From: Cellvibrio sp. UBA7671
GTDB taxonomy: Bacteria > Pseudomonadota > Gammaproteobacteria > Pseudomonadales > Cellvibrionaceae
DNA length: 64,000 nucleotides
Direction of reading: 5' to 3'
Assembly: GCA_002483145.1 (NCBI GenBank)
Contig: DLHJ01000003.1
Coordinates: 496,001 to 560,000, forward strand
The translations under genes were made by a program, and so were the position numbers. This document shows positions 1 through 64,000 of this stretch, one piece after another. Each line of letters begins with the position of its first letter. The stretch's first letter is position 1. A model generated the notes under the pieces. The model saw only the letters and a program-made list of their open reading frames with translations, did not search any database and had not been told where the DNA came from.

Positions 1-1608
1 CATAGGTACAAATTCTTTTCCAACGAGCTCATTAAACTCATCGGCATGAATGCAAATCATGCGACGTGTCGCCAATTGCGCAAGCTCTGGCGAAAGACCG
101 TGGGTCTGTCCAAATTTATAAAGAGCACCTGCGCGCGAGGTGAGATCAGCAAACATAGAGTTGCCAACAGCTTGTGCAACTTCTGCATCCGTTAGCGCGT
201 CCAATCCCACATAGACAATTCCGCCTGTACGAATAACTTCGTCCCAATCGAAAATCGGACGCGGATCATCCATATCAAAATAATTCGGTGACAGTAACTC
301 TGCCGTGGGGCCTGATGTAAGTTTTTCCAGCAGCGGGAATAGTGATGCGACTAATTTGTCGTAGAAACTTTTTTCGTACTCAAAGGTTTTGATCAAGGCT
401 CCTGCTACTTGATCCATCAAGCCTGCATCTTTATAAAGTTCCGCCATCGCCCAGGCACGGCGATCACGCGATGCCTGCGCCTTATCTGCTTTACGATCAG
501 ATTCAATTAAACTTTGCGATGATTTACGCCAATTGGAGTGCCCCGCTCGACGCAATAACTCTTCTGAGCTTGGCAGATCGAAAACTAACGTGAGGTATTC
601 GACCAGCAGCGGATCGATATTGGAACCGTAATGCAGAATGTTGTCGTAAGTTATTGGCTTGCCTAAAGCAGTTAAGGCTTTGGCAATCACGTTCACGTAA
701 CGCCAGGCAAATTCGCGGAATGCAGCGCTATTCCCTTCGCCAGGTAATTGACCGGCAATACGGGAAGCAGGCTCGGTGATTCGATTGAATGAACCCACTG
801 GGTTGTAGCGTGCAGATAATTCTGGATATCCCAAATGAAAACAATAAAATTGGTGACCGCGACCAGCTTTGACTGCCTCAATGTAGGTGCGCTTTAGTAA
901 GTCCGCATCACCCTTTGGATCAAACACAATGACCACTTCACCATTGTGAATGTCTTGAGCGATTAATACCTCAGCTAATCGAGTTTTTCCAACGCGCGTC
1001 GTACCGACAACAAAAGTGTGTGCGACACGCTCGGACTGCCGCTCATATACCGGTACCTCACCTTCCCATAATCCAACAGCGTGAATTGCGGGAATACCCT
1101 CTACATAGGGAATTGGTGCGACTGGGTTGTACCAGGCTTGTGCGGAACTTGCCCATGCCATCCAAGCCGTTATTGCCGAGCGGCGCAGCACTCGTTCCAA
1201 CGTGCGCGCAACTTTGTATTTATAAGTTTGGTGTCGGTATTTATGCCAATCGAATTCCTGCCGATCAAAATCCACACGACGCTGCGTGTGACGCGCTGTC
1301 CACTCAAATCCTAATCCTAAAAACAAATTTTCTTTTGATACTGGTATGTCATTGCTGTCGATGGTAAATCCCGGCAGCACATGCATTTCATATTGGTATT
1401 TCAATAATTTCCGAGTTTGATAAAAACGTTGAGCGCACCGACAGAACATGCCAGCTGCAATGCCGTAGGTTAGTGAGGGCGTGCTTAACGCACCCATTAG
1501 CACCGCTGGTGAGAGCAGTGTGAGTGCACCTGCGAGACCGTATGCAGCAGCAGACATAGTCTCGTAGGCGGGGCGCAATAAATTTTCAACGGGATGCTTT
1601 CTGTTCAT
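1..1608 (-). CDS. traD: Conjugative coupling ATPase TraD (ICE type), C-terminus cut by window edge
   Basis: This is a type IV coupling protein that would link the relaxase-DNA complex to the conjugation channel at the inner membrane. The reverse-strand frame is open from the ATG at 1608 to base 1, giving 536 codons with the C-terminus missing. Residues 20-60 contain hydrophobic segments fitting an N-terminal membrane anchor. A Walker A motif, GTTRVGKT, lies at residues 202-209, and a Walker B-like stretch (VVIVFDPKGD) follows about 20 residues later. The gene is divergent from the traI operon, a pairing known from PFGI-1-class integrative elements. The family call is confident. The element class is inferred from the relaxase type next door. 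Confidence 0.88.
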   Translation of the reverse strand, partial: MNRKHPVENLLRPAYETMSAAAYGLAGALTLLSPAVLMGALSTPSLTYGIAAGMFCRCAQRFYQTRKLLKYQYEMHVLPGFTIDSNDIPVSKENLFLGLGFEWTARHTQRRVDFDRQEFDWHKYRHQTYKYKVARTLERVLRRSAITAWMAWASSAQAWYNPVAPIPYVEGIPAIHAVGLWEGEVPVYERQSERVAHTFVVGTTRVGKTRLAEVLIAQDIHNGEVVIVFDPKGDADLLKRTYIEAVKAGRGHQFYCFHLGYPELSARYNPVGSFNRITEPASRIAGQLPGEGNSAAFREFAWRYVNVIAKALTALGKPITYDNILHYGSNIDPLLVEYLTLVFDLPSSEELLRRAGHSNWRKSSQSLIESDRKADKAQASRDRRAWAMAELYKDAGLMDQVAGALIKTFEYEKSFYDKLVASLFPLLEKLTSGPTAELLSPNYFDMDDPRPIFDWDEVIRTGGIVYVGLDALTDAEVAQAVGNSMFADLTSRAGALYKFGQTHGLSPELAQLATRRMICIHADEFNELVGKEFVPM

Positions 1609-1882
1609 GCGGAGGATGATAGCGATCAGTTTTTCAACGTCATGCATCAAATTGAACTAGCCGCGTGCAATTTGATTGCTGCGCAAAAAAGTCAAACCCA
1701 TTACAAAGCGCACAAGCATGGCCAATGGGCTTATCCCAAAAAAAGCGCGCGCCACCTCCCGATAAATCGTCCGGCGGCGCGCGCGCTAAAACGCTAGGGG
1801 TAATGGATCACAAGGGGTTAATCAGTGAAAGGAAAATGGCCGTTAATGGTTAAAGGGCAACTGAAAAAAGGCTGAAAGAGCA
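1609..1882. other. Intergenic region between divergent traD and traI operons; possible oriT
   Basis: No convincing gene lies here; the short open frames on the plus strand lack protein-like features. A GC-rich inverted repeat with arms AGCGCGCGCC (about 1744-1753) and GGCGCGCGCGCT (about 1776-1787) surrounds a 22-base spacer, and an A-rich stretch precedes it. The region must carry the promoters for traD and for the traI operon. Because relaxase target sites often lie beside relaxase genes and contain inverted repeats, it is also a candidate origin of transfer. That last point is inference only. Confidence 0.3.
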
Positions 1883-2290
1883 ATGACTGACACCTGCAAC
1901 AACTTTGAACAATCACTAATTTTGTTACTGACGAAATTACACAAAAAAGACTGGGCGACCCCAATCAAAGGGTTGGAAGAAAAGTTTCGGCAGATTCCCG
2001 ACACAGAGAACAGCTTCTGTATTGAAATGATTAATCTGTTGCATCAGCTCTGCGAAGCTCGTGAAGTTGATAGCGATATACCACTTGCGCAGCTGGCCGC
2101 TATTCGCCTTGCCTCGTTGGATTGCTGGACTTATCGGTTTTTTCGCGATGCTACCGATGGGCGACATTATCTTGATCCTCTGACTGCATCCTCCTCTGAT
2201 TTTTCACATGGAATTGCCATTACGCAAAGCAGCACTGCTTATCCTGCGACAGACATTATCAAGCGCTGGGCGCGCGAGCATTTACGATGA
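1883..2290 (+). CDS. Hypothetical protein of the conjugative element, upstream of traI
   Basis: This 135-residue protein is soluble-looking and has no motif I recognise. It starts at an ATG about 5 nt after GAAAGAG, a plausible ribosome site. It ends in an ATGA overlap with traI at 2287-2290, so the two genes are very likely translationally coupled. Position directly ahead of the relaxase suggests a conserved accessory gene of this class of integrative element, perhaps acting with the relaxase, but the sequence itself shows no function. Confidence 0.7.
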   Translation: MTDTCNNFEQSLILLLTKLHKKDWATPIKGLEEKFRQIPDTENSFCIEMINLLHQLCEAREVDSDIPLAQLAAIRLASLDCWTYRFFRDATDGRHYLDPLTASSSDFSHGIAITQSSTAYPATDIIKRWAREHLR

Positions 2291-4143
2291 GCCAGCTTCT
2301 GCCTATCTGCACGGCGGAGCAGTTATTTGCCCAATGCAAGCTTGATCCAACTTTGGCAGAGCTACGCACTCTCGCCGGACTTGATGCACCCGTATTCGAT
2401 TTATTAATAAAAACGCCCATATATCAATTTGCTGAGTTGGTTCAACTCGCACCGGCTAGTGAAGCTCACCATCACGCAGGTCCCGGTGGATTGTTAAAAC
2501 ACACGCTAGATGTGATTACGCTCGCGTTAAAAAAACGTCGGGGTTACCAACTTCCCATTGCAGGTTCTTTGTCAGAAATATCTACGCAGCGCCATTTGTG
2601 GACTTACGCCATTTTCGTTGGCTGCCTTTTGCATGACATTGGAAAACTTAGTGCAAATACACGCTTGATCCTCATTGCTAAAGACGGATCTGAAAAATCA
2701 TGGACACCCCATAGCGGGACAATGACCCACTTAAAAAACCTGAAGGGCTACCGTATCGAATTCAGGAAGACCCCTTATCACTATCACGCACACTTGGCAT
2801 TAACTCATTGGGATTTGATACCAAAGGAAGCGCGAACCTGGCTAATTGAAGCCAGCAATATCATGGCCGAACTAACGGCATGGCTGTGGGGCGATAAATT
2901 TGAATCAGGGACGATTGGCGACATAGTGGAAGCTGCCGATAGGGAATCAACTGCTAAAGATTTGCAATTACCTAATGAGCCACGTTTCAGTAATGCCATA
3001 CCTGTAATCGAGCGCTACTTAAAAATTATTCGCCACTGGATTCAGGAAGGCGGTATAAAAATTAACACCAATGGCGGGATGGGTTGGGTAGATGGCTCAG
3101 GACACCTGTACCTGGTGTGTCGATCGCTCGCAGAAAAGCTAATTCAGGAATGTAATTCACAGGGACTGAAACATCTCCCGCAAGATCCTGTACGCGTATA
3201 CGACATATTGCAGGAACATGGCTATGCCCTACCAACGGATGATGGCAAAGCCATCTGGCCGATACGGGTAAAAACTTCAGGGTATGAACACAAATTCACT
3301 TGCCTCAAGTTTGAGGCGAGGAAACTGACCCTTCCATCCAGGCCACTGAGGGCATTGGAAGGTGAAATATCGATTGTAACTACGGACATACAGGAAACAG
3401 TCACAACCCTTCAGGAAGCTGAGTCAATTGAAACTACAGCATTTGAATTGGAACCTGCAAAAGAGGATTTGAATAATACACAACGTGAAATCAGTAACGC
3501 CGCTAACGCAAAGGAATCGGACGAGGAAATGCCATCGGATGAGGACATCCTTACAGCTGAAATCAGTGACTATATACCCGATGCAATACAGGAAAGTGCT
3601 CCTATGCGGGACACTGTTGAAGACAATTCGGCAACTGCCATCACTTCACATGATTCAGAGAAATCACCATTACAGGAAACTGAGGCGGCGGTAGCCGATC
3701 AGGAAACTGGCGCCGTTGCGGAATCTGCAATCGGACTTATCAGGAATCTGGATTTTGAAGCACCGGATACTGGGCAAAAATTTTTATCCTGGTTACAGCG
3801 CGGGCTGATCGAAAAAACAATCATCATCAACAACATCACAGCCGAAGTGCACATTGTTGATGAGGGAGTGTTTTTGCTTGCACCAGCAATTTTTAAAACA
3901 TTTCTTCGCCTCCATGGTGTTCCCGAAGAGAAACACAAAAATCTCTCAAAACGCTTCCAAAACCTCCGAAAACATATTCGGAACGGCGATGTAAACATTC
4001 ATCCCTACTGGGTTAGCTCCACCAACCGAAAAACCAAGATCAACGGCTGGCTGTTGCCGTTTAACGTTATTTACGAAAACGACTACCCAGTACCAAAACC
4101 CAACAAGTACATCAAAAAAGAACTGGGGTCGGGAGGTGAATAA
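2287..4143 (+). CDS. traI: MobH-family relaxase TraI of an integrative conjugative element
   Basis: The relaxase would nick the element at oriT and lead the strand during transfer. The protein is 618 residues. The N-terminal TraI_2 domain shows the histidine-rich motif HHHAGPGGLLKHTLD (residues 61-75) and an HD-type metal motif, HDIGK (116-120), followed by a YHYHAH stretch near 162. The middle (about 370-480) is acidic and of low complexity, a likely linker. The last about 130 residues (FLSWLQRGL onward) resemble the TraI_2 C-terminal domain. It overlaps the preceding gene by 4 nt. HD-dependent MobH relaxases are typical of PFGI-1/ICEclc-like elements, which agrees with traD. Confidence 0.9.
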   Translation: MSQLLPICTAEQLFAQCKLDPTLAELRTLAGLDAPVFDLLIKTPIYQFAELVQLAPASEAHHHAGPGGLLKHTLDVITLALKKRRGYQLPIAGSLSEISTQRHLWTYAIFVGCLLHDIGKLSANTRLILIAKDGSEKSWTPHSGTMTHLKNLKGYRIEFRKTPYHYHAHLALTHWDLIPKEARTWLIEASNIMAELTAWLWGDKFESGTIGDIVEAADRESTAKDLQLPNEPRFSNAIPVIERYLKIIRHWIQEGGIKINTNGGMGWVDGSGHLYLVCRSLAEKLIQECNSQGLKHLPQDPVRVYDILQEHGYALPTDDGKAIWPIRVKTSGYEHKFTCLKFEARKLTLPSRPLRALEGEISIVTTDIQETVTTLQEAESIETTAFELEPAKEDLNNTQREISNAANAKESDEEMPSDEDILTAEISDYIPDAIQESAPMRDTVEDNSATAITSHDSEKSPLQETEAAVADQETGAVAESAIGLIRNLDFEAPDTGQKFLSWLQRGLIEKTIIINNITAEVHIVDEGVFLLAPAIFKTFLRLHGVPEEKHKNLSKRFQNLRKHIRNGDVNIHPYWVSSTNRKTKINGWLLPFNVIYENDYPVPKPNKYIKKELGSGGE

Positions 4144-4272
4144 CATGTGACGCTTAAAATTACATTCCCAAACGTTATGAGAACTGCATCACAATGTAAT
4201 GGCGTCGAAATACTCAAATTTTTTTCTATGGGTATATTTGCGCCGCCTATAAATTAGCCACGGTTATGAGGA

Positions 4273-4295
4273 ATTCACATAAGAATTCTTATAAG
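4273..4295. repeat. Short repeats and palindrome upstream of the integrase gene
   Basis: The nonamers ATTCACATA (4273-4281) and TCTTATAAG (4287-4295) lie here and overlap a perfect 14-bp palindrome, ATAAGAATTCTTAT (4279-4292). Both nonamers recur just downstream of the integrase gene at 5293-5312 in the opposite order. They could be arm-type sites for the integrase or an excisionase, or an operator for the integrase promoter. The palindrome ends 29 nt before the start codon. Confidence 0.4.
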
Positions 4296-4321
4296 GGCTT
4301 GAGAAGCACGGAGTGACCTTC

Positions 4322-5266
4322 ATGATGAAAATTATAGACTTAGCGAAGGAATTCGCCGATTTGAACATATTCAACGAATTTACCCACGCTACCCTCATGG
4401 ATAAAGTGAAGGTGTTTTGTCAGCGAAGCGGTGTCCATAGCATCGATGATCTTACTTTAGATTCCATCGCGCGCTTCAAAAGAAAGACGTTGGATATAGC
4501 TCAGCCAATCACCTATAACGGGTATATCCGGTATATGCGGTTAGTGATTGACCATGCCATCAGCAGGAATCTTACCGATAAAAATCTGTTTCGATCGGTG
4601 CGGTTGGCGCCAGTTGGCGCGGTCCCACGTAAAGTTCTGGAGAGAGAGACAATTGATGAGGTGTGCAAGCACATCTACAGCAACCCCGACTATTACAAAC
4701 CGAGCTGGTTTTGGCTCACCGTAATTTATGCTCTTTACTTCACGGGTATGCGCAGACGCCAGTTAGTCACATTAAAGTTGGGCGATATCAATTTTTCTGA
4801 TGAACTCATCCTATTAAGCTATGAGGGCTCTAAAACACACAGAAGTTGGTCGATTCCAATGCATGAAGAAGTTTCATCACGCTTACAGGATCTAATTTTA
4901 AGGAATGAACAAGTGATGGGGCGAAGTATGAGACCAAATGACTATCTGTTTGTTGCCTCACGGTTCTACCCTCGCTACCGTGTCACCAGCAAGGGAAACA
5001 TGAAGCCAGAAGCAATAACAGGGTTTTTTAAGAGGCTAAGTAGGGATTTAGGGAAATCAGTTGGGGCGCACAGATTTAGGCATACTTTTGCAACTGAGTT
5101 GTGCAACCCATCTGACGATAGCACGCCTGATATTTTCGCGGTTCAATCAATTCTGGGGCATACAAATGTTCAAACAACCAGGAACTATGTACAGACAAGC
5201 ACGGATAGAATGGAGATCACAATCAATAGAATAAATACCCCTTTTAGTCGTACGTATACGTTTTGA
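4322..5266 (+). CDS. int: Tyrosine recombinase (element integrase)
   Basis: This site-specific tyrosine recombinase of 314 residues probably integrates and excises the conjugative element. An N-terminal SAM-like core-binding domain is followed by a catalytic domain. The catalytic domain shows the first arginine in TGMRRRQ, the HRFRHTFA box, LGHTNVQTT, and the tyrosine of NYVQTS. I prefer the ATG at 4322 over an in-frame GTG at 4313, because GGAG at 4310-4313 then sits 8 nt upstream as a ribosome site. It is the last gene before the tRNA-Met fragment that I read as the attachment site. Short repeats on both sides of the gene may be its arm sites. Confidence 0.9.
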   Translation: MMKIIDLAKEFADLNIFNEFTHATLMDKVKVFCQRSGVHSIDDLTLDSIARFKRKTLDIAQPITYNGYIRYMRLVIDHAISRNLTDKNLFRSVRLAPVGAVPRKVLERETIDEVCKHIYSNPDYYKPSWFWLTVIYALYFTGMRRRQLVTLKLGDINFSDELILLSYEGSKTHRSWSIPMHEEVSSRLQDLILRNEQVMGRSMRPNDYLFVASRFYPRYRVTSKGNMKPEAITGFFKRLSRDLGKSVGAHRFRHTFATELCNPSDDSTPDIFAVQSILGHTNVQTTRNYVQTSTDRMEITINRINTPFSRTYTF

Positions 5267-5292
5267 GTTGACATTTAATTGATGACAGGTAA

Positions 5293-5312
5293 TCTTATAA
5301 GCGATTCACATA
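5293..5312. repeat. Downstream copy of the integrase-flanking nonamers
   Basis: TCTTATAAG (5293-5301) and ATTCACATA (5304-5312) repeat the two nonamers found upstream of the integrase at 4273-4295. The site lies between the integrase stop and the tRNA-derived core, where arm-type integrase binding sites would be expected. Two shared nonamers could still arise partly by chance in AT-rich DNA. Confidence 0.35.
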
Positions 5313-5395
5313 TTACTGCGATGTGAGAAAGGCTTTTCATACAAAATACAGAGGCAGATCTGTATAGCTCGAAACAGTATTCCTCGGACACATGT

Positions 5396-5440
5396 CTCAT
5401 AATGCTGGGGTCGGCGGTTCAAGTCCGCCTCTAGCTACCA
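5396..5440 (+). other. Attachment site: 3' fragment of an elongator tRNA-Met(CAT) gene
   Basis: The sequence begins in a CTCATAA anticodon loop with a TGCTG 3' anticodon strand. It continues through a variable loop and a perfect T-arm (GGCGG-TTCAAGT-CCGCC), and ends with the acceptor strand TCTAGCT, the discriminator A and CCA. Upstream bases cannot supply the 5' half: no AGCTAGA acceptor strand or paired D-arm is present, and the CATGT before the loop does not pair. It is therefore a 45-nt half-tRNA, as left at the distal end of an element that recombines in the anticodon loop. The intact gene should lie at the other end of the element, outside this window. Confidence 0.8.
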
Positions 5441-5490
5441 TATTTGAAAAGCCAGCTTGGTTAATACCTTGCTGGCTTTTTTATTGGCTG
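5433..5490. repeat. Direct repeat copy 1: tRNA 3' end plus terminator
   Basis: This 58-bp segment starts in the tRNA acceptor stem (AGCTACCA) and runs through the tRNA terminator. It matches 8546-8603 at 52 of 58 positions by eye. The two copies bracket an AT-rich island of about 3.1 kb, so they look like the boundaries of a second insertion at the same tRNA locus. Confidence 0.75.
5447..5482 (+). terminator. Rho-independent terminator of the tRNA-Met locus (copy 1)
   Basis: A perfect 10-bp stem, AAAAGCCAGC (5447-5456) with GCTGGCTTTT (5471-5480), closes a 14-nt loop and runs into a T tract. It follows the tRNA fragment by a few bases, as expected for a tRNA terminator. A second copy is at 8559-8595. 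Confidence 0.85.
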
Positions 5491-5521
5491 CAACTCCCCT
5501 TCGCCCATGTCATCACACCCG

Positions 5522-5758
5522 TCATCCATGCTGATAATCCCCTCGCGAAAAAGTTGTCTTGCCTGCCTTTAGGTCATCAACAAGTTTCACGATATTAATA
5601 AACCGCTGCCGACCAATTTTTACGTGAGGGAGCGCATCCGTTTCTACGAAACCACGCACTGTCGCTTTGGTTACACCAATTAAATTAGAAAATTGTTCTT
5701 GCGATGCAATCGGAGGCAAAACCGAAAGCCCTGCCCGCGCCTCTGAATCAGGAATCAT
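5522..5758 (-). CDS. Small AlpA/excisionase-like HTH protein
   Basis: This 78-residue protein contains a MerR/AlpA-type helix-turn-helix. Its core is FSNLIGVTKATVRGFVET followed by the wing-like LPHVKIGRQRFIN. Such small proteins act as excisionases or as transcription factors of integrative elements. Its ATG overlaps the stop of the upstream 89-residue gene in a TAATG, so the two are translationally coupled. It lies between the two terminator repeats, within the second island. No integrase is encoded beside it, so it may depend on a recombinase in trans or be a remnant. Confidence 0.65.
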   Translation of the reverse strand: MIPDSEARAGLSVLPPIASQEQFSNLIGVTKATVRGFVETDALPHVKIGRQRFINIVKLVDDLKAGKTTFSRGDYQHG

Positions 5759-6027
5759 TACAAACCCGGCCTTGCTGCACGAGCATGCTGTAAGAAGTGT
5801 TCGAACTTTTCTAATTCAGAGAGTGGAAGAGTAATGCAGGCGTGAGTGAAATAGATGGTGAAGTGCTTTTTGCTGGCAGCCATGTAGTGCGCAACATAAG
5901 CTGAAGAAAATGAAAAACAACCAGAATCGAGAAAAACGAAAAAGACATCAGCAACCGTATAAGTAAATCCCCACCCTATTCCATCGGTAGCGACTAACTG
6001 AATTGATAAATCCCACATACCCACCAT
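5758..6027 (-). CDS. Hypothetical protein coupled to the AlpA-like regulator
   Basis: The protein has 89 residues, with a hydrophobic, aromatic-rich first half and an acidic-amphipathic tail. I do not recognise the family. TAATG coupling to the following HTH gene and a divergent repressor-like gene 120 bp away make it part of a compact regulatory module. This arrangement resembles those at the control end of filamentous prophages and small integrative elements, but the comparison rests on layout, not on sequence matching. Confidence 0.5.
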   Translation of the reverse strand: MVGMWDLSIQLVATDGIGWGFTYTVADVFFVFLDSGCFSFSSAYVAHYMAASKKHFTIYFTHACITLPLSELEKFEHFLQHARAARPGL

Positions 6028-6149
6028 CCCTCTTCCCTATTAAAGCCTGCCGAAAGCTTGGTTTTTAAACCATGCTGAGCCACAATAAACCACGATCAAC
6101 AACACTAAAGGTAATATTTACAGGTAACTATTACCAGTAATAAGTACTT

Positions 6150-6410
6150 ATGACGTCATATGATGTAATAGACAGAATTAATTTAATTATTGAAACTGAG
6201 CAAATCAGCAGAGACGCACTTAGCCAAAAAACTGGCATTGGCTACACTCGATGGACAAATACTCTTCAACGAAAAACGAAGCTTCGACACGAAGAAATTG
6301 AAGCAATAGGCAATGCCTGGCCTGAGTACATGCTTTGGCTTGCATACGGAATTGAAAAACCGGAGATGGGACAAATAAGCCCGATGACGAAGAAATCTCT
6401 AGGGGACTAA
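6150..6410 (+). CDS. Cro/CI-like DNA-binding protein
   Basis: This 86-residue protein has a probable helix-turn-helix (SRDALSQKTGIGYTRWTNTL) and a C-terminal segment with the pattern WPEYMLWLAYG followed by KPEMGQISP. That C-terminal pattern is one I associate with small phage or prophage repressors. It is divergent from the 89-residue and AlpA-like genes, giving the usual two-way switch layout. It probably represses one or both promoters in the 6028-6149 gap. The body of any associated phage is missing, since debris follows immediately. Confidence 0.65.
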   Translation: MTSYDVIDRINLIIETEQISRDALSQKTGIGYTRWTNTLQRKTKLRHEEIEAIGNAWPEYMLWLAYGIEKPEMGQISPMTKKSLGD

Positions 6411-7047
6411 GGGGCACAACGGAAGCGTTAACTAATACCGCGAAGGTTGCCACTAGATGGAGGAAGGTGTGATAAAAATAATAATATTATCAATGCTGTA
6501 GTCGGAGCAGTATCACCATTGATATCGTTAGCAGATAACTGTGGGCGCTGAAAAAAAATGAAATTGAACGGAGCGATGGAAACTCAATCCAGATGAAGCA
6601 CTGGCAAAGAGAATAAATTATTACGAAGTACAATTAGATCGCTGTGAAACAAGAAGCAGGCACAATCCTCCCTAAAATTACGATTTACACTGGCGAAAAA
6701 AAATAACTATGAAAGTGAAAAACTCTTTCAATACGATATGAACAATTACGAGTTACAGTAATTAATAAAAACCTGCAACTATTGGATAAACGGATCCAAT
6801 CGAAGTCCCTCGCCTGAAAACTGATCATTCAAAGACAATGCATGCCGTGACAAAAAATGTGGAAAGTGAAATTATTTCATCAAAAGAAAAATAAGTTTTA
6901 TTCAAATCAGAACGGTAAAAGACTGCATCAAGCCTAATAATGTAATTGATGAAGATGTGAAGCGGTATGTGCAGGGAACGATAGAAAGACATTTGCAACC
7001 TACAAAGCAGATCTAATTTACTTGTCAAATATAAAAGAGGAAATAAA
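6411..7047. other. Non-coding stretch with gene debris
   Basis: This 637-bp AT-rich stretch contains no intact gene. One plus-strand segment at about 6574-6676 reads as an amphipathic protein tail (KLNPDEALAKRINYYEVQL and further) ending at a stop after NPP, with no start or upstream continuation. It looks like the decayed end of a former gene. The long minus-strand frame at 6825-7511 is the antisense shadow of the TIR-like gene. The promoter of that gene probably lies near the right end. Confidence 0.45.
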
Positions 7048-8529
7048 ATTGAAATCAAGAATTTTTTTGGCTCGTCCAGCGAAGGAACTGACATTGCATT
7101 TGCAGTACAACAAAATCTATCAGATGTTGCCGAATCCACGGTTTGGACACAAGGAATTTTTGAAATTTCAAAAACAGCAATAGAATCTTTGGATGAGACT
7201 CTAGAAAATATGGACTTTGCAATTTTTGTATTTAACCCTGATGACATAGTAATCATGAGAGGGAAAAAATTAAAGAAGGTTAGAGATAATGTACTATTTG
7301 AGCTAGGCCTTTTTATAGGAAAACTAGGTAGAGATAAAGTTTTTATCATTGCACCACAAGGCAATACCCCAAACATGCCATCTGATCTTATGGGAGTAAC
7401 TATCGGCAAGTATGAAAGTGACAGGAGCGACGCAAACTTACAAAGTGCCACTGGATCCGTATGCAGCATAATAAAAAATAAGATCAAAAAAAACCTACCT
7501 GTAGATGGCACAAAAAAGAAACAGCCTCCAGAATCTGAAAATGAAGAAAAGAAAATAGAACAGTTAAGTATCGAAAAAGAAAAAGAAAAAGAACATGAAA
7601 GCGAAAGTGTTAACTGGATAGATCACTACCTAAAATCCGAATACACCAAAGCTATAGAAAAATTAGAAAATGAGATGTCAGAAAAGCACGGAAAAGAAAA
7701 AATAAACCTAAAAATATGGAAGAGCTATATTGAACTAAAGAGCAACGGAAAGAAAGAAATAGGCAATTACAAATCACTAATTAACGAATTACTATCTTAT
7801 CCAGATCTGCTACCACTAGCATTAAATTTTTTTAGCTTTGAGTATCCAGATGATGCGAAATCATTAGCAGAAAACCTTTTTGAAAAAGACAAAGAAAATA
7901 CTCAAATTGGAAACGCACTAGCAAATTTATATATCAATCACGACAACATAATTGAGGCCAGAGATTTATTAATATCGCTAAATCCAGAATTAAACCCAGA
8001 CGTAGCTATTAATTTAATTCGAACGTATCCAGAAAAAACCTCTGAGAAACTACACCAGATACGCTTATGTTATTTAAACCACCCTAATAACAAAGAAATT
8101 AAAGCTACCTATGTAGCCGCCTTGTACGACAACAACCAATTCAAGGAAGCACTCCACTTATATGATTCATTACTTATCTCTGACTCCAACAATACAGATT
8201 ACCTTGGGATGATAAGTAATACATGTTTAAGCTTAGGGTTTTATGATATCGCAATAGCGAAGGCAAAAAAGGCTTATAAATTATCAGAAGGAAGCCAAGG
8301 TTGGATTATCCATAATGTTGGCAATATGCTATCGCACAAGGGCTTTCATACTGAAGCGATAGAATGGCTCAAAGAAGGTCTGGAGGTGGAAAAGGAGTCA
8401 GCATATGCCCACGAAAGACTAGCGTTCGCAATCAAGTCGCAAAAAGAAGAGCTTAAAAAATACAACGAAGCTTGTGCAGAAGGCAAAAAAATGATTAAAA
8501 ACGCCACAGGCCGTTTAGAGGGGCAATGA
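7048..8529 (+). CDS. TIR-like nucleotide-binding domain plus TPR protein; candidate defence effector
   Basis: Residues 1-150 match the TIR-like family seen in CAP12/Pycsar effectors: FFGSSSEG at the start, then TVWTQGIF, FAIFVFNPDD, VRDNVLFELGLFIG and PSDLMGV. A highly charged Lys/Glu linker follows, then helical TPR-like repeats to the end (about 493 residues in all). Bacterial TIR domains of this kind often degrade NAD on activation. The start is odd. The frame shows no ATG, GTG or TTG before the domain, and the first ATG (7189) would delete its first 47 residues. A GAGG at 7037-7040 sits 7 nt before ATT at 7048 and 8 nt before an out-of-frame TTG at 7049, with a T7 run at 7062-7068. I use ATT as a placeholder. 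One more T would join the TTG to the domain frame. Confidence 0.75.
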   Translation: MEIKNFFGSSSEGTDIAFAVQQNLSDVAESTVWTQGIFEISKTAIESLDETLENMDFAIFVFNPDDIVIMRGKKLKKVRDNVLFELGLFIGKLGRDKVFIIAPQGNTPNMPSDLMGVTIGKYESDRSDANLQSATGSVCSIIKNKIKKNLPVDGTKKKQPPESENEEKKIEQLSIEKEKEKEHESESVNWIDHYLKSEYTKAIEKLENEMSEKHGKEKINLKIWKSYIELKSNGKKEIGNYKSLINELLSYPDLLPLALNFFSFEYPDDAKSLAENLFEKDKENTQIGNALANLYINHDNIIEARDLLISLNPELNPDVAINLIRTYPEKTSEKLHQIRLCYLNHPNNKEIKATYVAALYDNNQFKEALHLYDSLLISDSNNTDYLGMISNTCLSLGFYDIAIAKAKKAYKLSEGSQGWIIHNVGNMLSHKGFHTEAIEWLKEGLEVEKESAYAHERLAFAIKSQKEELKKYNEACAEGKKMIKNATGRLEGQ

Positions 8530-8545
8530 CACAAGGACTCGAAAC

Positions 8546-8603
8546 AGCTACTACATTTAAAAAGCCAGCTTGGGCGATACCTTGCTGGCTTTTTTATTGG
8601 CTG
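8546..8603. repeat. Direct repeat copy 2: degenerate tRNA end plus terminator
   Basis: The partner of 5433-5490, differing at six of 58 positions. It starts AGCTACTACA, so the acceptor end has lost the exact CCA, but the terminator is intact. It marks the right boundary of the island that carries the TIR/TPR gene. Ordinary chromosomal genes follow. Confidence 0.75.
8559..8595 (+). terminator. Rho-independent terminator (copy 2), behind the TIR/TPR gene
   Basis: The stem AAAAAGCCAGC (8559-8569) pairs with GCTGGCTTTTT (8584-8594) and runs into T residues. It lies 30 nt after the stop of the TIR/TPR gene and would terminate it, although by descent it appears to be a tRNA terminator. Confidence 0.85.
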
Positions 8604-8648
8604 ACCATTTAACAAATCAGTCAGTCAGCTTTCAATTTTTCCAAAAGC

Positions 8649-8673
8649 GCGAGGATGAATTAACCATCCTCGC
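8649..8673 (-). terminator. Hairpin downstream of the one-haem protein gene
   Basis: GCGAGGATG (8649-8657) pairs perfectly with CATCCTCGC (8665-8673) around a 7-nt loop. Read on the minus strand it follows the stop of the 8691-10166 gene and is succeeded by GCTTTTGG, a weak T run. It is a probable terminator for that gene. Confidence 0.6.
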
Positions 8674-8690
8674 ACACAATTCCTCTTTAA

Positions 8691-10166
8691 TTACTTAGCA
8701 GTTCCCTGAATTGACCAAAGGAAATCTAATTGCAGAAAGCCTTTAAAACTCTGGTCTTCACGCGACACATAGAAGTTCGTGAGATAAGGCAATGCATTGG
8801 TGTTGGGGTTAGGATTCGATGGATCTACAGTTGCGTTTCCGTGACACGTCATGCAATTAGTTTGAATGCCTACCGTTGCCATATAAGGCGTTTGGCTTCC
8901 GGGCGCTAAAATTCCTACATTCACAGGAGGAGTTCCAAACGTAGCTGCATTAAAACCCGCCTCGAGGTAAGGGTTGTAGGCTACGACCGGACCACCGACA
9001 CTTTGCCCTCCGACTGCTGGTTGATTGGGCGTTACCATTTGATATCCAATCGCCATCGCATAATGCGCAGCAGCGCCCGTCAATTGTGCAGGTCGTGCAC
9101 TGGCAATTGCTGATGAACTAGGGAGTGGAGGAGAGGTTGGGTCCGGCGTCCAGAAATAGGTTTGCCAAGTCCATTCGTCAATTTCCCGCGAGGTCACATG
9201 CATCGCCATTAAGACAATCACATCACCAACCGCTAATTTTTCTTGTCCGCTAACGAGTACTTTAAATGCTGCAATATTGTCTTTGGTGACAGGGTAATAC
9301 ACAAAATCACCTAGGCCATAAGTATTCGAAGCATTAGAGCCAGCAGTACAGTCTTTATCGACAGATGCAGCCGTAGACGTTCCGGTATTTTTGGTATTGA
9401 TATACACACAACCAGGCCAAGATGTTTCGGGAAAACCGTTTGCACTAATTTCCGGGGTCACAACAGGTGGTGTACCTGGCCAGGCGGGCATCACATAAAT
9501 AGAGCCATTAAGCATACTCGCTTTGGTAATGACTTTGTAAGTTGGTTTAACGGTAACGGCATTATTTGGAAACACAGGAATCGAACGAATATTACCGCTT
9601 CCACTGTTATAGAAAGCTTGCAGCGCTTTCAAAGAAAATAGATTGTTGTGATAGGCAAAATCCTGTGCTGCCGGATCGTACCCCATGGTGACAACAATAT
9701 TGGTATCACGGATAGACAAAGGAGTAACTGAGGAGGAAGCAGCAGAAGACTCAACTCCCGTAGCCGCTTGTTCAAGCCCTTTTGCTTTGTGCGTCAACTG
9801 CCGGGGTTTTTCCAATAAAAAAGTTCGCTTAGCAGGCAAATCAACTTTCTTTTCCGTGGCTTTCAAGCGCGGCAAGGCCGCAATTTCCGCTGGTGTTAAC
9901 CAAGTCATATAAACAGGAACATTCGTTAATCCGTATTCATTTTGCCCACTCGGTGCCGTTAAGGACGTCCACAACCCCCAACCATGCAAATAAATTTCAT
10001 TGGAATTACCCGCATTAATCCACCCCATTAATTTTTCTTTATCTTCGGGAAAGTTATAACCTTTAATTCCCGGATCAGGCAGAGGCACCGGTTTTGCCGA
10101 CGCAGCAGCAGATATCGACAAAGCGATTAGCGAACAAGATGACACCAACAATTTTCTTAGTTTCAT
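8691..10166 (-). CDS. Exported protein with a single C-type haem motif
   Basis: The 491-residue protein begins with a clear Sec signal peptide ending near SAAASA. Near the C-terminus is one CXXCH haem-attachment motif (NCMTCHGNA, around residue 440). The long N-terminal part has no recognised domain but is rich in Pro, Ser and aromatic residues, as in secreted beta-rich proteins. It is a single-gene unit with its own hairpin and lies just outside the island. It is probably a periplasmic or outer-membrane cytochrome-like protein. The partner and reaction are unknown. Confidence 0.7.
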   Translation of the reverse strand: MKLRKLLVSSCSLIALSISAAASAKPVPLPDPGIKGYNFPEDKEKLMGWINAGNSNEIYLHGWGLWTSLTAPSGQNEYGLTNVPVYMTWLTPAEIAALPRLKATEKKVDLPAKRTFLLEKPRQLTHKAKGLEQAATGVESSAASSSVTPLSIRDTNIVVTMGYDPAAQDFAYHNNLFSLKALQAFYNSGSGNIRSIPVFPNNAVTVKPTYKVITKASMLNGSIYVMPAWPGTPPVVTPEISANGFPETSWPGCVYINTKNTGTSTAASVDKDCTAGSNASNTYGLGDFVYYPVTKDNIAAFKVLVSGQEKLAVGDVIVLMAMHVTSREIDEWTWQTYFWTPDPTSPPLPSSSAIASARPAQLTGAAAHYAMAIGYQMVTPNQPAVGGQSVGGPVVAYNPYLEAGFNAATFGTPPVNVGILAPGSQTPYMATVGIQTNCMTCHGNATVDPSNPNPNTNALPYLTNFYVSREDQSFKGFLQLDFLWSIQGTAK

Positions 10167-10386
10167 AACACCACCCTTGATGATTAAATGAAACTAGAGC
10201 GTAGATAACTATTTATGTGTTGGTTATTACACTTGATTACAAATATTAAAAATAAATATTGAAGCGACAATAATTTATTTACGCGTATCGTTTCTACACA
10301 GCGGTATCACCACCCATCCCGACTCACGTTAAATACCACACATTATTGGACAACTACTTTTTTGTATCCTAACAATACAGACCAGT

Positions 10387-11817
10387 TCAACCGTATGACG
10401 CATGAGGATCTAAAGATAAAACAACAAGCGTCACCGCCGAACTTTTAGCAAAAACGGTAGCCACAAGATATCGATAAATATCTTTATCGATCTGCGGTAC
10501 CGGGTTGCCCTTCAGTATATTCTCATAATCCGCCGCTGATTCTGCAACCCCCAGAATGCACCAGTTATCGACAATTAGGTGATGTTCACTCTCTCCCTCT
10601 TGGGTCTTTTCCACTAGCGCAACCGGCCCTTCATAAGGCCACGTCTTTAGTGATAAAGCAGAAAAACCTTGGAGCAGGTTTACATTGTGAACCAATGCAG
10701 GTTGCTTACCTACGCAGTAGCCGTTGCATTTTTTTAACTGATGACTTGTGCACGCACGGTTGGTAGGTTTTTCTAATCCGCATACTTGATAGCACAGGCT
10801 ATGTTCGTCGCTAATGGATTGAATCGCCTCTTTCGCTTTTTTAACTGACGGGAACAAACCATAGAGTTTTTTTGTGCTGCGGGGCATTTCAGACACTGAA
10901 AATATATGTGGCGCTAACACTCCATCTTTAGCTTCTGCCAAACCAATACTGTAAAAATTACTAACCCGACGCAGCCTGCGGTTGTATAGCGGCTGCAACT
11001 CCTTCACTTTTTTTGATTCGAGAATCAGTGCAGATAGCTCGCCAGCCGTTTTGTCGAAAGTAATATTGCGGGTTTGCTGGCATATTTTCATTTCCCTCGA
11101 GGATTTATGATCCGCAGTGAAATGGGAAAGTACTCGCTTGCGAATATTGATACTTTTTCCAACATAGAGAAGCTCTTTGTTTTCACCCCAAAAATAATAC
11201 ACACCGGGCGAGTTAGGTAGACCATCAATAATGGAGGCATCAAAACCGGCGGGTATACTTTCTTTGCGGTATTGATGTTTGACGGCTGCACGGATCAACT
11301 CTTCGCCTTTTTCTTCTTCAGCTATTGTCAGAAAACGGTAAGTTGTTTTTGCATCATCCAATGCGCGATGGCGATGTGTTACAGCAATTTGGTGCCTTGC
11401 AATTATTTTTTCCAGACTGTGCCCTGTGTGACTCGCATACAAATGGCGCGATAACCTGACTGTACACATCACCTTTGCTTTAAAACTGTATGCCAGCCGT
11501 GCAAATTCATTGCGAATAAAACCGTAATCAAACCGCGCATTATGGGCGATAAATAATTTGCCTTGCAGGCGTAACAAAATCTCTTTTGCCACCTGCTCAA
11601 AATAGGGAGCGTCGGCGACCATCTCATTAGTGATGCCAGTGATCTGCTGAATTCCCTTGGGGATCGGAACGCGCGGATTGATCAATGTTGACCATTCAGT
11701 GATGCCGTTTTCGCTAACCTCCACAATACCGATTTCGGTAATGCGGTCATAGGTAACGTTACCGCCGGTGGTTTCGACATCAACAATGACGCAAGGCACT
11801 GGAATATATTTGAGCAT
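10387..11817 (-). CDS. DnaQ-like 3'-5' exonuclease fused to a GIY-YIG (UvrC/Cho-like) nuclease
   Basis: Residues 1-170 form a DEDDh exonuclease: DVETTG (Asp13, Glu15), HNARFD and HRALDDA supply the catalytic acids and histidine. A GIY-YIG domain follows, with GVYYF, LYVGKS and an arginine-rich helix (INIRKRVLSHF), as in the UvrC N-terminus and in Cho. The same fusion is known in other proteobacteria and is annotated as an excinuclease Cho-like protein with a probable repair role. I use the ATG at 11817. A TTG at 11847 has a better AGG ribosome site and would add ten residues. Confidence 0.85.
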   Translation of the reverse strand: MLKYIPVPCVIVDVETTGGNVTYDRITEIGIVEVSENGITEWSTLINPRVPIPKGIQQITGITNEMVADAPYFEQVAKEILLRLQGKLFIAHNARFDYGFIRNEFARLAYSFKAKVMCTVRLSRHLYASHTGHSLEKIIARHQIAVTHRHRALDDAKTTYRFLTIAEEEKGEELIRAAVKHQYRKESIPAGFDASIIDGLPNSPGVYYFWGENKELLYVGKSINIRKRVLSHFTADHKSSREMKICQQTRNITFDKTAGELSALILESKKVKELQPLYNRRLRRVSNFYSIGLAEAKDGVLAPHIFSVSEMPRSTKKLYGLFPSVKKAKEAIQSISDEHSLCYQVCGLEKPTNRACTSHQLKKCNGYCVGKQPALVHNVNLLQGFSALSLKTWPYEGPVALVEKTQEGESEHHLIVDNWCILGVAESAADYENILKGNPVPQIDKDIYRYLVATVFAKSSAVTLVVLSLDPHASYG

Positions 11818-12167
11818 AAAACACACAGCAAGGAAGTGTTGAGACAACGATTAATTACCTGTACGTAACAACATACACCGTTAGATGGGTACAACTGCTC
11901 AGAATTATCCACAAGGCAATTAGATAGCCAACAAACTTTCGGCTTACGGATTCGCAAGCCCACGCTGGCAGAAGAGAAATGACCGCTATTCGCGCAAAAT
12001 AGGCCGTGCGCGAAACAATTCAGTGCACCACTTACCCTTAATTCGGTCAGGATTTTAATTTCCTGCCCAGATGGTCAGCTAATTTCCCAAATCTGATAAA
12101 TCGGGAACGGAATTTGCTGTAGAGCCAGCAGTGATGAATTAATCAGCCTTTTGCTGCGGAGCTGCGT
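11818..12167. other. Divergent intergenic region between the exonuclease and purine genes
   Basis: About 350 bp without a gene. It holds the RutR-type palindrome at 12064-12077 and, 50 nt further on, the undecamer GCAGTGATGAA (12128-12138), which recurs in the leader of the NUP gene at 15315-15325. The promoter of the 12168 operon must lie here. I see no riboswitch-like fold. Confidence 0.5.
12064..12077. promoter_or_regulatory. RutR-type operator palindrome upstream of the 12168 deaminase
   Basis: TGCCCA-GA-TGGTCA is a two-fold symmetric site close to the established RutR consensus TTGACCAnnTGGTCAA. It ends exactly 90 nt before the start codon, the same spacing as at 15249-15262. The likely binder is the RutR-like regulator at 58784-59608. 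Confidence 0.6.
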
Positions 12168-13181
12168 ATGCAAGCGTTTATCGAGAATATGCCGAAAGCC
12201 GAATTACATGTGCATCTGGAAGGCACCCTTGAGCCGGAACTCAGTTTTGCCCTTGCACGCAAAAACAATATCGAGCTGGGTTATGAGACACCGGAAGAAT
12301 TAATTGCCGCTTACGATTTTTATGATCTGCCATCGTTCCTGACAATTTATTACGGTGCGATGAAAGTGTTGCGCGATGAAGCGGATTTTTATCAGCTGAC
12401 CTGGAATTACCTGAGCAAGGCCTATAGCCAAAATACACTTTACGCCGAATTATTTTTTGATCCTCAGGCGCATACCAGTCGCGGTGTGGAATTTGGTGTG
12501 ATCATGCACGGCATTCGCGCCGCACAGGAAGATGCTGAGGCAAAACTCGGCATCAAGAGCCAATTGATTATGTGTTTCCTGCGCGATATGAGCGCTGAGT
12601 CGGCCTTGGAACATTTATTAATGGCTGAACCTTATCTCGCATGGTTTGTGGGTGTAGGGCTGGATTCCGATGAAAAAAATAACCCTCCGGCTAAATTCGC
12701 TGAAGTATTTAAGAAAGCGCGGGAGATGGGTTTGAAACTCACCATGCACTGCGATGTTAACCAACAAAATACCTTACTGCATATTGGCCAATGTTTGGAT
12801 GAAATTGTGGTAGACCGTATTGATCACGGTGTTAACTCGCTGGAAAGTGACGCGCTCTGCGAAGCGATTAAAACCAAAGGCTTGGGCTTGACTGTGTGTC
12901 CGGTATCCAACCGTTTTGTAGTCCAGTCGCTCACATCAAATGAAATTCGCCGCATGCTCGAGAAAGGTATGCTCGCCACCATTAATTCCGATGACCCGGC
13001 TTACTTCCGCGCCTACCTCAATGAAAATTTAGTCGAGCTTCAGCGCGAAGGTAATTTTACTGCCGAGGAGATTGCCATTTTGGTTGGCAACGCATTCCGC
13101 GTAGCCTGGTTACCGGATGAGGAAAAAATGACTTACCTACAAAAGCTGGGCGCTTATATACAGAATGCGTCCATTCAATAA
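12168..13181 (+). CDS. Adenosine/adenine deaminase-family protein with an altered HAGE motif
   Basis: This is a 337-residue cytoplasmic protein (no signal peptide) of the adenosine deaminase fold. It has metal-binding HVH (His14, His16), DHG at His220 and SDDP (Asp275, Asp276). The strongly conserved HAGE, whose Glu is the proton donor in known deaminases, reads HCDV here (194-197), so that Glu is replaced by Val. The enzyme may use another substrate or be impaired. A canonical paralogue is encoded at 19758-20825. It heads a plus-strand run of exported nucleosidase genes and has a RutR-type site 90 nt upstream. Confidence 0.8.
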   Translation: MQAFIENMPKAELHVHLEGTLEPELSFALARKNNIELGYETPEELIAAYDFYDLPSFLTIYYGAMKVLRDEADFYQLTWNYLSKAYSQNTLYAELFFDPQAHTSRGVEFGVIMHGIRAAQEDAEAKLGIKSQLIMCFLRDMSAESALEHLLMAEPYLAWFVGVGLDSDEKNNPPAKFAEVFKKAREMGLKLTMHCDVNQQNTLLHIGQCLDEIVVDRIDHGVNSLESDALCEAIKTKGLGLTVCPVSNRFVVQSLTSNEIRRMLEKGMLATINSDDPAYFRAYLNENLVELQREGNFTAEEIAILVGNAFRVAWLPDEEKMTYLQKLGAYIQNASIQ

Positions 13182-13200
13182 TGTTTTATGCAAGAGAAGC

Positions 13201-14046
13201 ATGATGACTATTTTTTTGCGGCTATTGGTATCTATCACGCTCTCGGTCGCTGTAGCGACTATCAGTTATGCGAATGACACACCCAAATATTATGAAGCTA
13301 CCGATACCATTGTTATTCTCGGCGCTGTACCACAAGAAATTCCGGTATTGACCGAAGCATTGGAAAACCCCGAGAAAAAATCTCTTTGGGGTATTCCCTA
13401 TTGGCAAGGAAAACTTCACGGCAAACCGGTAATTATCGCCATTACCGGTATAGGCAAAACCTTTACTGGCATGACCACTACGTTATTTATCAAAGAATTT
13501 AAACCTCGGCTGGTGTTGATGACAGGAACGGGCGCACGTATCAATCAGCAATTACGTACGGGCGATGTGATTGTCGCCACTCATACCTACGAGCACGATT
13601 ACGGCAGCCTGACCAAAAACGATATGGTGTATCGTCCTATGAATAGCCCGGACGATGGCAAGGAAGTGGAAAATGAGTTCAAACCTACAGCGTCGCTTTT
13701 AGTGATTGCGCAAAAGGCAATGGAAACTTATGAGCCACAAACCATTACTGCCAACGGCAGCACCTATAAAAATTCTGTGCGCTACGGCGTAGTTTCATCA
13801 TCGGATTTATTTGGCGTGCCACAAGTGCGGATTGATTCGCTGCGCAATAAATTCAAAACTGACATTATGGAAATGGAATCTGCGCCGCTCGGCCATGTGT
13901 GTGAAGCATTGGGAGTACCTTACTTGATTGTTCGCTCCGGCAGCAATGTTGCACAGGAAGCGCCCAATGATGACTACCTGCGCCTCGGCCCGATTGCTGC
14001 GCGCGAAGCGGCAAAGTTTTCACTTCATTTAATGAAATATTTGTAA
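13201..14046 (+). CDS. Exported purine nucleosidase/phosphorylase, MTAN-like (PNP_UDP family)
   Basis: This 281-residue protein with a signal peptide (cleavage near SYA-ND) would cleave purine nucleosides in the periplasm. It resembles 5'-methylthioadenosine nucleosidase: Glu46 in GAVPQEIP, and DIMEMESAPLGHV supplying the ribose-binding Glu near 226. At the position of the catalytic Asp (usually SD) it has Asn249 (RSGSNVAQ). I start at the ATG at 13201, because the in-frame codon at 13165 would overlap the deaminase and precede the signal peptide with charged residues. It is 19 nt behind the deaminase gene, so co-transcribed. Confidence 0.8.
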   Translation: MMTIFLRLLVSITLSVAVATISYANDTPKYYEATDTIVILGAVPQEIPVLTEALENPEKKSLWGIPYWQGKLHGKPVIIAITGIGKTFTGMTTTLFIKEFKPRLVLMTGTGARINQQLRTGDVIVATHTYEHDYGSLTKNDMVYRPMNSPDDGKEVENEFKPTASLLVIAQKAMETYEPQTITANGSTYKNSVRYGVVSSSDLFGVPQVRIDSLRNKFKTDIMEMESAPLGHVCEALGVPYLIVRSGSNVAQEAPNDDYLRLGPIAAREAAKFSLHLMKYL

Positions 14047-14075
14047 CTCTTTTTATCCATACAATTTTTGTGCTG

Positions 14076-14116
14076 TTCTTGTAGTTGTTGTTTTTGATGT
14101 TCTTGTAGTTGTTGTG
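14076..14116. repeat. Two tandem 16-bp repeats, TTCTTGTAGTTGTTGT
   Basis: The 16-mer occurs at 14076-14091 and 14101-14116, a 25-bp period, in the gap between the nucleosidase stop and its terminator. It is GT-rich and has no obvious symmetry. Its function is unknown and it may be a simple local duplication. Confidence 0.6.
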
Positions 14117-14145
14117 TTCTGTAGTTCTCCTCCGTAGTAGTTTTG

Positions 14146-14165
14146 CCCGCTTTGCGGGCTTTTTT
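14146..14165 (+). terminator. Rho-independent terminator after the nucleosidase
   Basis: GCCCGC-TTT-GCGGGC (14146-14160) followed by five T is a compact strong terminator. It separates the 12168-14046 pair from the next gene at 14188, which may therefore have its own promoter or depend on read-through. Confidence 0.9.
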
Positions 14166-14187
14166 ATTTCAGCCGCAGGATTTCCCT

Positions 14188-15213
14188 ATGCCCAACCGAT
14201 TTATTAATACCCAGTTGATTCGTATCGCGATAATCTTTGCCTCAGCGTCGTTCGCCACTGCAACTTATGCCCTTAGTTATCAAGATGCTGTCACGCAGCT
14301 CGGCTATAGTGAATTGGCAGCGACCTTTAGCCGCGAAAAAGCCCTCGCTATCAGCACCCTACCCGAAGAAGAAAAATTATCCCTCCCGGAATTAAAAGCT
14401 GCAGCGACATTGCAACTTATAGGCGCGCCGATAATTGGCTCAACCACCGACTCAAAAGCACTGACTGAATTTATCGTCAATTACAATCAGCCAGATACCG
14501 CCTATCTCGGACAACTTAATGAGAGTTCACTTTATCAGCGCATCGAAACCCAATGGAAAACACAAAGTGCAGCCAAGCCTTCAGTATTTGCGTTGGAGTT
14601 GCGACAGTTAATCGGGCAGGGCATTGCAACCGGCTATAACCTGGTCACCACATCTTGGCCGCTGTTTGAGGCGGATCGGCATATTATTTATGGCCACAGC
14701 GATATTGACCACGCGCAACAGTTGCTCGCGCTTTTGGCAAGTGAAGGTCTACAAGCGCGCGTGGGTTTCTCGCGTAAAACTTCGGCATTTTTATATCGCG
14801 ATGATTGGGGCACACTGAGCCAATCGCTGATTGACTTGGGCAATGGTCGCCGCTTGGTTGAAGCGAGCGAATACGATCTGCATTTTGAATTTCCAACGGC
14901 GGCCGATAAAACAAAATTTGTCGCCACGATTGATCGCTACGCTAAAAAAGATACAGCTAATCAAACCGGTTTAATTCGCGGTGCCTGGTGGCAACCATTT
15001 TATCGCAGCAAAAATGCCGCTGAGGGTTTTGCCAGCGCAACACAAATTGCCGTAAGTGATGGTAAAGAAACTGCGCTTTTGTTGGCACTGCCCAATCAAG
15101 CACCCGCGTTGATAAAAGCAATCCAGCAATTAAATCCCACCTGGTCAGTTTCGCCTGAGGCAATTTGGGTCAATCTTGCGTTTCATCGCTATCTGCAAGG
15201 CGGTTACAAATAG
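14188..15213 (+). CDS. Exported protein of unknown function within the purine cluster
   Basis: A 341-residue protein with an N-terminal signal peptide (cleavage near TYA-LS). I see no catalytic motif or family that I recognise. The body is mixed alpha/beta and without low complexity. The start is the ATG at 14188, preceded by AGGA at suitable spacing; the frame upstream of it overlaps the terminator. It sits between an exported nucleosidase and a NUP-family gene, so a role in handling nucleosides outside the cytoplasm is a reasonable guess. The RutR-type site at 15249 begins after its stop and serves the next gene. Confidence 0.75.
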   Translation: MPNRFINTQLIRIAIIFASASFATATYALSYQDAVTQLGYSELAATFSREKALAISTLPEEEKLSLPELKAAATLQLIGAPIIGSTTDSKALTEFIVNYNQPDTAYLGQLNESSLYQRIETQWKTQSAAKPSVFALELRQLIGQGIATGYNLVTTSWPLFEADRHIIYGHSDIDHAQQLLALLASEGLQARVGFSRKTSAFLYRDDWGTLSQSLIDLGNGRRLVEASEYDLHFEFPTAADKTKFVATIDRYAKKDTANQTGLIRGAWWQPFYRSKNAAEGFASATQIAVSDGKETALLLALPNQAPALIKAIQQLNPTWSVSPEAIWVNLAFHRYLQGGYK

Positions 15214-15248
15214 GCAACCATCACTAAACATAACTTTGCGCAGTTTAC

Positions 15249-15262
15249 TGTCCAAATGGTCA
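15249..15262. promoter_or_regulatory. RutR-type operator palindrome upstream of the NUP gene
   Basis: TGTCCA-AA-TGGTCA, one of the best matches to the RutR consensus in the window. It ends 90 nt before the ATG at 15353. The undecamer GCAGTGATGAA lies between the site and the gene, 52 nt from the site, as at the 12168 promoter. Confidence 0.65.
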
Positions 15263-15352
15263 ATTATTTGCATAGCAAAAGCATCTGCACTTTATCGCTA
15301 ATCGATTCAAAGATGCAGTGATGAACATTGAATGCAATTAATTGAGGTAGCT

Positions 15353-16405
15353 ATGTTGAATTTCGTTCGCAGTGCTTTTGCAATATTCGCCAGCTTACTG
15401 CTGGCACTCAGCGCCAGCGCTGCTATTCCGGTGAAAGTGGTAGTGGTAAGCATGTTTGAAAACGGTGAAGTCACTGGCGATAAAGCCGGTGAATACCAAC
15501 TCTGGATTGAACGCCAAAAGCTCGATAAAAAATTCGCTTTTCCACTCGGCGCTTACGACTTGCACATGAATGATGCAGGCGTGCTCGCCATTTGCACCGG
15601 CGGAGGCGTTACCAATGCAACTTCATCAATTATGGCGCTGGGCATGGACCCACGTTTTGATTTATCCAAAGCTTACTGGGTGATTGCCGGTATCGGCGGT
15701 GGCGATCCACTCGATGTTTCACTCGGCACCGGTGTCTGGGCAAAACATGTTGTCGATGGCGATTTGCTTTATGAAATTGATGGACGCGAAATTCCCAAAG
15801 AATGGAAATACGGTTTGATTCCACTCGGCGCCAAAGAACCGAACCAGGAAGCAACTGGCTGGACAGTGGATACCATTGTGTACAACCTGAATCCCACTTT
15901 TGTTGATTGGGCTTATCAACTCACCAAAGATTTTCCCGTTGCCGATACACCCGCGATGAAATCGTTTCGCGCACAATACAAAGGTTTTCCGCAAGCGCTG
16001 CGCGAGCCCTTTGTCACCATCGGCGACACACTCGGCTCCAGTACTTATTGGCACGGTGAATTATTAAATACTTGGGCAAATGATTGGATGCATTTACACG
16101 CGGGCAAAAAAAGTAATTTCATGACGACCAATATGGAAGATAACGGCAGCCTCGCCGCGCTGCACCGTTTAGCCAAAGCAAAATTAGTGGATACCAAGCG
16201 TGTGTTGGTGTTGCGCACCGTGAGCAATTACAGTTTTCCTCCACCAGGAAAAACTGCAGCTTGGAGTACAACTGCGCCCTACCCTGACGATGGCTTACCA
16301 GCAATTGAAGCGGCCTATGGTTTAGGCAATCGTGTTGTGCAGGAATTGTTGCGCGGTTGGGAAAAATACCAAACATCTATTCCGTCAACAACTCCCGCAA
16401 AATAA
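15353..16405 (+). CDS. NUP-family purine nucleoside-handling protein, exported
   Basis: This 350-residue protein with a cleavable signal peptide (ASA-AIP) belongs to the purine nucleoside permease (NUP) family known from fungi. Diagnostic stretches are VSMFENGEVTGDKAGE, ALGMDPRFDLSKAYW, GIGGGDPLD and LRTVSNYSFPPPG. The family has no membrane helices and looks like a nucleoside phosphorylase fold, so the bacterial members may be periplasmic nucleosidases or binding proteins rather than permeases. A lipoprotein paralogue is encoded at 26009-27130. The start at 15353 has TTGAGG 5-6 nt upstream. Its operator and leader resemble those of the 12168 gene. Confidence 0.85.
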   Translation: MLNFVRSAFAIFASLLLALSASAAIPVKVVVVSMFENGEVTGDKAGEYQLWIERQKLDKKFAFPLGAYDLHMNDAGVLAICTGGGVTNATSSIMALGMDPRFDLSKAYWVIAGIGGGDPLDVSLGTGVWAKHVVDGDLLYEIDGREIPKEWKYGLIPLGAKEPNQEATGWTVDTIVYNLNPTFVDWAYQLTKDFPVADTPAMKSFRAQYKGFPQALREPFVTIGDTLGSSTYWHGELLNTWANDWMHLHAGKKSNFMTTNMEDNGSLAALHRLAKAKLVDTKRVLVLRTVSNYSFPPPGKTAAWSTTAPYPDDGLPAIEAAYGLGNRVVQELLRGWEKYQTSIPSTTPAK

Positions 16406-16410
16406 TTTTT

Positions 16411-16441
16411 CCGCTGCACTTGTTAATAACGAGTGCAGCGG
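16411..16441. promoter_or_regulatory. Perfect 10-bp hairpin between the NUP and nucleoside hydrolase genes
   Basis: CCGCTGCACT (16411-16420) pairs with AGTGCAGCGG (16432-16441) around an 11-nt loop. No T run follows on the plus strand, so it is not a standard terminator. It starts 5 nt after the NUP stop and ends 18 nt before the next ATG. It may stabilise the upstream mRNA or lower expression of the distal gene. Confidence 0.55.
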
Positions 16442-16459
16442 CTAACTCCCGTGAACATC

Positions 16460-17542
16460 ATGATGAATAAAATTTTATTGTTTACCCTGTTATTAAGCAC
16501 AAGTATTTTTGCTCAAGCCAAACCCGTTATTTTCGATAATGATATGGCGATAGATGACTGGGCAGCGCTGCTGTATTTATTGCATCACCCCAAAGCCGAT
16601 GTGATTGCGGTGACTATTTCAGCGAGCGGCGAATCGCGCTGCAAACCCGGCCTCGCTAATACCCATTCACTGCTGGATTTGCCCGGCAATATCCAAAAAA
16701 ATATTCCCGTCGCCTGTGGTGATGCCTACCCACTCGATGGCTATTTTGTTTTTCCGGAAGCCTGGCGTAAAGATTCGGATACACTTTCGGGAGTACCAGT
16801 AAAATCAAGCTCGCACATTGCAAGCGATAAACACGCCGCCGATATTATTCACACAGCACTCACCAACGCAAAAGAACCCGTCACGCTGATCGCCACTGGC
16901 CCGCTGACCAATATTGCACAATGGCTGGAGCGCTACCCGAATGACAAAAACAAAATTGATCAGCTCGTCATTATGGGCGGCACTGTAGATGCACCGGGCA
17001 ATATTATTGTGCCGTTATTTACCAAGGGGCATCCAAATACAACAGCTGAATGGAATATTTTTGTTGATCCACTAGCAGCTGACAAAGTATTTGCGGCAGG
17101 TTTACCGATTGTATTAGTCGGCTTGGATATCACCAACTCTGTACGCGTGACCACCAAAGTCGCCGCTGATTTTAAGCAGGCAGTGAAAACTGATTCCGCG
17201 AAATTTTGGGATGCGGTGCTGGATAAAAATGATTGGTTTATTGCCAGCAACGAATATTATTTTTGGGATACCTTGGCGGTGATGATCGCCGTTGAACCGG
17301 AGTTATGCGAGGGTGATAGGCAATCGCTGCGGGTGGATTATCAAATCACATCGACTCCCTGGCAACAAACCACCGACAACAGCATGCCCAACAAACGCTG
17401 GGATGGAAAAGCACGATCGCATTTGGATGCAAAAATAGCGGGGAATTTAGTGAAGGATGAAAGCTATCCGGAAATAAAAGTGTGTAGGAAAACCAATCCC
17501 GAGAAAATTTTTAAAGAGTTTCGTGAAGTATTGAACGAATAA
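16460..17542 (+). CDS. Exported nucleoside hydrolase (inosine/uridine-preferring family)
   Basis: A 360-residue protein with a signal peptide (FAQA-KP). Nucleoside hydrolases split ribonucleosides into base and ribose with a calcium ion held by an N-terminal Asp cluster. Here the motif reads IFDNDMAIDDWAAL, directly after the signal. IATGPLTNIA, IMGGT and AEWNIFVDPLAA are further family signatures. The start at ATG 16460 gives a proper signal peptide; the GTG at 16433 lies in a hairpin. The gene follows the NUP gene and probably shares its promoter. Export is unusual for this mostly cytoplasmic family and fits the surrounding set of secreted purine enzymes. Confidence 0.88.
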   Translation: MMNKILLFTLLLSTSIFAQAKPVIFDNDMAIDDWAALLYLLHHPKADVIAVTISASGESRCKPGLANTHSLLDLPGNIQKNIPVACGDAYPLDGYFVFPEAWRKDSDTLSGVPVKSSSHIASDKHAADIIHTALTNAKEPVTLIATGPLTNIAQWLERYPNDKNKIDQLVIMGGTVDAPGNIIVPLFTKGHPNTTAEWNIFVDPLAADKVFAAGLPIVLVGLDITNSVRVTTKVAADFKQAVKTDSAKFWDAVLDKNDWFIASNEYYFWDTLAVMIAVEPELCEGDRQSLRVDYQITSTPWQQTTDNSMPNKRWDGKARSHLDAKIAGNLVKDESYPEIKVCRKTNPEKIFKEFREVLNE

Positions 17543-17606
17543 ATATCTACGGAACCTATGAATTATTCTTGATTCCGGCGTAAGCTGGAACCAAGGCTAT
17601 TGATTT

Positions 17607-17704
17607 TATGGATACCCGCGTTCGCGGGTATGACGAAACGCGAATATTTCAGAGCTTTACCAAGTTATTATTTGTCGTCATGCCCGCGAACGCGGGTATC
17701 CATA
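17607..17704. repeat. REP-like inverted pair of palindromes (site 1)
   Basis: A first palindrome at 17607-17634 (stem ATACCCGCG with CGCGGGTAT) and an inverted copy at 17676-17704 face each other across 41 bp. A related half-palindrome of the ATTCCGGCG type lies just upstream near 17571-17591. The pair sits between the convergent ends of the nucleoside hydrolase and phosphoribosyltransferase genes and could act as a two-way transcript end. Confidence 0.8.
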
Positions 17705-17707
17705 ATT

Positions 17708-18289
17708 TCACTCTATAAACTTGCTCGCATCACTCGCGCGCGCCAGCGTATCGGCAATTTCACTGCCTTTACCCTGCAAAATTTCCTGCGGTGTCAATCC
17801 GCATAATTCATGTGGAAACACTAACCAGCGGTCAGTGGCGTGCACGTAAAAATCTGGTTTCAAATCAGTGACGTTGCGCGTTGGTTTGTACCAGGGGCAG
17901 GCAACCTTAATGACATTGGGAGTGTTGCGGCGTGACTTGCGTTTGATCTCATCGATAATCGCTTGAATAGAGCGACCGGAATCAAATACGTCATCGACAA
18001 TTAATAGTTCCTGATCTGCATCGACATTTTTAATAATGTAATCCAGACCGTGTACGCGGATATCTTTGCTCTGCTTGTCTATGCCGTAGTAGGACGAGGT
18101 GCGGATCGCAATATGATCAGTGGAAATTCCCATGTATTCCAGATATTCCTGAACAGCAATACCCACTGGTGAGCCGCCACGCCAGACGCCGACAATAAAG
18201 TGCGGACGAAAGCCGCGCTGATAAATTTGTTCGCCCAGTTTAAATGAATCGAGCAAGAGTTCATTGGCGGTAATAAAATGTTTATCCAT
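17708..18289 (-). CDS. Purine phosphoribosyltransferase (hypoxanthine/guanine type)
   Basis: This 193-residue type I phosphoribosyltransferase joins a purine base to PRPP to give the nucleotide. The PRPP-binding motif VDDVFDSGRS spans residues 98-107, and GVWRGGSPVG (34-43) is the N-terminal loop of the family. It is the last gene of a minus-strand run that starts at 25767 and otherwise encodes purine breakdown, so it supplies the salvage branch. Substrate choice among hypoxanthine, guanine and xanthine cannot be read from the sequence. Confidence 0.85.
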   Translation of the reverse strand: MDKHFITANELLLDSFKLGEQIYQRGFRPHFIVGVWRGGSPVGIAVQEYLEYMGISTDHIAIRTSSYYGIDKQSKDIRVHGLDYIIKNVDADQELLIVDDVFDSGRSIQAIIDEIKRKSRRNTPNVIKVACPWYKPTRNVTDLKPDFYVHATDRWLVFPHELCGLTPQEILQGKGSEIADTLARASDASKFIE

Positions 18290-18350
18290 CGCATTTACCT
18301 GTAGCAGTTATCCAACATTTTTTATGGTGTGTTTTTACATCGAACAACAA

Positions 18351-19586
18351 TTATTGAGCCAATTTTTTTAAGGTATTACCGAGCGCTTCAATTGCCAAAG
18401 CGACGTCTTCCACCGTCACCGACTCATCGGGGTGGTGACTCACGCCGCCTTTGCAGCGCACAAAATACATAGCGACATCGCAAATATCGGCCATCGCCAT
18501 GGCATCGTGACCGGCGCCGCTCATTAACTTATAGGGATTTAAATTCATATCGCACAAGACTGATGCTTGCAGTGATTGCATCCAATCAGCGCAGACGACG
18601 GCAGGCGCGTTGTGAATCTCATTCCAGCTAGCGGTGAGATTTCGCTCAATACAAATCAAATCCAATTCGTGCTGAATTTTCGCGAGCGCCTGATCGCGCA
18701 GTTGATCGTCGCCTGAGCGAATATCAATCGTGAATTTGGCGTGACCTGGAATGACATTGACGGCACCGGGGCCGCATTCAATTTTTCCGACGGTGGCGAC
18801 AACATTGAATTCTTTGGCAACATCTTCTACGAGCACAATACCGAGTGCGGCGCCGACGAGTGCGTCTTTGCGCATGGGCATGGGTACTGTGCCAGCGTGT
18901 CCGGCATAGCCTTGGATTTCGATAGCGAAGCGGCGCGCACCGGCGATAGCGGTGACGATGCCGAGTGCGAGATTTTCATCCTCTAATACCGGGCCTTGTT
19001 CGATATGGACTTCAAGGTAGGCAAGCAGATCGTCGGGATTGCGTGCAGCGCTGTGAATATTTTCCGGCTGCAAACCGAAATCGATAAAGGCTTTTTGCAA
19101 ACTGATTCCGGCGCGATCTTTTAATTTCCACCAAGCGGGATTCCAGGTTCCGGCGACGGCGCGGCTGCCTAAGAGTGTGCTACCAAAACGTGTGCCTTCT
19201 TCATCGCCGAAGCCGATAGTGTCTATCGCGTAGGGCAATGTAATATTGTTTTGATAAAGTTGTTCAACTACGGCAATCGCAATTAGTACGCCGAGAATGC
19301 CGTCGTAAGCGCCGGCATTGGGGATGGAATCAAGATGCGAGGCGAGTATTAATGTTTTGGCGCAGGCGTCTTGGGCATCGTAACGGCCGCAGAGATTGCC
19401 CGCTGCATCGACCCAGGTTTCCATTCCGGCTTCTTGCATCCACTGGGCGACTAATGTGTTGCAACGCTTATGTTCGGGCGTTAAATAAAAGCGGCTGATG
19501 TTTTCAGGGTTCGAGCTGATGGCGGCGAGCTGATCGCACCAATTCATAACTTTTTTTGCTAGCGCTTCGGTGGTGATTGCGTTCAA
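18351..19586 (-). CDS. allC: Allantoate amidohydrolase (M20 family)
   Basis: This 411-residue zinc hydrolase converts allantoate to ureidoglycine with release of ammonia and carbon dioxide. The M20/N-carbamoyl amidohydrolase signatures are present: SHLDS with His84, AYDGILGV with Asp95, and GDEEGTRFG with Glu129/Glu130. GHAGTVPM also matches the family. The start codon is TTG, preceded by GAGAGA at suitable distance. The distinction from N-carbamoyl amino acid hydrolases rests on context, namely PuuE, the PucG-like aminotransferase and the oxalurate genes nearby. A REP-like pair separates it from the upstream adenine deaminase gene. Confidence 0.82.
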   Translation of the reverse strand: MNAITTEALAKKVMNWCDQLAAISSNPENISRFYLTPEHKRCNTLVAQWMQEAGMETWVDAAGNLCGRYDAQDACAKTLILASHLDSIPNAGAYDGILGVLIAIAVVEQLYQNNITLPYAIDTIGFGDEEGTRFGSTLLGSRAVAGTWNPAWWKLKDRAGISLQKAFIDFGLQPENIHSAARNPDDLLAYLEVHIEQGPVLEDENLALGIVTAIAGARRFAIEIQGYAGHAGTVPMPMRKDALVGAALGIVLVEDVAKEFNVVATVGKIECGPGAVNVIPGHAKFTIDIRSGDDQLRDQALAKIQHELDLICIERNLTASWNEIHNAPAVVCADWMQSLQASVLCDMNLNPYKLMSGAGHDAMAMADICDVAMYFVRCKGGVSHHPDESVTVEDVALAIEALGNTLKKLAQ

Positions 19587-19660
19587 GTTTTTTCTCTCGG
19601 CCTGAATGGGTGGTGCTGCGGCTGGCGTTATGTACTCTGAGACTTGCCGGTAAATATTTT

Positions 19661-19735
19661 TTCGTCATACCCGCGAACGCGGGTATCCATAGGTCTTACT
19701 CTAAAACTGGATACCCGCCTTCGCGGGTATGACGA
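19661..19735. repeat. REP-like inverted pair of palindromes (site 2)
   Basis: CGTCATACCCGCGAACGCGG and onward (19663-19690) faces its inverted copy at 19709-19734 across 18 bp. It lies inside the minus-strand operon, between the adenine deaminase stop and the allC start. Such pairs can form a large hairpin in mRNA and reduce or protect distal transcript. Confidence 0.85.
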
Positions 19736-19757
19736 ACGTATTTTTTTCAGAGATTCC

Positions 19758-20825
19758 TTAGTGAAAGTTTTTGGCATAATTTTTTAGCTGATCGATAAAT
19801 TCTTGCTTTTCAGCATCGCTAATAAAACTCGACGTAAAACTATTATGCGCTAATAATAATGCCTGTTCGCGCGTCACCGGAAACGCGTCGGCCAATGCAA
19901 AATAATTGTCATTGAGATAACCACCAAAATACGTAGGGTCATCTGAGTTGATCATTACCCGCAAACCCGCATCCATTAACGCAAATAAATTGTGATCGGC
20001 CATTTTGTCGAACACACATAAGCGCACATTGGAGAGCGGGCACACAGTGAGTGGGATTTGGGTTTCGCGCAGATATTCCATCAACTTGGGATCTTCATCG
20101 GAGCGCACGCCGTGGTCGATGCGTTCGACTTTTAATAAATCAATCGCTTCCCAAATATAACTCGGCGGGCCTTCTTCACCTGCGTGGGCGACTATGCGAT
20201 AGCCTTCAGCGCGGGCGCGGGCGAAGACTTCAGTGAATTTGCTCGGAGGATGGCCGAGTTCAGAGCTGTCCAAACCTACGGCGATAATTTTATCTTTCCA
20301 AGGTAGGGATTCTTCCAGCGTTTTCATCGCGCTGTCTGCGCTCAAATGCCGCAGAAAATCCATCACTAATTTTGAGCTGATGCCCCAGTCTTTTTTCGCA
20401 TCATCCATCGCGCGCAAAATTCCACCGATCACGGTTGCGAAAGGAATGCCGCGCTCGGTGTGACTCTGCGGGTCAAAGGATAATTCGGTGTGCAACACAT
20501 TATCGGCTTTGCATTTAAGAAAATAATCGCGTGTAAGGTCGTAAAAATCCTGCTCGTGTTTTAGTACCGATGCGCCTTGGTACAACAAATCCAAAAAACT
20601 TTGCAGATTGGTAAATTGATACGCGGCTTCTATTTCTTCTACGCTACTGTAGGGCAGACTGACCTGATTGCGCTGACCGAGGGCAAACATCATTGCGGGC
20701 GATAAGGCGCCGTCGAGGTGCATATGCAATTCCGCTTTGGGTAGACCCGCTAGAAATTCGCGAGAGGCGAGTTCAGTTAATTTCGGCACGCCGGAGAAAT
20801 CGGCGGGAATTACAGAAGGAATCAT
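19758..20825 (-). CDS. Adenine/adenosine deaminase
   Basis: This 355-residue cytoplasmic deaminase converts adenine (or adenosine) to hypoxanthine (or inosine). All catalytic elements are intact: HMH (34, 36), HAGE (214-217), DHG and SDDP. The [12 protein letters not shown] start and NDNYFALAD segment are shared with bacterial adenine deaminases of this superfamily. I cannot firmly separate adenine from adenosine preference. A GGAG ribosome site precedes the ATG. It lies 28 nt behind the PucG-like gene in the same operon. Compare the 12168 paralogue, which lacks the HAGE glutamate. Confidence 0.87.
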
Positions 20826-20853
20826 AAGCGCTGCTCCTTTACCTTCATGAATA

Positions 20854-22110
20854 TTAATAGCCTTCTTGAGTGTAGATGTTCATGGCAGTATCCACACCCG
20901 CATTTGCCGTTTGCGAATGTCCGGCGCGGCGCAATACTGCCTCTAAGGCCGCAAGCGTTTGCAAGACTGCATCTTTGCGCGCGTTGTAGCCCATAGTGCC
21001 GATGCGCCAAATTTTTCCGTGCAAAGGACCGAAGGAGGTGCCGATTTCAATTCCAAAATCGTTGAGCATACTGCTGCGCACTGCTTCACCGGCAACACCC
21101 TCAGGGATATATACACCGACGACGTTGTGCATTTTGTTGGATTGATCGCCGAATAATTTCAGATTCATCGCCGCCAAACCCTGTGCCATCGCATTGCCGT
21201 GAATACGGTGACGCTCGATGGCATTTTCAACGCCCTCTTCCAACAAGATGCGTGCGCATTCACGGGCGCCGTAGAGCATGGTAGTGGCTTCGGTGTGGTG
21301 ATTGAGGCGCTCTTCGCCCCAGTAATCCATGATCATGCCTAAATCAAAATAATTGGAAGCGATGCGACGACCACTACCGGCGACATGATTGTCGGTGCGA
21401 ATACCGGCTTCGATATGACGGCGCTTGCGAATAGTAGCAACCGCTTTTTCGCTAAGTGTAATTGGCGCACTCCCTGAAGGGCCGCATAAACATTTTTGCA
21501 AACCAACAGAGACGGCATCCAATTGCCATTTGTCAGTTTCAAACGGATTGCCACCGATGGAGGCGGTTCCGTCGGAATAAAATAAAACGCCGTGGCGCGC
21601 GCAAATGTCGCCGAGGTGACCGAGCGGTTGCAGCATGGTGGTGGAAGTATCGCCCTGCACTATCGCAAGCACTTTGGGCTGCACCTGTTTAATCGCAGTT
21701 TCGATTTCGTCGGGCGTAAATACTTCGCCCCACTCTTTGTGAATTTTGTGTACCTCGGCGCCGCAACGTTCAGCGATTTCACACAGCAGATGACCAAAGC
21801 GACCAAATACCGGAACTAAAATTTTATCGCCCGGTTCGATCAGCGATATTAATACGGCTTCGATACCCGCGCGCGAAGTGCCATCGACCAATAATGTCCA
21901 TTGGTTTTTGGTTTTGAATACGCCGCGATACAAAGCCATGGTTTCATTCATGCACTGCGTCATGGCCGGATCATATTGGCCGACCAGTTGTGCAGACATT
22001 GCGCGCAATACACGCGGATCAACCGTGATGGGACCCGGCCCCATTAATAAACGCGGCGGTGGTGAGAAGGGGCGCAGTAGCGCTGGATTGACGCTGTACT
22101 GATCTGTCAT
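20854..22110 (-). CDS. pucG: Ureidoglycine-glyoxylate aminotransferase (PucG/HpxJ type)
   Basis: This 418-residue PLP enzyme of the alanine-glyoxylate aminotransferase class probably transfers the amino group of ureidoglycine to glyoxylate, giving oxalurate and glycine. It starts with [18 protein letters not shown], typical of the class, and the PLP lysine is Lys206 in [14 protein letters not shown] general serine- or alanine-glyoxylate aminotransferase would look similar. The neighbours allC, the amidase and the oxamate amidohydrolase-like gene support the purine role. Confidence 0.82.
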
Positions 22111-22178
22111 TTAACGGCTCCTAACAACTACTAATAACGGCAAACAAAACACGCATAACTCATGCAGAATTTTTATTG

Positions 22179-23000
22179 CTACGCAAATACCTGCATCAAC
22201 ATACGCCCACCGCTGATACATAAAAAAATCGCGAACACGCGTTTTAACATTACAGGTTCAAGTTTAGATCCAATCCAGGCACCCACAGGTGCGAGCAACA
22301 CCGTGAGCGGCACAATCAATAAAAATCCGGGCAAATTCACCATACCGATCATGCCTTGTGGTGCATCTGCAGGAGTCTCGGCTAGCAACATCGCGGCCGC
22401 GCCGGGAATGGAAATTAATAAACCAAAACAGGATGCGGTGCCCACTGCGCGATGCGGCGGATAATTGCATGCGTTGAGTAAAGGTACGCCGATAGTGCCA
22501 CCACCAACGCCCATCATCACTGAAAAAAATCCGATGGTGCCCGCCATTAGCCCCTGCCCCGCCATGCCCGGTAATTGTTGCGCTATGGGCGCGGCTTTTG
22601 CGCGGAATAACATATTGGCGGCAACGAGTAATGCGACTACACCAAACACGGCGCTGGTCACTTCGCCTTTTACTTTCAACGCTAAAGCACTGCCTGCAAT
22701 TACGCCCACCACCATAAAAGGCCACCAGCGTTTGAGCAGTGCCCAATCGACATTGCCGCGTTTGTGATGTGCGCGCACAGAAGAAATGCTGGTGGGCACA
22801 ATGACCAACAAAGACGTCGCGGTGGCGACTAACATCGCCGTCGCTGCGCTGATACCAAAATGTTGCAGCACAAAAAATAATACCGGCACGATTACAATGC
22901 CGCCGCCCACGCCGAGCAAACCGGCAAGGATTCCTGCGAAGGCGCCGGTCAGCACCATCGCGATCATGGTAGGCAACCACTGGCTTAAAAAATCACTCAT
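22179..23000 (-). CDS. TauE/SafE-family membrane transporter
   Basis: A 273-residue integral membrane protein with about eight hydrophobic helices. It has the family repeats GLLGVGGGIVIVPVL near residues 28-42 and VMMGVGGGTIGVPLL in the second half. The family exports anions such as sulfite or organic acids. Its ATG overlaps the stop of the upstream HpxW-like gene (TAATG), so expression is coupled to it. Export of an end product such as oxalate or oxamate would fit, but this is inference. Confidence 0.85.
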   Translation of the reverse strand: MSDFLSQWLPTMIAMVLTGAFAGILAGLLGVGGGIVIVPVLFFVLQHFGISAATAMLVATATSLLVIVPTSISSVRAHHKRGNVDWALLKRWWPFMVVGVIAGSALALKVKGEVTSAVFGVVALLVAANMLFRAKAAPIAQQLPGMAGQGLMAGTIGFFSVMMGVGGGTIGVPLLNACNYPPHRAVGTASCFGLLISIPGAAAMLLAETPADAPQGMIGMVNLPGFLLIVPLTVLLAPVGAWIGSKLEPVMLKRVFAIFLCISGGRMLMQVFA

Positions 23001-24592
23001 TACGCGCGCTCCGTCATTACGGATGCGATGCCTGCTCCGTCGCTGCGCGGATCGCTCGCGGCAATGGCACTGCCATCGCCAAAACTCACAACTGCTCCGG
23101 CATGGCCCATGATTTCGCTGCGTGCTGGAACCGCTTTAATTGCGTGATCGCGCGCGCGCAAATTATTTCCAAGTAGATCAACCAAATCCTGCTCCATTTT
23201 TAAATCGTGATTGTTATCGCCCCAGGTGCGACCGAGCAGCCAGCGGCCGCGACTGATCGCCTCATCGAGCGAGCGCGCATCGTACAGATAGCGGCTCAAT
23301 AATGCTGCTTGTGTTTGCGGTTGGCCTTCACCGCCCATGGTGCCGTAACTGATACGGCGGCCATCATTCAAGAGTGCAAAGGCGGGGTTGAGGGTGTGAA
23401 AAGGTTTATAGCCGGGCGCTAGCGCATTGCGATGATTGCGCTCCAAACTAAAACCCACGCCGCGATTATTCCACACCAATCCGGTGCCAGGGATCACTAC
23501 GCCCGAACCAAATTCCCAATAAATACTTTGGATAAAACTGACCATAGTGCCAGTGTTATCCACGCAGCCCATCCACACGGTATCGCCCGGTTCAGCGATT
23601 TGCGGCCAGGGCAAGGCTCGCTCGTTGATGACGGCGGCGAGTTGGTCGATATGTTCATCATTCAACAAATCATCCCAGCGCTCGCTCAACCTGCGAGGGT
23701 CGGCAACTTCGCGGTCGCGCACAATAAACGCGAGCTTGGTAGCTTCAATCAAACCGTGAGCGCGCGCGGCCTCATCCCATTCGGGTTTAAACAGACGATC
23801 ATAAATCGCCAAAATCAGTAGCGAGGCAACGCCTTGCGTCGGCGCAGGCAAGTTAAAACATTGGCCAAAACGGGTTTGCACCGAGAGCGGTTTTACCTCT
23901 TGTGCACGGTAATTTTGCAAATCCGATAGCCGCAACGGACTGCCGAGTTGTTCAATTTGTGTGGCGATGTATTCTGCAAATTCGCCGCTGTAAGCCGATT
24001 CCAATCCGTGATTCACCAACCAGGTGAGCGTGGTCGCCAAATCGTGATTGGTGAGCATTTCGCCTTCGATCAGCGGGCGGCCATTGGGCATAAATACGCG
24101 CTGGTATTCCGCCTGCTCGGCCAACTCCACCTGCACTTTGCGGCTCGCTGCTGCAAGGCTGTGAGTGACTTTAATGCCTTGGCTAGCAAGCGCAATCGCG
24201 GGCGCTAACAAACGGCTTAAAGAAAATTGGGCAGATGATTCGGCGGCTATAGCGCGCGCCTTTTGCCAACCGGCGAGCGTGCCGCCCATAGTGACAGTCG
24301 CGAGTGCGCCACGACTGGGGATTTGCTGCAAGCCTTTGTCGCCATACCAATCGATACTCGCCAATTCCGCTGCGCAGCCGCAGGCATCTATCGCACGCGG
24401 CGCTTCACCGGGTTTATGGATCAACCAGAAGCCATCGCCCGCCAGACTGTTCATGTGCGGATAAAGTACGGTGATGGCGGCGGCGGCGGCGATCATTGCA
24501 TCTACCGCACTGCCACCTTCACGCAACACATCCAGCCCGATTTCAGCGGCTTGGGCGTGCGGAGCACTGAAGGCGATGGCATGTTGCGTCAT
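23000..24592 (-). CDS. hpxW: Gamma-glutamyltransferase-family protein, probable oxamate amidohydrolase (HpxW)
   Basis: A 530-residue Ntn hydrolase of the gamma-glutamyltranspeptidase superfamily. HpxW of Klebsiella, from the urate pathway, belongs to this family and turns oxamate into oxalate and ammonia. The likely autocleavage nucleophile is Thr338 in EPGDTVWMG, and FIQSIYWEFGSG, VWNNRG and TMGGEGQPQ are further family segments. There is no signal peptide, unlike true periplasmic gamma-glutamyltransferases. I start at ATG 24592, which overlaps the amidase stop in ATGA. The oxamate role rests on the PucG-like and amidase neighbours. Confidence 0.75.
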   Translation of the reverse strand: MTQHAIAFSAPHAQAAEIGLDVLREGGSAVDAMIAAAAAITVLYPHMNSLAGDGFWLIHKPGEAPRAIDACGCAAELASIDWYGDKGLQQIPSRGALATVTMGGTLAGWQKARAIAAESSAQFSLSRLLAPAIALASQGIKVTHSLAAASRKVQVELAEQAEYQRVFMPNGRPLIEGEMLTNHDLATTLTWLVNHGLESAYSGEFAEYIATQIEQLGSPLRLSDLQNYRAQEVKPLSVQTRFGQCFNLPAPTQGVASLLILAIYDRLFKPEWDEAARAHGLIEATKLAFIVRDREVADPRRLSERWDDLLNDEHIDQLAAVINERALPWPQIAEPGDTVWMGCVDNTGTMVSFIQSIYWEFGSGVVIPGTGLVWNNRGVGFSLERNHRNALAPGYKPFHTLNPAFALLNDGRRISYGTMGGEGQPQTQAALLSRYLYDARSLDEAISRGRWLLGRTWGDNNHDLKMEQDLVDLLGNNLRARDHAIKAVPARSEIMGHAGAVVSFGDGSAIAASDPRSDGAGIASVMTERA

Positions 24593-25767
24593 GAGTGAGT
24601 ACCACATAAATCGATTGCCAGTTGCAGTAGTGCTTTATCACTGCCGCGTTTGCCGAGCAGCGAGACACCACAAGGTGCTCCTTGATCATTCAGCACCGGT
24701 AGATGCACTTGCGGTAATCCCGCTAGCCCCGCAGGTGCAGTCAGCCCCATTAACTGGCTGCGATAAGTATCCATCCAACTGGCATCAGCACCCAACAAAG
24801 GTGCTGCGCCCGGTGTGGTAGGCAGCAGGATTAAATCGACATCGGTAAACCAACTGTCGATGTCGGCTTGCAAACTGGCGCGCTCAATTTCAGCGGCAGA
24901 CTGATCAGCATCGGTAAGCGTTGCACACCATTGGAAACGGGCGTGGATATCCGGTGCAAATGTCGGCTGGTTTTGACTGATCCACTCACCATGGGTTTGC
25001 CAAATCGCCCGGCCTTGTAGCATACGGAAGCATTGGCTGGCACGGATAAGCCAGTCGCTATTAATCACTATTGGTTTAAAGCCTTGCAGTATTGACTGAC
25101 CTTTAAGCCAGGTTTGATGAGAGGGGGTCCAAAGCGCACCGTTTTGTAATGGCAACAATACGGCGATGCGCAATGAGCTGCGTTCAAACTGGCGCGGCAG
25201 ATTATCGGGCAGCAATACCTCGCCGACTTGCGCGAGTGTCCTGGCATCGCGCGTGAGCCAGCCGACGGTATCGAACAGCGGTGCGAGCGGCACCATGTGT
25301 TCGCTACTAATCAAGCCGTGACTGGTGCGAATCCCGAACAAACCGTTGTAGCTGGCGGGCACACGGATGGAGCCGCCGGTATCGGTACCTAAACCTATAT
25401 CGATATCGCCCGCCGCAACCGCAACGGCGGAACCACTTGATGAACCACCGGGCAAACGCTCGGGGCTACGCGGATTAATCGGCGCGCCGTAGTGGATATT
25501 CAATCCATTAAGACTGTAGGCGAGTTCATCGGTTTGGGTTTTGCCGATCAGTTCAGCACCGGCGCTGAGCAATTGCGTTACTACCGGCGATGTGTGTTCC
25601 GGTATTGCGTGACTGGCCAGCCAGTCAGGATTTCCTGCGGCTGTGGGTAATCCGGCGATATGGAACAAATCCTTAACTCCCAGCCGCAAACCAGCAAGGC
25701 TGCCAGAGCCTGCGCGGGGATTAGGATAGTGACCGCGCCATGCGAAGACGCGTTGATCGAGCGACAT
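24589..25767 (-). CDS. Amidase-signature hydrolase, probable oxalurate step
   Basis: A 392-residue amidase-signature enzyme. The Ser-cisSer-Lys triad is visible as Lys32 (GVKDLF), Ser109 (LPGGSSSGSA) and Ser133 (TDTGGSIRVP). Relatives include AtzF-type hydrolases and the amidase encoded in the hpxWXYZ genes of Klebsiella for oxalurate use. It heads the minus-strand operon. The coupled next gene is HpxW-like, so cleavage of oxalurate to oxamate is the best guess. The start at 25767 (MSLDQRV) is preferred to 25794. No RutR-type site is seen upstream. Confidence 0.75.
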   Translation of the reverse strand: MSLDQRVFAWRGHYPNPRAGSGSLAGLRLGVKDLFHIAGLPTAAGNPDWLASHAIPEHTSPVVTQLLSAGAELIGKTQTDELAYSLNGLNIHYGAPINPRSPERLPGGSSSGSAVAVAAGDIDIGLGTDTGGSIRVPASYNGLFGIRTSHGLISSEHMVPLAPLFDTVGWLTRDARTLAQVGEVLLPDNLPRQFERSSLRIAVLLPLQNGALWTPSHQTWLKGQSILQGFKPIVINSDWLIRASQCFRMLQGRAIWQTHGEWISQNQPTFAPDIHARFQWCATLTDADQSAAEIERASLQADIDSWFTDVDLILLPTTPGAAPLLGADASWMDTYRSQLMGLTAPAGLAGLPQVHLPVLNDQGAPCGVSLLGKRGSDKALLQLAIDLCGTHS

Positions 25768-26008
25768 GTGTAAAACCTTAAGAAAGCAAATCACCTGAGC
25801 GTCAGGGCTTCCGGCATTCTCTCTGAGACTCGCCGTGAATCATCCATGTAGGCTCATCTTCGATCACGAGTGAACCGGCCAAGAACTAACGTTCTTGTCG
25901 TTCGGCTGCGCGCAAAGCATGCTTTGCTAACGCTTGCCTCACCCATGTCTCAGACGGTCTCAGAGAGAACACCGAAATCCCTCCAAGACCGCGCACTGAA
26001 TAAACCAA

Positions 26009-27130
26009 CTATTTCAAATCCGCCGGCACCGGAACCTTATCTTTGTAAACGTCCCAATTGCCGAGAATTTTATCCATCACCGCCGTACCGACAATGTAAG
26101 CCGATTCTAACGAAGCATCTAATCCAGCATAGCCTTCATTTTCAGCGAGGAGGTTTTCTGCTGCGGTAACACCCGGTGGTGGCATGGTGTAATTGCTGCC
26201 AGTGCGCAACACCAGCACGCGGTTTTTATCCACTTTGCCGATATTGTGCAAATAAGTAAGCGACAAATAAGTACCTGTATCTTCCATCGCTGAAGTCACG
26301 AACTCACCTTTGCCTTCAGTCCAGTAATCCGTCCATTTGTTCGCCCAGGTATTCATGATTTCGCCGTGCCAAAACGTCATAGCCGCGAGCTGGTCACCTT
26401 TCAACACAAAAGGTTTGCGTTGCGCATTCGGGTGATTTACATAAAGTTTGCGCGTAGCTTCAAGGCTTTCAATATCGGGCAGTTGAATATCTTTCGTTAA
26501 TTGAAATGCCCACTCGGTCAAATCAGGATTCACGCGCAACATTTCACCGGTGGGAGCCGGTTTTTTCGGGTCGTAGGGCTTGGATGTATAACGCGCAAAA
26601 TAACCTGTCTCCCAATCCGCGGGAATTTCACGCGCATCAATTTCATGCGCGAGGTCGCCGTCAACCAAATATTCTGCCCATGCGGCCGAGCCGATGGACG
26701 CATCTTCCGGGTCGATACCCGCAATACCTGCCACCAACCAATAGGCATCAGAAAAATCAAAACGCGGGTCCATGCCCAGCGCCATAGTCGCCGCTGTGGA
26801 ATGTGCAGTGCCGATACCGGTCACAATGCCCATTACACCGGTTTCCATATTCATATAAATATCGTGATAAGAATTGGGAAATTCAAATTTAGTATCGAGT
26901 TTTTGGCGCTCTTTCCACAATTGGAATTCACCGGCTTTATCACCCGAGTCTTCACCAATTTCAAACATGGTAACAACAACAAATTTCACTTTAATTGGCG
27001 CCGGTGCTTGCACACTCGCTGCTGGCGTAGCAGCCACTTCAGTCGCAGGCTTTTCACAACCCGTCATTAAACCTGCCGACATTAACGAGAGCAGCGCAAC
27101 AGACAATAAACCCGGTTTACATTTTTGCAT
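26009..27130 (-). CDS. NUP-family lipoprotein, paralogue of 15353-16405
   Basis: This 373-residue protein has a lipoprotein signal (SAGLMTGC, Cys25), followed by an Ala/Pro-rich tether and the NUP domain. Shared family segments are VTMFEIGEDSGDKAGEFQLW, ALGMDPRFDFSDAYW and LRTGSNYTMPPPG. It would be lipid-anchored, whereas the paralogue is soluble in the periplasm. It probably binds or cleaves purine nucleosides at the envelope. Flanked by an exported phosphorylase-like gene and a TonB receptor gene on the same strand. Confidence 0.85.
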   Translation of the reverse strand: MQKCKPGLLSVALLSLMSAGLMTGCEKPATEVAATPAASVQAPAPIKVKFVVVTMFEIGEDSGDKAGEFQLWKERQKLDTKFEFPNSYHDIYMNMETGVMGIVTGIGTAHSTAATMALGMDPRFDFSDAYWLVAGIAGIDPEDASIGSAAWAEYLVDGDLAHEIDAREIPADWETGYFARYTSKPYDPKKPAPTGEMLRVNPDLTEWAFQLTKDIQLPDIESLEATRKLYVNHPNAQRKPFVLKGDQLAAMTFWHGEIMNTWANKWTDYWTEGKGEFVTSAMEDTGTYLSLTYLHNIGKVDKNRVLVLRTGSNYTMPPPGVTAAENLLAENEGYAGLDASLESAYIVGTAVMDKILGNWDVYKDKVPVPADLK

Positions 27131-27186
27131 TGGAAAAATCCTGTCATAAATTCAGTTAACAATAACGAGAAAAGCTCTGAATTATT

Positions 27187-27256
27187 CGCCACTCCTGCGA
27201 ACGCAGGAGTCCACTATTTTGATTGCTATGGATACCTGCGTTCGCGGGTATGACGA
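27187..27256. repeat. REP-like mixed pair of palindromes (site 3)
   Basis: The first palindrome (27187-27213) is of the ACTCCTGCGAACGCAGGAGT flavour and the second (27230-27255) of the GATACCTGCGTTCGCGGGTA flavour. They face each other across 16 bp, between the MTAP-like gene stop and the NUP lipoprotein start. Sites 3 and 4 mix the two flavours, whereas sites 1 and 2 pair like with like. Confidence 0.8.
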
Positions 27257-27293
27257 AAAGTGTATCTTTCAGAGATTCCCTTGCGCGCGGCAA

Positions 27294-28220
27294 TTATTTC
27301 TCTTTCTTTTTGGAGGTCATCTCGGGATGGTTAATCAATCCATTGGACACGCGCGGTTTACCTTGCAGCGCCGCAATTGGTTTAAGCGATGCTAACACTA
27401 TCTCCAAACTAAGTGGATTAACGCGCGGATACAATTCTTCCATCAGCGAAAAATCCCATTTGCCCACACCTTCAGCCGGATTGGAAATCACAATAATCGC
27501 TGCGTAATTGATTCCCAGCTGACGCGCATAAACAATTTCGCTCGGCACATTCATGGTCACCACATCGCCGCCCCACTGGGCAAAGGCTTTAATTTCTGCC
27601 ACTGATTCAAACCGGCCACCGCGCGCCTGCACAATCACACCGCCGTCGTGCACTTTATGCTTTTTAAAATCACTGTTACTGCTAAAGGCTTTTTTGGTTT
27701 CAGCGAGCAGGATGTTGCGAATATCCGTGTCCATCGCCGGTGTAAAACGCGGCAGCGGAATGGCGTTGGGGTCGCGATAAATTTCTGGCGGGAACCCGAG
27801 CGCGCGATCCACATTCATATCTATAAAGTCATCGGGGATCACATAATCATAAACGCCCATATTGGGGTTGATGCCACCGGCAGTCGCACCACCGATCGCT
27901 TCTTCCACACCTAAATCATAGAGCGCTACCCAAGTCTCCAACCACTTACCCTCGCCGTGGGCATGCACGTAATAAAACGGGATACCTTCATATTCGGCGT
28001 AATAAATTTTAGGTGAGGTGCCCAGCTTGGTTTCGATGGTGAATTCTTTTTTGATCAGTTTGCTGGAAAAAAGAATGTCATTTAAAAAAGTCCCACCCAA
28101 TACGGCAATACGCGCTTTGGGCGTTCCTTCAGGAATTTGTGCTGCACCAGCGGCAACAGGTAAAAACAATGAGCAAAATAAAACTACAGTAGTGATATTT
28201 TTTAGTGCGTGAATAAACAT
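27294..28220 (-). CDS. Exported MTAP-like nucleoside phosphorylase-family protein
   Basis: This 308-residue protein has a signal peptide (AAG-AAQIP) and a phosphorylase fold related to 5'-methylthioadenosine phosphorylase. ARIAVLGGTFLND stands at the start of the domain, followed by GGATAGGINPNMGVYDYVIPDDFID, VIVQARGGRFES and the substrate-binding VTMNVPSEIVYARQLGI. Family members are usually cytoplasmic, so export is notable. It may use water or periplasmic phosphate to release a base. Start at ATG 28220; the tail is Lys-rich (SKKKEK). It lies 88 nt downstream of the TonB receptor gene and probably shares its transcript. Confidence 0.8.
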   Translation of the reverse strand: MFIHALKNITTVVLFCSLFLPVAAGAAQIPEGTPKARIAVLGGTFLNDILFSSKLIKKEFTIETKLGTSPKIYYAEYEGIPFYYVHAHGEGKWLETWVALYDLGVEEAIGGATAGGINPNMGVYDYVIPDDFIDMNVDRALGFPPEIYRDPNAIPLPRFTPAMDTDIRNILLAETKKAFSSNSDFKKHKVHDGGVIVQARGGRFESVAEIKAFAQWGGDVVTMNVPSEIVYARQLGINYAAIIVISNPAEGVGKWDFSLMEELYPRVNPLSLEIVLASLKPIAALQGKPRVSNGLINHPEMTSKKKEK

Positions 28221-28244
28221 TGGATAGCCCTGTCGTTTTGTAAG

Positions 28245-28276
28245 CGCGGGCCACTGCAATTAACAATGGCCTGCGC
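28245..28276 (-). promoter_or_regulatory. Imperfect hairpin between the TonB receptor and MTAP-like genes
   Basis: GCGCGGGCCA (about 28245-28254) can pair with TGGCCTGCGC (about 28267-28276) with one bulge on the right arm. No T run follows on the minus strand. It may set the ratio of the receptor to the downstream gene. Pairing judged by eye only. Confidence 0.3.
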
Positions 28277-28307
28277 GCAACACCTACGTGATAAGTCAAA
28301 TACTAAC

Positions 28308-30773
28308 TTAGAACTTAAAGGTCACCTTACCGACAAAACTACGCGGCAATTCTGGCAACACAATGGTGCTACCAAAAAGATCCGGGAAGTTTGCACGGAA
28401 GTAGCGTTCGTTCGTCAGGTTTTTGCCTTGCAAACTCACAGACCAGGCATCGGTACTGTAGGAAATGCCAGCGTTAAATAAGGTGTAAGACGGCAATTTA
28501 ATAGCACGGGAGAAACCAGAGTAAGTTGAATCAGCGTGCACCGCACTAGCGGTAAAGCTGTAACCATCGCCAAAATTGTAAGCACCAGTCACACTCATCA
28601 TGTTTTCTGGAATACCCGATTTTTTAGCATCTTCTTCGCTGCTAACGGGTGTTAAACCCTGCATGACATAGCCGTAAAACAATGACGGGTCAGTAACATT
28701 TACCAAATCACCGGCACCTGCAAAACCAAATTGGCTGCCACCATCCAACGCTGTCAGGTTAGTAATTTCCAAATGCGTTAAGGCTGTAGTGATGGTGAAA
28801 TCTTCGGTGATTAACAAGCGTGCTTCCAGCTCATAACCCTCACTCTGTGTTGTATTGTTACTCACCAAATCCTGCGCACTAAAATTGGTACGGGTTTGAT
28901 CAAAGTAAGCAGCAGAAACATACAAGCGATCATCGAAGAAATTACCCTTTACACCAACCTCTTTCAGCGTCGAATCCGCAAGCGCATTACCCGCCTTAGT
29001 ACCGTCAGCATTTTCGATCAAACCGGGAGAAATTTCTGAACCCTGCCCCATTACGATTGTGGATTGCGTTGAACGAGTGGCGTAAGGAATAAAACCATAG
29101 GGTAGCTGGTAGGACACGCTCATTGTCCATGAACCACCATCAACAGAGTCTTCCGCAGTAAAGTCAGCAGTGGGTACATACAACTTTGAACCAACACGTG
29201 TTGACGTCATATCGATCAGATCATAGCGTCCACCCAGCAAGACGCCCAGATTTTCGGCAATAGTGTAATCCGCCAAAATCGCAAAACCGTAATCAGTAAA
29301 ATCACCCACTACATAATTGGCATAATCCGAATCAGTGCGAGTTGCTAACAGTTTGCGATCCAGACCAGTTGATGTACCCGTTAAATCGCGACGATCAAAG
29401 TATTCGAAATCAAAATCATCGCCTTGTTTGAAATCGGTGTAGCGAATACTGGGCGATACTTGGTAGCTGGCTTTTAGCCAATCCGTATGATCCATATAGA
29501 ATGCAAACACCACTTGATCTTCAACCACATAGGTATCAACAAATTGCGAAAAGCCGTAGGCATTTTCGTTAATATTCTCTAATTCTTCATAGAAGAATTT
29601 ATTGGTGATGGTGAGTGCGTCTGAGGCTTCGTGAATTGTATCGAAGAAAAGCGTGCCTACAGTGGTCACAAGCTTGTCATCCGGTGCTACTAATGTTTGA
29701 CTGCCATCCAATTTCGCCGTACCAACATTTTGCAGCGCCCAAGCAGGATCCATCTGGGCATCGGTAGCCTCGTCTAGCGCCACAGTAAAAGGGACTCCAG
29801 GCATAAAGAAATTGCCTTTGACAAAAGTACCTTTCCAAGCCGTGTATTCATCCGGTGAATTAAAACCATCGCCGTCGGTATCAACTGAGGTAGGTGACCC
29901 TGTAATGTAAGTACCATGGTCAATCAGATCTTGAGTTACGCGGTTCCAACCCGCCACCTGATTGCCATCAAATTCGTGATACATCCCACCGAATTCAATA
30001 CGGGTAGAAGGAGACAGCTCCATATTAAACGCAGCCTGCAAAACATTCTGGTCAGTACCTGAATTTTCGTAATAACTGCCGGAGTTTTCCGTTTCAGCGT
30101 AAACGTAATAGCCCAAATCTTTTTCTCCTACAGATGCTGGGCCACCAACTTCTGCAGTCACAATATTCTTATCCCAACTACCGCGCGTTACCGAGAATTG
30201 ACCTTCTGGCTTATCGAGATATTGACCTGATTCAGCGCGAGCAGACTTGGGTTCAAAGTTGAGGTAACCACCGATTTTTGATGGACCGAATATGGGAGAT
30301 GCAGGGCCGCGTACGATATCAATACGATCAGACGCACCAATAGGCGTTGGATAGTTGCCAGGGTTGTTTACGCGGCGCATACCGCGAAAATACACTTCGC
30401 CCGGAGTTCCGCGCACATCTAAAGAACCAGCAACACCAAAAAACGATTGAGTGAAAGCACCAGGAGAAACCAACACCAGATCATCAATATCGCTGATGTT
30501 GTAGGCCTCCATCATGTCGGCGCTCACTGTAGTCAAACTACGCGGGGTTTCTACAATGGTCTTGTTAAAACCAAAAGCAGATTTACCTTGTTTGGTCATC
30601 AAGCCCATGGTGTCACCGATCACCAGGGTTTCTTCCACCGCACCTGCTGCAGCTATGGGTGCAACAGCTTGCGCCGCCACCTCTTCAGCTGACCACGCTG
30701 GCGCTGCAACAACACAACCCATGCTGATAAGTAACGCGAGTTTATTGCGGGTAAAACATTTGTGTATGGTCAT
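28308..30773 (-). CDS. TonB-dependent receptor, probable purine/nucleoside uptake
   Basis: An 821-residue outer-membrane receptor. A signal peptide (PAWSA) is followed by a TonB-box-like segment (VEETLVIGD), a plug domain (RSLTTVSADMMEAYN, RGPASPIFG, GGYLNFEPK) and a beta-barrel ending in aromatic Phe (GKVTFKF). The plug resembles siderophore-type receptors, but the surrounding genes argue for a purine ligand. A RutR-type palindrome lies 78 nt before the start, so it probably responds to the same regulator as the catabolic genes. The ligand is inferred from context only. Confidence 0.85.
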   Translation of the reverse strand: MTIHKCFTRNKLALLISMGCVVAAPAWSAEEVAAQAVAPIAAAGAVEETLVIGDTMGLMTKQGKSAFGFNKTIVETPRSLTTVSADMMEAYNISDIDDLVLVSPGAFTQSFFGVAGSLDVRGTPGEVYFRGMRRVNNPGNYPTPIGASDRIDIVRGPASPIFGPSKIGGYLNFEPKSARAESGQYLDKPEGQFSVTRGSWDKNIVTAEVGGPASVGEKDLGYYVYAETENSGSYYENSGTDQNVLQAAFNMELSPSTRIEFGGMYHEFDGNQVAGWNRVTQDLIDHGTYITGSPTSVDTDGDGFNSPDEYTAWKGTFVKGNFFMPGVPFTVALDEATDAQMDPAWALQNVGTAKLDGSQTLVAPDDKLVTTVGTLFFDTIHEASDALTITNKFFYEELENINENAYGFSQFVDTYVVEDQVVFAFYMDHTDWLKASYQVSPSIRYTDFKQGDDFDFEYFDRRDLTGTSTGLDRKLLATRTDSDYANYVVGDFTDYGFAILADYTIAENLGVLLGGRYDLIDMTSTRVGSKLYVPTADFTAEDSVDGGSWTMSVSYQLPYGFIPYATRSTQSTIVMGQGSEISPGLIENADGTKAGNALADSTLKEVGVKGNFFDDRLYVSAAYFDQTRTNFSAQDLVSNNTTQSEGYELEARLLITEDFTITTALTHLEITNLTALDGGSQFGFAGAGDLVNVTDPSLFYGYVMQGLTPVSSEEDAKKSGIPENMMSVTGAYNFGDGYSFTASAVHADSTYSGFSRAIKLPSYTLFNAGISYSTDAWSVSLQGKNLTNERYFRANFPDLFGSTIVLPELPRSFVGKVTFKF

Positions 30774-30851
30774 AGCAAGTGCACTCCAAGGGTGTCTAAT
30801 AATATGTATCAGGAAAGCTGTGCGAGAAATTGCAAGCGCTGTGCCATTTCC

Positions 30852-30865
30852 TGTCTAAATGGTTA
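30852..30865. promoter_or_regulatory. RutR-type operator palindrome upstream of the TonB receptor
   Basis: TGTCTA-AA-TGGTTA, a symmetric variant in which the inner C/G pair of each half-site is replaced by T/A on one side and the outer base by T on the other. It lies 78 nt upstream of the receptor start. It is a weaker match than 15249-15262. Confidence 0.5.
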
Positions 30866-31058
30866 ACTCTTTAAAAAATACATATTAATTTCCTTATTTT
30901 TCAATTATTTAACTAATACAAAATACAGTTCAATCGTTTATATATTGAAAAATTACACTCTCAAAAAGGCGCTTGGAGTAGATCGGGGCACAGGGGTATT
31001 GATGCAAAATAATGCGCCATGCACGCTCACTTGAACCAATATGTTGCACCCCGATTAC

Positions 31059-32558
31059 CTAGTTGAAATTACAGAGGGAATAACGCTTGCAGGTAAAGCC
31101 GTAAGAAATAGGCTTGGTATTTTTCAAACTGCTAACACCATTTTTCGCAAACGATTTTTGAAAAGTATCAACGCGCGCGTTGTAGGTTTTTAACAGCTGG
31201 GCTTTTACATCCTCCTCCACAAAACTGTATTGCAGCGAGTTGCGACTGAGCAGCAACAATTCATCCCAAGACAAATTAAATTCTTTTACTGCAACAAAAA
31301 ATTCGTCAGTGATATTGGAATCCCACATGCCGCGATCATCCGTTGAGAGCGCAACTGGGATTCCCAAACGTAAATATTCCGGGAAGGGATGCTGCGCATA
31401 ATCGCTGACATATTCGAGCAACAAATTGGAAATTAAATTGATTTCCACCAGATAGGGGCCGTGGCGCATTTCGCGCAGCAATTCCGGATCGCTAATTAAA
31501 TTCACACCGTGGCCAATGCGATCTGCACCGAGCATTAAAGTATCGCGGATATGGGAATTGGGTTCGTCTACTTCGCCAGCATGCACCGACAGTCGCACGT
31601 TGTTATATTTGTGGCGCAGCTCGCGCAGGGTTTGGGTAAAACGCAGCGGATAACCTTTATCGTTATCCTCACGCCCTACCATATTCACCGCCACATACAA
31701 ATCGCGATGGCGTGAGACTATGGCGTAAGATGCGCGCAGTTGTGCTTCCGCACTGGGAACGAAACGTAAGATTGAATCCTGAAAGCGCACAGTAACGCCG
31801 GTTTTTTTTGCATCAGCCTGTGCAAGCCGTTTGCGAAATATAGCGACTGCTTCGTCCTCACTGATCGGGCTACCATCGGGTTTAAAGTAACCGCCCGCCT
31901 CCAACATGGTCTCTAAATAGATCAAACCTTCATCGCCAAAGGCCTCCATATTTTTATAGAGGATTTCTGCAATCAGATACGGACTGTAGAGCAATTGATC
32001 CAAACGCTGCCAATGAGTTTGGAAAAATTCATCGCGCCCTTCATGGTCATGGCTCAGGGTTACGCTATTGACCCAACCCGCTTTTTCTTTTTCGTCCAGG
32101 TCTTCCAAGCGTTTGTATTCTGCTTTTTCACACTCGGGCAATTGGTTATAGGTAGATTCCATAACATTGTTGAACAACATCAAATAAGGGCGATAACCGA
32201 AATTGTTGTCGGCGAAATCGCGGCAATTATTAATGCGCACTTTGGTGTAAAACCTATAGCCATATTCTTTTTGCGCGAGTGCAACCTCATACCACCAACC
32301 GGACATGACCGAGCCGCTGATATGGTTGTGCAAATCACCGCCTTTAGGCATCGCATATAAAAAGCGGTACAAATCTTCATCGCTGGCAGTGGCTTTGAAT
32401 TTTTCGAACCAATCGCTGCTGGTCGCAGAACCTATTGCCGGGCTTGCGGCAGAAGCAGCTAGACTCAATGTAGCCAGCAGGCAGCTGGCGGCGACTAAAA
32501 CAGTACTTGTGGCACCGCGCCCTGCGCGGATAAGGGTCTGAATACTGGGCAATAACAT
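31059..32558 (-). CDS. Exported adenosine deaminase-family protein
   Basis: This 499-residue deaminase has a hydrophobic signal (LVAASCLLATLSLAASA). The catalytic set is complete: HNH (77, 79), VHAGE (326-329), IGHG and STDDRG. The length and the insertion between the first His pair and the barrel (residues 90-200) resemble secreted ADGF/ADA2-type deaminases more than the short cytoplasmic ones. It would convert adenosine to inosine in the periplasm or outside. Start at ATG 32558; a TTG at 32606 would place charged residues before the signal. A RutR-type site at 32683-32696 precedes it and is shared with divergent puuE. Confidence 0.83.
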   Translation of the reverse strand: MLLPSIQTLIRAGRGATSTVLVAASCLLATLSLAASAASPAIGSATSSDWFEKFKATASDEDLYRFLYAMPKGGDLHNHISGSVMSGWWYEVALAQKEYGYRFYTKVRINNCRDFADNNFGYRPYLMLFNNVMESTYNQLPECEKAEYKRLEDLDEKEKAGWVNSVTLSHDHEGRDEFFQTHWQRLDQLLYSPYLIAEILYKNMEAFGDEGLIYLETMLEAGGYFKPDGSPISEDEAVAIFRKRLAQADAKKTGVTVRFQDSILRFVPSAEAQLRASYAIVSRHRDLYVAVNMVGREDNDKGYPLRFTQTLRELRHKYNNVRLSVHAGEVDEPNSHIRDTLMLGADRIGHGVNLISDPELLREMRHGPYLVEINLISNLLLEYVSDYAQHPFPEYLRLGIPVALSTDDRGMWDSNITDEFFVAVKEFNLSWDELLLLSRNSLQYSFVEEDVKAQLLKTYNARVDTFQKSFAKNGVSSLKNTKPISYGFTCKRYSLCNFN

Positions 32559-32682
32559 AAGCAGAGTCTCTGAAAATCCAGGAAGTTGTTTACGAGGGAG
32601 GAGCAAGGCGGAGGGGCTAATGCAATTGTGATACCAGTAGGTGCGATTCCGCGCCAGCTGCGGAATAGCCTTGGCAATATCC

Positions 32683-32696
32683 TGTCCAAATGGACG
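32683..32696. promoter_or_regulatory. RutR-type operator between the exported deaminase and puuE
   Basis: TGTCCA-AA-TGGACG, nearly perfect symmetry. It lies in the gap between two divergent purine genes, 124 nt from the deaminase start and 177 nt from the puuE start, so it may control both. Confidence 0.6.
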
Positions 32697-32873
32697 GGAT
32701 TTGTTTTAATCTGGTGCAAGCCGGGCTTTTTTGCCCAGTAATATTGCGGGTTTTAAGACGATTCGCGGGAAAACCCTAACCTTGAACGATGGCACAGAAT
32801 TTGATGATGCTTTGACGAAACCCCGGTATTTATTAAAGTTTTGTTAAGCACACTTTTATTAGCGGTAAAGCAC

Positions 32874-33809
32874 ATGAGCGATAACAACAACCCAGCATCC
32901 TATCCACGCGACCTGCTCGGCTACGGCAGCAATCCCCCCAAAGCCAATTGGCCGGGCAGCGCGCGAATTGCCGTGCAGTTTGTGATTAATTACGAAGAAG
33001 GTGCAGAAAATTGCGTGTTGCATGGCGATGCAGCATCGGAAACTTTTTTGTCTGAAATTATCGGCGCACGCGCTTTTGAAGCGCGCCATATGAGCATGGA
33101 ATCGCTTTACGAATACGGCAGTCGCGCGGGCTTTTGGCGCTTGCATCGATTGTTCAACAAATATCAGTTGCCGGTAACCATCTACGGTGTCGCTATGGCA
33201 CTGGAACGCAACCCGGATGCAGTCGAAGCAATGCTTGAATCCGGCTGGGAAATTGCCAGCCATGGGTACCGCTGGATCGACCACCAATTTATGCCAGAGG
33301 AAATTGAGCGCGAGCATATTCGCACCGCGATTAACATACACACGCGCGTTACCGGCTCGCGCCCACTGGGTTGGTACACCGGCCGCGACAGTCCTAACAC
33401 GCGCAAATTGGTCATCGAGCAAGGTGGATTTTTATATGACTCGGATTCTTACGCCGACGATTTACCTTACTGGACGCAGGAATATACGCATATCAATAAC
33501 GGCAAACCACATTTAATTATTCCCTACACGCTCGACAGCAACGATATGCGTTTTGCGGCGGCGCAGGGATTTAATTGTGGCGACCAATTTTTTACCTATC
33601 TCAAAGACAGTTTTGATACGCTCTATGCCGAAGGTGAATTTGCGCCCAAGATGCTGAACATAGGTTTGCACTGCCGCATTATCGGCAGACCGGGGCGCAT
33701 TCAAGCGCTGGAACGATTTATCCAATATATTTTGCGGCACAATGATGTATGGGTATGCCGCCGCGATGCAATTGCGCAGCATTGGCACGAGCACCATTCA
33801 CCCTCTTGA
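32874..33809 (+). CDS. puuE: Allantoinase PuuE (polysaccharide deacetylase-like)
   Basis: This 311-residue cytoplasmic NodB-fold protein hydrolyses allantoin to allantoate without the usual metal-dependent allantoinase fold. It starts YPRDLLGYGSNPP, the hallmark of PuuE, and continues with FVINYEEGAENC, SHGYRWIDHQ, GWYTGRDSPNTR and LHCRIIGRPGR. Start at ATG 32874. Together with PuuD, UraH and UraD it completes the path from urate to allantoate. It stands alone, divergent from the exported deaminase, with a shared RutR-type operator. Confidence 0.93.
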   Translation: MSDNNNPASYPRDLLGYGSNPPKANWPGSARIAVQFVINYEEGAENCVLHGDAASETFLSEIIGARAFEARHMSMESLYEYGSRAGFWRLHRLFNKYQLPVTIYGVAMALERNPDAVEAMLESGWEIASHGYRWIDHQFMPEEIEREHIRTAINIHTRVTGSRPLGWYTGRDSPNTRKLVIEQGGFLYDSDSYADDLPYWTQEYTHINNGKPHLIIPYTLDSNDMRFAAAQGFNCGDQFFTYLKDSFDTLYAEGEFAPKMLNIGLHCRIIGRPGRIQALERFIQYILRHNDVWVCRRDAIAQHWHEHHSPS

Positions 33810-33939
33810 TGCAGAAAATAATTCTGCTTACTGATTAATTATCTTTATATAAAAATGGTACACAAGGGCACTCAACGCTTAACAAAGACAAACAATTACG
33901 AACACAAACCCTTGTAAGCAACCTGACAATGAGAAAATT

Positions 33940-34803
33940 ATGCCGACTACTTCGTTAAAAAATCTATGCCAAATCAGCCTGTTGGCCGGTGCCTGTTGCA
34001 TTAGCGCCTGCGGTTCCATCGACACAAAAAACAACGCGCAGGCACAACCCACTTACGAGCGACTTAACGCAGTATTGTGGATGCAAACCTCGGCTGAATA
34101 TTACGCCCTCACCCAAAGTGCTTACGCCCAAGCCACCAGCATGTTAGGCAAAGGTTTGGCCGATAAAAATTGGACTGCTGCGCAAGAACAAACGGGCGAT
34201 TACCAAAATTTACCTCCAGCGATTATTTTGGATATTGATGAAACTGTGCTGGATAACTCGCCGTTCCAAGCGCAATTAATTAAAGACAATGCCATTTTCA
34301 CCCAAGAAGCCTGGGACAAATGGACGCAACTCGCCTCCGCCCAAACGCTACCAGGCGCTAAAGCCTTTTTGGATTTTGCCGATTCACAGGGCGTGACGAT
34401 TTTTTATGTCACCAACCGCGAAGCAAGCCAGGAGCAGGACACGCGCAAAAACTTGCAGCAACAAAACTTACCGCTGCGTGATGACATCGATGTAGTGCTG
34501 ACCAAAAATGAAAACCGCTGGAGTTCATCCGACAAGGGCGCGCGCCGCACGTTTGTCAGCAAAGACTTTCGTATTATCGCGCTGATCGGCGATGACTTTG
34601 GCGATTTTGTCTCAGGCGCAAAAAGCTCACCGGAAACACGCGTTGAACTGGCTAAAAATGGCCAGACCGCATGGGGCACCAAATGGTTTTTAATTCCCAA
34701 CCCGGTTTACGGTTCATGGGAAGCGGCGCTGTTTAATCACGATTACGCCAAACCGGCGAGTGAAGTGACTGAATTGAAATTAAAACAGCTGAAGGGGTTT
34801 TAA
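33940..34803 (+). CDS. 5'-nucleotidase, lipoprotein e(P4) family
   Basis: A 287-residue lipoprotein (ISAC, Cys24) of the class C acid phosphatase/HAD family. The catalytic motif is ILDIDETVLDNSP (nucleophile Asp98, Asp100), with VTNREAS and the distal acid pair in LIGDDFGDF. The family removes phosphate from 5'-nucleotides at the cell surface, turning imported or released nucleotides into nucleosides for the neighbouring nucleosidases and transporters. It ends at a strong two-way terminator. Confidence 0.88.
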   Translation: MPTTSLKNLCQISLLAGACCISACGSIDTKNNAQAQPTYERLNAVLWMQTSAEYYALTQSAYAQATSMLGKGLADKNWTAAQEQTGDYQNLPPAIILDIDETVLDNSPFQAQLIKDNAIFTQEAWDKWTQLASAQTLPGAKAFLDFADSQGVTIFYVTNREASQEQDTRKNLQQQNLPLRDDIDVVLTKNENRWSSSDKGARRTFVSKDFRIIALIGDDFGDFVSGAKSSPETRVELAKNGQTAWGTKWFLIPNPVYGSWEAALFNHDYAKPASEVTELKLKQLKGF

Positions 34804-34823
34804 GCCAGGCCCTCCACTCTCCC

Positions 34824-34857
34824 ATAAATCAATGCTCCTTTAGGTGCATTGATTTAT
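34824..34857. terminator. Bidirectional terminator between convergent genes
   Basis: ATAAATCAATGC (34824-34835) pairs perfectly with GCATTGATTTAT (34846-34857), and inner CCT/AGG can pair too. AT-rich stem ends give T runs on both strands. It separates the e(P4) gene from the minus-strand gene ending at 34873. Confidence 0.85.
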
Positions 34858-34872
34858 TAAGGTTCAGAACCT

Positions 34873-35913
34873 TTATTTCCCGTTAATTTCCCACTCCGCC
34901 TCACCCAAACGACCCAATGCAAAATTATGCATTTTTGAACGCGAGCCCTCACCGAGTGCTTTGGGTGGATAAAAAAGTGTTTTACTGTCCGGATGGTCGA
35001 TAAATAATTCATCCAATGCTGCGCGAATTTCGCTTAGCATTTTCTCAAGGTTCGCATCAAAATCCGGGCGCTTGCGGATGGTGTGGCCGAGCACAACAAG
35101 ACGCATAAAATATTGATTGGCTAAGGTTAATAATTCGTCCGGCAATATGGCATGTTGGCATAGGCGTACACCCGGATGTTGCTGACAATAATTCAGCAGC
35201 GCGGCATAAAAACACAAAGGTTTATTGGCGAGTTCAACTTTATAATCAGTGCCGCGTACCGCAATACATTTTTTTTCCAGATCTAATACCAACCCAACAT
35301 AACGGGTTTGAGTGGCCACAAAATTTGCCGCAGCCGGAACGGATTTGCGCTGCAAATAAGGCGATAATAAAAACACCAGCAAAAGCGCCGCCAGTAACGG
35401 ATAAATCGATGCGCTCTGCCACAAGGTCGGTTGGCATATACCTAATTTCAAACTGATAACTTGCCCCGGCAATTGCAGCTGGCGCTCAATAAACCTGTGC
35501 GCGTGTGAATTTTCACCGGCAACATCGACGGCAGAATCCAGCAGCGATTGCGCATCAAATTGCTGCAAGCTACTTACGCGTACCGATAAATTTTGTTCAA
35601 TTAGCAATGTATTTAGTTTTTGCAGGTATTCGCGCACCTGCGCCGGATTACCTGCGATATTCAATGCAGGGTTTGGCAGCGACAGGCGCGGCAGATCCAG
35701 TGATACGCGATTTTCAACGGCGAGAATACTACGTTCCAGATTAAAATCCCGCTGCAATGACATACCAAAAAAATACGCCAGTTGCAGCGCACAAAAACCG
35801 CCGACCAATAACAAGAGATGATAATAATTGAGCGTCTTTTTAAGTGAATCCAGACGCAATTGTTTAAACCCCGGCAATTTTATACCCAGGTGATTGATAC
35901 GCAGCGTGTGCAT
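34873..35913 (-). CDS. Two-helix membrane protein of unknown function, coupled to a PhnD-like gene
   Basis: A 346-residue protein with one membrane helix near residues 31-50 (YYHLLLLVGGFCALQLAYFF) and a second near 170-190 (IYPLLAALLLVFLLSPYL). A roughly 120-residue periplasmic domain lies between them and a cytoplasmic domain follows. This is the layout of a sensor with an extracytoplasmic input. I recognise no kinase, cyclase or HTH motif in the C-terminal part. Its ATG overlaps the stop of the upstream binding-protein gene (TAATG), so the two act together. The start is set by that overlap. Confidence 0.75.
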   Translation of the reverse strand: MHTLRINHLGIKLPGFKQLRLDSLKKTLNYYHLLLLVGGFCALQLAYFFGMSLQRDFNLERSILAVENRVSLDLPRLSLPNPALNIAGNPAQVREYLQKLNTLLIEQNLSVRVSSLQQFDAQSLLDSAVDVAGENSHAHRFIERQLQLPGQVISLKLGICQPTLWQSASIYPLLAALLLVFLLSPYLQRKSVPAAANFVATQTRYVGLVLDLEKKCIAVRGTDYKVELANKPLCFYAALLNYCQQHPGVRLCQHAILPDELLTLANQYFMRLVVLGHTIRKRPDFDANLEKMLSEIRAALDELFIDHPDSKTLFYPPKALGEGSRSKMHNFALGRLGEAEWEINGK

Positions 35914-36791
35914 TAGCGTTTCACTATGGATTGCGGACAACCCTCGGCAAAACTGAGTTCACCAAAATAGGTGGACTGCTGCTGTTGCGCGAGATTGCCC
36001 AGAGTGGCTTGCAAGGCACAGAACAAATCCGTGTTGCGCCCATTCATTTTTAAATACCAACTGCTACCGCGAATATCGCTATTGCCAATAGCTTGAATAT
36101 AATTTTCGGAAAATCGCTCAGCATCTTCTGCGGCCCAATAACTGGCGATCATATCCACTTTGCCACTCGCGAGTAATTCGCGCAGGCCGGTGTGGTTGTG
36201 GCTGTACACAATCGAAACATGTTCTTCACGCAAACCCAATTCGCGCAATAAATGCATGGGAATAATGTGGCCGGAACGGCTGGAGGGATAATCAAGTAAA
36301 CCAATGCGGCGGCCGAGTAAATATTCGCGCGTTAAAATCGGTTTTTCATCGCGCCCGATTAAATAGGCTTGATACTGCGAATAACTCGCGAGGCGTTTAT
36401 AGCCGTGAGTATTTTCTGCATCGAAGGCCTGCACAATATTATCTTTGGTGTTAACCAAATCGCCGATGCCTTTGCCGATAAAGGTGATATCAGAAACATC
36501 GCCGGTGCCCCAATAGGCTTGCACTTGATGATATTGCCGCTGCACAACCGGATCGCCACACAATAAATTGGCGAGATTGCGCGCAACGACTTGCGTATTC
36601 ATATAGACCGTTAATTTTTCAGCGGACGAGTTGCTGCCCGCCGTGCAGGTGTAGCTGTCTTCAATTAATGATGGCAAATGGTAGTCGAGCTTTGCCTGGC
36701 TATTTTTGCCCACAAACCACATAGCTAACACCGCCAAAAAAAATAGCGTGAAGGGAAAGCTGATAGGTGCAAATAGTTTTAAGTCGTTCAT
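35913..36791 (-). CDS. Membrane-anchored PhnD-like periplasmic binding protein
   Basis: A 292-residue protein with an uncleaved-looking N-terminal helix (FPFTLFFLAVLAMWFVG) and a periplasmic binding domain of the phosphonate/PhnD type. The signature is LLGRRIGLLDYPSSRSGH, then LLRELGL and LLASGKVDMIASYW. No ABC ATPase or permease is adjacent, so it probably senses a ligand rather than feeding a transporter. It is coupled by TAATG to the two-helix membrane protein. A RutR-type palindrome lies 251 nt upstream, in the shared gap with the S1/P1 nuclease gene. Confidence 0.75.
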   Translation of the reverse strand: MNDLKLFAPISFPFTLFFLAVLAMWFVGKNSQAKLDYHLPSLIEDSYTCTAGSNSSAEKLTVYMNTQVVARNLANLLCGDPVVQRQYHQVQAYWGTGDVSDITFIGKGIGDLVNTKDNIVQAFDAENTHGYKRLASYSQYQAYLIGRDEKPILTREYLLGRRIGLLDYPSSRSGHIIPMHLLRELGLREEHVSIVYSHNHTGLRELLASGKVDMIASYWAAEDAERFSENYIQAIGNSDIRGSSWYLKMNGRNTDLFCALQATLGNLAQQQQSTYFGELSFAEGCPQSIVKR

Positions 36792-37398
36792 GATGTTTTC
36801 AGAGTGCCCATATCTGGTATGCCGCAACCTTTACCAGCTTACTTTAAGAGAATATCTGCTGAGTTTTTTGATGTTTTCGGCAGCAGTATTTTTGCAATAT
36901 CCGTACCTTTGGCGCAGCAAATCGCAACCACTTGTCTGATTTTGCTGTTAATCCCTTATTTGCTTCACAAACTCCCTGAATTCATTCACAAGAATGCATT
37001 TTTCTCTGATATCTCGGGGTAAATCCCGCCGCAATAAATCCCTGTCCAACCGGACAAATATTAATTTCTCACCACTTAATGTTCTGTCTGGCCGCCCAGC
37101 GCACCAAAGCAGATCAAGCACGCGCCAGATTGGCGAAAAAACGCCGAGTCCTGCACTGATTCCCTGTGATTTTTTAGATTTATCAGGCTGTGGCGTAGCT
37201 CCTGCTGCCGCTCCACACCCCCACAAACCGGATTTATCGCCTTGAATAAGCTTACTTATTAACGGTAACCAATTGATGTTAAAGATTTATTAACCAGTAA
37301 CTTTGAATTTGGATAAATGCTTTCTAGCACGTGACGCAAGTTTGAAGATAAGCCCAACACAAGTGGTGTTGAACCGTTTTGGATTTCCGGAGTTTGTT
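36792..37398. other. Long intergenic region between the PhnD-like and S1/P1 nuclease genes
   Basis: About 600 bp without a convincing gene; the short open frames in it show no protein-like features. It contains the RutR-type palindrome at 37043-37056. The promoters for both divergent genes must lie here. Confidence 0.5.
37043..37056. promoter_or_regulatory. RutR-type operator in the nuclease upstream region
   Basis: TGTCCA-AC-CGGACA is a symmetric variant with CG at the inner edge of one half. It is 342 nt from the S1/P1 nuclease start and 251 nt from the PhnD-like gene start, farther than the other sites, so the call is weaker. Confidence 0.4.
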
Positions 37399-38253
37399 AT
37401 GAAGATTGCGCGATTCGTTTGCGGCCTGTTGTTAATCACCACCAGTGCGCAAGTATTGGCCTGGGGCCAGAATGGCCACCGAATAGTTGGCCAGATAGCC
37501 AATGAGCACCTGACCAAAAAAACCCAAAAGGCACTGCTGCCCTTACTGGCTGGCGACCTACTGCCCGAAGTTGGCACTTGGGCGGATGAGATGCGTTCCG
37601 ACCCGGCTGAGTTCTGGCAAAAACACTCCTCGCGCTGGCACTACATCAATGTGGCTGAGCCAGACAAGTTCGATGCAGAGCACTACCACACACCGCAATC
37701 AAAAGACGATGTGAAAGATATTTACGGCGGCATTCTGCGCTGTATAGCCGCCTTAAAAGACAAAAATACCCCGCTCGCCGAGCGCCAGTTTTACTTGCGT
37801 TTTCTGGTGCATCTGGTCGGCGATATTCACCAGCCGATGCATGCAGGCCATGCGGAAGATCGCGGCGGCAATTTGGTTGAAGTGAAATTTTTTGGCAAGC
37901 CGACCAACCTGCATTCGCTCTGGGATACGGATTTGCTCGAATCGCAAAACCTGAGTTTTACCGAATACGCCGCGTTTATTGATACGCAGGATAAACAGCT
38001 CATCAAAACCTACCTGACCAGCACCCCAGCAGACTGGCTAAAAGAATCCATGGCACTGAGCGAGACGCTCTACCAGAGCGCCGCGCCCATCAACAATGCC
38101 AGCCCTGACCTGAGTTACGGCTACATCTACCAGCAACTCCCCATCGCCCAAAAGCGTTTGCTGCAGGCGGGCATTCGCCTCGCCGGTTTGCTCAACAGTA
38201 TTTACGACCCCAGAGCCAAGCCGGGCCTTACAGCCTTGGCGGCAAAACCATAG
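37399..38253 (+). CDS. Exported S1/P1-type nuclease
   Basis: A 284-residue zinc nuclease that cuts single-stranded DNA and RNA to 5'-nucleotides. The signal peptide ends at VLA, so the mature protein starts with Trp22 (WGQNGHR), the tryptophan whose backbone and N-terminus bind zinc in P1 nuclease. Further zinc ligands are in GTWADE, WHYINV, FLVHLVGDIHQPMHAGH and GGNLVEVKFFG...NLHSLWD. GGAG at 37389-37392 supports the ATG at 37399. It is followed by a TonB receptor gene and another nuclease gene on the same strand. Confidence 0.92.
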   Translation: MKIARFVCGLLLITTSAQVLAWGQNGHRIVGQIANEHLTKKTQKALLPLLAGDLLPEVGTWADEMRSDPAEFWQKHSSRWHYINVAEPDKFDAEHYHTPQSKDDVKDIYGGILRCIAALKDKNTPLAERQFYLRFLVHLVGDIHQPMHAGHAEDRGGNLVEVKFFGKPTNLHSLWDTDLLESQNLSFTEYAAFIDTQDKQLIKTYLTSTPADWLKESMALSETLYQSAAPINNASPDLSYGYIYQQLPIAQKRLLQAGIRLAGLLNSIYDPRAKPGLTALAAKP

Positions 38254-38350
38254 CGCTTTGGCCACCAGACCTTAGCACTTTGATCACTAAACCATAGCTC
38301 GGTAGCGAGCACTGCTATTCACATCATTACCATTGCTTAGGGAACACACT

Positions 38351-41300
38351 ATGAAACCGCTCATAAAAAGAAGCACACTCTGCCTGGCGATTGCCGCCGG
38401 CATTTCCGGTTACGCCCATGGCCAGGACACCAGCTCGGCGATCCTCGGTAAAATCACCGCACCCGATGGTTCACCCGCTGCTGACACCCGCATCATTGTT
38501 TTGCACGAGCCGTCCGGCACTGTTAGCGAAGTAAAAACCAACAGCTCCGGTAGCTATTCGATGAAAGGCCTGCGTATCGGCGGCCCCTACAAAATCACCA
38601 TTGATTCGGATAGCTACCGCGATGCGGAAATGCGCGATTTGTTTCTGCAATTGGGTAAGACCCTGCGCCTCGACCAAACCCTCGAAACCCTTGATGCCAG
38701 CGATCTGGAAGAAGTGGTCGTGATCGGCACCGTCATCCCCTCCAGCACCAAGGGCGCCAGCTCGGTATTCGGTGAGGATGACATCAACAACACCCCGGCA
38801 TTCGGGCGCGATATTAAAGACATTATCCGCAGCAACCCGCTGGTCGTTATCCAGGATGGCCAGCTGAGCATCGCCGGTAGCAACCCGCGCTTTAACAACA
38901 TCACCGTGGACGGTATGGGCCAGAACGATGACTTTGGCCTCAACTTTGGCGGCTACCCAAGCTCGCGCCCACCCGTATCGCTCGATGCGGTAAGCCAAAT
39001 CAGCGTCAACACCGCGCCCTTCACCGCAAAAGTGGGTGGTTTCTCTGGTGGTTTGGTGAATGTGGTAACCAAGTCCGGCACCAATGATTTACATGGCTCG
39101 ATACGTGCTGACGGCACTAACGACAGCCTTTCGGGCGACCCTGAAACGGGTGACCTGGATCTAGGCGAAGAAAACTCTATGGGGCTCACACTCGGCGGCC
39201 CGATTCTGCAGGACAAAGCGTTTTATTTTGTCTCTTACGAAAGTCTGGAGCAGGACAACTCCGCACTCTTTGGCGTGAATGGCTCGGGCGCCAACACCAG
39301 CAATGTCACCCCGGCTGACTATGCGCAGTTTTTGCAGACACTGAACGACGTCTACGGCCTGACCGACTCAGTCGCTGGTGGCGTGGGTGAGCGCGACGAA
39401 AAACTGCTGGTCAAGTTTGATGTAAACCTGAGCGATGCACACCGCATGGATTTCAGCTATCAGCGGCAGGATAACGAACTCGATCGCAACAGCCCGGATG
39501 CAGCCTTCCAACTGCGCATGGACTCCAACTTTTTCACCATCAAGACAGTATCGGACACCTACAGTACCCATGTTTTCTCTGACTGGACTGATGCATTTAG
39601 CACCGCGATTGGCTTGTCCTACAAAGACCTGACAACGGATTCACAGAAGAAAACTGACCTGGGTCAGGTAACGGTCAATATCGGCAGCAACGCCATAGTG
39701 TTTGGTACCGATGCCGCGCGCCACGCCAATGTCGCCGACACCCAAACCTTGCAATTGCATCTGGATGGCACCTATTTGATGGGTGACCACGAACTGCGTT
39801 TTGGCTATCAGGGCCAGAGCGTGACCTACTACAACCTGTTTGGCCAACACACCTCAGGCACCTGGGTGTTCAGAAGCCTCGCCGATTTTGCGGCCAAAAA
39901 ACCTTCCCAGCTCACCTACCGCAACGCCTATACCAATAATGCCGAAGATCTGGCCTATGAAGCGGAACGCACTACCCACGCGCTTTATGGGGAAGATAGC
40001 TGGACAGTCACACCGGATTTGTTACTCACCTTCGGCCTGCGCTATGAGCAGATCGCATCCGATGATGTACCCGCCGAAAACCCACGCTTTATGACCAGCT
40101 ACGGTTACACCAATACCGAAAACCTGGACGGACTGGACATCATCCTGCCAAGGATCAACTTTAACTGGGACTTGAACGAGACCATGACCCTGCGCGGTGG
40201 TATCGGCCGTTTTAGCGGTGGCAAACCCAACGTCTGGGTCGCCAACTCCTTCACTGCCGATGGCATGACCGCTGTAGCTGCACCTAACAGTGCCACCAAC
40301 GCTGCGATAGCTATTCCCGCTAATGTCGATTTCACCCAAGTGCCCGACTCGGTCGAAGCCTCACTGGTCAGAGGCGCTGGCAGCACCGCCTATGTCGATC
40401 CGGACTATGAGCTGGAATCGGATTGGCGCTACCAATTGGGCTGGGATCAGGAGCTGAACATTCCCTACCTGGGTGATGGCTACCTGTGGAGCACCGAGCT
40501 CAACTATATCGACAAGGAGAACTCCTCCTTCTGGGTGGACACCTCGCGCGAGGAAGCAAGGCGCACTGCCGACGGTAAACGCATAATTTATCGCAGTAGA
40601 TACACAGGCAATCTGGCGGAAATTTCCGACATCATGCTCACCAATGCCGACAAAGACGGCCGCAGCATCATCTGGACCACCAACGTGAGTAAGGATTGGG
40701 ACAATGGCGTGAACATGTTCGCGGCCTATACCCATCAAGACGTGACCGAGGTCAACCCCGGCACCAATTCTACCGCCGCCTCCAACTACAACTTCAACAT
40801 GACCATCAACCGCAACGAGGAACTGGTGGGCACCAGTAACTACGAAATTGAACACCGTGTTGTGCTCAACCTGGGTTATACCGCCAACTGGTTTGGCGAC
40901 AATGAAACACGCATCAACCTCGCCTTTGAACGCCGTTCCGGTCGCCCGTTGAGCTGGGCGCTGGATTCGTTTAACGACAACGACCTGGGCGATCAGCGCG
41001 AATTCCAAAGCAGCGATGCCTACCTGCCCTACATTCCCACCGGCCCCAACGACCCTAATATCGATTGGGCGGGCAGTGACTGGCCGGGTGCAACAACCCC
41101 CGAACAAAAATACGCCGCCATGTTGGACGTTATCAAAGGCGCGGGTGTTGAGGGTTACGCAGGCGGATATGTACCTAAAAACATCGCTACCCAACCCTGG
41201 GTGACCGACCTGGATTTAAGCATCCAGCAAGATATCCCCGGTTTTGCGGACGGCCACAAGGGCACCATTTACTTCACCATCGACAACTTACTCAACCTGC

Positions 41301-41494
41301 TCGATAGCAGCAAAGGCCAGGTACGCCGCATGGAGTTCCCACAGCAAACATTGTGGGATTACGACGTAAACGCCACCACCGGCCAATACCAATACGACGT
41401 GCGCTTCAACGGTATCAACACCAACAACTGGACTGAGTACGTGCCAGAAGAATCGGTGTGGCGCTTGAAGCTGGGCGTGAGTTACAGCTTCTAA
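38351..41494 (+). CDS. TonB-dependent receptor with carboxypeptidase-like N-terminal domain (Oar-like)
   Basis: A 1047-residue outer-membrane receptor. The signal peptide (YAHGQ) is followed by a carboxypeptidase-regulatory-like beta domain (about residues 25-110, GKITAPDGSPAADTRIIV), then a TonB-box-like region (DLEEVVVIG), plug and a large barrel ending GVSYSF. This is the Oar-like class, known to carry bulky substrates or act in secretion. It lies between two exported nuclease genes, so oligonucleotides or nucleic acid fragments are plausible ligands. That is inference. Confidence 0.88.
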   Translation: MKPLIKRSTLCLAIAAGISGYAHGQDTSSAILGKITAPDGSPAADTRIIVLHEPSGTVSEVKTNSSGSYSMKGLRIGGPYKITIDSDSYRDAEMRDLFLQLGKTLRLDQTLETLDASDLEEVVVIGTVIPSSTKGASSVFGEDDINNTPAFGRDIKDIIRSNPLVVIQDGQLSIAGSNPRFNNITVDGMGQNDDFGLNFGGYPSSRPPVSLDAVSQISVNTAPFTAKVGGFSGGLVNVVTKSGTNDLHGSIRADGTNDSLSGDPETGDLDLGEENSMGLTLGGPILQDKAFYFVSYESLEQDNSALFGVNGSGANTSNVTPADYAQFLQTLNDVYGLTDSVAGGVGERDEKLLVKFDVNLSDAHRMDFSYQRQDNELDRNSPDAAFQLRMDSNFFTIKTVSDTYSTHVFSDWTDAFSTAIGLSYKDLTTDSQKKTDLGQVTVNIGSNAIVFGTDAARHANVADTQTLQLHLDGTYLMGDHELRFGYQGQSVTYYNLFGQHTSGTWVFRSLADFAAKKPSQLTYRNAYTNNAEDLAYEAERTTHALYGEDSWTVTPDLLLTFGLRYEQIASDDVPAENPRFMTSYGYTNTENLDGLDIILPRINFNWDLNETMTLRGGIGRFSGGKPNVWVANSFTADGMTAVAAPNSATNAAIAIPANVDFTQVPDSVEASLVRGAGSTAYVDPDYELESDWRYQLGWDQELNIPYLGDGYLWSTELNYIDKENSSFWVDTSREEARRTADGKRIIYRSRYTGNLAEISDIMLTNADKDGRSIIWTTNVSKDWDNGVNMFAAYTHQDVTEVNPGTNSTAASNYNFNMTINRNEELVGTSNYEIEHRVVLNLGYTANWFGDNETRINLAFERRSGRPLSWALDSFNDNDLGDQREFQSSDAYLPYIPTGPNDPNIDWAGSDWPGATTPEQKYAAMLDVIKGAGVEGYAGGYVPKNIATQPWVTDLDLSIQQDIPGFADGHKGTIYFTIDNLLNLLDSSKGQVRRMEFPQQTLWDYDVNATTGQYQYDVRFNGINTNNWTEYVPEESVWRLKLGVSYSF

Positions 41495-41658
41495 CCCTAC
41501 CTCGCTTTCCCGTTAACGAACGCAGCTCCCGCCCTTTTGCCTCCCGGCAAAAGGGTTTGGGCAAGCTCGCGCTCAATTCCGGGCTTTTCACCTGTTCCAC
41601 CGTTATTAACCCACCAATGCAACCTTTATTAATCCGCTGATATAAGGAGTTACGTGTT

Positions 41659-42426
41659 ATGAAAAAGCTCGCCCTTGGTTTGATCGCTTTCGCCGCGCTC
41701 TGCTCTGCCACGACCCAAGCCGCCAACTGCGTTTACGGCTGCCCCACCGGAAAATCCGGTCAAGTTGTCACCCGCTCGATTTACACCATCAGCAATAACG
41801 CCACCACCAAGTTCGCCGATTGGGCAGCCTACCAAGTGACATCGGCCACCATTGATGGCCCCTCGCGCACCCGTACCTGGAAGGCCGACCCCAGCATCAC
41901 CGCGGCCAATACCCTTGAACCGGCTGATTACACCAACGCTGCGGCACAATTGGGTACTGATCGCGGCCATCAGGTTCCCCTCGCTGCCTTTAGCAATACG
42001 GCCGATTGGGCGACTACCAATTATTTAACCAATATCACCCCGCAGGCCGCTGAATTGAATCAAGGCCCATGGGAGCGATTGGAAAATGCCGAGCGAGTTA
42101 TTGCGCGCAGCGGCCAACCCGTTTTTGACGTCACCGGCCCACTGTATGAATGGTATTTCGGCTCACTGCCGGGTGCCGATGAATCGCACATCATTCCGTC
42201 CGGCTATTACAAAGTGGTCATCGCCGTTATCAGCGGCACAGTAAAAGCGTCGGCCTTCATCATGGAACAAGACTCTGCGCGCGCCGACAATTTCTGCAGC
42301 AAAGAAGTGACTATCGATGAAGTTGAACTGCGCGCTGGCATCAACGTGATGCCTACTTTATCCACCAGCATCCAGGCTCCGGTTGAACGGAGTTATGGCG
42401 GCCTGAAAAGCCAATTAGGTTGTTAA
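41659..42426 (+). CDS. Exported DNA/RNA non-specific endonuclease (beta-beta-alpha metal)
   Basis: A 255-residue secreted nuclease with a signal peptide (TTQA-AN). The active-site motif is TDRGHQVPLAAF (DRGH at 101-104, His104 general base), with NYLTNITPQAAELNQGPWERLE giving the metal-binding Asn and the catalytic Glu. The family cuts DNA and RNA without sequence preference. A good AAGGAG ribosome site precedes the ATG. A strong terminator follows. Probably works with the S1/P1 nuclease and the receptor encoded just upstream. Confidence 0.92.
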   Translation: MKKLALGLIAFAALCSATTQAANCVYGCPTGKSGQVVTRSIYTISNNATTKFADWAAYQVTSATIDGPSRTRTWKADPSITAANTLEPADYTNAAAQLGTDRGHQVPLAAFSNTADWATTNYLTNITPQAAELNQGPWERLENAERVIARSGQPVFDVTGPLYEWYFGSLPGADESHIIPSGYYKVVIAVISGTVKASAFIMEQDSARADNFCSKEVTIDEVELRAGINVMPTLSTSIQAPVERSYGGLKSQLGC

Positions 42427-42460
42427 CCGGGTTCGTGTTGTTCTCATGAGTGCCCCACTT

Positions 42461-42486
42461 GAGCGGGTCCGCCCGCTCCTTTTTTT
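42461..42486 (+). terminator. Rho-independent terminator after the endonuclease
   Basis: GAGCGGG (42461-42467) and CCCGCTC (42472-42478) form a 7-bp stem with a 4-nt loop, followed by C and a run of T. It closes the nuclease-receptor-nuclease unit. Confidence 0.9.
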
Positions 42487-42612
42487 GCGCAGGTTTTATT
42501 GAAATTAATGGCACTAAATTTGATGTGATTCTGTGGTCAGCTTTTTTAACTTCGCCAACACTGACACACGCCCAATGTCATTCAATACACTGCACAGAGA
42601 TGAGCAATCACA

Positions 42613-43230
42613 ATGAGAATTAACCATTTTCCGCACCTTTTTATTACAGCCACACTCAGCTTTTTGTTAGCCTGCAACTCCACCAGCACAACAAAACGGG
42701 ACGCGAACGCTAACAACACTATGAACACCGCCAAACCCAGTGCAGAAGACGTTGCCAAAGCATTGAACCTCTCCGGCCATCTTGAAGGCGGATTTTTCCG
42801 TCGCACCTATCAAGCCGATGACTACGCAAAGCTTTCTACCGAGAAGGGCGAGCGTTTTATCCTCACCTCGATTTTTTACATGCTAACCAGCCAATCACCC
42901 ATCGGCCATTTTCATTTGAACAAATCCGACATAGTCCACTACTACCACATGGGCGATCCGATTCGTTACACACTGATTTATCCCGATGGCAAACTCGAAC
43001 AAGTAATTATGGGCAGCGATGTTACAAAAGGTGAATTGTTACAACTCACAGTGAAAGGCGGCATTTGGAAATCATCGGAATTATTAACGGGCGAGCACGG
43101 CTACGGTTTGATTAGCGAGGCCGTATCACCGGGGTTTGATTATGCGGATATGACCTTGGGGACAAACGAATTGCTGCAGGAAAAATTTCCGCAGCATTGG
43201 GGATTGGTTGAGCGGTTGGTGAAGCAGTAA
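42613..43230 (+). CDS. DUF985 cupin-family lipoprotein
   Basis: A 205-residue lipoprotein (LLAC, Cys21) with a cupin domain of the DUF985 type. The pattern LSGHLEGGFFRRTY, ILTSIFYMLT, SDIVHYYHMGDPIRY and GEHGYGLISEAVSPGFDYADM is typical. Most relatives are cytoplasmic, so the lipoprotein signal is unusual. The function is unknown. It stands alone after a terminator and has no visible link to the purine genes. Confidence 0.8.
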   Translation: MRINHFPHLFITATLSFLLACNSTSTTKRDANANNTMNTAKPSAEDVAKALNLSGHLEGGFFRRTYQADDYAKLSTEKGERFILTSIFYMLTSQSPIGHFHLNKSDIVHYYHMGDPIRYTLIYPDGKLEQVIMGSDVTKGELLQLTVKGGIWKSSELLTGEHGYGLISEAVSPGFDYADMTLGTNELLQEKFPQHWGLVERLVKQ

Positions 43231-43244
43231 ACCCAAGTAAATAA

Positions 43245-43673
43245 CTAAACCAGCTTTTTAGCAAAATGGATTTTTTCTTTGCCCTGCGCATTCACATGCA
43301 CTCCTGTAATCGCATAACCCTGCGCGATTAACAGGAGCAGCATGGACCTGTATTGATTCATACTCTTGACCCGAATTTCTTTTGTTCCCCTTTCACCAAC
43401 ATGACGCTCCTGTTCTAATAAAAGCGCCTTTGCTATACCTCGCTTCCGATAATCAGGGTGAACACCACCGAGCCAACTGTAAAAGCAGTTATCATCTAGC
43501 CAGTAACCCAGCTTGTAGCCAACTAAGGCATTATCAATTTCAGCTACCAATAAAAGAAACTTTTTATCGGCAATACGCTCAGAAAAATAGCAACTATCGG
43601 AAATAGGCAAAAGCTCTTCAATTTGATTATGCACACGTAGAGCTTCATCAAGTGACCCTAAACGGATTTCCAT
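43245..43673 (-). CDS. GNAT-family N-acetyltransferase
   Basis: A 142-residue acetyltransferase. The acetyl-CoA motif is GGVHPDYRKRGIAKALLLEQE, preceded by the beta strand LVGYKLGYW. Start at ATG 43673, with AGG upstream; it begins 10 nt after the stop of the CAP-domain gene on the same strand. The substrate cannot be predicted. Confidence 0.82.
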   Translation of the reverse strand: MEIRLGSLDEALRVHNQIEELLPISDSCYFSERIADKKFLLLVAEIDNALVGYKLGYWLDDNCFYSWLGGVHPDYRKRGIAKALLLEQERHVGERGTKEIRVKSMNQYRSMLLLLIAQGYAITGVHVNAQGKEKIHFAKKLV

Positions 43674-43683
43674 AAACCTGCCA

Positions 43684-45015
43684 TTACCAATTAACCACAT
43701 CAATTGCATTACCGCTTTTTATAACATCAACCTTTTCATTGGCGCTGTTGACCTGCAATGTATGATAAACCGCAGCGCCCAATGAATCACCGGTGATCGT
43801 CAGATTGTAAGTACCATTGCTGACCGGAATCGTGTACGCACCGGTCGCGTAAACCGGATAAGACTTGCCATTGAAACTAATGGTGACGCCACTCATGCCT
43901 TCACCCACATCGTAAAAATCATTGTTATTGTTATCGCTATACACAACGCCAGTCAAATAATAACTGGAACCGGAGCGGGCAAAGTTCTGCGTTAACATGG
44001 AGGATAAATAATTAGTGCCATTCGATAAAAAATATCCCTGTTTCTGCCCAACTCCCAATTCGCGAAAATTGCCATTCAGGATATTGACTCTATGGCCCGG
44101 CGATTTAAATAAACCTTCGTGTTGCGAAACGGCATAACTGGTTAAATTAATACTCGCACCGGTAGTACCACCCCAGGCGATATTTTCGCCGCTTGTCCAA
44201 CTACCCGAAAAAACATAACCCGCAGCAATCATCCGCTCAGTAGCGCTACTATTATTGTTACCTGTGTGCGAAAAAATATCCGCATCCAACATCCACTGCG
44301 AATGGATGCGCGCCGAATCAATTAACAATAAATTGTGTGCGAGTGGCTGTTTGGCAGCAGCGGTAATGGGCGTTCCGGTAATGCCATCATTTAAACCAAT
44401 CCCCAAACGTGTAGCTTCGGCCTCCGGATTGGCGCGCGCACGGTTTACCAACTCAACTACCAACACTTCTTGCGCTGTCGGCTGTTTAGCTAAATCAATG
44501 AGTGACGGTGTTGCACTGACTTCACTGCTCGCCACACTTTCTGCGCCCGCACTTACCGCTGTGACCACGAAATAATAAGTCTCATCGTTGCGCAATGAAC
44601 TAATCACACGCGGTGATGTAACATTTTGCAGACGGGTGCCATCATCAAAACTGGCGATATTAGCAATTAAAATATTCGCTTCAGATGCGTAGTAAATATT
44701 GTAACCAGTTGCACCAACCACTGGATTCCAGGTGAGCGTCACCGAGCCATTTGCGGGAACAGCTGAAATGTTTTGCGGCGCTGTAAGAGAAATAATTGAT
44801 GATGCTGAAGATGAAGACGGGATGCTACTAGCTGAACTCATACTGCCAGGTGGCTGACTCGACAGGGTTGCACTGGAAGGCACAATACTCGCGGCGGATG
44901 ACGCTGGCCTCGATGATGCGGGAGTATTGGAACCGCCCCCCGAACCACCACAAGATATAAGCGTTAATAATATAAAAAAAGAAAACAACCGCACTATTAG
45001 TGATGAGAAATTCAT
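43684..45015 (-). CDS. CAP/SCP-domain lipoprotein with fibronectin type III domain
   Basis: A 443-residue lipoprotein (LISC, Cys22) with a glycine patch and a long serine-rich linker (to about residue 80). A fibronectin type III domain (PQNISAVPANGSVTLTWN, about 85-175) and a CAP/SCP domain (about 190-345: VVELVNRARANPEA, HSQWMLDADIFSHTG, GENIAWG, SPGHRVNIL) follow. A C-terminal beta domain (GVVYSDNNNNDFYDVGEGMSG) resembles SdrD-like/carboxypeptidase-like modules. Probably a surface protein that binds or cleaves a polymer. Ser-rich linkers of this sort are common in polysaccharide-degrading marine and soil gammaproteobacteria. Confidence 0.85.
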   Translation of the reverse strand: MNFSSLIVRLFSFFILLTLISCGGSGGGSNTPASSRPASSAASIVPSSATLSSQPPGSMSSASSIPSSSSASSIISLTAPQNISAVPANGSVTLTWNPVVGATGYNIYYASEANILIANIASFDDGTRLQNVTSPRVISSLRNDETYYFVVTAVSAGAESVASSEVSATPSLIDLAKQPTAQEVLVVELVNRARANPEAEATRLGIGLNDGITGTPITAAAKQPLAHNLLLIDSARIHSQWMLDADIFSHTGNNNSSATERMIAAGYVFSGSWTSGENIAWGGTTGASINLTSYAVSQHEGLFKSPGHRVNILNGNFRELGVGQKQGYFLSNGTNYLSSMLTQNFARSGSSYYLTGVVYSDNNNNDFYDVGEGMSGVTISFNGKSYPVYATGAYTIPVSNGTYNLTITGDSLGAAVYHTLQVNSANEKVDVIKSGNAIDVVNW

Positions 45016-45086
45016 TGCGACACCTTGGACTCTATTCAGTGCCAAGATGGTAACAATTGCAATGAGATCTAAATGAGAAGGGTTAC

Positions 45087-45395
45087 TCAGCTTGCAGTGA
45101 AATCCACACTCCCCTCCACAATAATCATATTCGCACTGGCATTGGCATTGCGCAGCGCATGGATGGACGCATATTCAGCACAAGTCGCCCAATGGTTGGC
45201 GGTGGCGAGATCGGGGAACTCCATCACCACCAAGCGTTTAGGTTGCCAATTACCACTGACCACTTGTGTCTGTGCACCGCGCACTAGATAGCGGCCGTTA
45301 CAGGCAGCAACAGTGGGCGTTATTTTAGCGAGATACTCTTTATAGTTTTCCGGATTGTGCACTTCTATATCGACAATCACATAGGCAGCCATCAT
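45087..45395 (-). CDS. DUF1330 family protein
   Basis: A 102-residue ferredoxin-like alpha/beta-barrel protein. The DUF1330 pattern is plain: YVIVDIEVHNPENYKEY, NGRYLVRGA and RLVVMEFPDLATANHW. It begins 18 nt after the puuD stop and so is probably the last gene of the xdhA-puuD operon. Family members are thought to be small enzymes or binding proteins of unknown substrate. The position suggests a role at the urate level. Confidence 0.8.
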   Translation of the reverse strand: MMAAYVIVDIEVHNPENYKEYLAKITPTVAACNGRYLVRGAQTQVVSGNWQPKRLVVMEFPDLATANHWATCAEYASIHALRNANASANMIIVEGSVDFTAS

Positions 45396-45413
45396 TTTTT
45401 CCTTACAAAAATA

Positions 45414-46637
45414 TTATTGCGCACTGAGCCAGTCAATTAATGTTTTGCGTTCAAGCTCAGTCATCTGGTGAAAATTACCAAGCGGCATATAACCAGATTG
45501 TAATGCGGGCAAGGCGCGAATTTTTTGTACCGCAAGGCCAGTTGCAGAATCAATAATCAAACCGGCTGGTGCTGCTGCGAAACCGGGTTGCGATGGTGTA
45601 GCTGCATGGCAATTAGTACAGTGCACCTGAATGAGCTGGGTGATTTTTGCAGTCTCTATTGAAGCGGTTTCTGCGGTTTTTTGAATAGCACTGCCACCAC
45701 CAACTGCACTGGTGTTTGTCGATGTGATCGACATCAACACAGCGATTACAATAATCCCAAGTAAACTGGTCACTAAAATGATTGGCTTCACATAACCCAA
45801 ATGTTTAAGGTTAAAAAAGTGTCGCCCCCACGCCAAACATACACCAATTCCCACCAACACCAACCACGAATAAGCGTGACTATAGAGAAACGAATAGTGA
45901 TTGCTGAGCATGCAAAAAATAACCGGCAAGGTTAAATAGTTATTGTGCGTAGAGCGCAACTTTGCAAATGCCATGGCGCAAGTATCAGGCGCTTCATTAT
46001 TACTGACGGCGGCAACAAATTTACGCTGTGCCGGCATAATCCCCCAAAACACATTACCGGCCATCCAGGTCGCAATCATCGCCCCCACATGTAAATAGGC
46101 TGCACGCGCTGAAAATAATTGATGTGCGATATAACTCGCGAAGCTAATAATAACCAGCAGTGCGACGGCGATAACCAAACCACGTTTTACTAAAGGTGTG
46201 CGCAATAGTAATTCATAAACCAATTGCCCACCGAGAATAAACGCAATGCTGGCGACCACCGCCAACTCCGGCGATTGAATCAGCGTGTTGTGACCCACCA
46301 AATAGGTTTGCGCTTGCAGGTAGTACATTAAAATTAATAAACCGGTACCACTTAACCAGGTGCTGTAAGCCTCCCACTTAAACCAATGCAACTTCACCGG
46401 CATTTCGGGGGGGCGCAATTGGTATTTGGCGACCTCATAAATTCCACCGCCGTGAATTGCCCACAAATCTCCTTTCACCCCTTGATCCGTTTTCCATTGC
46501 GGTGGTGTGCGCAAACTTAAATCCAACCAAATAAAATAAAATGATGCACCTATCCAGGCAATGCCAGCGACCACATGAAACCAGCGAAAGGCGAGGTTCA
46601 ACCACTCCAGCACCAGCGGGTTAATTACTCCATCCAT
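45414..46637 (-). CDS. puuD: Urate hydroxylase PuuD with fused cytochrome c domain
   Basis: A 407-residue inner-membrane protein with about eight helices followed by a C-terminal cytochrome c domain (HCTNCHAATPSQPG). PuuD oxidises urate to 5-hydroxyisourate and passes electrons to the respiratory chain rather than to oxygen directly. Typical segments are FRWFHVVAGIAWIGASFYF at the N-terminus and STHNNYLTLPVIFCMLSNHY. It overlaps the end of guaD by 13 nt and belongs to the xdhA operon. It replaces the soluble uricase, of which I see no copy. Confidence 0.93.
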   Translation of the reverse strand: MDGVINPLVLEWLNLAFRWFHVVAGIAWIGASFYFIWLDLSLRTPPQWKTDQGVKGDLWAIHGGGIYEVAKYQLRPPEMPVKLHWFKWEAYSTWLSGTGLLILMYYLQAQTYLVGHNTLIQSPELAVVASIAFILGGQLVYELLLRTPLVKRGLVIAVALLVIISFASYIAHQLFSARAAYLHVGAMIATWMAGNVFWGIMPAQRKFVAAVSNNEAPDTCAMAFAKLRSTHNNYLTLPVIFCMLSNHYSFLYSHAYSWLVLVGIGVCLAWGRHFFNLKHLGYVKPIILVTSLLGIIVIAVLMSITSTNTSAVGGGSAIQKTAETASIETAKITQLIQVHCTNCHAATPSQPGFAAAPAGLIIDSATGLAVQKIRALPALQSGYMPLGNFHQMTELERKTLIDWLSAQ

Positions 46638-47965
46638 ACTAATGCTCCCTGTGTGCTATCGGTGCGGCGAAATGCCAACTTGCCCATAACGTAAGCGCGC
46701 GCGATATTGTGCTCATCGCCCAATGTCATTAATGCAAAGAGTTTTTCCGATAAGCTCTGCGCGGTTGATTGCCGCAGCGCTTGTAAAGGTGTTGCACCCA
46801 AATTGATAAGAATAAAATCTGCTTCCATTCCCTTTTCAAAATTGCCGATGCAATGATCCAATTGCAGGGCGCGTGCATTACCCAATGTGGCCATATAAAA
46901 CCCTTTTAACGGATGCAAACATTGCCCTTGCAGTTGCAATACTTTGTAGGCTTCAGCAAGGGTGCGCAATTGCGAAAAACTGGTGCCACCACCAATATCA
47001 GTAGCGAGACTTACGGGAATTCCTGCGGCCTCCAAGCGCGCCATATTCAGCAGACCACTGCCAAGAAATAAATTGGATGTAGGGCAAAATGCAACACCGG
47101 ATTGTGTCTGCGCCATGCGCACAACTTCTGCATCACTTAAATGGATACCGTGGCCAAATACACTGCGCGGCCCCAGCAAACCGTAATAGTCATAGACATC
47201 CAGGTAATCGCGCGCGCCCGGATAAAGTGATTTTATCCAGGCGATTTCCTGTTGGTTTTCCGAGAGATGGGTTTGCAAATAAATGCCGGGATAATCGCGA
47301 TACAACTGACCCGTTACCATTAATTGTTCTGGTGAACTGGTAGGTGCAAAACGCGGCGTGAGCGCATACTGCAAGCGACCGGTATTGTGCCAGCATTCAA
47401 TTAATTCGCGGCAATCTGCATCGCTGCTCGCAGGCGTATCCAATAATTCTGCAGGCGCATGGCGATCCATCATCACCTTACCGGCAATCATGCGCAGATT
47501 CATTTTTTCGGCGGCCGAAAAAAATGCATGCGTTGATTGGGCAAATACACTGGTATACACCATCGCCGTAGTGGTGCCATTTTGTAACAGAAATTTTAAG
47601 AAGGTATCGGCAGCAACAGCAGCAAAATCAGGATCAGAAAATTGCAATTCCGTCGGAAAGGTGTAGTTATTCAGCCAATCCAATAATTGTTCGCCGTAAG
47701 AGGCAATCACGCTGGTTTGCGGATAGTGGATATGGCTGTCGATAAACCCCGGCATCAATAAGTACTCGGGCGTATGGCGGCACTGCTGCAAATCCAGCCC
47801 CTGCCGCGCCATATCCTCGGCACTACCCAGCGCTTTGATGCGGCCGTTTTCCACCAGCAACACGCCATCGTCAAAGTATTCCATCCCCGCACCCGTAAGC
47901 GGATCAGGCACATCAGTGAAATGTAAAATTTGCGCGCGAAATGCACTTACATCAGAAGCAGTCAT
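46625..47965 (-). CDS. guaD: Guanine deaminase
   Basis: A 446-residue amidohydrolase that converts guanine to xanthine. Zinc ligands appear in MPGFIDSHIHYPQ, LQTHLSENQQEI, FGHGIHLSD and LATDIGGGTSFS. The segment PQTSVIASYGEQLLDWLNNYTFPTE is characteristic of guanine deaminase. It lies between uraH and puuD in the xdh operon; a REP-like pair separates it from uraH. Confidence 0.93.
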   Translation of the reverse strand: MTASDVSAFRAQILHFTDVPDPLTGAGMEYFDDGVLLVENGRIKALGSAEDMARQGLDLQQCRHTPEYLLMPGFIDSHIHYPQTSVIASYGEQLLDWLNNYTFPTELQFSDPDFAAVAADTFLKFLLQNGTTTAMVYTSVFAQSTHAFFSAAEKMNLRMIAGKVMMDRHAPAELLDTPASSDADCRELIECWHNTGRLQYALTPRFAPTSSPEQLMVTGQLYRDYPGIYLQTHLSENQQEIAWIKSLYPGARDYLDVYDYYGLLGPRSVFGHGIHLSDAEVVRMAQTQSGVAFCPTSNLFLGSGLLNMARLEAAGIPVSLATDIGGGTSFSQLRTLAEAYKVLQLQGQCLHPLKGFYMATLGNARALQLDHCIGNFEKGMEADFILINLGATPLQALRQSTAQSLSEKLFALMTLGDEHNIARAYVMGKLAFRRTDSTQGALVWME

Positions 47966-47994
47966 AACCAGCCTTAGAACTTAAAATATTTACT

Positions 47995-48065
47995 TCGTCA
48001 TACCCGCGAACGCGGGTATCCATAACTGTCAACAACATGGACTCCTGCTTTTGCAGGAGTGACGA
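47995..48065. repeat. REP-like mixed pair of palindromes (site 4)
   Basis: CGTCATACCCGCGAACGCGG and onward (47996-48023) faces a CTCCTGC-type palindrome (48038-48065) across 14 bp. It is inside the xdhA-puuD operon, between uraH and guaD. The hairpins could act on mRNA stability or cause partial termination. Confidence 0.8.
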
Positions 48066-48079
48066 TTCCCATCATCAAT

Positions 48080-48418
48080 CTAACTGCCGCGATAAGTTGA
48101 ATAGCCATAAGCATTCAGCAGTAGCGGCACGTGATAATGCTCGTGCACATTAACCACCTGAAAACTGATTTGAATTTCCGGATAAAAACTGTTTTTCCCC
48201 TGTTGCAGGTACCAATCGCCGATGGCGAAATACAACAGATAGGAACCAGCTTGTAATGTGAAATCATTTTCCCACTGCATGATGCGACCATCAGCATCGG
48301 TTGTGGCGCTGGCAATGGGCAGATTGGTGTCCAGACGATGCAAAGTGACCCGCACATCGGCAGCAGGCTTGCCTGCGTCCAAATTTAAAATGTGGGTGGT
48401 GATAGCTGCTTTTTTCAT
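48080..48418 (-). CDS. uraH: 5-hydroxyisourate hydrolase
   Basis: A 112-residue transthyretin-like enzyme that opens 5-hydroxyisourate to OHCU. It has the N-terminal THILNLDAGKPA with the catalytic His, HRLD, and the C-terminal YRGS tetrapeptide that separates this enzyme from true transthyretin. Start at ATG 48418. It follows uraD by 22 nt. Confidence 0.95.
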   Translation of the reverse strand: MKKAAITTHILNLDAGKPAADVRVTLHRLDTNLPIASATTDADGRIMQWENDFTLQAGSYLLYFAIGDWYLQQGKNSFYPEIQISFQVVNVHEHYHVPLLLNAYGYSTYRGS

Positions 48419-48440
48419 AATCTTTTCCGTCAATCACTTA

Positions 48441-48941
48441 TTAACCATCAATTAATTTGGCGATCCGCAAACGTGTAATCTCCCCCTGCTCACGGGCGCC
48501 ATTTTGTAATTCCACTTCACGCGGGTTATCAATTCTGTCTTGAAGTAAACGCAACATTTCTTCTGCGGATTTTCCGCTGGCGCAAACAATAAAAATAAAA
48601 CCGTTTTTTTCTTCATACTCTTTATTAAGACGATATAAATCCCGGATAACGGATTCGTTTGCCTGCAAGACCTGCCCCTGCTCTTGCGTAGCACGCCCCG
48701 CATAACGGGAGCGGAGTAATTCGATATCGCCAATGCGCGCATGACCGGAAAAAGCCTCAAGAATTTCCTTTTCCTCCACACCCGTCCAAAAACAATTGGC
48801 AGTGGTCAATAGTTTTTCCAAATTAGCAAAGGGGCGCCGTTCAGCTACATGTTTTGCCCAGGATTGACAATGGCAACAACCGTAGAGCGCCGCTATAGCG
48901 TCTTCTTTTGGCAAGGCGTTAAATTCAGTTAGCGTCATCAT
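48441..48941 (-). CDS. uraD: OHCU decarboxylase
   Basis: A 166-residue helical enzyme that decarboxylates 2-oxo-4-hydroxy-4-carboxy-5-ureidoimidazoline to (S)-allantoin. The catalytic His67 is in GHARIGD. LNKEYEEKNGFIFIVCASGKSAEEML and EVELQNGAREQGEIT are family signatures. It lies 24 nt after xdhC in the same operon. Confidence 0.95.
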   Translation of the reverse strand: MMTLTEFNALPKEDAIAALYGCCHCQSWAKHVAERRPFANLEKLLTTANCFWTGVEEKEILEAFSGHARIGDIELLRSRYAGRATQEQGQVLQANESVIRDLYRLNKEYEEKNGFIFIVCASGKSAEEMLRLLQDRIDNPREVELQNGAREQGEITRLRIAKLIDG

Positions 48942-48965
48942 TCAATCCTTTTAAAAAATCGCACT

Positions 48966-49826
48966 CTATTCACACAAAATTCCCGTTGTCTTTTGTACTT
49001 GCATAATCGTTTTAATTTCACGCCATGAAGTTGAACGCCCAACGTGTACCGGCACACGCTGGTAATACAGACTTTGCAATTGCGCAGCGATTGATACAGC
49101 CACCTCCATTGGCAATTTCCCTTTCACATCGGGCAAGCCAATTGGGCTGTACATTTTTTCGATTGCTTGTTCAGCAAAACCGGCATCGGCCAAACGTTTA
49201 CGAAAACGTAGTGCTTTGGTTTGCGAACCAATCATCCCCATATAGGCAAAGCGCTGATCGGCCAGCAATGTTTTACAGAGTGCATAATCCAAGGCGTGAT
49301 CGTGGGTAAAAATAATCACCCAGGCATCATCCGGTAAGTGCGCAATTGCTTCGGTGGGATCGGCACAAAATTCGTAGCGGCAATTCGCTGGCAAACTATT
49401 GGTCATTAATTCCGGGCGATTATCGATAACCCGAACCTGACACGGCAGCCCCGCAAGAATAGTCACCAGAGATTGGCATACATGCCCTGCACCGAAGAGT
49501 GCAATCTGCCAACTGCAGGCCGCAAAGGCTTCAAGCATTACCGTCACATTGCCACCACAACATTGCGCCGCTTCGGCTGCAAGCGGGATGGGTTTTAATA
49601 TCTGACAGGTTTTATTTTGCGCGAGCAATTCACGCGCCTGCTGCACCAATAAAAATTCCAACTGGCCACCGCCGATAGTGTCGTAAGTAGCATCAGTGGT
49701 GATCACCATTTTGCTGCCGCCATCGCGCGGTGTTGAACCCTGAGTGTTAATAATGGTGGCGATCACATAACCACTGCCACTTTGTTGGCAGTGTTGGATT
49801 GCCGCTGACCAGTTGAGGATTGCCAT
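48966..49826 (-). CDS. xdhC: Xanthine dehydrogenase accessory protein XdhC
   Basis: A 286-residue molybdenum-cofactor insertion and sulfuration chaperone for XdhB. The N-terminal part carries STPRDGGSKMVI and GGGQLEF, and the Rossmann-like C-terminal half starts IALFGAGHVCQSL. YMGMIGSQTKALRFRKRL and SPIGLPDVKGKLPMEVAVSI are also typical. Its ATG overlaps the xdhB stop in TAATG. Confidence 0.93.
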   Translation of the reverse strand: MAILNWSAAIQHCQQSGSGYVIATIINTQGSTPRDGGSKMVITTDATYDTIGGGQLEFLLVQQARELLAQNKTCQILKPIPLAAEAAQCCGGNVTVMLEAFAACSWQIALFGAGHVCQSLVTILAGLPCQVRVIDNRPELMTNSLPANCRYEFCADPTEAIAHLPDDAWVIIFTHDHALDYALCKTLLADQRFAYMGMIGSQTKALRFRKRLADAGFAEQAIEKMYSPIGLPDVKGKLPMEVAVSIAAQLQSLYYQRVPVHVGRSTSWREIKTIMQVQKTTGILCE

Positions 49827-52210
49827 TAGATTGCACCTCTTGTTACTAACGCTTTTGATTCACTAGGTTGATTAAACGCAATGCACTCTTGCAGCGCCCA
49901 ATAAACTCGCTCGGGTGTTGCGGGCGTATCCAGACGCGGGCTGAATTGATAATTAGTCGTACTGCTACAGGCATCGCGCAGTGCTGCCCAAACTGAAATC
50001 GCCAACATCAACGGCGGTTCACCCACCGCTTTGGATAAATGTATGGTATTTTCCAAATTTGGCTCATCAAATAATTCCACATTAAAAATGTCCGGCACGT
50101 CAAACGCCGTGGGAATTTTATAATTTGCAGGGCTATTGGAAATAATGCGGCCCTTTTCATCCCACAATAATTCTTCTGTGGTCAGCCAACCCATACCCTG
50201 GATAAAACCACCTTCAATCTGGCCTATATCAATGGCAGGATTTAATGATTTACCAACGTCATGCAAAATATCCACACTTTCAACTTTATATTCACCCGTC
50301 AAACAATCGAGCGTCACTTCAGACACAGCTGCACCATTGGCGAAATATAAAAACGGCTGACCTTTAGCGGTAGCGCGATCATAGAAAATTTTGGGCGTGC
50401 GATAGTGCCCCGTTGCCGACAGCGCAACGCGATTGAGGTAAGCAAGTTTGATAAACGCAGGAAAAGCCAACTCCTGTTCACCGAGCACAACCACATCATT
50501 GTTAAATTGGATTTGTTCCGCCGTGATTTTAAAATGCTCGCACGCAAACGCTATTAAATCGGCTTTGATTTTATCGCAGGCATCTTTGGCGGCCATCCCA
50601 TTTAAATCGGTACCCGAAGAAGCCGCTGTCGGAGACGTGTTAGGCACTTTATCGGTACGTGTCGATGACACCATTACGCGATGCACGCTCACTCCAAATG
50701 CACTGGCAACAATTTGCTGGATTTTGGTGTAGAGCCCCTGCCCCATTTCGGTACCGCCGTGGTTAATCAGCAAACTGCCGTCGGTATAAATTTGCAGAAG
50801 TGCACCAGCTTGGTTGAGATGCTTGGCAGTAAAGGAAATACCAAATTTTACCGGCGTTAAGGCAATACCTTTTTTAAGCGTGCGATGGGTGTTATTAAAT
50901 TCGGTGATGGCGACGCGGCGCGCGCGATAATCAGAACTTTTTTCCAAGCGCTCAATTAATTCTGGCAATACATGTTGCTCGATTTTTTGTCCATAAGGCG
51001 TTTCATCCGCACCCGGTTGATAGAGGTTAGCTTTGCGTACATCAAGCGGGTCTTTGCCAAGTGCGCGCGCTATATCCTCTAGCAGGGTTTCAATCGCCAT
51101 CATCCCTTTGGGGCCACCAAAACCGCGAAAGGCGGTATTGGACACTGTGTGAGTTTTGCAGCGCAGGCCGAGAATGCGCGCGTTATTTAAAAAGTAGGCG
51201 TTGTCTGCATGGAACATGGCGCGATCGACAATGCCTTCCGACAAATCCGGTGAGAACCCGCACTTGCCCGCAAGCAACATATCCACACCGAGTAATTTTC
51301 CGTCGCTGTTGAAACCTGCTTTCCAGCGATTTAAAAAATCGTGACGCTTGCCAGTTTGGATCATGTCATCGCGGCGCGGCATGCGGTAGCGCACCGGGCG
51401 GCGATTGCGCTGTGCAAATAATGCGGCGATACATGCGAGCGGTGCGGCCTGACTTTCTTTGCCACCAAATCCCCCGCCCATTCGGCGAACTTCAGCGACC
51501 ACCAAATGAAATGGAATCGCCAATACTTCAGCGACTAATTTTTGCAGTTCCGTGGGATGTTGCGATGAGCTGATAACATGAATGCCGCCATCTTCCGTCA
51601 GTCTCGCTTCGCTGATTTGTCCTTCCAGATAAAAATGTTCCTGCCCACGCACATAAATCTCACCGCTTAGTTGATGTGGTGCGGATTCGATATTCGCCTC
51701 CGGGTCGCCAAGCAACAATTGGTGCTGCGGCAAAACAAAACTTTGTGCGGCGAGTGAATCTTCCACCGTTAATTGCGCTGGCAACTCTTCATAATCAATC
51801 TTTGCCAGGAGTGCGGCGCGTTGCGCTTCCACAAAACTGGTCGCAGCCACCGCAAAAATCGGTTGCCCAATAAATTCCACCACATCACCGGCAAGCAAGG
51901 GGTCACCCGCATACACAGGTGCGACATCCACTTTGCCGGGAATATCGCCTTGCACAATGACATCAATAACACCGGGAGCGGATTTAACCGCAGACAAATC
52001 CAGCGCACGAATACGCGCATGGGGTTTACTGGATTGGCCGGTGGCGACAAATAAAGTGCCGGGCATAAGCGGTAAATCATCCACATACTCCGCCGTACCT
52101 TGCACATGTTTGTGTGCGGATTCATGCGCGATGGAATGGCCTACTCCACCGGCGGCACTGCCCGTATGAGTAGCGGGCGATAATTCGGCATTAACAACGA
52201 TTCTACGCAT
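49826..52210 (-). CDS. xdhB: Xanthine dehydrogenase molybdopterin-binding subunit
   Basis: A 794-residue catalytic subunit that hydroxylates hypoxanthine and xanthine to urate. The domains run in order: an aldehyde oxidase-like a/b hammerhead (SAHKHVQGTAEYVDDLP), then the Moco-binding domain with RRMGGGFGGKES, TAFRGFGGPKGM and GGTEMGQGL. The base-catalytic glutamate is in SKAVGEPPLML near the end. I use the ATG at 52210, which overlaps the xdhA stop by 8 nt; the upstream open frame is an out-of-frame shadow of xdhA. Confidence 0.94.
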   Translation of the reverse strand: MRRIVVNAELSPATHTGSAAGGVGHSIAHESAHKHVQGTAEYVDDLPLMPGTLFVATGQSSKPHARIRALDLSAVKSAPGVIDVIVQGDIPGKVDVAPVYAGDPLLAGDVVEFIGQPIFAVAATSFVEAQRAALLAKIDYEELPAQLTVEDSLAAQSFVLPQHQLLLGDPEANIESAPHQLSGEIYVRGQEHFYLEGQISEARLTEDGGIHVISSSQHPTELQKLVAEVLAIPFHLVVAEVRRMGGGFGGKESQAAPLACIAALFAQRNRRPVRYRMPRRDDMIQTGKRHDFLNRWKAGFNSDGKLLGVDMLLAGKCGFSPDLSEGIVDRAMFHADNAYFLNNARILGLRCKTHTVSNTAFRGFGGPKGMMAIETLLEDIARALGKDPLDVRKANLYQPGADETPYGQKIEQHVLPELIERLEKSSDYRARRVAITEFNNTHRTLKKGIALTPVKFGISFTAKHLNQAGALLQIYTDGSLLINHGGTEMGQGLYTKIQQIVASAFGVSVHRVMVSSTRTDKVPNTSPTAASSGTDLNGMAAKDACDKIKADLIAFACEHFKITAEQIQFNNDVVVLGEQELAFPAFIKLAYLNRVALSATGHYRTPKIFYDRATAKGQPFLYFANGAAVSEVTLDCLTGEYKVESVDILHDVGKSLNPAIDIGQIEGGFIQGMGWLTTEELLWDEKGRIISNSPANYKIPTAFDVPDIFNVELFDEPNLENTIHLSKAVGEPPLMLAISVWAALRDACSSTTNYQFSPRLDTPATPERVYWALQECIAFNQPSESKALVTRGAI

Positions 52211-53705
52211 GGCTAAACAACCTCGTTTCAAGCGCTTTGCCCGAGGCTTCAGCCGCAAATTCATAACAGGCTTTTTTGAGCAGATTGCAGGCCATGGCCA
52301 TGCGGTAAGCAGCGCTGGCGCGCACATCGCTCAAGGGCGAAAATTCGCTGTGCAACAAATCACAGGCTTGCGCAAGAATCTCTTCATCGACATCACCCGC
52401 CACACACCATTCCGTATTAGATAAAAATTGTTCGGTCATGCTGGCACGCTTGGGAATCGCGGCCATTCCACCAAAGGCAATTTTAAATTCGTTAGACGTT
52501 TGTCCACCCCAACAGAATGCCCCCATCACTGCCGAAATATCGTCTTCATAGCGTTTGGTGATTTTGAATAATTTGAGTGGCTGTGCGAGTTGCGCACGTG
52601 CAATGCGAATACGCGCGAGATATTCACCAACGCCCAGCGTTGTTTTTTTGTAGTCGCGATAAAAATTCGTCAGCAATTCACGACGAGCATTACCACTGCT
52701 ATCAACTATTTCCAGCTCGGCATCCATCACCAATAGATAAGGCGGAGCATCGGCAATCGGCGAGGCATTACAAATATTGCCTCCTAGCGTTCCGCGATTG
52801 CGAATTTGGCGCGAGCCCAAACGTGCGAGCAATGCAACAAATTCCGGCGAGAGCTTCGCTAGCGCTTTTTCGATAGTGCTGTAATTTGCCGCTGCACCTA
52901 ATACAACCTCATCGTCACTGATGTGGATTGCGCAGAGGCTGTCGATGCGATTAAGGTCAATCAGTTGCGGAAGTGACTTGTATTGCTGGGTAACTTCCAG
53001 CATCAAATCGGTTCCACCGGCAACAAGGCGCGCCTGCGGATATTCAACCAGCAAATGCTGTAGTGCCGCTTCGGTATGTGGCTGCCAATAATCGCTGACG
53101 CCATCGGACAAGTTTCTGCCGTAAGCGCGCGCAGGCTCGCCATCTATGCCCGCTAAAGGTGCATATGGCACCCAATTTTGCACAAAACTGGCCACTTGGG
53201 CAGGTTTTTTAAGGGCGGACAGGCCGGCATCGATAATCGGGCGATAACCCGTACAGCGACACAAATTGCCCGAGATTGCATCAATCACCGCTGCACGTTG
53301 CACCGCAATATCAGCCTCGGCCAAATCCGCGCCGCCCGCCAATTGCAGTCCCGCGAGCGACACAACAAAACCGGCCGTACAAAAACCGCACTGGGAACCG
53401 TGGCATTCCACCATCGCCGTCTGCACAGGATGCATTTCTTGCGGCGCTGCCGCCAAACCTTCTACCGTCACAATATGGCAATCCTGCAGACTGCCGAGCG
53501 GGCAAATACAGGCGTTGACTGTGCTGTAAGCCATAACATCCACGCCTTTGCGGCCAACCAACACAGTGCAGGCGCCGCAATCACCCGAGGCGCAACCCTC
53601 TTTGGTGCCCATCAGATGCTGCTGGCTACGCAGGTACTGCAACAGTGTCAGATCTGCCGCTGCCTCCGCCAACTCAACTGGAACATTGTTCACCACAAAC
53701 CGCAC
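52203..53705 (-). CDS. xdhA: Xanthine dehydrogenase small subunit (2Fe-2S and FAD)
   Basis: A 500-residue subunit that carries electrons from the Mo centre to FAD. The plant-type 2Fe-2S cluster is in GCASGDCGACTVLVG (Cys38, Cys43, Cys46), the second cluster in QCGFCTAGF and GNLCRCTGYRP, and the FAD domain in RLVAGGTDLMLEV and RNRGTLGGNICNASP. I choose the GTG at 53705, because GGAGG (plus-strand CCTCC 53713-53717) sits exactly 7 nt ahead; the ATG at 53732 has no ribosome site. First gene of the xdhA-B-C-uraD-uraH-guaD-puuD operon, divergent from the nucleoside ABC importer. Confidence 0.93.
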   Translation of the reverse strand: MRFVVNNVPVELAEAAADLTLLQYLRSQQHLMGTKEGCASGDCGACTVLVGRKGVDVMAYSTVNACICPLGSLQDCHIVTVEGLAAAPQEMHPVQTAMVECHGSQCGFCTAGFVVSLAGLQLAGGADLAEADIAVQRAAVIDAISGNLCRCTGYRPIIDAGLSALKKPAQVASFVQNWVPYAPLAGIDGEPARAYGRNLSDGVSDYWQPHTEAALQHLLVEYPQARLVAGGTDLMLEVTQQYKSLPQLIDLNRIDSLCAIHISDDEVVLGAAANYSTIEKALAKLSPEFVALLARLGSRQIRNRGTLGGNICNASPIADAPPYLLVMDAELEIVDSSGNARRELLTNFYRDYKKTTLGVGEYLARIRIARAQLAQPLKLFKITKRYEDDISAVMGAFCWGGQTSNEFKIAFGGMAAIPKRASMTEQFLSNTEWCVAGDVDEEILAQACDLLHSEFSPLSDVRASAAYRMAMACNLLKKACYEFAAEASGKALETRLFSHA

Positions 53706-53823
53706 AGACTTTCCTCCAACAGATCGACCCATGATTCAGGGCGAAGAACCTTTAAATGGTTATAGCCGATTTCAGCCAAACCGCTTTCTCTCCATCCTCG
53801 CTTTATCACCCAAAGCAAAAGTC

Positions 53824-53837
53824 TGGCCAGATAGACA
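53824..53837. promoter_or_regulatory. RutR-type operator, xdhA side of the divergent promoter region
   Basis: TGGCCA-GA-TAGACA, one of two related palindromes in the 244-bp gap between xdhA and the ABC importer operon. It lies 118 nt from the xdhA start. Its centre is 91 bp from that of the second site. Confidence 0.5.
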
Positions 53838-53914
53838 ATTTTTTATGCGTTTTTTGTCAAGACTGGTATTTCACAGTCGCTGGCATGCAATTTGCTCAAA
53901 CCAGTCTATCTTTT

Positions 53915-53928
53915 TGTCCAGATAGTCA
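53915..53928. promoter_or_regulatory. RutR-type operator just ahead of the ABC importer operon
   Basis: TGTCCA-GA-TAGTCA ends 21 nt before the ATPase start codon, close enough to overlap the promoter or transcript start. Paired with the site at 53824-53837. Confidence 0.5.
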
Positions 53929-53949
53929 GGTTTATGAGCGAGTTGGTTT

Positions 53950-55521
53950 ATGTCTGAAAAAAAGGCCATGCGCCTTGAATTGCTTTCCCTCACCAAAGCC
54001 TATCCGGGCTGCATCGCGAATGACGCGGTGAGCCTGCAAGTGGCTCCAGGGGAAATTCATGCGCTGCTGGGGGAAAACGGCGCGGGTAAAAGTACGCTGA
54101 TGAAAATGATCTACGGTGTAGTAAAACCCGATTCCGGGCAAATGACCTGGAATGATCGCGAGGTCAACATCACCGGCCCGGCTCACGCTCGCCAACTCGG
54201 CATGGGCATGGTGTTCCAGCACTTCTCGTTATTTGAAACATTAACAGTGACCGAAAATATCGCGCTCTATTTAACGCCTGCAGAATACGGCACGCTCGAT
54301 TTATTGCGCGCACGCATTCTTGCGGTGGGCGATGAATACGGCCTCGCGATAAATCCTGACCGCCTCGTACACAGCCTCTCGGTCGGTGAACAGCAGCGCG
54401 TGGAAATTATTCGCTGCCTGTTGCAAGACATCCAACTTTTAATTCTCGATGAACCCACCGCCGTGCTCACACCACCCGAGGTGGCGCAGCTGATCGAGGT
54501 ATTAAAAAAACTCGCGCACAAAGGGTGCAGCATTTTATTTATCTCGCACAAATTGCACGAAGTAAATGCACTCTGCGACAAGGCCACCATACTGCGCGGC
54601 GGCAAGGTGACGGGCACCTGTATTCCCCGCGAAACCAGCCCTGGCGAAATGGCGCGCTTGATGCTCGGCGATGAATTGGAATTACAAGACACCATGCCCG
54701 CTGGCAACGCCGGTGAATGCCTGCTCGCACTCGATAAGATTGAAGTAAAACCGCGCGATGCCTTTGCTATTCACTTGCAGGATATTGAATTGCAATTACA
54801 TGCGGGCGAAATTCTCGGCCTCGCTGGGGTTGCCGGTAACGGGCAAGATGAATTGGTGGATTTAATTAATGGCGAGCTGGGCAGCGATAGCGGCAGTTTA
54901 ATTTTTCACGGAAAAGATATTGGCAATACCAGTGTGCAGGAGCGGCGCAATATGGGGCTAGGCGTTGTCCCCGCTGACCGTATCGGGCGCGGCGCTCTCG
55001 GCAATATGAGTCTGACCGAAAATAATTTGTTAACCAGTTATATCAACCAAACCGGAAAATTCGGCTGGCTGAATTGGCCCGCAATAAAAGCGCGCGCTGC
55101 CGAGATCATCTCAACTTACAAAGTCAAAGCAACAGGCGCCGAGGCCAGCGCCAAAAGTCTCTCCGGTGGTAACTTGCAAAAATTTATTATCGGCCGCGAG
55201 ATTTTGCAGAATCCAAACGTGTTGGTGTGTTTTCATCCTACCTGGGGCGTTGATGTAGGCGCTGCGAATTTAATCCACCAGGAGTTGATTAAATTGCGCG
55301 ACAAAGGCGCCGCGATTTTGGTGATCAGCGAAGACCTCGACGAACTCTATTTATTGGCTGATCGACTCGGCGCATTGTGCGGCGGGCGCTTATCACCGCT
55401 CGCACCAAAATCTGCTGTCCCACTCGCGCAACTCGGCCAGTGGATGACCGGGAATTTTGGCACTCTATCTACAGGCATCTCTACAGACACTGCTGCGGCG
55501 GAGGTGGCCCATGCGCATTGA
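53950..55521 (+). CDS. BMP-type nucleoside ABC transporter, ATP-binding protein
   Basis: A 523-residue ATPase with two fused nucleotide-binding domains, as in sugar and nucleoside importers of the YufNOPQ/NupABC type. The first domain has Walker A GENGAGKST (41-49), the signature SLSVGEQQRVEI and Walker B LLILDEPTAVL. The second has the usual degenerate Walker A (GVAGNGQDE) and SLSGGNLQKFI. It would power import of purine nucleosides or bases. It overlaps the first permease gene by 11 nt. Confidence 0.92.
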   Translation: MSEKKAMRLELLSLTKAYPGCIANDAVSLQVAPGEIHALLGENGAGKSTLMKMIYGVVKPDSGQMTWNDREVNITGPAHARQLGMGMVFQHFSLFETLTVTENIALYLTPAEYGTLDLLRARILAVGDEYGLAINPDRLVHSLSVGEQQRVEIIRCLLQDIQLLILDEPTAVLTPPEVAQLIEVLKKLAHKGCSILFISHKLHEVNALCDKATILRGGKVTGTCIPRETSPGEMARLMLGDELELQDTMPAGNAGECLLALDKIEVKPRDAFAIHLQDIELQLHAGEILGLAGVAGNGQDELVDLINGELGSDSGSLIFHGKDIGNTSVQERRNMGLGVVPADRIGRGALGNMSLTENNLLTSYINQTGKFGWLNWPAIKARAAEIISTYKVKATGAEASAKSLSGGNLQKFIIGREILQNPNVLVCFHPTWGVDVGAANLIHQELIKLRDKGAAILVISEDLDELYLLADRLGALCGGRLSPLAPKSAVPLAQLGQWMTGNFGTLSTGISTDTAAAEVAHAH

Positions 55522-56593
55522 AAAACGCCTGCACGATTCGCAGCTGATGGTGTATTTGTCGCCGCTGCTCGCGCTCTTATTAACGCTAATTTCCGGCGCC
55601 TTATTATTTGCATTGCTCGGCCGCCCACCGCTCGGCAGCCTCTACACGTTTTTTATTGCACCGATCAGCGACCTCTATGGTCTTTCTGAGCTTGCGGTAA
55701 AAGTCACACCGCTGTTGCTCTGTGCAATTGGTTTAACACTCTGCTTTAAAGCAAAAATCTGGAATATCGGCGCTGAAGGCCAATTTGTTTTTGGTGCATT
55801 AATTGGTGGAGCGGTGACATTACAACTGGCGGAGAGCGAAGGCTTTTGGGTACTGCCGGTGATTATCGCCAGCGGTGCACTCGCCGGTATGGCTTGGGCG
55901 GCAATTGCGGCGCTTCTACTGACACGATTCAACGCCAATGAAATTCTCACCACGATTATGCTCAATTATATAGCGGTAAATTTATTGCTCTGGGCAGTGC
56001 ATGGCCCTCTGAAAGATCCAGACGGGCTTAATTTTCCCGAGTCAGCACTGTTTGCGAGCCAGACATTATTACCGGTGTTATTTGAGGATTATCGCGTGAG
56101 CATCGCCATTTTTATTGCGCTGTTTATGTTGGTGGTGATTTGGGTGGTGCTCACGCGCACGCTACTCGGCTTTCAATTGCGTGTGATGGGCGAGAACCAC
56201 AACGCTGCGCGCTTTGCGGGATTTAATAGCAAAAAATTAATCTGGTTGCTGCTGTGTTTCAGTGGCGCCATGGCCGGGGTAGCAGCGATTTCTGAAACCA
56301 ATGGTCCGGTAGGGCAACTGATCCCCACGCTTTCACTTGGTTATGGTTACGCCGCCATTATTGTGGTGTTTATGGGGCGCATGCATCCGCTCGGCATTTT
56401 GCTCGCCAGTTGTTTACTAGGGCTGACTTATCTCGGCGGCGAGATGGCGCAAATCGATCAGGGTTTACCAAAATCCATCACCGGATTATTCCAGGGCATG
56501 TTGCTGTTCTATCTGCTTGCCTGTGACTTGTTGATTAGCTATCGCGTGGTACCGAATTCGCGCAGCGTTAAACCTTCAGCTATCACTCAATAA
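55511..56593 (+). CDS. Nucleoside ABC transporter permease 1
   Basis: A 360-residue inner-membrane permease with about ten hydrophobic helices. It has the BPD_transp_2 pattern, with FKAKIWNIGAEGQFVFGAL and FNANEILTTIMLNYIAV near the middle. The ATG at 55511 is preceded by GGAGG at 6 nt and overlaps the ATPase gene; the frame upstream of it is a shadow. The N-terminal segment MRIEKRLHDSQ is cytoplasmic. Confidence 0.92.
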   Translation: MRIEKRLHDSQLMVYLSPLLALLLTLISGALLFALLGRPPLGSLYTFFIAPISDLYGLSELAVKVTPLLLCAIGLTLCFKAKIWNIGAEGQFVFGALIGGAVTLQLAESEGFWVLPVIIASGALAGMAWAAIAALLLTRFNANEILTTIMLNYIAVNLLLWAVHGPLKDPDGLNFPESALFASQTLLPVLFEDYRVSIAIFIALFMLVVIWVVLTRTLLGFQLRVMGENHNAARFAGFNSKKLIWLLLCFSGAMAGVAAISETNGPVGQLIPTLSLGYGYAAIIVVFMGRMHPLGILLASCLLGLTYLGGEMAQIDQGLPKSITGLFQGMLLFYLLACDLLISYRVVPNSRSVKPSAITQ

Positions 56594-56627
56594 CTCGCAA
56601 TAAAATTAAGAACACAGGTAAGATTTT

Positions 56628-57554
56628 ATGGATATAGGTTTGATCGAAAATATTCTCTTCGCAATGGTGCGCACCGGCACGCCGCTGCTGTTAGTGGCGC
56701 TGGGCGCGATGATGTCGGAGCGTTCAGGCGTATTAAACCTCGGGCAAGAGGGCATGATTTTAGTGGGTGCCGCCTGCGGATTTATCGCCGCTTATGCGGG
56801 TGGTAGTTTGGGTTTGGGAGTGCTCGCTGCCGTTGCAGCAGGTATTTTTGTCTCATTAATTTTTGCGTTTATCGCACTCACTTTAATTTCCAATCAAGTC
56901 GCCACCGGCCTTGCACTCACCATTTTCGGCACAGGCTTAAGCGCTTTTCTTGGCGCCGCTTATGTAGGCCAAACCGTTACTGGTTTTGCGCCAATTGCGA
57001 TTCCGTTTTTAAGCGATATCCCACTTATCGGCCAGGCATTATTTGCGCAGGATTTATTGGTGTATCTCTCGTTTATTTTATTTGCCGCTGTATTTGTGGT
57101 GATGCGTTACACACGTTTGGGATTAATTATCCGCGCCGTCGGCGAGAACCCAGAAGTTGCCCACGCACTGGGCTACAAAGTAATGGTGGTGCGCTACTGC
57201 GCAGTCATGTTTGGTGGAGCCATGGCGGGATTAGCGGGTGCTTATTTATCTCTCGCTTACACGCCCATGTGGTCAGAGGGGATTGCGGCCGGGCGCGGTT
57301 GGATTGCACTGGCGTTAGTGGTATTTGCCAGCTGGCGCACCGAGCGCATTTTATTCGGCGCCTGGCTATTTGGTTTTGCGAGTATCCTGCATTTGTTATT
57401 GCAGGGTTACGGTTATGAAATTTCGCCCAACCTGCTCGCCATGTTGCCCTATGTAATCACGATTATTGTGTTGGTGATGATGATGTATCGCCAAAAAAAT
57501 CAGGGCTTATTTGCGCCGCGCTCGCTCGGGCAACCCTATCATCCGTTGAAATAA
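56628..57554 (+). CDS. Nucleoside ABC transporter permease 2
   Basis: A 308-residue partner permease with about nine helices. MMSERSGVLNLGQEGMILVGAACGF and ISNQVATGLALTIFGTGLSAF are standard for the second permease of BMP-type importers. It lies 34 nt after the first permease. Confidence 0.92.
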   Translation: MDIGLIENILFAMVRTGTPLLLVALGAMMSERSGVLNLGQEGMILVGAACGFIAAYAGGSLGLGVLAAVAAGIFVSLIFAFIALTLISNQVATGLALTIFGTGLSAFLGAAYVGQTVTGFAPIAIPFLSDIPLIGQALFAQDLLVYLSFILFAAVFVVMRYTRLGLIIRAVGENPEVAHALGYKVMVVRYCAVMFGGAMAGLAGAYLSLAYTPMWSEGIAAGRGWIALALVVFASWRTERILFGAWLFGFASILHLLLQGYGYEISPNLLAMLPYVITIIVLVMMMYRQKNQGLFAPRSLGQPYHPLK

Positions 57555-57627
57555 ATTGGCATCCACTCAAATAAATTTGTAACAGCTAAATTTTTAAAAA
57601 AACCAAAACATCACAAGAGGAACCATC

Positions 57628-58710
57628 ATGACCCTGTTAACACGAAAAACATTTCTCCGGTTGCTGGGTGCAGCCTCGCTGCTCACTCTTAGCGCCAGCG
57701 TCTTCGCTGCGCCGTTAAAAGTCGGTTTTGTTTACGTCAGCCCGATTGGCGATGCCGGTTGGACTTACCAACACGATGAAGCGCGCAAAATTGTGCAAAA
57801 AGAATTTGGCGATAAAATCGAAACCACTTTTGTTGAAAGCGTGGCCGAAGGTGCAGACGCCGAGCGTGTGATTCGCAATATGGCCTCACGCGGTTACGAT
57901 TTAATTTTCACCACCTCATTTGGTTACATGAACCCCACTATTAAAGTGGCCAAAATGTTTCCCAAAGTAAAATTCGAACACGCCACCGGTTATAAAACTG
58001 CCGCCAACGTCGGTAATTATCAAGCGCGCGATTACGAAGGCCGCTACCTCGCCGGTATGGTCGCTGGCGCTATGAGTAAAAAAGAAGTGATCGGTTACGT
58101 AGGCGCATTTCCGATTCCCGAAGTGATTCGCGGCATCAACTCCTTTATGCTCGGCGCGCAAGCGGTGAATCCGAATGTCAAAATGAAAGTGGTCTGGGTC
58201 AACACCTGGCACGACCCAGCCAAAGAGCGCGAAGCGGCGGAAAGTTTGATATTGCAAGGTGCCGATGTACTCACCATGCACACTGACTCTGCGGCCACCA
58301 TTCAAGCTGCAGAAGCCAAAGGCATTTACTCGGTTGGATTCAATTCCGATATGAGCGCTTATGGCCCCAAAACCCATTTGACCTCATCTACCCAACACTG
58401 GGAGAGTATTTACAGCGCAAAAATCAAAGCGGTATTGGATGGCACCTGGAAGCCAGAGGCAATTTGGCATGGCTTGAAAGAAAATGTAGTCGCACTCTCG
58501 CCGATGAATCCGGTAGTGCCGAAAGAGGTTGTCGCCAAAGTAGATGCGTATAAAATGGAAATGATCGCGGGCAAGCGCGCTGTCTATCAAGGCCCTATTT
58601 ACGATCAGGCGGGCACACTGAAAGTCGCGGAAGGTAAAACCCTGAGCGATGAAGAATTGCATCAACAAAATTGGTATGTAAAAGGGATCGACGGGAAAAT
58701 CCCGCAGTAA
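57628..58710 (+). CDS. BMP-family substrate-binding protein
   Basis: A 360-residue periplasmic binding protein of the BMP/Med family with a signal peptide (SVFA-AP). KVGFVYVSPIGDAGWTYQHD opens the domain; GYVGAFPIPEVIRGINSFMLGA and VGFNSDMSAYGPKTHLTS are also family stretches. There is no lipobox, unlike many Gram-positive members. It would capture nucleosides or purine bases for the two permeases. The ligand cannot be fixed from sequence. Confidence 0.92.
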   Translation: MTLLTRKTFLRLLGAASLLTLSASVFAAPLKVGFVYVSPIGDAGWTYQHDEARKIVQKEFGDKIETTFVESVAEGADAERVIRNMASRGYDLIFTTSFGYMNPTIKVAKMFPKVKFEHATGYKTAANVGNYQARDYEGRYLAGMVAGAMSKKEVIGYVGAFPIPEVIRGINSFMLGAQAVNPNVKMKVVWVNTWHDPAKEREAAESLILQGADVLTMHTDSAATIQAAEAKGIYSVGFNSDMSAYGPKTHLTSSTQHWESIYSAKIKAVLDGTWKPEAIWHGLKENVVALSPMNPVVPKEVVAKVDAYKMEMIAGKRAVYQGPIYDQAGTLKVAEGKTLSDEELHQQNWYVKGIDGKIPQ

Positions 58711-58720
58711 CACTAACAAC

Positions 58721-58759
58721 GCGGCTGTATCAACGTAAAGATTAGTTGCGTGCAGCCGC
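58721..58759. promoter_or_regulatory. Intergenic hairpin after the binding-protein gene
   Basis: GCGGCTG (58721-58727) pairs with CAGCCGC (58753-58759), with inner CAAC/GTTG also able to pair. No T run follows. Such structures after binding-protein genes often protect the upstream mRNA or reduce expression of what follows, here the regulator gene. Confidence 0.4.
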
Positions 58760-58783
58760 ACTTTAACGCGAGAAACAATAACA

Positions 58784-59608
58784 ATGGCAACCAAGACCAC
58801 AGCGGTAAAAACAACAAGCGCAAACAATGCAGTAGCGGCACCCAGCAACAAAAAGACAACGACCGGCAAAGCCATCCCTACCAGTAAGAGTGCGGCGGTA
58901 AAAACTATGGTGACTAAAAAGGCAGAAACATCGCTGGATTTTAATCCCACTGAAACGCCCACCGGAAAATACAAACCGGGCAAAATCCGCGATCGCAATC
59001 TCACCAATATTATTAACGCGGCAGAGGAAGAATTTGTACACAATGGCTTTCGCGGCGCGAGTATCCAGAACATCGCCGACCGCGCGGGCATCCCCAAAGC
59101 CAATGTGCATTATTACTTTAAAAGTAAAACGAATTTGTACGTCGCGGTGCTCGATAACATTATTAATTTGTGGAACGACCTGCTCGGTGAAATCACGGTA
59201 GATGATGATCCCGCTGACGTATTGGATCGTTTTATTCGCAAAAAAGTCGAGCTGTCTTATACCCATCCACGCGCATCCAAACTTTATGCGATGGAAATGA
59301 TTCAGGGCGCGCCGCATTTGAAAGGTTATATCCGCACCGAGATGCGCCAGTTCGTACGCCGCAAGGTGCAGATAATCGAGCAGTGGATTGAACTCGGGCG
59401 CATGGACAAGGTCGATCCTATGCATTTGATTTTTTTAATCTGGTCATCGACGCAACACTATGCGGATTTCGATGTGAAAATTCTCACGGTGATGAACCGG
59501 GCAGAATATGAGCCGGATATGATCAAAGATATTTCCGATTTTTTAAGCCATATGATTTTAAAAGGCTGCGGCCTCAAACCACCCGCGACAGAACCACCTG
59601 CCGCCTAA
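58784..59608 (+). CDS. RutR-like TetR-family regulator with a long basic N-terminal tail
   Basis: The C-terminal part strongly resembles E. coli RutR, with ASKLYAMEMIQGAP and DPMHLIFLIWSSTQHYADF. The helix-turn-helix is at about residues 92-113 (ASIQNIADRAGIPKANVHYYF). RutR binds pyrimidine bases and a TTGACCAnnTGGTCAA operator. Here the gene lies in a purine cluster with similar palindromes upstream of many operons, so it may sense a purine base. The first about 65 residues are a Thr/Ala/Lys-rich disordered tail not found in E. coli RutR (which has about 15). It follows the ABC transporter genes and precedes the 8-oxoguanine deaminase gene by 29 nt. Confidence 0.87.
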   Translation: MATKTTAVKTTSANNAVAAPSNKKTTTGKAIPTSKSAAVKTMVTKKAETSLDFNPTETPTGKYKPGKIRDRNLTNIINAAEEEFVHNGFRGASIQNIADRAGIPKANVHYYFKSKTNLYVAVLDNIINLWNDLLGEITVDDDPADVLDRFIRKKVELSYTHPRASKLYAMEMIQGAPHLKGYIRTEMRQFVRRKVQIIEQWIELGRMDKVDPMHLIFLIWSSTQHYADFDVKILTVMNRAEYEPDMIKDISDFLSHMILKGCGLKPPATEPPAA

Positions 59609-59637
59609 TTTTTCACTGCAACCAGTAGTAAACCCCA

Positions 59638-61023
59638 ATGACATCTTCTGCTTACGGCAGCACACACAGTGCTGCCATCTGGATTAAACATCCGCGCGCC
59701 TGTTGGACAGGTAATTCACAAGACGCCAGCAATGGCTTGGTGATTCAAGGCAATAACATTATTGAATTGGTTGCCGCAGGGAAATCACCCGATAGCGTTT
59801 ACGATTACAGTTTCGATGCCTCTGACCATGTGGTTTTGCCGGGTCTGATTAATTGCCATCACCACTTTTACCAAACGCTCACCCGCGCACTGCCCGGCGC
59901 ACTCAACAAAGAATTATTTCCCTGGCTGCAAGCGCTCTATCCGGTCTGGTCAAATTTAAATGACGAGGCAATTTTTGCATCTACGCAATTAGCGTTAAGC
60001 GAATTATTGCTGTCAGGTTGTACCACAGCCGCCGATCATCACTATGTATTCAGCAGCATTATGCCGCACGCGATTGATGCGCAAGTTGCCGCCGCCAAAA
60101 CCATCGGCAACCGCGTAACCTTAACACGCGGCTCCATGAGCCTCGGCCAATCCAAAGGGGGTTTGCCACCGGATTCGGTGGTGGAGAGCGATGAAAAAAT
60201 CCTCAGCGAAAGCGAGCGTTTAATTAATAGCTATCACGACACCAGCGAAGATTCCTTTTGCAAAATCGCCCTCGCTCCTTGCTCACCTTTTTCTGTAACG
60301 CCAGATTTAATGCGTGCAACCGCTGTGCTCGCGCAACAAAAAGATGTGTTGCTGCACACCCATCTAGGTGAAACCGAAGATGAAAATAATTTCTGCCTGA
60401 AACAATTTGGTATGCGCCCGGTGGATTATCTGGATGATGTAGGCTGGTTAAACAACCGCGTCTGGCTTGCCCACGGCATTCATTTTAATGAAGAAGAAAT
60501 TGCACGCTTGGGCCACGCCTACGTCGGCGTCTGCCACTGCCCCACCTCCAACATGCTCCTCGCCTCCGGCATGTGCCACACTCGCGATTTACAACGCGCA
60601 GGCGCACCGGTCGGTTTGGGTGTCGATGGCTCTGCATCCAACGACGGCTCCAATATGATTCAAGAAGTTCGCCAAGCCATGCTGCTCCAAAAACTCCGCT
60701 ACGGCTCCGCGAATTTCACGCATATCGATGCTCTAAAACTCGCAACCTCTGGTAGCGCAAAATTATTACACCGCCCCGAACTCGGCGAACTCGCCGTCGG
60801 CAAAAAAGCCGACCTCGCCCTATTTTCCCTAAACCAACCCCGCTTCTCCGGCCACGGCGACCCACTCGCCGCATTAATTCTATGCGGCGCCCACAAAGCG
60901 GATTACGTGATGGTTGCGGGTGAATGGAAAGTGAAAAACGGTGAAATGGTGGATGTGGATATTAATGATGTGATGGCACGACATGGGGTTGTGGCAAAAC
61001 GGTTACGCGAGATGGCGGCGTAA
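59638..61023 (+). CDS. 8-oxoguanine deaminase-like amidohydrolase
   Basis: A 461-residue cog0402 amidohydrolase. Metal ligands are in LPGLINCHHHFYQTLTRALPG, LLHTHLGETEDE, WLAHGIHF and LGVDGSASNDGSN. The stretch LTRALPGALNKELFPWLQALYPVW and CTTAADHHYVF match the 8-oxoguanine deaminases described in Pseudomonas, which yield urate directly. A guanine deaminase role is less likely because a canonical guaD is present at 46625-47965. Isoguanine or other purines are possible substrates. Probably co-transcribed with the regulator. Confidence 0.83.
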   Translation: MTSSAYGSTHSAAIWIKHPRACWTGNSQDASNGLVIQGNNIIELVAAGKSPDSVYDYSFDASDHVVLPGLINCHHHFYQTLTRALPGALNKELFPWLQALYPVWSNLNDEAIFASTQLALSELLLSGCTTAADHHYVFSSIMPHAIDAQVAAAKTIGNRVTLTRGSMSLGQSKGGLPPDSVVESDEKILSESERLINSYHDTSEDSFCKIALAPCSPFSVTPDLMRATAVLAQQKDVLLHTHLGETEDENNFCLKQFGMRPVDYLDDVGWLNNRVWLAHGIHFNEEEIARLGHAYVGVCHCPTSNMLLASGMCHTRDLQRAGAPVGLGVDGSASNDGSNMIQEVRQAMLLQKLRYGSANFTHIDALKLATSGSAKLLHRPELGELAVGKKADLALFSLNQPRFSGHGDPLAALILCGAHKADYVMVAGEWKVKNGEMVDVDINDVMARHGVVAKRLREMAA

Positions 61024-61031
61024 TATCGTAG

Positions 61032-61051
61032 GTTGGGCAGCAATGCCCAAC
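61032..61051. terminator. Hairpin after the 8-oxoguanine deaminase gene
   Basis: GTTGGGCA (61032-61039) pairs with TGCCCAAC (61044-61051) around GCAA. The stem is stable but no T run follows directly. It starts 8 nt after the stop. GTAGGTTGGGCA elements of this type are common dispersed intergenic hairpins, so it may be a repeat fragment serving as a terminator. Confidence 0.4.
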
Positions 61052-61148
61052 ATGACACATGTCCGCAGCCTACCCCCCCTTATAAAACACTTTTTTTTGC
61101 AAAAATCCAGAATGAAAATTACATTCACATTTAATTGCTTGTTGCAAT

Positions 61149-61838
61149 TTAATTCGGAACCATTAGCCACTTTCCATCATCAAGCTTAAGGCTATAACTT
61201 TCTGACTGAAAATCGGGTTGACCTTCTTCAGCCCACAAAGGGTTCCATTTGACTCTTTCAAAGATGAACTTTTTTTCTCCTTCCCATTTTACTTTATCAG
61301 ACCACCACTCATTCCCCATTTTTGCATCAAAAACTTCTTTTATTGCAACCTCCCCAATTTCATAAATCTGAAGACATGTGGGAGTCATTTCCGAATATGG
61401 ATTCATTTCAGAAAACGCGATATAACCCTTTTTTGGTGAGAAAATAGGGTAACCGCAAACATTAGTTAAAATACTCGTATTTCTATCAAAAATTGCCCAT
61501 GAATTACCTTCAGAATATTGAACAAATAGCGACACAAATCTCTTATCGTCGGATATTCCGACGGCCAAGTAATGCTCCATGTAATCTACATCGTCTTCTC
61601 CGCTATTCTCCTTTACTTTATAGAGTTGACCTGACAAGGAACGTATTTCGAGAACACCATCTGTTCTCGATACTATTTCTTTGTTCAATTCAATAATACT
61701 TTTTTCGATCCTTTGTGCACACATAAAACTATTATCTAGCTCTGGGCACGAAACTCTATTTGAAGGGTCGCTAAGCTCAATCGCACCAACTTGAAAGGAA
61801 ATAAGTGCAAACAAGAATAGAGCGAGAGTTTTTTTCAT
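61149..61838 (-). CDS. Exported protein of unknown function
   Basis: A 229-residue protein with a signal peptide (QVGA-IELS) and no family that I recognise. Four or more cysteines (CPELDNSFMC, NVCGYP, PTCLQIYE) could form disulphides. Base composition is richer in AT than in the neighbouring purine genes, a possible sign of transfer. Start at ATG 61838; the open frame continues upstream but lacks protein-like character there. It is unlinked to the genes around it. Confidence 0.65.
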   Translation of the reverse strand: MKKTLALFLFALISFQVGAIELSDPSNRVSCPELDNSFMCAQRIEKSIIELNKEIVSRTDGVLEIRSLSGQLYKVKENSGEDDVDYMEHYLAVGISDDKRFVSLFVQYSEGNSWAIFDRNTSILTNVCGYPIFSPKKGYIAFSEMNPYSEMTPTCLQIYEIGEVAIKEVFDAKMGNEWWSDKVKWEGEKKFIFERVKWNPLWAEEGQPDFQSESYSLKLDDGKWLMVPN

Positions 61839-62139
61839 GATTTTCCATTCGTAGAGTCGTGATAAACGGCAGTGTTTAAGTCGCCTAATAGAGCCACTAG
61901 GTAAATCAACTGAAACAGATTTGCTACGATATAGATATAAATTGATAATCTCTTCAATTTTTAATAATTCCATTTTTTGATATCTCTTATTAGTTAATGT
62001 ATAAAATCTAAAATCCTGGCCAGTGGTGACCGCATTTGGATACAGCTACATGAGATGATGTTTTATATTTCTGCTGTATTCACGGCGCAAACACTGCAAC
62101 AATAATACCCCAATATGCTACGCAATACAGGCCTACCCC
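61839..62139. other. Intergenic region upstream of two divergent genes
   Basis: About 300 bp between the unknown exported protein and the DsbA-family gene. It is AT-rich near 61990-62020. Apart from the expected promoters I see nothing in it. Confidence 0.4.
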
Positions 62140-62793
62140 ATGACCACCACCCCAAACAAACTCCGTATAGACATAGTGTCCGATGTTGTCTGCCCCTGGT
62201 GCATTATTGGCTACCGGCAGCTGGAACGCGCTCTGGCGGAAACTGCAATACCCTATGAACTTCACTGGCAGCCCTTCGAGCTGAACCCTGATATGCCCGC
62301 AGAAGGCCAAAATTTGCGCGAGCACTTGGCAGAGAAATATGGCTCAACCAAAGAGCAATCGGATGCTAACCGAAACCATATAACGGCGGTTGGCGCCGAG
62401 TTGGGATTTGAGTTTTGCTTTACTGATGATATGCGCATGCACAACACGTTCAATGTGCATCAACTACTACATTGGGCCGAACAACAAGGGCGCAAGCATG
62501 ATTTGAAACAAGCGTTTTTTGCAGCGCATTTTACCCATCTCCGAAACTTGTCAGACGATGAAGTGTTGGCCGATGTAGCTGCAGAAATTGGCTTTGCGCG
62601 AGACGAAGCCTTGGCCGTATTGCAAGATCAACGTTTTGCAAATGATGTGCGCGCTGCCGAAAAGTTTTGGATAGATGCAGGCATCCGTGGTGTACCGGCA
62701 ATCGTATTTAATCGCCGCCACCTGGTGACGGGTGCGCAAGGTACTGAGAATTACAAACAGATTCTGACGCAATTAATGCAAGAGACTACTTAA
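62140..62793 (+). CDS. DsbA-family oxidoreductase (FrnE-like)
   Basis: A 217-residue cytoplasmic thioredoxin-fold protein of the DsbA/FrnE group. The redox motif is VVCPWCIIGY near residues 17-26. The later FWIDAGIRGVPAIVFNRRHLVTGAQ contains the cis-Pro loop and AQ substrate-side motif typical of FrnE. There is no signal peptide. The cupin gene starts 3 nt after its stop, so the two are co-transcribed. Confidence 0.9.
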   Translation: MTTTPNKLRIDIVSDVVCPWCIIGYRQLERALAETAIPYELHWQPFELNPDMPAEGQNLREHLAEKYGSTKEQSDANRNHITAVGAELGFEFCFTDDMRMHNTFNVHQLLHWAEQQGRKHDLKQAFFAAHFTHLRNLSDDEVLADVAAEIGFARDEALAVLQDQRFANDVRAAEKFWIDAGIRGVPAIVFNRRHLVTGAQGTENYKQILTQLMQETT

Positions 62794-62796
62794 GTA

Positions 62797-63465
62797 ATGA
62801 CCAATCGACTCAATGCAGATTTTTCACAACGCATCGTGATTCGGCCTGAAGATTATCGCTGGGTTGCATCGCCCATGGCCGGTGTTGAGCGCATGATGCT
62901 CGACCGGATTGGCGATGAAGTTGCGCGCGCGACATCGATTGTTCGCTATGCGCCTTTTAGTGAGTTTTCAGCGCACACGCATTCAGGTGGAGAAGAATTT
63001 TTTGTTCTCGATGGCGTTTTTTCTGACGAGAATGGCAGCTACGAAAAAGGCAGTTATGTCAGAAACCCTATAGGGACAACGCACACACCGAAAATTGGTA
63101 AAGAAGGCGCGATTATTTTTGTCAAATTGCAACAATTCAACGCAGCCGATACCACACAAACCGTCATCGACACCCATACAACCCCATGGCGCCAAGGGCT
63201 AGTAGATGGATTAAGCGTAATGCCCTTGCATGACTTCGAAGGTGAACACGTCGCCCTAGTAAAATGGGCACCGAATACACAATTCAGCAGCCACCGGCAT
63301 TGGGGCGGAGAAGAAATATTTGTAGTGGAAGGGACATTTCATGACGAACACGGCCTATACCCGAAAGGCTCATGGCTCCGCAGCCCACACCTAAGCCAAC
63401 ATCACCCCTTCACAAAAGACGATGGAGCATTGATTTATGTGAAGACGGGGCATTTGTTTTTATAA
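62797..63465 (+). CDS. ChrR-like double-cupin protein
   Basis: A 222-residue protein with two ChrR-type cupin repeats. Each has an HxH...E metal pattern: SAHTHSGGEEFFVLDGVFSD, and SSHRHWGGEEIFVVEGTFHD in the second. ChrR is the anti-sigma factor for singlet-oxygen response, but its N-terminal sigma-binding zinc domain is not present here, so this is a free cupin protein of unknown substrate. It is coupled to the DsbA-family gene. Confidence 0.85.
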   Translation: MTNRLNADFSQRIVIRPEDYRWVASPMAGVERMMLDRIGDEVARATSIVRYAPFSEFSAHTHSGGEEFFVLDGVFSDENGSYEKGSYVRNPIGTTHTPKIGKEGAIIFVKLQQFNAADTTQTVIDTHTTPWRQGLVDGLSVMPLHDFEGEHVALVKWAPNTQFSSHRHWGGEEIFVVEGTFHDEHGLYPKGSWLRSPHLSQHHPFTKDDGALIYVKTGHLFL

Positions 63466-63530
63466 CTTTCTTTACGCAATAGAACGCTTTTTTGCAAAAT
63501 CGATAGCGAAACTCAGAACTTGAAAAAACA

Positions 63531-64000
63531 TTATTCTTTCAAGAAGACATCACACCAAATAGGTTTAATGGACTCAATATGCGGTATGGGTGAAGGACGA
63601 CCAAAATAATAACCTTGCATAGCCACCACTCCCAAGCTAGACAGTTTTTTCAACTGACTAATTGATTCAACGCCCTCGACAATGACTTTCAAATTCATGC
63701 GCTGTGCAATTAACATTGCGCTCTCGATAATAACAACACCCTGACTATCCACCTGCGCGGTAAATGATCGATCAATCTTAATGCCGGTAACAGGGAATTC
63801 ATGCAGGCGAGAAAGTGAAGAATACCCCGTTCCAAAATCATCGATATATACGTCTATTCCCATCTCACGTAGCGTCACTACTGTTTTCAAGGTTGCATCC
63901 AGATGCTCCTCACCAAATAGACTTTCCGTCACTTCCAAAATAAGTGATTTAGCAGAAAAATCCGTTTCTATTAATATGCTATTGACGCGCGCCGAAAAGC
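63531..64000 (-). CDS. EAL-domain cyclic-di-GMP phosphodiesterase, C-terminal part
   Basis: The minus-strand frame is open to the window edge, so the 5' part of the gene is missing. The visible C-terminal part contains LILEVTESLF, IDDFGTGYSSLSRLHEFP, IKIDRSF, EGVE and QGYYFGRP, the second half of an EAL domain. These include the metal and catalytic residues (DDFGTGYSS, EGVE). It would hydrolyse cyclic di-GMP. Input and GGDEF domains, if any, are outside the window. The first in-window start-like codon (TTG at 63938) lies inside the EAL domain and is not the real start. Confidence 0.92.
   Translation of the reverse strand, partial: FSARVNSILIETDFSAKSLILEVTESLFGEEHLDATLKTVVTLREMGIDVYIDDFGTGYSSLSRLHEFPVTGIKIDRSFTAQVDSQGVVIIESAMLIAQRMNLKVIVEGVESISQLKKLSSLGVVAMQGYYFGRPSPIPHIESIKPIWCDVFLKE

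Follow-up and report, generated by a model that had tools for sequence, protein, structure and literature searches.

A RutR-family regulator and its predicted operators in a purine gene island of Cellvibrio

Which genes does a RutR-like regulator control when it is encoded among genes for purine use, and to which ligand does it respond? These questions are raised by a stretch of 64,000 nucleotides of Cellvibrio sp. UBA7671 (the window), for which an earlier note had proposed that a RutR-like TetR protein and seven similar palindromes form a RutR regulon rewired to purines. The regulator (58784..59608, + strand) is assigned to the RutR/YcdC family of TetR regulators (TetR_C_3) by Pfam, NCBIfam and PDB matches, and contains an HTH region (residues 76–122) and a ligand domain (residues 123–264), in addition to an N-terminal tail of ~70 residues rich in Lys, Thr and Ala. 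It passes the profile test for TetR_C_3/YcdC-like proteins (PF08362, 160.2 bits, cut-off 25; N-terminal PF00440, 50 bits, cut-off 24) and is the sole PF08362 protein found in a genome-wide profile search. RutR is its nearest solved relative (PDB search, E 5e-38), with 42% identity to the E. coli protein across 154 residues, and the predicted structure (pLDDT 86) has a TM of 0.86–0.88 to liganded RutR. The likeness to RutR is thereby borne out. The scores for the RutR equivalogs stay below threshold (TIGR03613, 184.9 bits, half the cut-off of 368; NF011584, 157.3 bits, cut-off 230), and a search that detected the E. coli control found no RutA in the genome, so the rut operon expected of a RutR equivalog is lacking. 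A dihydropyrimidinase was not found in the genome either, in a search that was run without a control genome and carries little weight.

The regulator gene comes after, and on the same strand as, the genes of an ABC transporter (53950..58710, + strand; ATPase, two permeases and a Bmp/PnrA-like binding protein, from PF02653, PF02608 and the NCBIfam ABC ATPase), and 29 bp downstream of it begins the gene for an 8-oxoguanine deaminase (59638..61023, + strand; NF006055, 674.6 bits, cut-off 532). Upstream, on the minus strand, lie the genes for xanthine dehydrogenase (49826..53732, NCBIfam), xdhA (52203-53732; TIGR02963, 483 bits, cut-off 467) and xdhB (49826-52327; TIGR02965, 1166 bits, cut-off 849.5). 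They are accompanied on that strand (45414..49826, Pfam) by xdhC (48966-49826), the OHCU decarboxylase gene uraD (48441-48941; UraD_2 TIGR03180, 161.9 bits, cut-off 139.4), a guanine deaminase gene (46625-47965; TIGR02967, 564.7 bits, cut-off 375.4) and a gene for a Urate_ox_N protein (45414-46637). A further group on the + strand (12168..17542) encodes an adenosine deaminase, a nucleoside phosphorylase superfamily protein, a protein without Pfam match, a purine nucleoside permease family protein and an IU nucleoside hydrolase. The region 17708..33809 contains, among others, genes for an allantoate amidohydrolase (18351-19586), a second adenosine deaminase, a class-V aminotransferase, a second NUP and phosphorylase, a TonB receptor, an ADA-like deaminase and the allantoinase PuuE. 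Nucleases, a phosphatase and TonB receptors are encoded in the window as well. Within the genus (21 genomes), a full-length Urate_ox_N protein and the regulator are both present in 7 and both lacking in 13; the remaining genome (G010) has the Urate_ox_N protein alone, on a contig that breaks off within the ABC transporter genes, which elsewhere precede the regulator. The two are gained or lost together in Cellvibrio.

All seven 14-mers were confirmed at 12064, 15249, 30852, 32683, 37043, 53824 and 53915. Compared with the pattern TGNCCANNTGGNCA, those at 12064 and 15249 are exact, the one at 30852 has two mismatches and the other four have one; a third exact match (53189) lies within xdhA and was absent from the earlier list. 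A second, "independent" matrix was derived from sites at xdhA promoters of non-Cellvibrio genera; because these had been chosen using the window matrix, part of its T preference at position 1 comes from that matrix. Its 8 best places in the window are the seven sites and 37488, which is inside the S1/P1 nuclease gene. All seven sites fall in non-coding DNA, a fraction of 14.3% of the window (P about 9e-6).

The intergenic region of abcA and xdhA carries two predicted operators, TGTCCAGATAGTCA (53915..53928, 18.2 bits with the independent matrix) at 22 bp from abcA, which encodes the ABC ATPase, and TGGCCAGATAGACA (53824..53837, 15.8 bits with the same matrix) at 92 bp from xdhA. The best site of the window, the predicted operator TGTCCAAATGGTCA (15249..15262, 21.1 bits), is located 70 bp from the purine nucleoside permease family gene nup1 (15332). 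Two others are predicted 79 bp from the TonB-dependent receptor gene tbdr1 (30773) (TGTCTAAATGGTTA, 30852..30865, 15.7 bits) and between adgf, encoding the ADA-like deaminase, and puuE, at 77 and 145 bp, respectively (TGTCCAAATGGACG, 32683..32696, 13.5 bits). The candidates TGCCCAGATGGTCA (12064..12077, 14.2 bits) and TGTCCAACCGGACA (37043..37056, 15.2 bits) lie 91 bp from the adenosine deaminase gene ada1 (12168) and 247 bp from the S1/P1 nuclease gene, the latter site also being 216 bp from a divergent phosphonate-binding-like gene. A palindrome with the core TGACCAnnTGGTCA is thus predicted at the target promoters, as in users of a RutR-like operator, and the proposed focus on purine breakdown and uptake agrees with the sites at xdhA, puuE, nup1, tbdr1 and the ABC transporter. 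No site was detected within the 330 bp upstream that were scanned for nup2, pnp2, pucG, ggt, amid, m20, ada2, puuD, gud1 and uraD; some island genes without a site of their own may sit inside operons.

Conservation separates these sites. In the five Cellvibrio relatives read (G002, G006, G011, G016 and G018; a site counted as kept at >=10 bits, that is, at least 10), those at xdhA/abcA, tbdr1 and adgf/puuE are kept in 5/5, and they are present on the G010 contig as well, where the tbdr1 site scores 11.6 bits. At the xdhA/abcA region, the 53824 site has a counterpart in all five relatives, and the 53915 site is in place in four of them (not found in G018) as well as in some other genera. The nup1 site is kept in 2/3 of those among the five relatives that have nup1 in the stretch read; overall, it was found upstream of nup1 in G006, G011, G031, L167 and L169, and was not found in G002 or G025. 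The sites at ada1 and the S1/P1 nuclease gene were absent upstream of the single available orthologue of each (in G002 and G016, respectively) and are without support from conservation.

Outside Cellvibrio, a single scan with the window-trained matrix identified sites of >=13 bits (at least 13) upstream of xdhA in 32 of 48 loci, which include several near relatives (L167 and L270 look like the same sequence), compared with a mean of 0.3 and a maximum of 1 in 40 rounds of shuffling and 0/47 in xdhB interiors, in agreement with a shared palindromic operator. The other 16 promoters scored below 13 bits with this matrix. Among xdhA promoters of the Marinobacter/Halopseudomonas type, the window matrix showed no site at 12 bits in 11 of 12 re-examined; with a broader matrix, the best site in the same promoters reached 9.9–18.2 bits in 12/12. 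De novo detection of dyads in the 48 promoters returned ACCAA/TTGGT with gap 0 (7 sequences), GACCA with gap 2 (6) and TGACC with gap 4 (5), where none of 10 shuffles exceeded 2 sequences. These three dyads appear to fit the same operator. Two further dyads, CCCGG with gap 4 and AGCAA with gap 1, also reached 5 sequences. A check that left the outer base free counted T at 103/166 half-site ends at xdhA versus 4/28 at rutA, which points the same way as the T preference at the outer position of the xdhA sites.

Plain pattern counting, in the window or the genome, was rejected as proof of a regulon, as it gave little or no excess over controls; the support for the operators comes from position and conservation. 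In the window, 37488 and the seven sites are the 8 places that reach >=13 bits (at least 13) with the independent matrix; 20 mononucleotide shuffles gave 0.75 such places on average and never more than 2. The crude count with up to two mismatches is only weakly enriched (45 matches against 31.5 expected, with 4 of 100 shuffles as high). The genome-wide scan showed no such excess: exact TGWCYANNTRGWCA occurs at 5 places (2 in the window) versus 4 for the reversed control, and with one mismatch at 93 versus 163. As the motif is not enriched genome-wide, the regulon would be mainly local. The consensus TGTCCARATGGTCA, derived from the sites themselves so that its counts are circular, occurs with at most one mismatch at 3 places in 5.04 Mb, all in the window, and with two mismatches at 64 places versus 70 for the reversed control; the window, which is 1.3% of the genome, has 6 of the 64. 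Suggestively, exact TGWCYANNTRGWCA is found 4–9 times per Cellvibrio genome with the regulator (n=6) and 0–4 times without it (n=8).

To place the regulator within its family, 143 proteins from 138 stretches were compared, a set biased towards the window's kin (80 of the loci were those ranking highest among 585 confirmed ones, and other stretches were picked by choice from hit lists). Labels were mechanical, purine meaning that one or more of 15 marker genes lay within 10.5 kb at >=40% (at least 40%) identity. For the tree, the proteins were thinned at 86% identity and filtered by a gap limit, which left 95 of the 143. One side of the tree (61/95 rows) holds 48 purine-labelled members, 7 of a Colwellia type and 6 unlabelled, with no rut or pyd members; the other 34 rows comprise 7 rut, 11 pyd, 6 purine-labelled and 10 without label, and the split has support of 93/81. 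Two purine-labelled loci (L252 and L282) group with rut/pyd members. Residue 78 is Asn or Asp in 105/143 proteins (88 purine-labelled, 11 Colwellia type, 6 unlabelled) and in 0/7 rut and 0/11 pyd members, while Leu78 is found in 7/7 rut members. The window's regulator has Asn at this position, a purine-gene neighbourhood and a place on the 61-row side. Another RutR-family group, with Leu77/Leu78, likewise adjoins purine genes, so Asn/Asp78 is not required for such a neighbourhood.

Among the best 80 of 585 confirmed loci, the purine branch occurs in many gammaproteobacterial genera, including Cellvibrio, Marinobacter, Halopseudomonas, Halomonas, Hahella, Thalassolituus and others, and five sampled genomes (G034, G353, G552, G661 and G885) carry both a rut-operon RutR and a purine-branch paralogue. 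As the branch is separate and these genomes have both kinds, there is no sign that this lineage rewired a rut regulon, and that part of the original proposal is abandoned: judged from sequence, the regulator appears to belong to a broad paralogous branch of the RutR family and not to be a RutR rewired in one genome.

The uracil contacts of RutR were taken from the legend of one figure (Fig. 5 in PMC10891134). Trp77, Trp167 and Gln171, which stack and hold uracil in RutR, are kept in the regulator, whereas Leu78, adjoining the uracil-stacking Trp77, is replaced by Asn, Tyr97 by Phe and Gln179 by Lys, at or next to uracil contacts. A change of ligand from uracil is plausible on these grounds, and it is solely from gene content and pocket changes that we infer a purine ligand. 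The family, the branch and the pocket substitutions are computed results, as are the operator and its recurrence at purine promoters in different genera, and it is probable that the regulator represents a widespread purine branch of the RutR family, with RutR-like repression, a purine-use regulon and probably a different ligand. By analogy with RutR, dimerization, repression and ligand-induced release are most likely. A TetR-type dimer would bind TG[A/T]C[C/T]A-nn-T[G/A]G[A/T]CA at promoters and repress xanthine dehydrogenase, allantoinase, nup1, the TonB receptor and the ABC transporter, with the regulator itself, downstream of the transporter on the same strand, falling within the regulon. 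A small heterocyclic ligand held between Trp77 and Trp167, probably a purine base or oxopurine, with xanthine, hypoxanthine, guanine and urate as examples, would release it from the DNA.

The retained Trp77, Trp167 and Gln171 make uracil a possible ligand, and with operator and regulon unchanged, uracil or thymine could act as a general signal of nucleic acid that opens purine scavenging. The nucleases, phosphatase and TonB receptors of the window would fit the use of whole nucleic acid, and one annotated Colwellia-type locus (L189, Asp78/Phe97) has strong predicted operators at nucleoside salvage genes. This locus encodes a uridine kinase, a nucleoside transporter, DeoC and a pyrimidine nucleoside phosphorylase, together with a nuclease-type gene and an alkaline phosphatase gene, and is a general nucleoside cluster and not a purine-only setting. 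We consider this explanation rather unlikely, as the branch-wide change of Leu78 to Asn/Asp and, in the window's own subgroup, those of Tyr97 and Gln179 alter residues at or beside the uracil contacts, rutA is missing from the genome, and two uracil sensors would arguably be of little gain where rut-type and purine-type paralogues coexist.

A downstream catabolite such as allantoin, ureidoglycine or glyoxylate, instead of the purine ring, is a distinctly improbable ligand: the pairing of Trp77 with Trp167 favours a planar aromatic ring, and the conserved targets are mostly uptake and early steps (xdhA, the ABC transporter, nup1 and the TonB receptor), although puuE is within the regulon and, according to PMC12694930, allantoin induces the gcl cluster of Pseudomonas aeruginosa and PA1504 is named as its possible regulator. 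It is very improbable that the palindromes serve a different regulator, with the RutR-like gene only an uninvolved neighbour. Co-occurrence differs from binding, and the operators are predicted; against this, they are close to the RutR consensus, which is TTGACCAnnTGGTCAA, the independent matrix also picks out TGACCGTTTAGTCC in the DNA upstream of E. coli rutA, and the regulator adjoins the sites in genera with differing gene order. One genome (G049), which has puuD and puuE and no regulator match above background, was found to lack the operator upstream of both genes.

Returning to the purine branch, it may tentatively be regarded, with somewhat less than even confidence, as a third functional division of the family, alongside the rut-linked RutR and the pyd-linked PydR. 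It would then have become a repressor that responds to purines throughout Gammaproteobacteria, with the operator core and the two tryptophans unchanged and Leu78 exchanged for Asn/Asp to read a purine ring, and the operators used by rut-type paralogues would have drifted to an A/G outer base. Such a drift would separate both circuits in cells that carry both. If our reading is right, a likely regulator of purine breakdown can be named in many marine and soil bacteria, and labelling such proteins as pyrimidine regulators should be avoided. It would also offer a clean test of a sensor that changes ligand while fold and operator stay, since the RutR pocket has been solved with uracil and the prediction concerns one residue adjoining the stacking tryptophan.

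PydR of Pseudomonas putida, reportedly a RutR-like repressor of dihydropyrimidine dehydrogenase (Hidese 2012), is likewise a RutR-family paralogue linked to a nucleobase pathway; unlike the purine branch, the 11 members beside preTA-hyuA-type genes belong to the other 34 rows of the tree and all lack Asn/Asp78. According to PMC12694930, P. aeruginosa PA1504 is a YcdC/RutR-type TetR regulator near allantoin-induced gcl genes, whose role as gcl regulator is a possibility under investigation by its authors; it resembles our case as a RutR-type regulator with a proposed purine/allantoin link, and perhaps belongs to the Leu77/Leu78 group on the purine side. RegPrecise reconstructed RutR regulons in 68 genomes with taxon-specific motif changes, and its main text lists RutR under pyrimidine catabolism (PMC5343134); its target tables may already list purine targets. 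Our literature search, which covered sources other than these tables and subscription papers, found no paper assigning a purine regulon to this branch. With E. coli RutR (YcdC), the regulator shares the fold, the HTH, Trp77/Trp167/Gln171 and the core operator TGACCAnnTGGTCA, but differs in Asn for Leu78, Phe for Tyr97, Lys for Gln179 and a genome without rutA. The operators differ as well: the half-sites here are often TGTC, and the outer base is mostly T, whereas it is mostly A or G in the seven sites upstream of rutA.

As the earlier note had proposed, the TetR-family regulator encoded at 58784–59608 of the forward strand resembles RutR. A Pfam profile search identified a TetR HTH domain and a TetR_C_3 domain, E. 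coli RutR (PDB) matched the protein with an E-value of 5e-38 (42% identity over 154 residues), and the closest solved structures to its AlphaFold model (mean pLDDT 86.2) are those of RutR, with TM-scores of 0.86–0.88 for the liganded forms. Its profile scores fall below both RutR equivalog cut-offs. The regulator is the sole PF08362 protein in its genome, in which no RutA was found, and its closest relative among the matches listed is a protein from a Cellvibrio metagenome-assembled genome (99% identity over the query). Ahead of the HTH lies an N-terminal tail of approximately 70 residues, rich in Lys, Thr and Ala (58784–58990), whereas E. coli RutR has a short tail only; in related genomes the match to the regulator starts at residue 1 (G006, G007), 24–27 (G002, G016) or 38 (G011, G018).

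We compared 143 RutR-family proteins and their neighbourhoods from 138 stretches (compared loci and genomes, the window and E. coli). Labels assigned mechanically from gene markers gave 96 purine, 11 pyd and 7 rut neighbourhoods (the latter two with pyrimidine genes). For 11 proteins a TonB receptor was the sole marker nearby (Colwellia type), and 18 had none of the markers. An unrooted maximum-likelihood tree of 95 representatives, from which columns 78 and 97 (E. coli RutR numbering) were left out, splits into 61 and 34 rows with fair, not perfect, support (93/81). The larger side contains 48 purine-labelled, 7 Colwellia-type and 6 unlabelled rows, and the smaller side all 7 rut and 11 pyd rows, together with 6 purine-labelled and 10 unlabelled ones. 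In addition, a rut-operon member and a member of the proposed purine branch, the group that holds the window regulator and is marked by Asn or Asp at position 78, occur together in five sampled genomes (G034, G353, G552, G661, and G885). Together with the tree split, this leads us to conclude that the regulator is of paralogous descent, separate from the rut-operon RutR, and not the 'rewired' RutR of the earlier note; neither the tree nor the co-occurrence of paralogues gives any sign of rut regulon rewiring in this genome. At four pyd-type loci with preTA-hyuA (L280, L284, L285, and L286), two adjoining RutR-family genes are placed in two different tree groups.

Profile searches identified the window as a large island for scavenging nucleic acids and purines. 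It encodes xanthine dehydrogenase (XdhA and XdhB), an XdhC protein, OHCU decarboxylase, guanine deaminase, a Urate_ox_N protein, allantoinase PuuE, allantoate amidohydrolase, two adenosine deaminases, an ADA-like deaminase, two purine nucleoside permease-family proteins, phosphorylases and a nucleoside hydrolase, as well as TonB-dependent receptors, acid phosphatase, S1/P1 nuclease, a non-specific endonuclease and an ABC transporter whose binding protein is Bmp/PnrA-like. The regulator gene immediately follows those of the ABC transporter, and a gene for 8-oxoguanine deaminase (59638–61023; 674.6 bits, cut-off 532) comes 29 bp after it; salvage of damaged bases may belong to the purine unit. 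The adenosine deaminase-related protein encoded by adgf (31059–32606; 515 aa), which shares an operator with puuE, is covered further by the ADGF-type model TIGR01431 than by the bacterial ADA model, at a score of 116.8 bits that is under the cut-off of 315.

All seven palindromes claimed in the earlier note are present, with first bases at 12064 (ada1), 15249 (nup1), 30852 (tbdr1), 32683 (adgf/puuE), 37043 (S1/P1 nuclease), and 53824 and 53915 (xdhA/abcA); all seven are non-coding, in a window of which 14.3% is non-coding. With a matrix made from these sites, 32 of 48 non-Cellvibrio xdhA promoters scored at least 13 bits and 16 fell below this threshold; a few of these loci are closely related, and L167 and L270 are apparently one sequence. 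The same promoters, dinucleotide-shuffled in 40 rounds, gave a mean of 0.3 and a maximum of 1, and the xdhB interiors gave 0 of 47. Conversely, a matrix from the xdhA sites outside Cellvibrio, run across the window, placed all seven sites within its top 8 places. With both tests, circularity is largely eliminated. No motif excess was seen across the whole genome, for which reason we read the regulon as mainly local, with seven sites at about eight promoters, two of the sites being doubtful.

Among the Cellvibrio relatives, the predicted operators of xdhA/abcA, tbdr1 and adgf/puuE recur in G002, G006, G011, G016, G018 and the G010 contig, those of xdhA/abcA as a pair approximately 91 bp apart (G018 yielded one only). 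The operator at nup1 is likewise present in G006 and G011 but was not found in G002. The ada1 and S1/P1 nuclease operators are absent in the single readable relative for each. Two further sites lie within genes. An exact TGNCCANNTGGNCA site is found in xdhA (53189–53202), and a similar 14-mer recurs inside xdhA of G002, G006, G011, G016 and G018 (11.9–15.5 bits with the window matrix); both coding constraint and an intragenic operator are possible. Within the S1/P1 nuclease gene lies TGGCCAGATAGCCA (37488–37501, 14.1 bits), and the identical 14-mer is present inside the G016 orthologue.

In G049, a genome with puuD and puuE, the regulator had no match above background, and neither gene had an operator upstream of it within the 55 kb covered (a negative control of one genome); of the 14-base matches there, one lies 4.8 kb beyond puuE and the other far from both genes. 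G010 has the purine cluster with operators, and its lack of a regulator is probably an assembly matter, as the contig stops within the ABC transporter genes that elsewhere precede it. The operators of the two paralogues differ slightly. At xdhA, 57 of 60 half-site ends in the matrix sites, where selection favors T, have T as the outer base, as do 103 of 166 ends when this base is left free, versus A or G at 13 of 14 outer ends of the best rutA sites and T at 4 of 28 free ends, in a sample of seven rut loci. This hints at insulation between the paralogues, but at one pyd locus, L280, the operator resembles the purine kind.

In RutR, uracil is described as stacked between Trp77 and Trp167, with Gln171 and a Tyr97-bound water holding it in place and Gln179 of the partner chain nearby (PMC10891134). 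The window regulator retains Trp77, Trp167 and Gln171, but has Asn for Leu78, Phe for Tyr97 and Lys for Gln179. Of the 143 proteins, 105 carry Asn/Asp78 (88 purine-labelled, 11 Colwellia type, 6 unlabelled), none of them a rut or pyd member; Leu78 is present in 7/7 rut and 7/11 pyd members. As Asn/Asp78 requires 3 changes on the 95-row tree, it represents essentially one event, not many independent cases. Phe97 accompanies it in 61 of the 105 proteins, and Lys179 is limited to close kin of the regulator (6 of 96 purine-labelled). A second purine-side group, from several families, carries Leu77/Leu78, with the uracil-stacking Trp77 replaced, beside purine genes (G054, L250, L253, L256, L259, and L283), so the switch at residue 78 is not the sole route to purine genes.

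The Colwellia-type members, which fall in the purine branch, bear on the ligand. At L189 (300–13400), the only such locus with Pfam annotation, the regulator is followed by genes for an endonuclease/exonuclease/phosphatase-family protein and alkaline phosphatase, with a TonB receptor on its other side. Perfect TGACCAnnTGGTCA operators lie ahead of uridine kinase, a nucleoside transporter and DeoC, and upstream of pyrimidine nucleoside phosphorylase; the ligand here could be any nucleic-acid base. Similar loci, with the regulator beside a TonB receptor, occur in Colwellia, Thalassotalea, Psychrosphaera and their kin (L194, L195, L198, L201, L202, L204, L206, and L208). Because this locus is not purine-only, we rate a purine ligand for the window regulator as somewhat better than even; DNA binding at the predicted sites, and the regulon built on them, are rated as likelier. 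Overall, the observation in the earlier note is sound, and its reading is correct as to the regulon but not as to a rewiring; the change of ligand makes a good hypothesis that lends itself to sharp tests.

A search of the openly accessible literature found no published description of the purine branch. For allantoin-induced genes of P. aeruginosa, the RutR-type protein PA1504 has been put forward as a regulator that may control them (PMC12694930), and a passage of a ChIP-seq study places it under motility only (PMC13086498). PA1504 may belong to the Leu77 group. Among known systems, P. putida represses its dihydropyrimidine dehydrogenase through PydR, a RutR-like protein (cited in PMC7332683), and the RutR regulons described by RegPrecise in 68 genomes concern pyrimidine catabolism, with taxon-specific motifs (PMC5343134).
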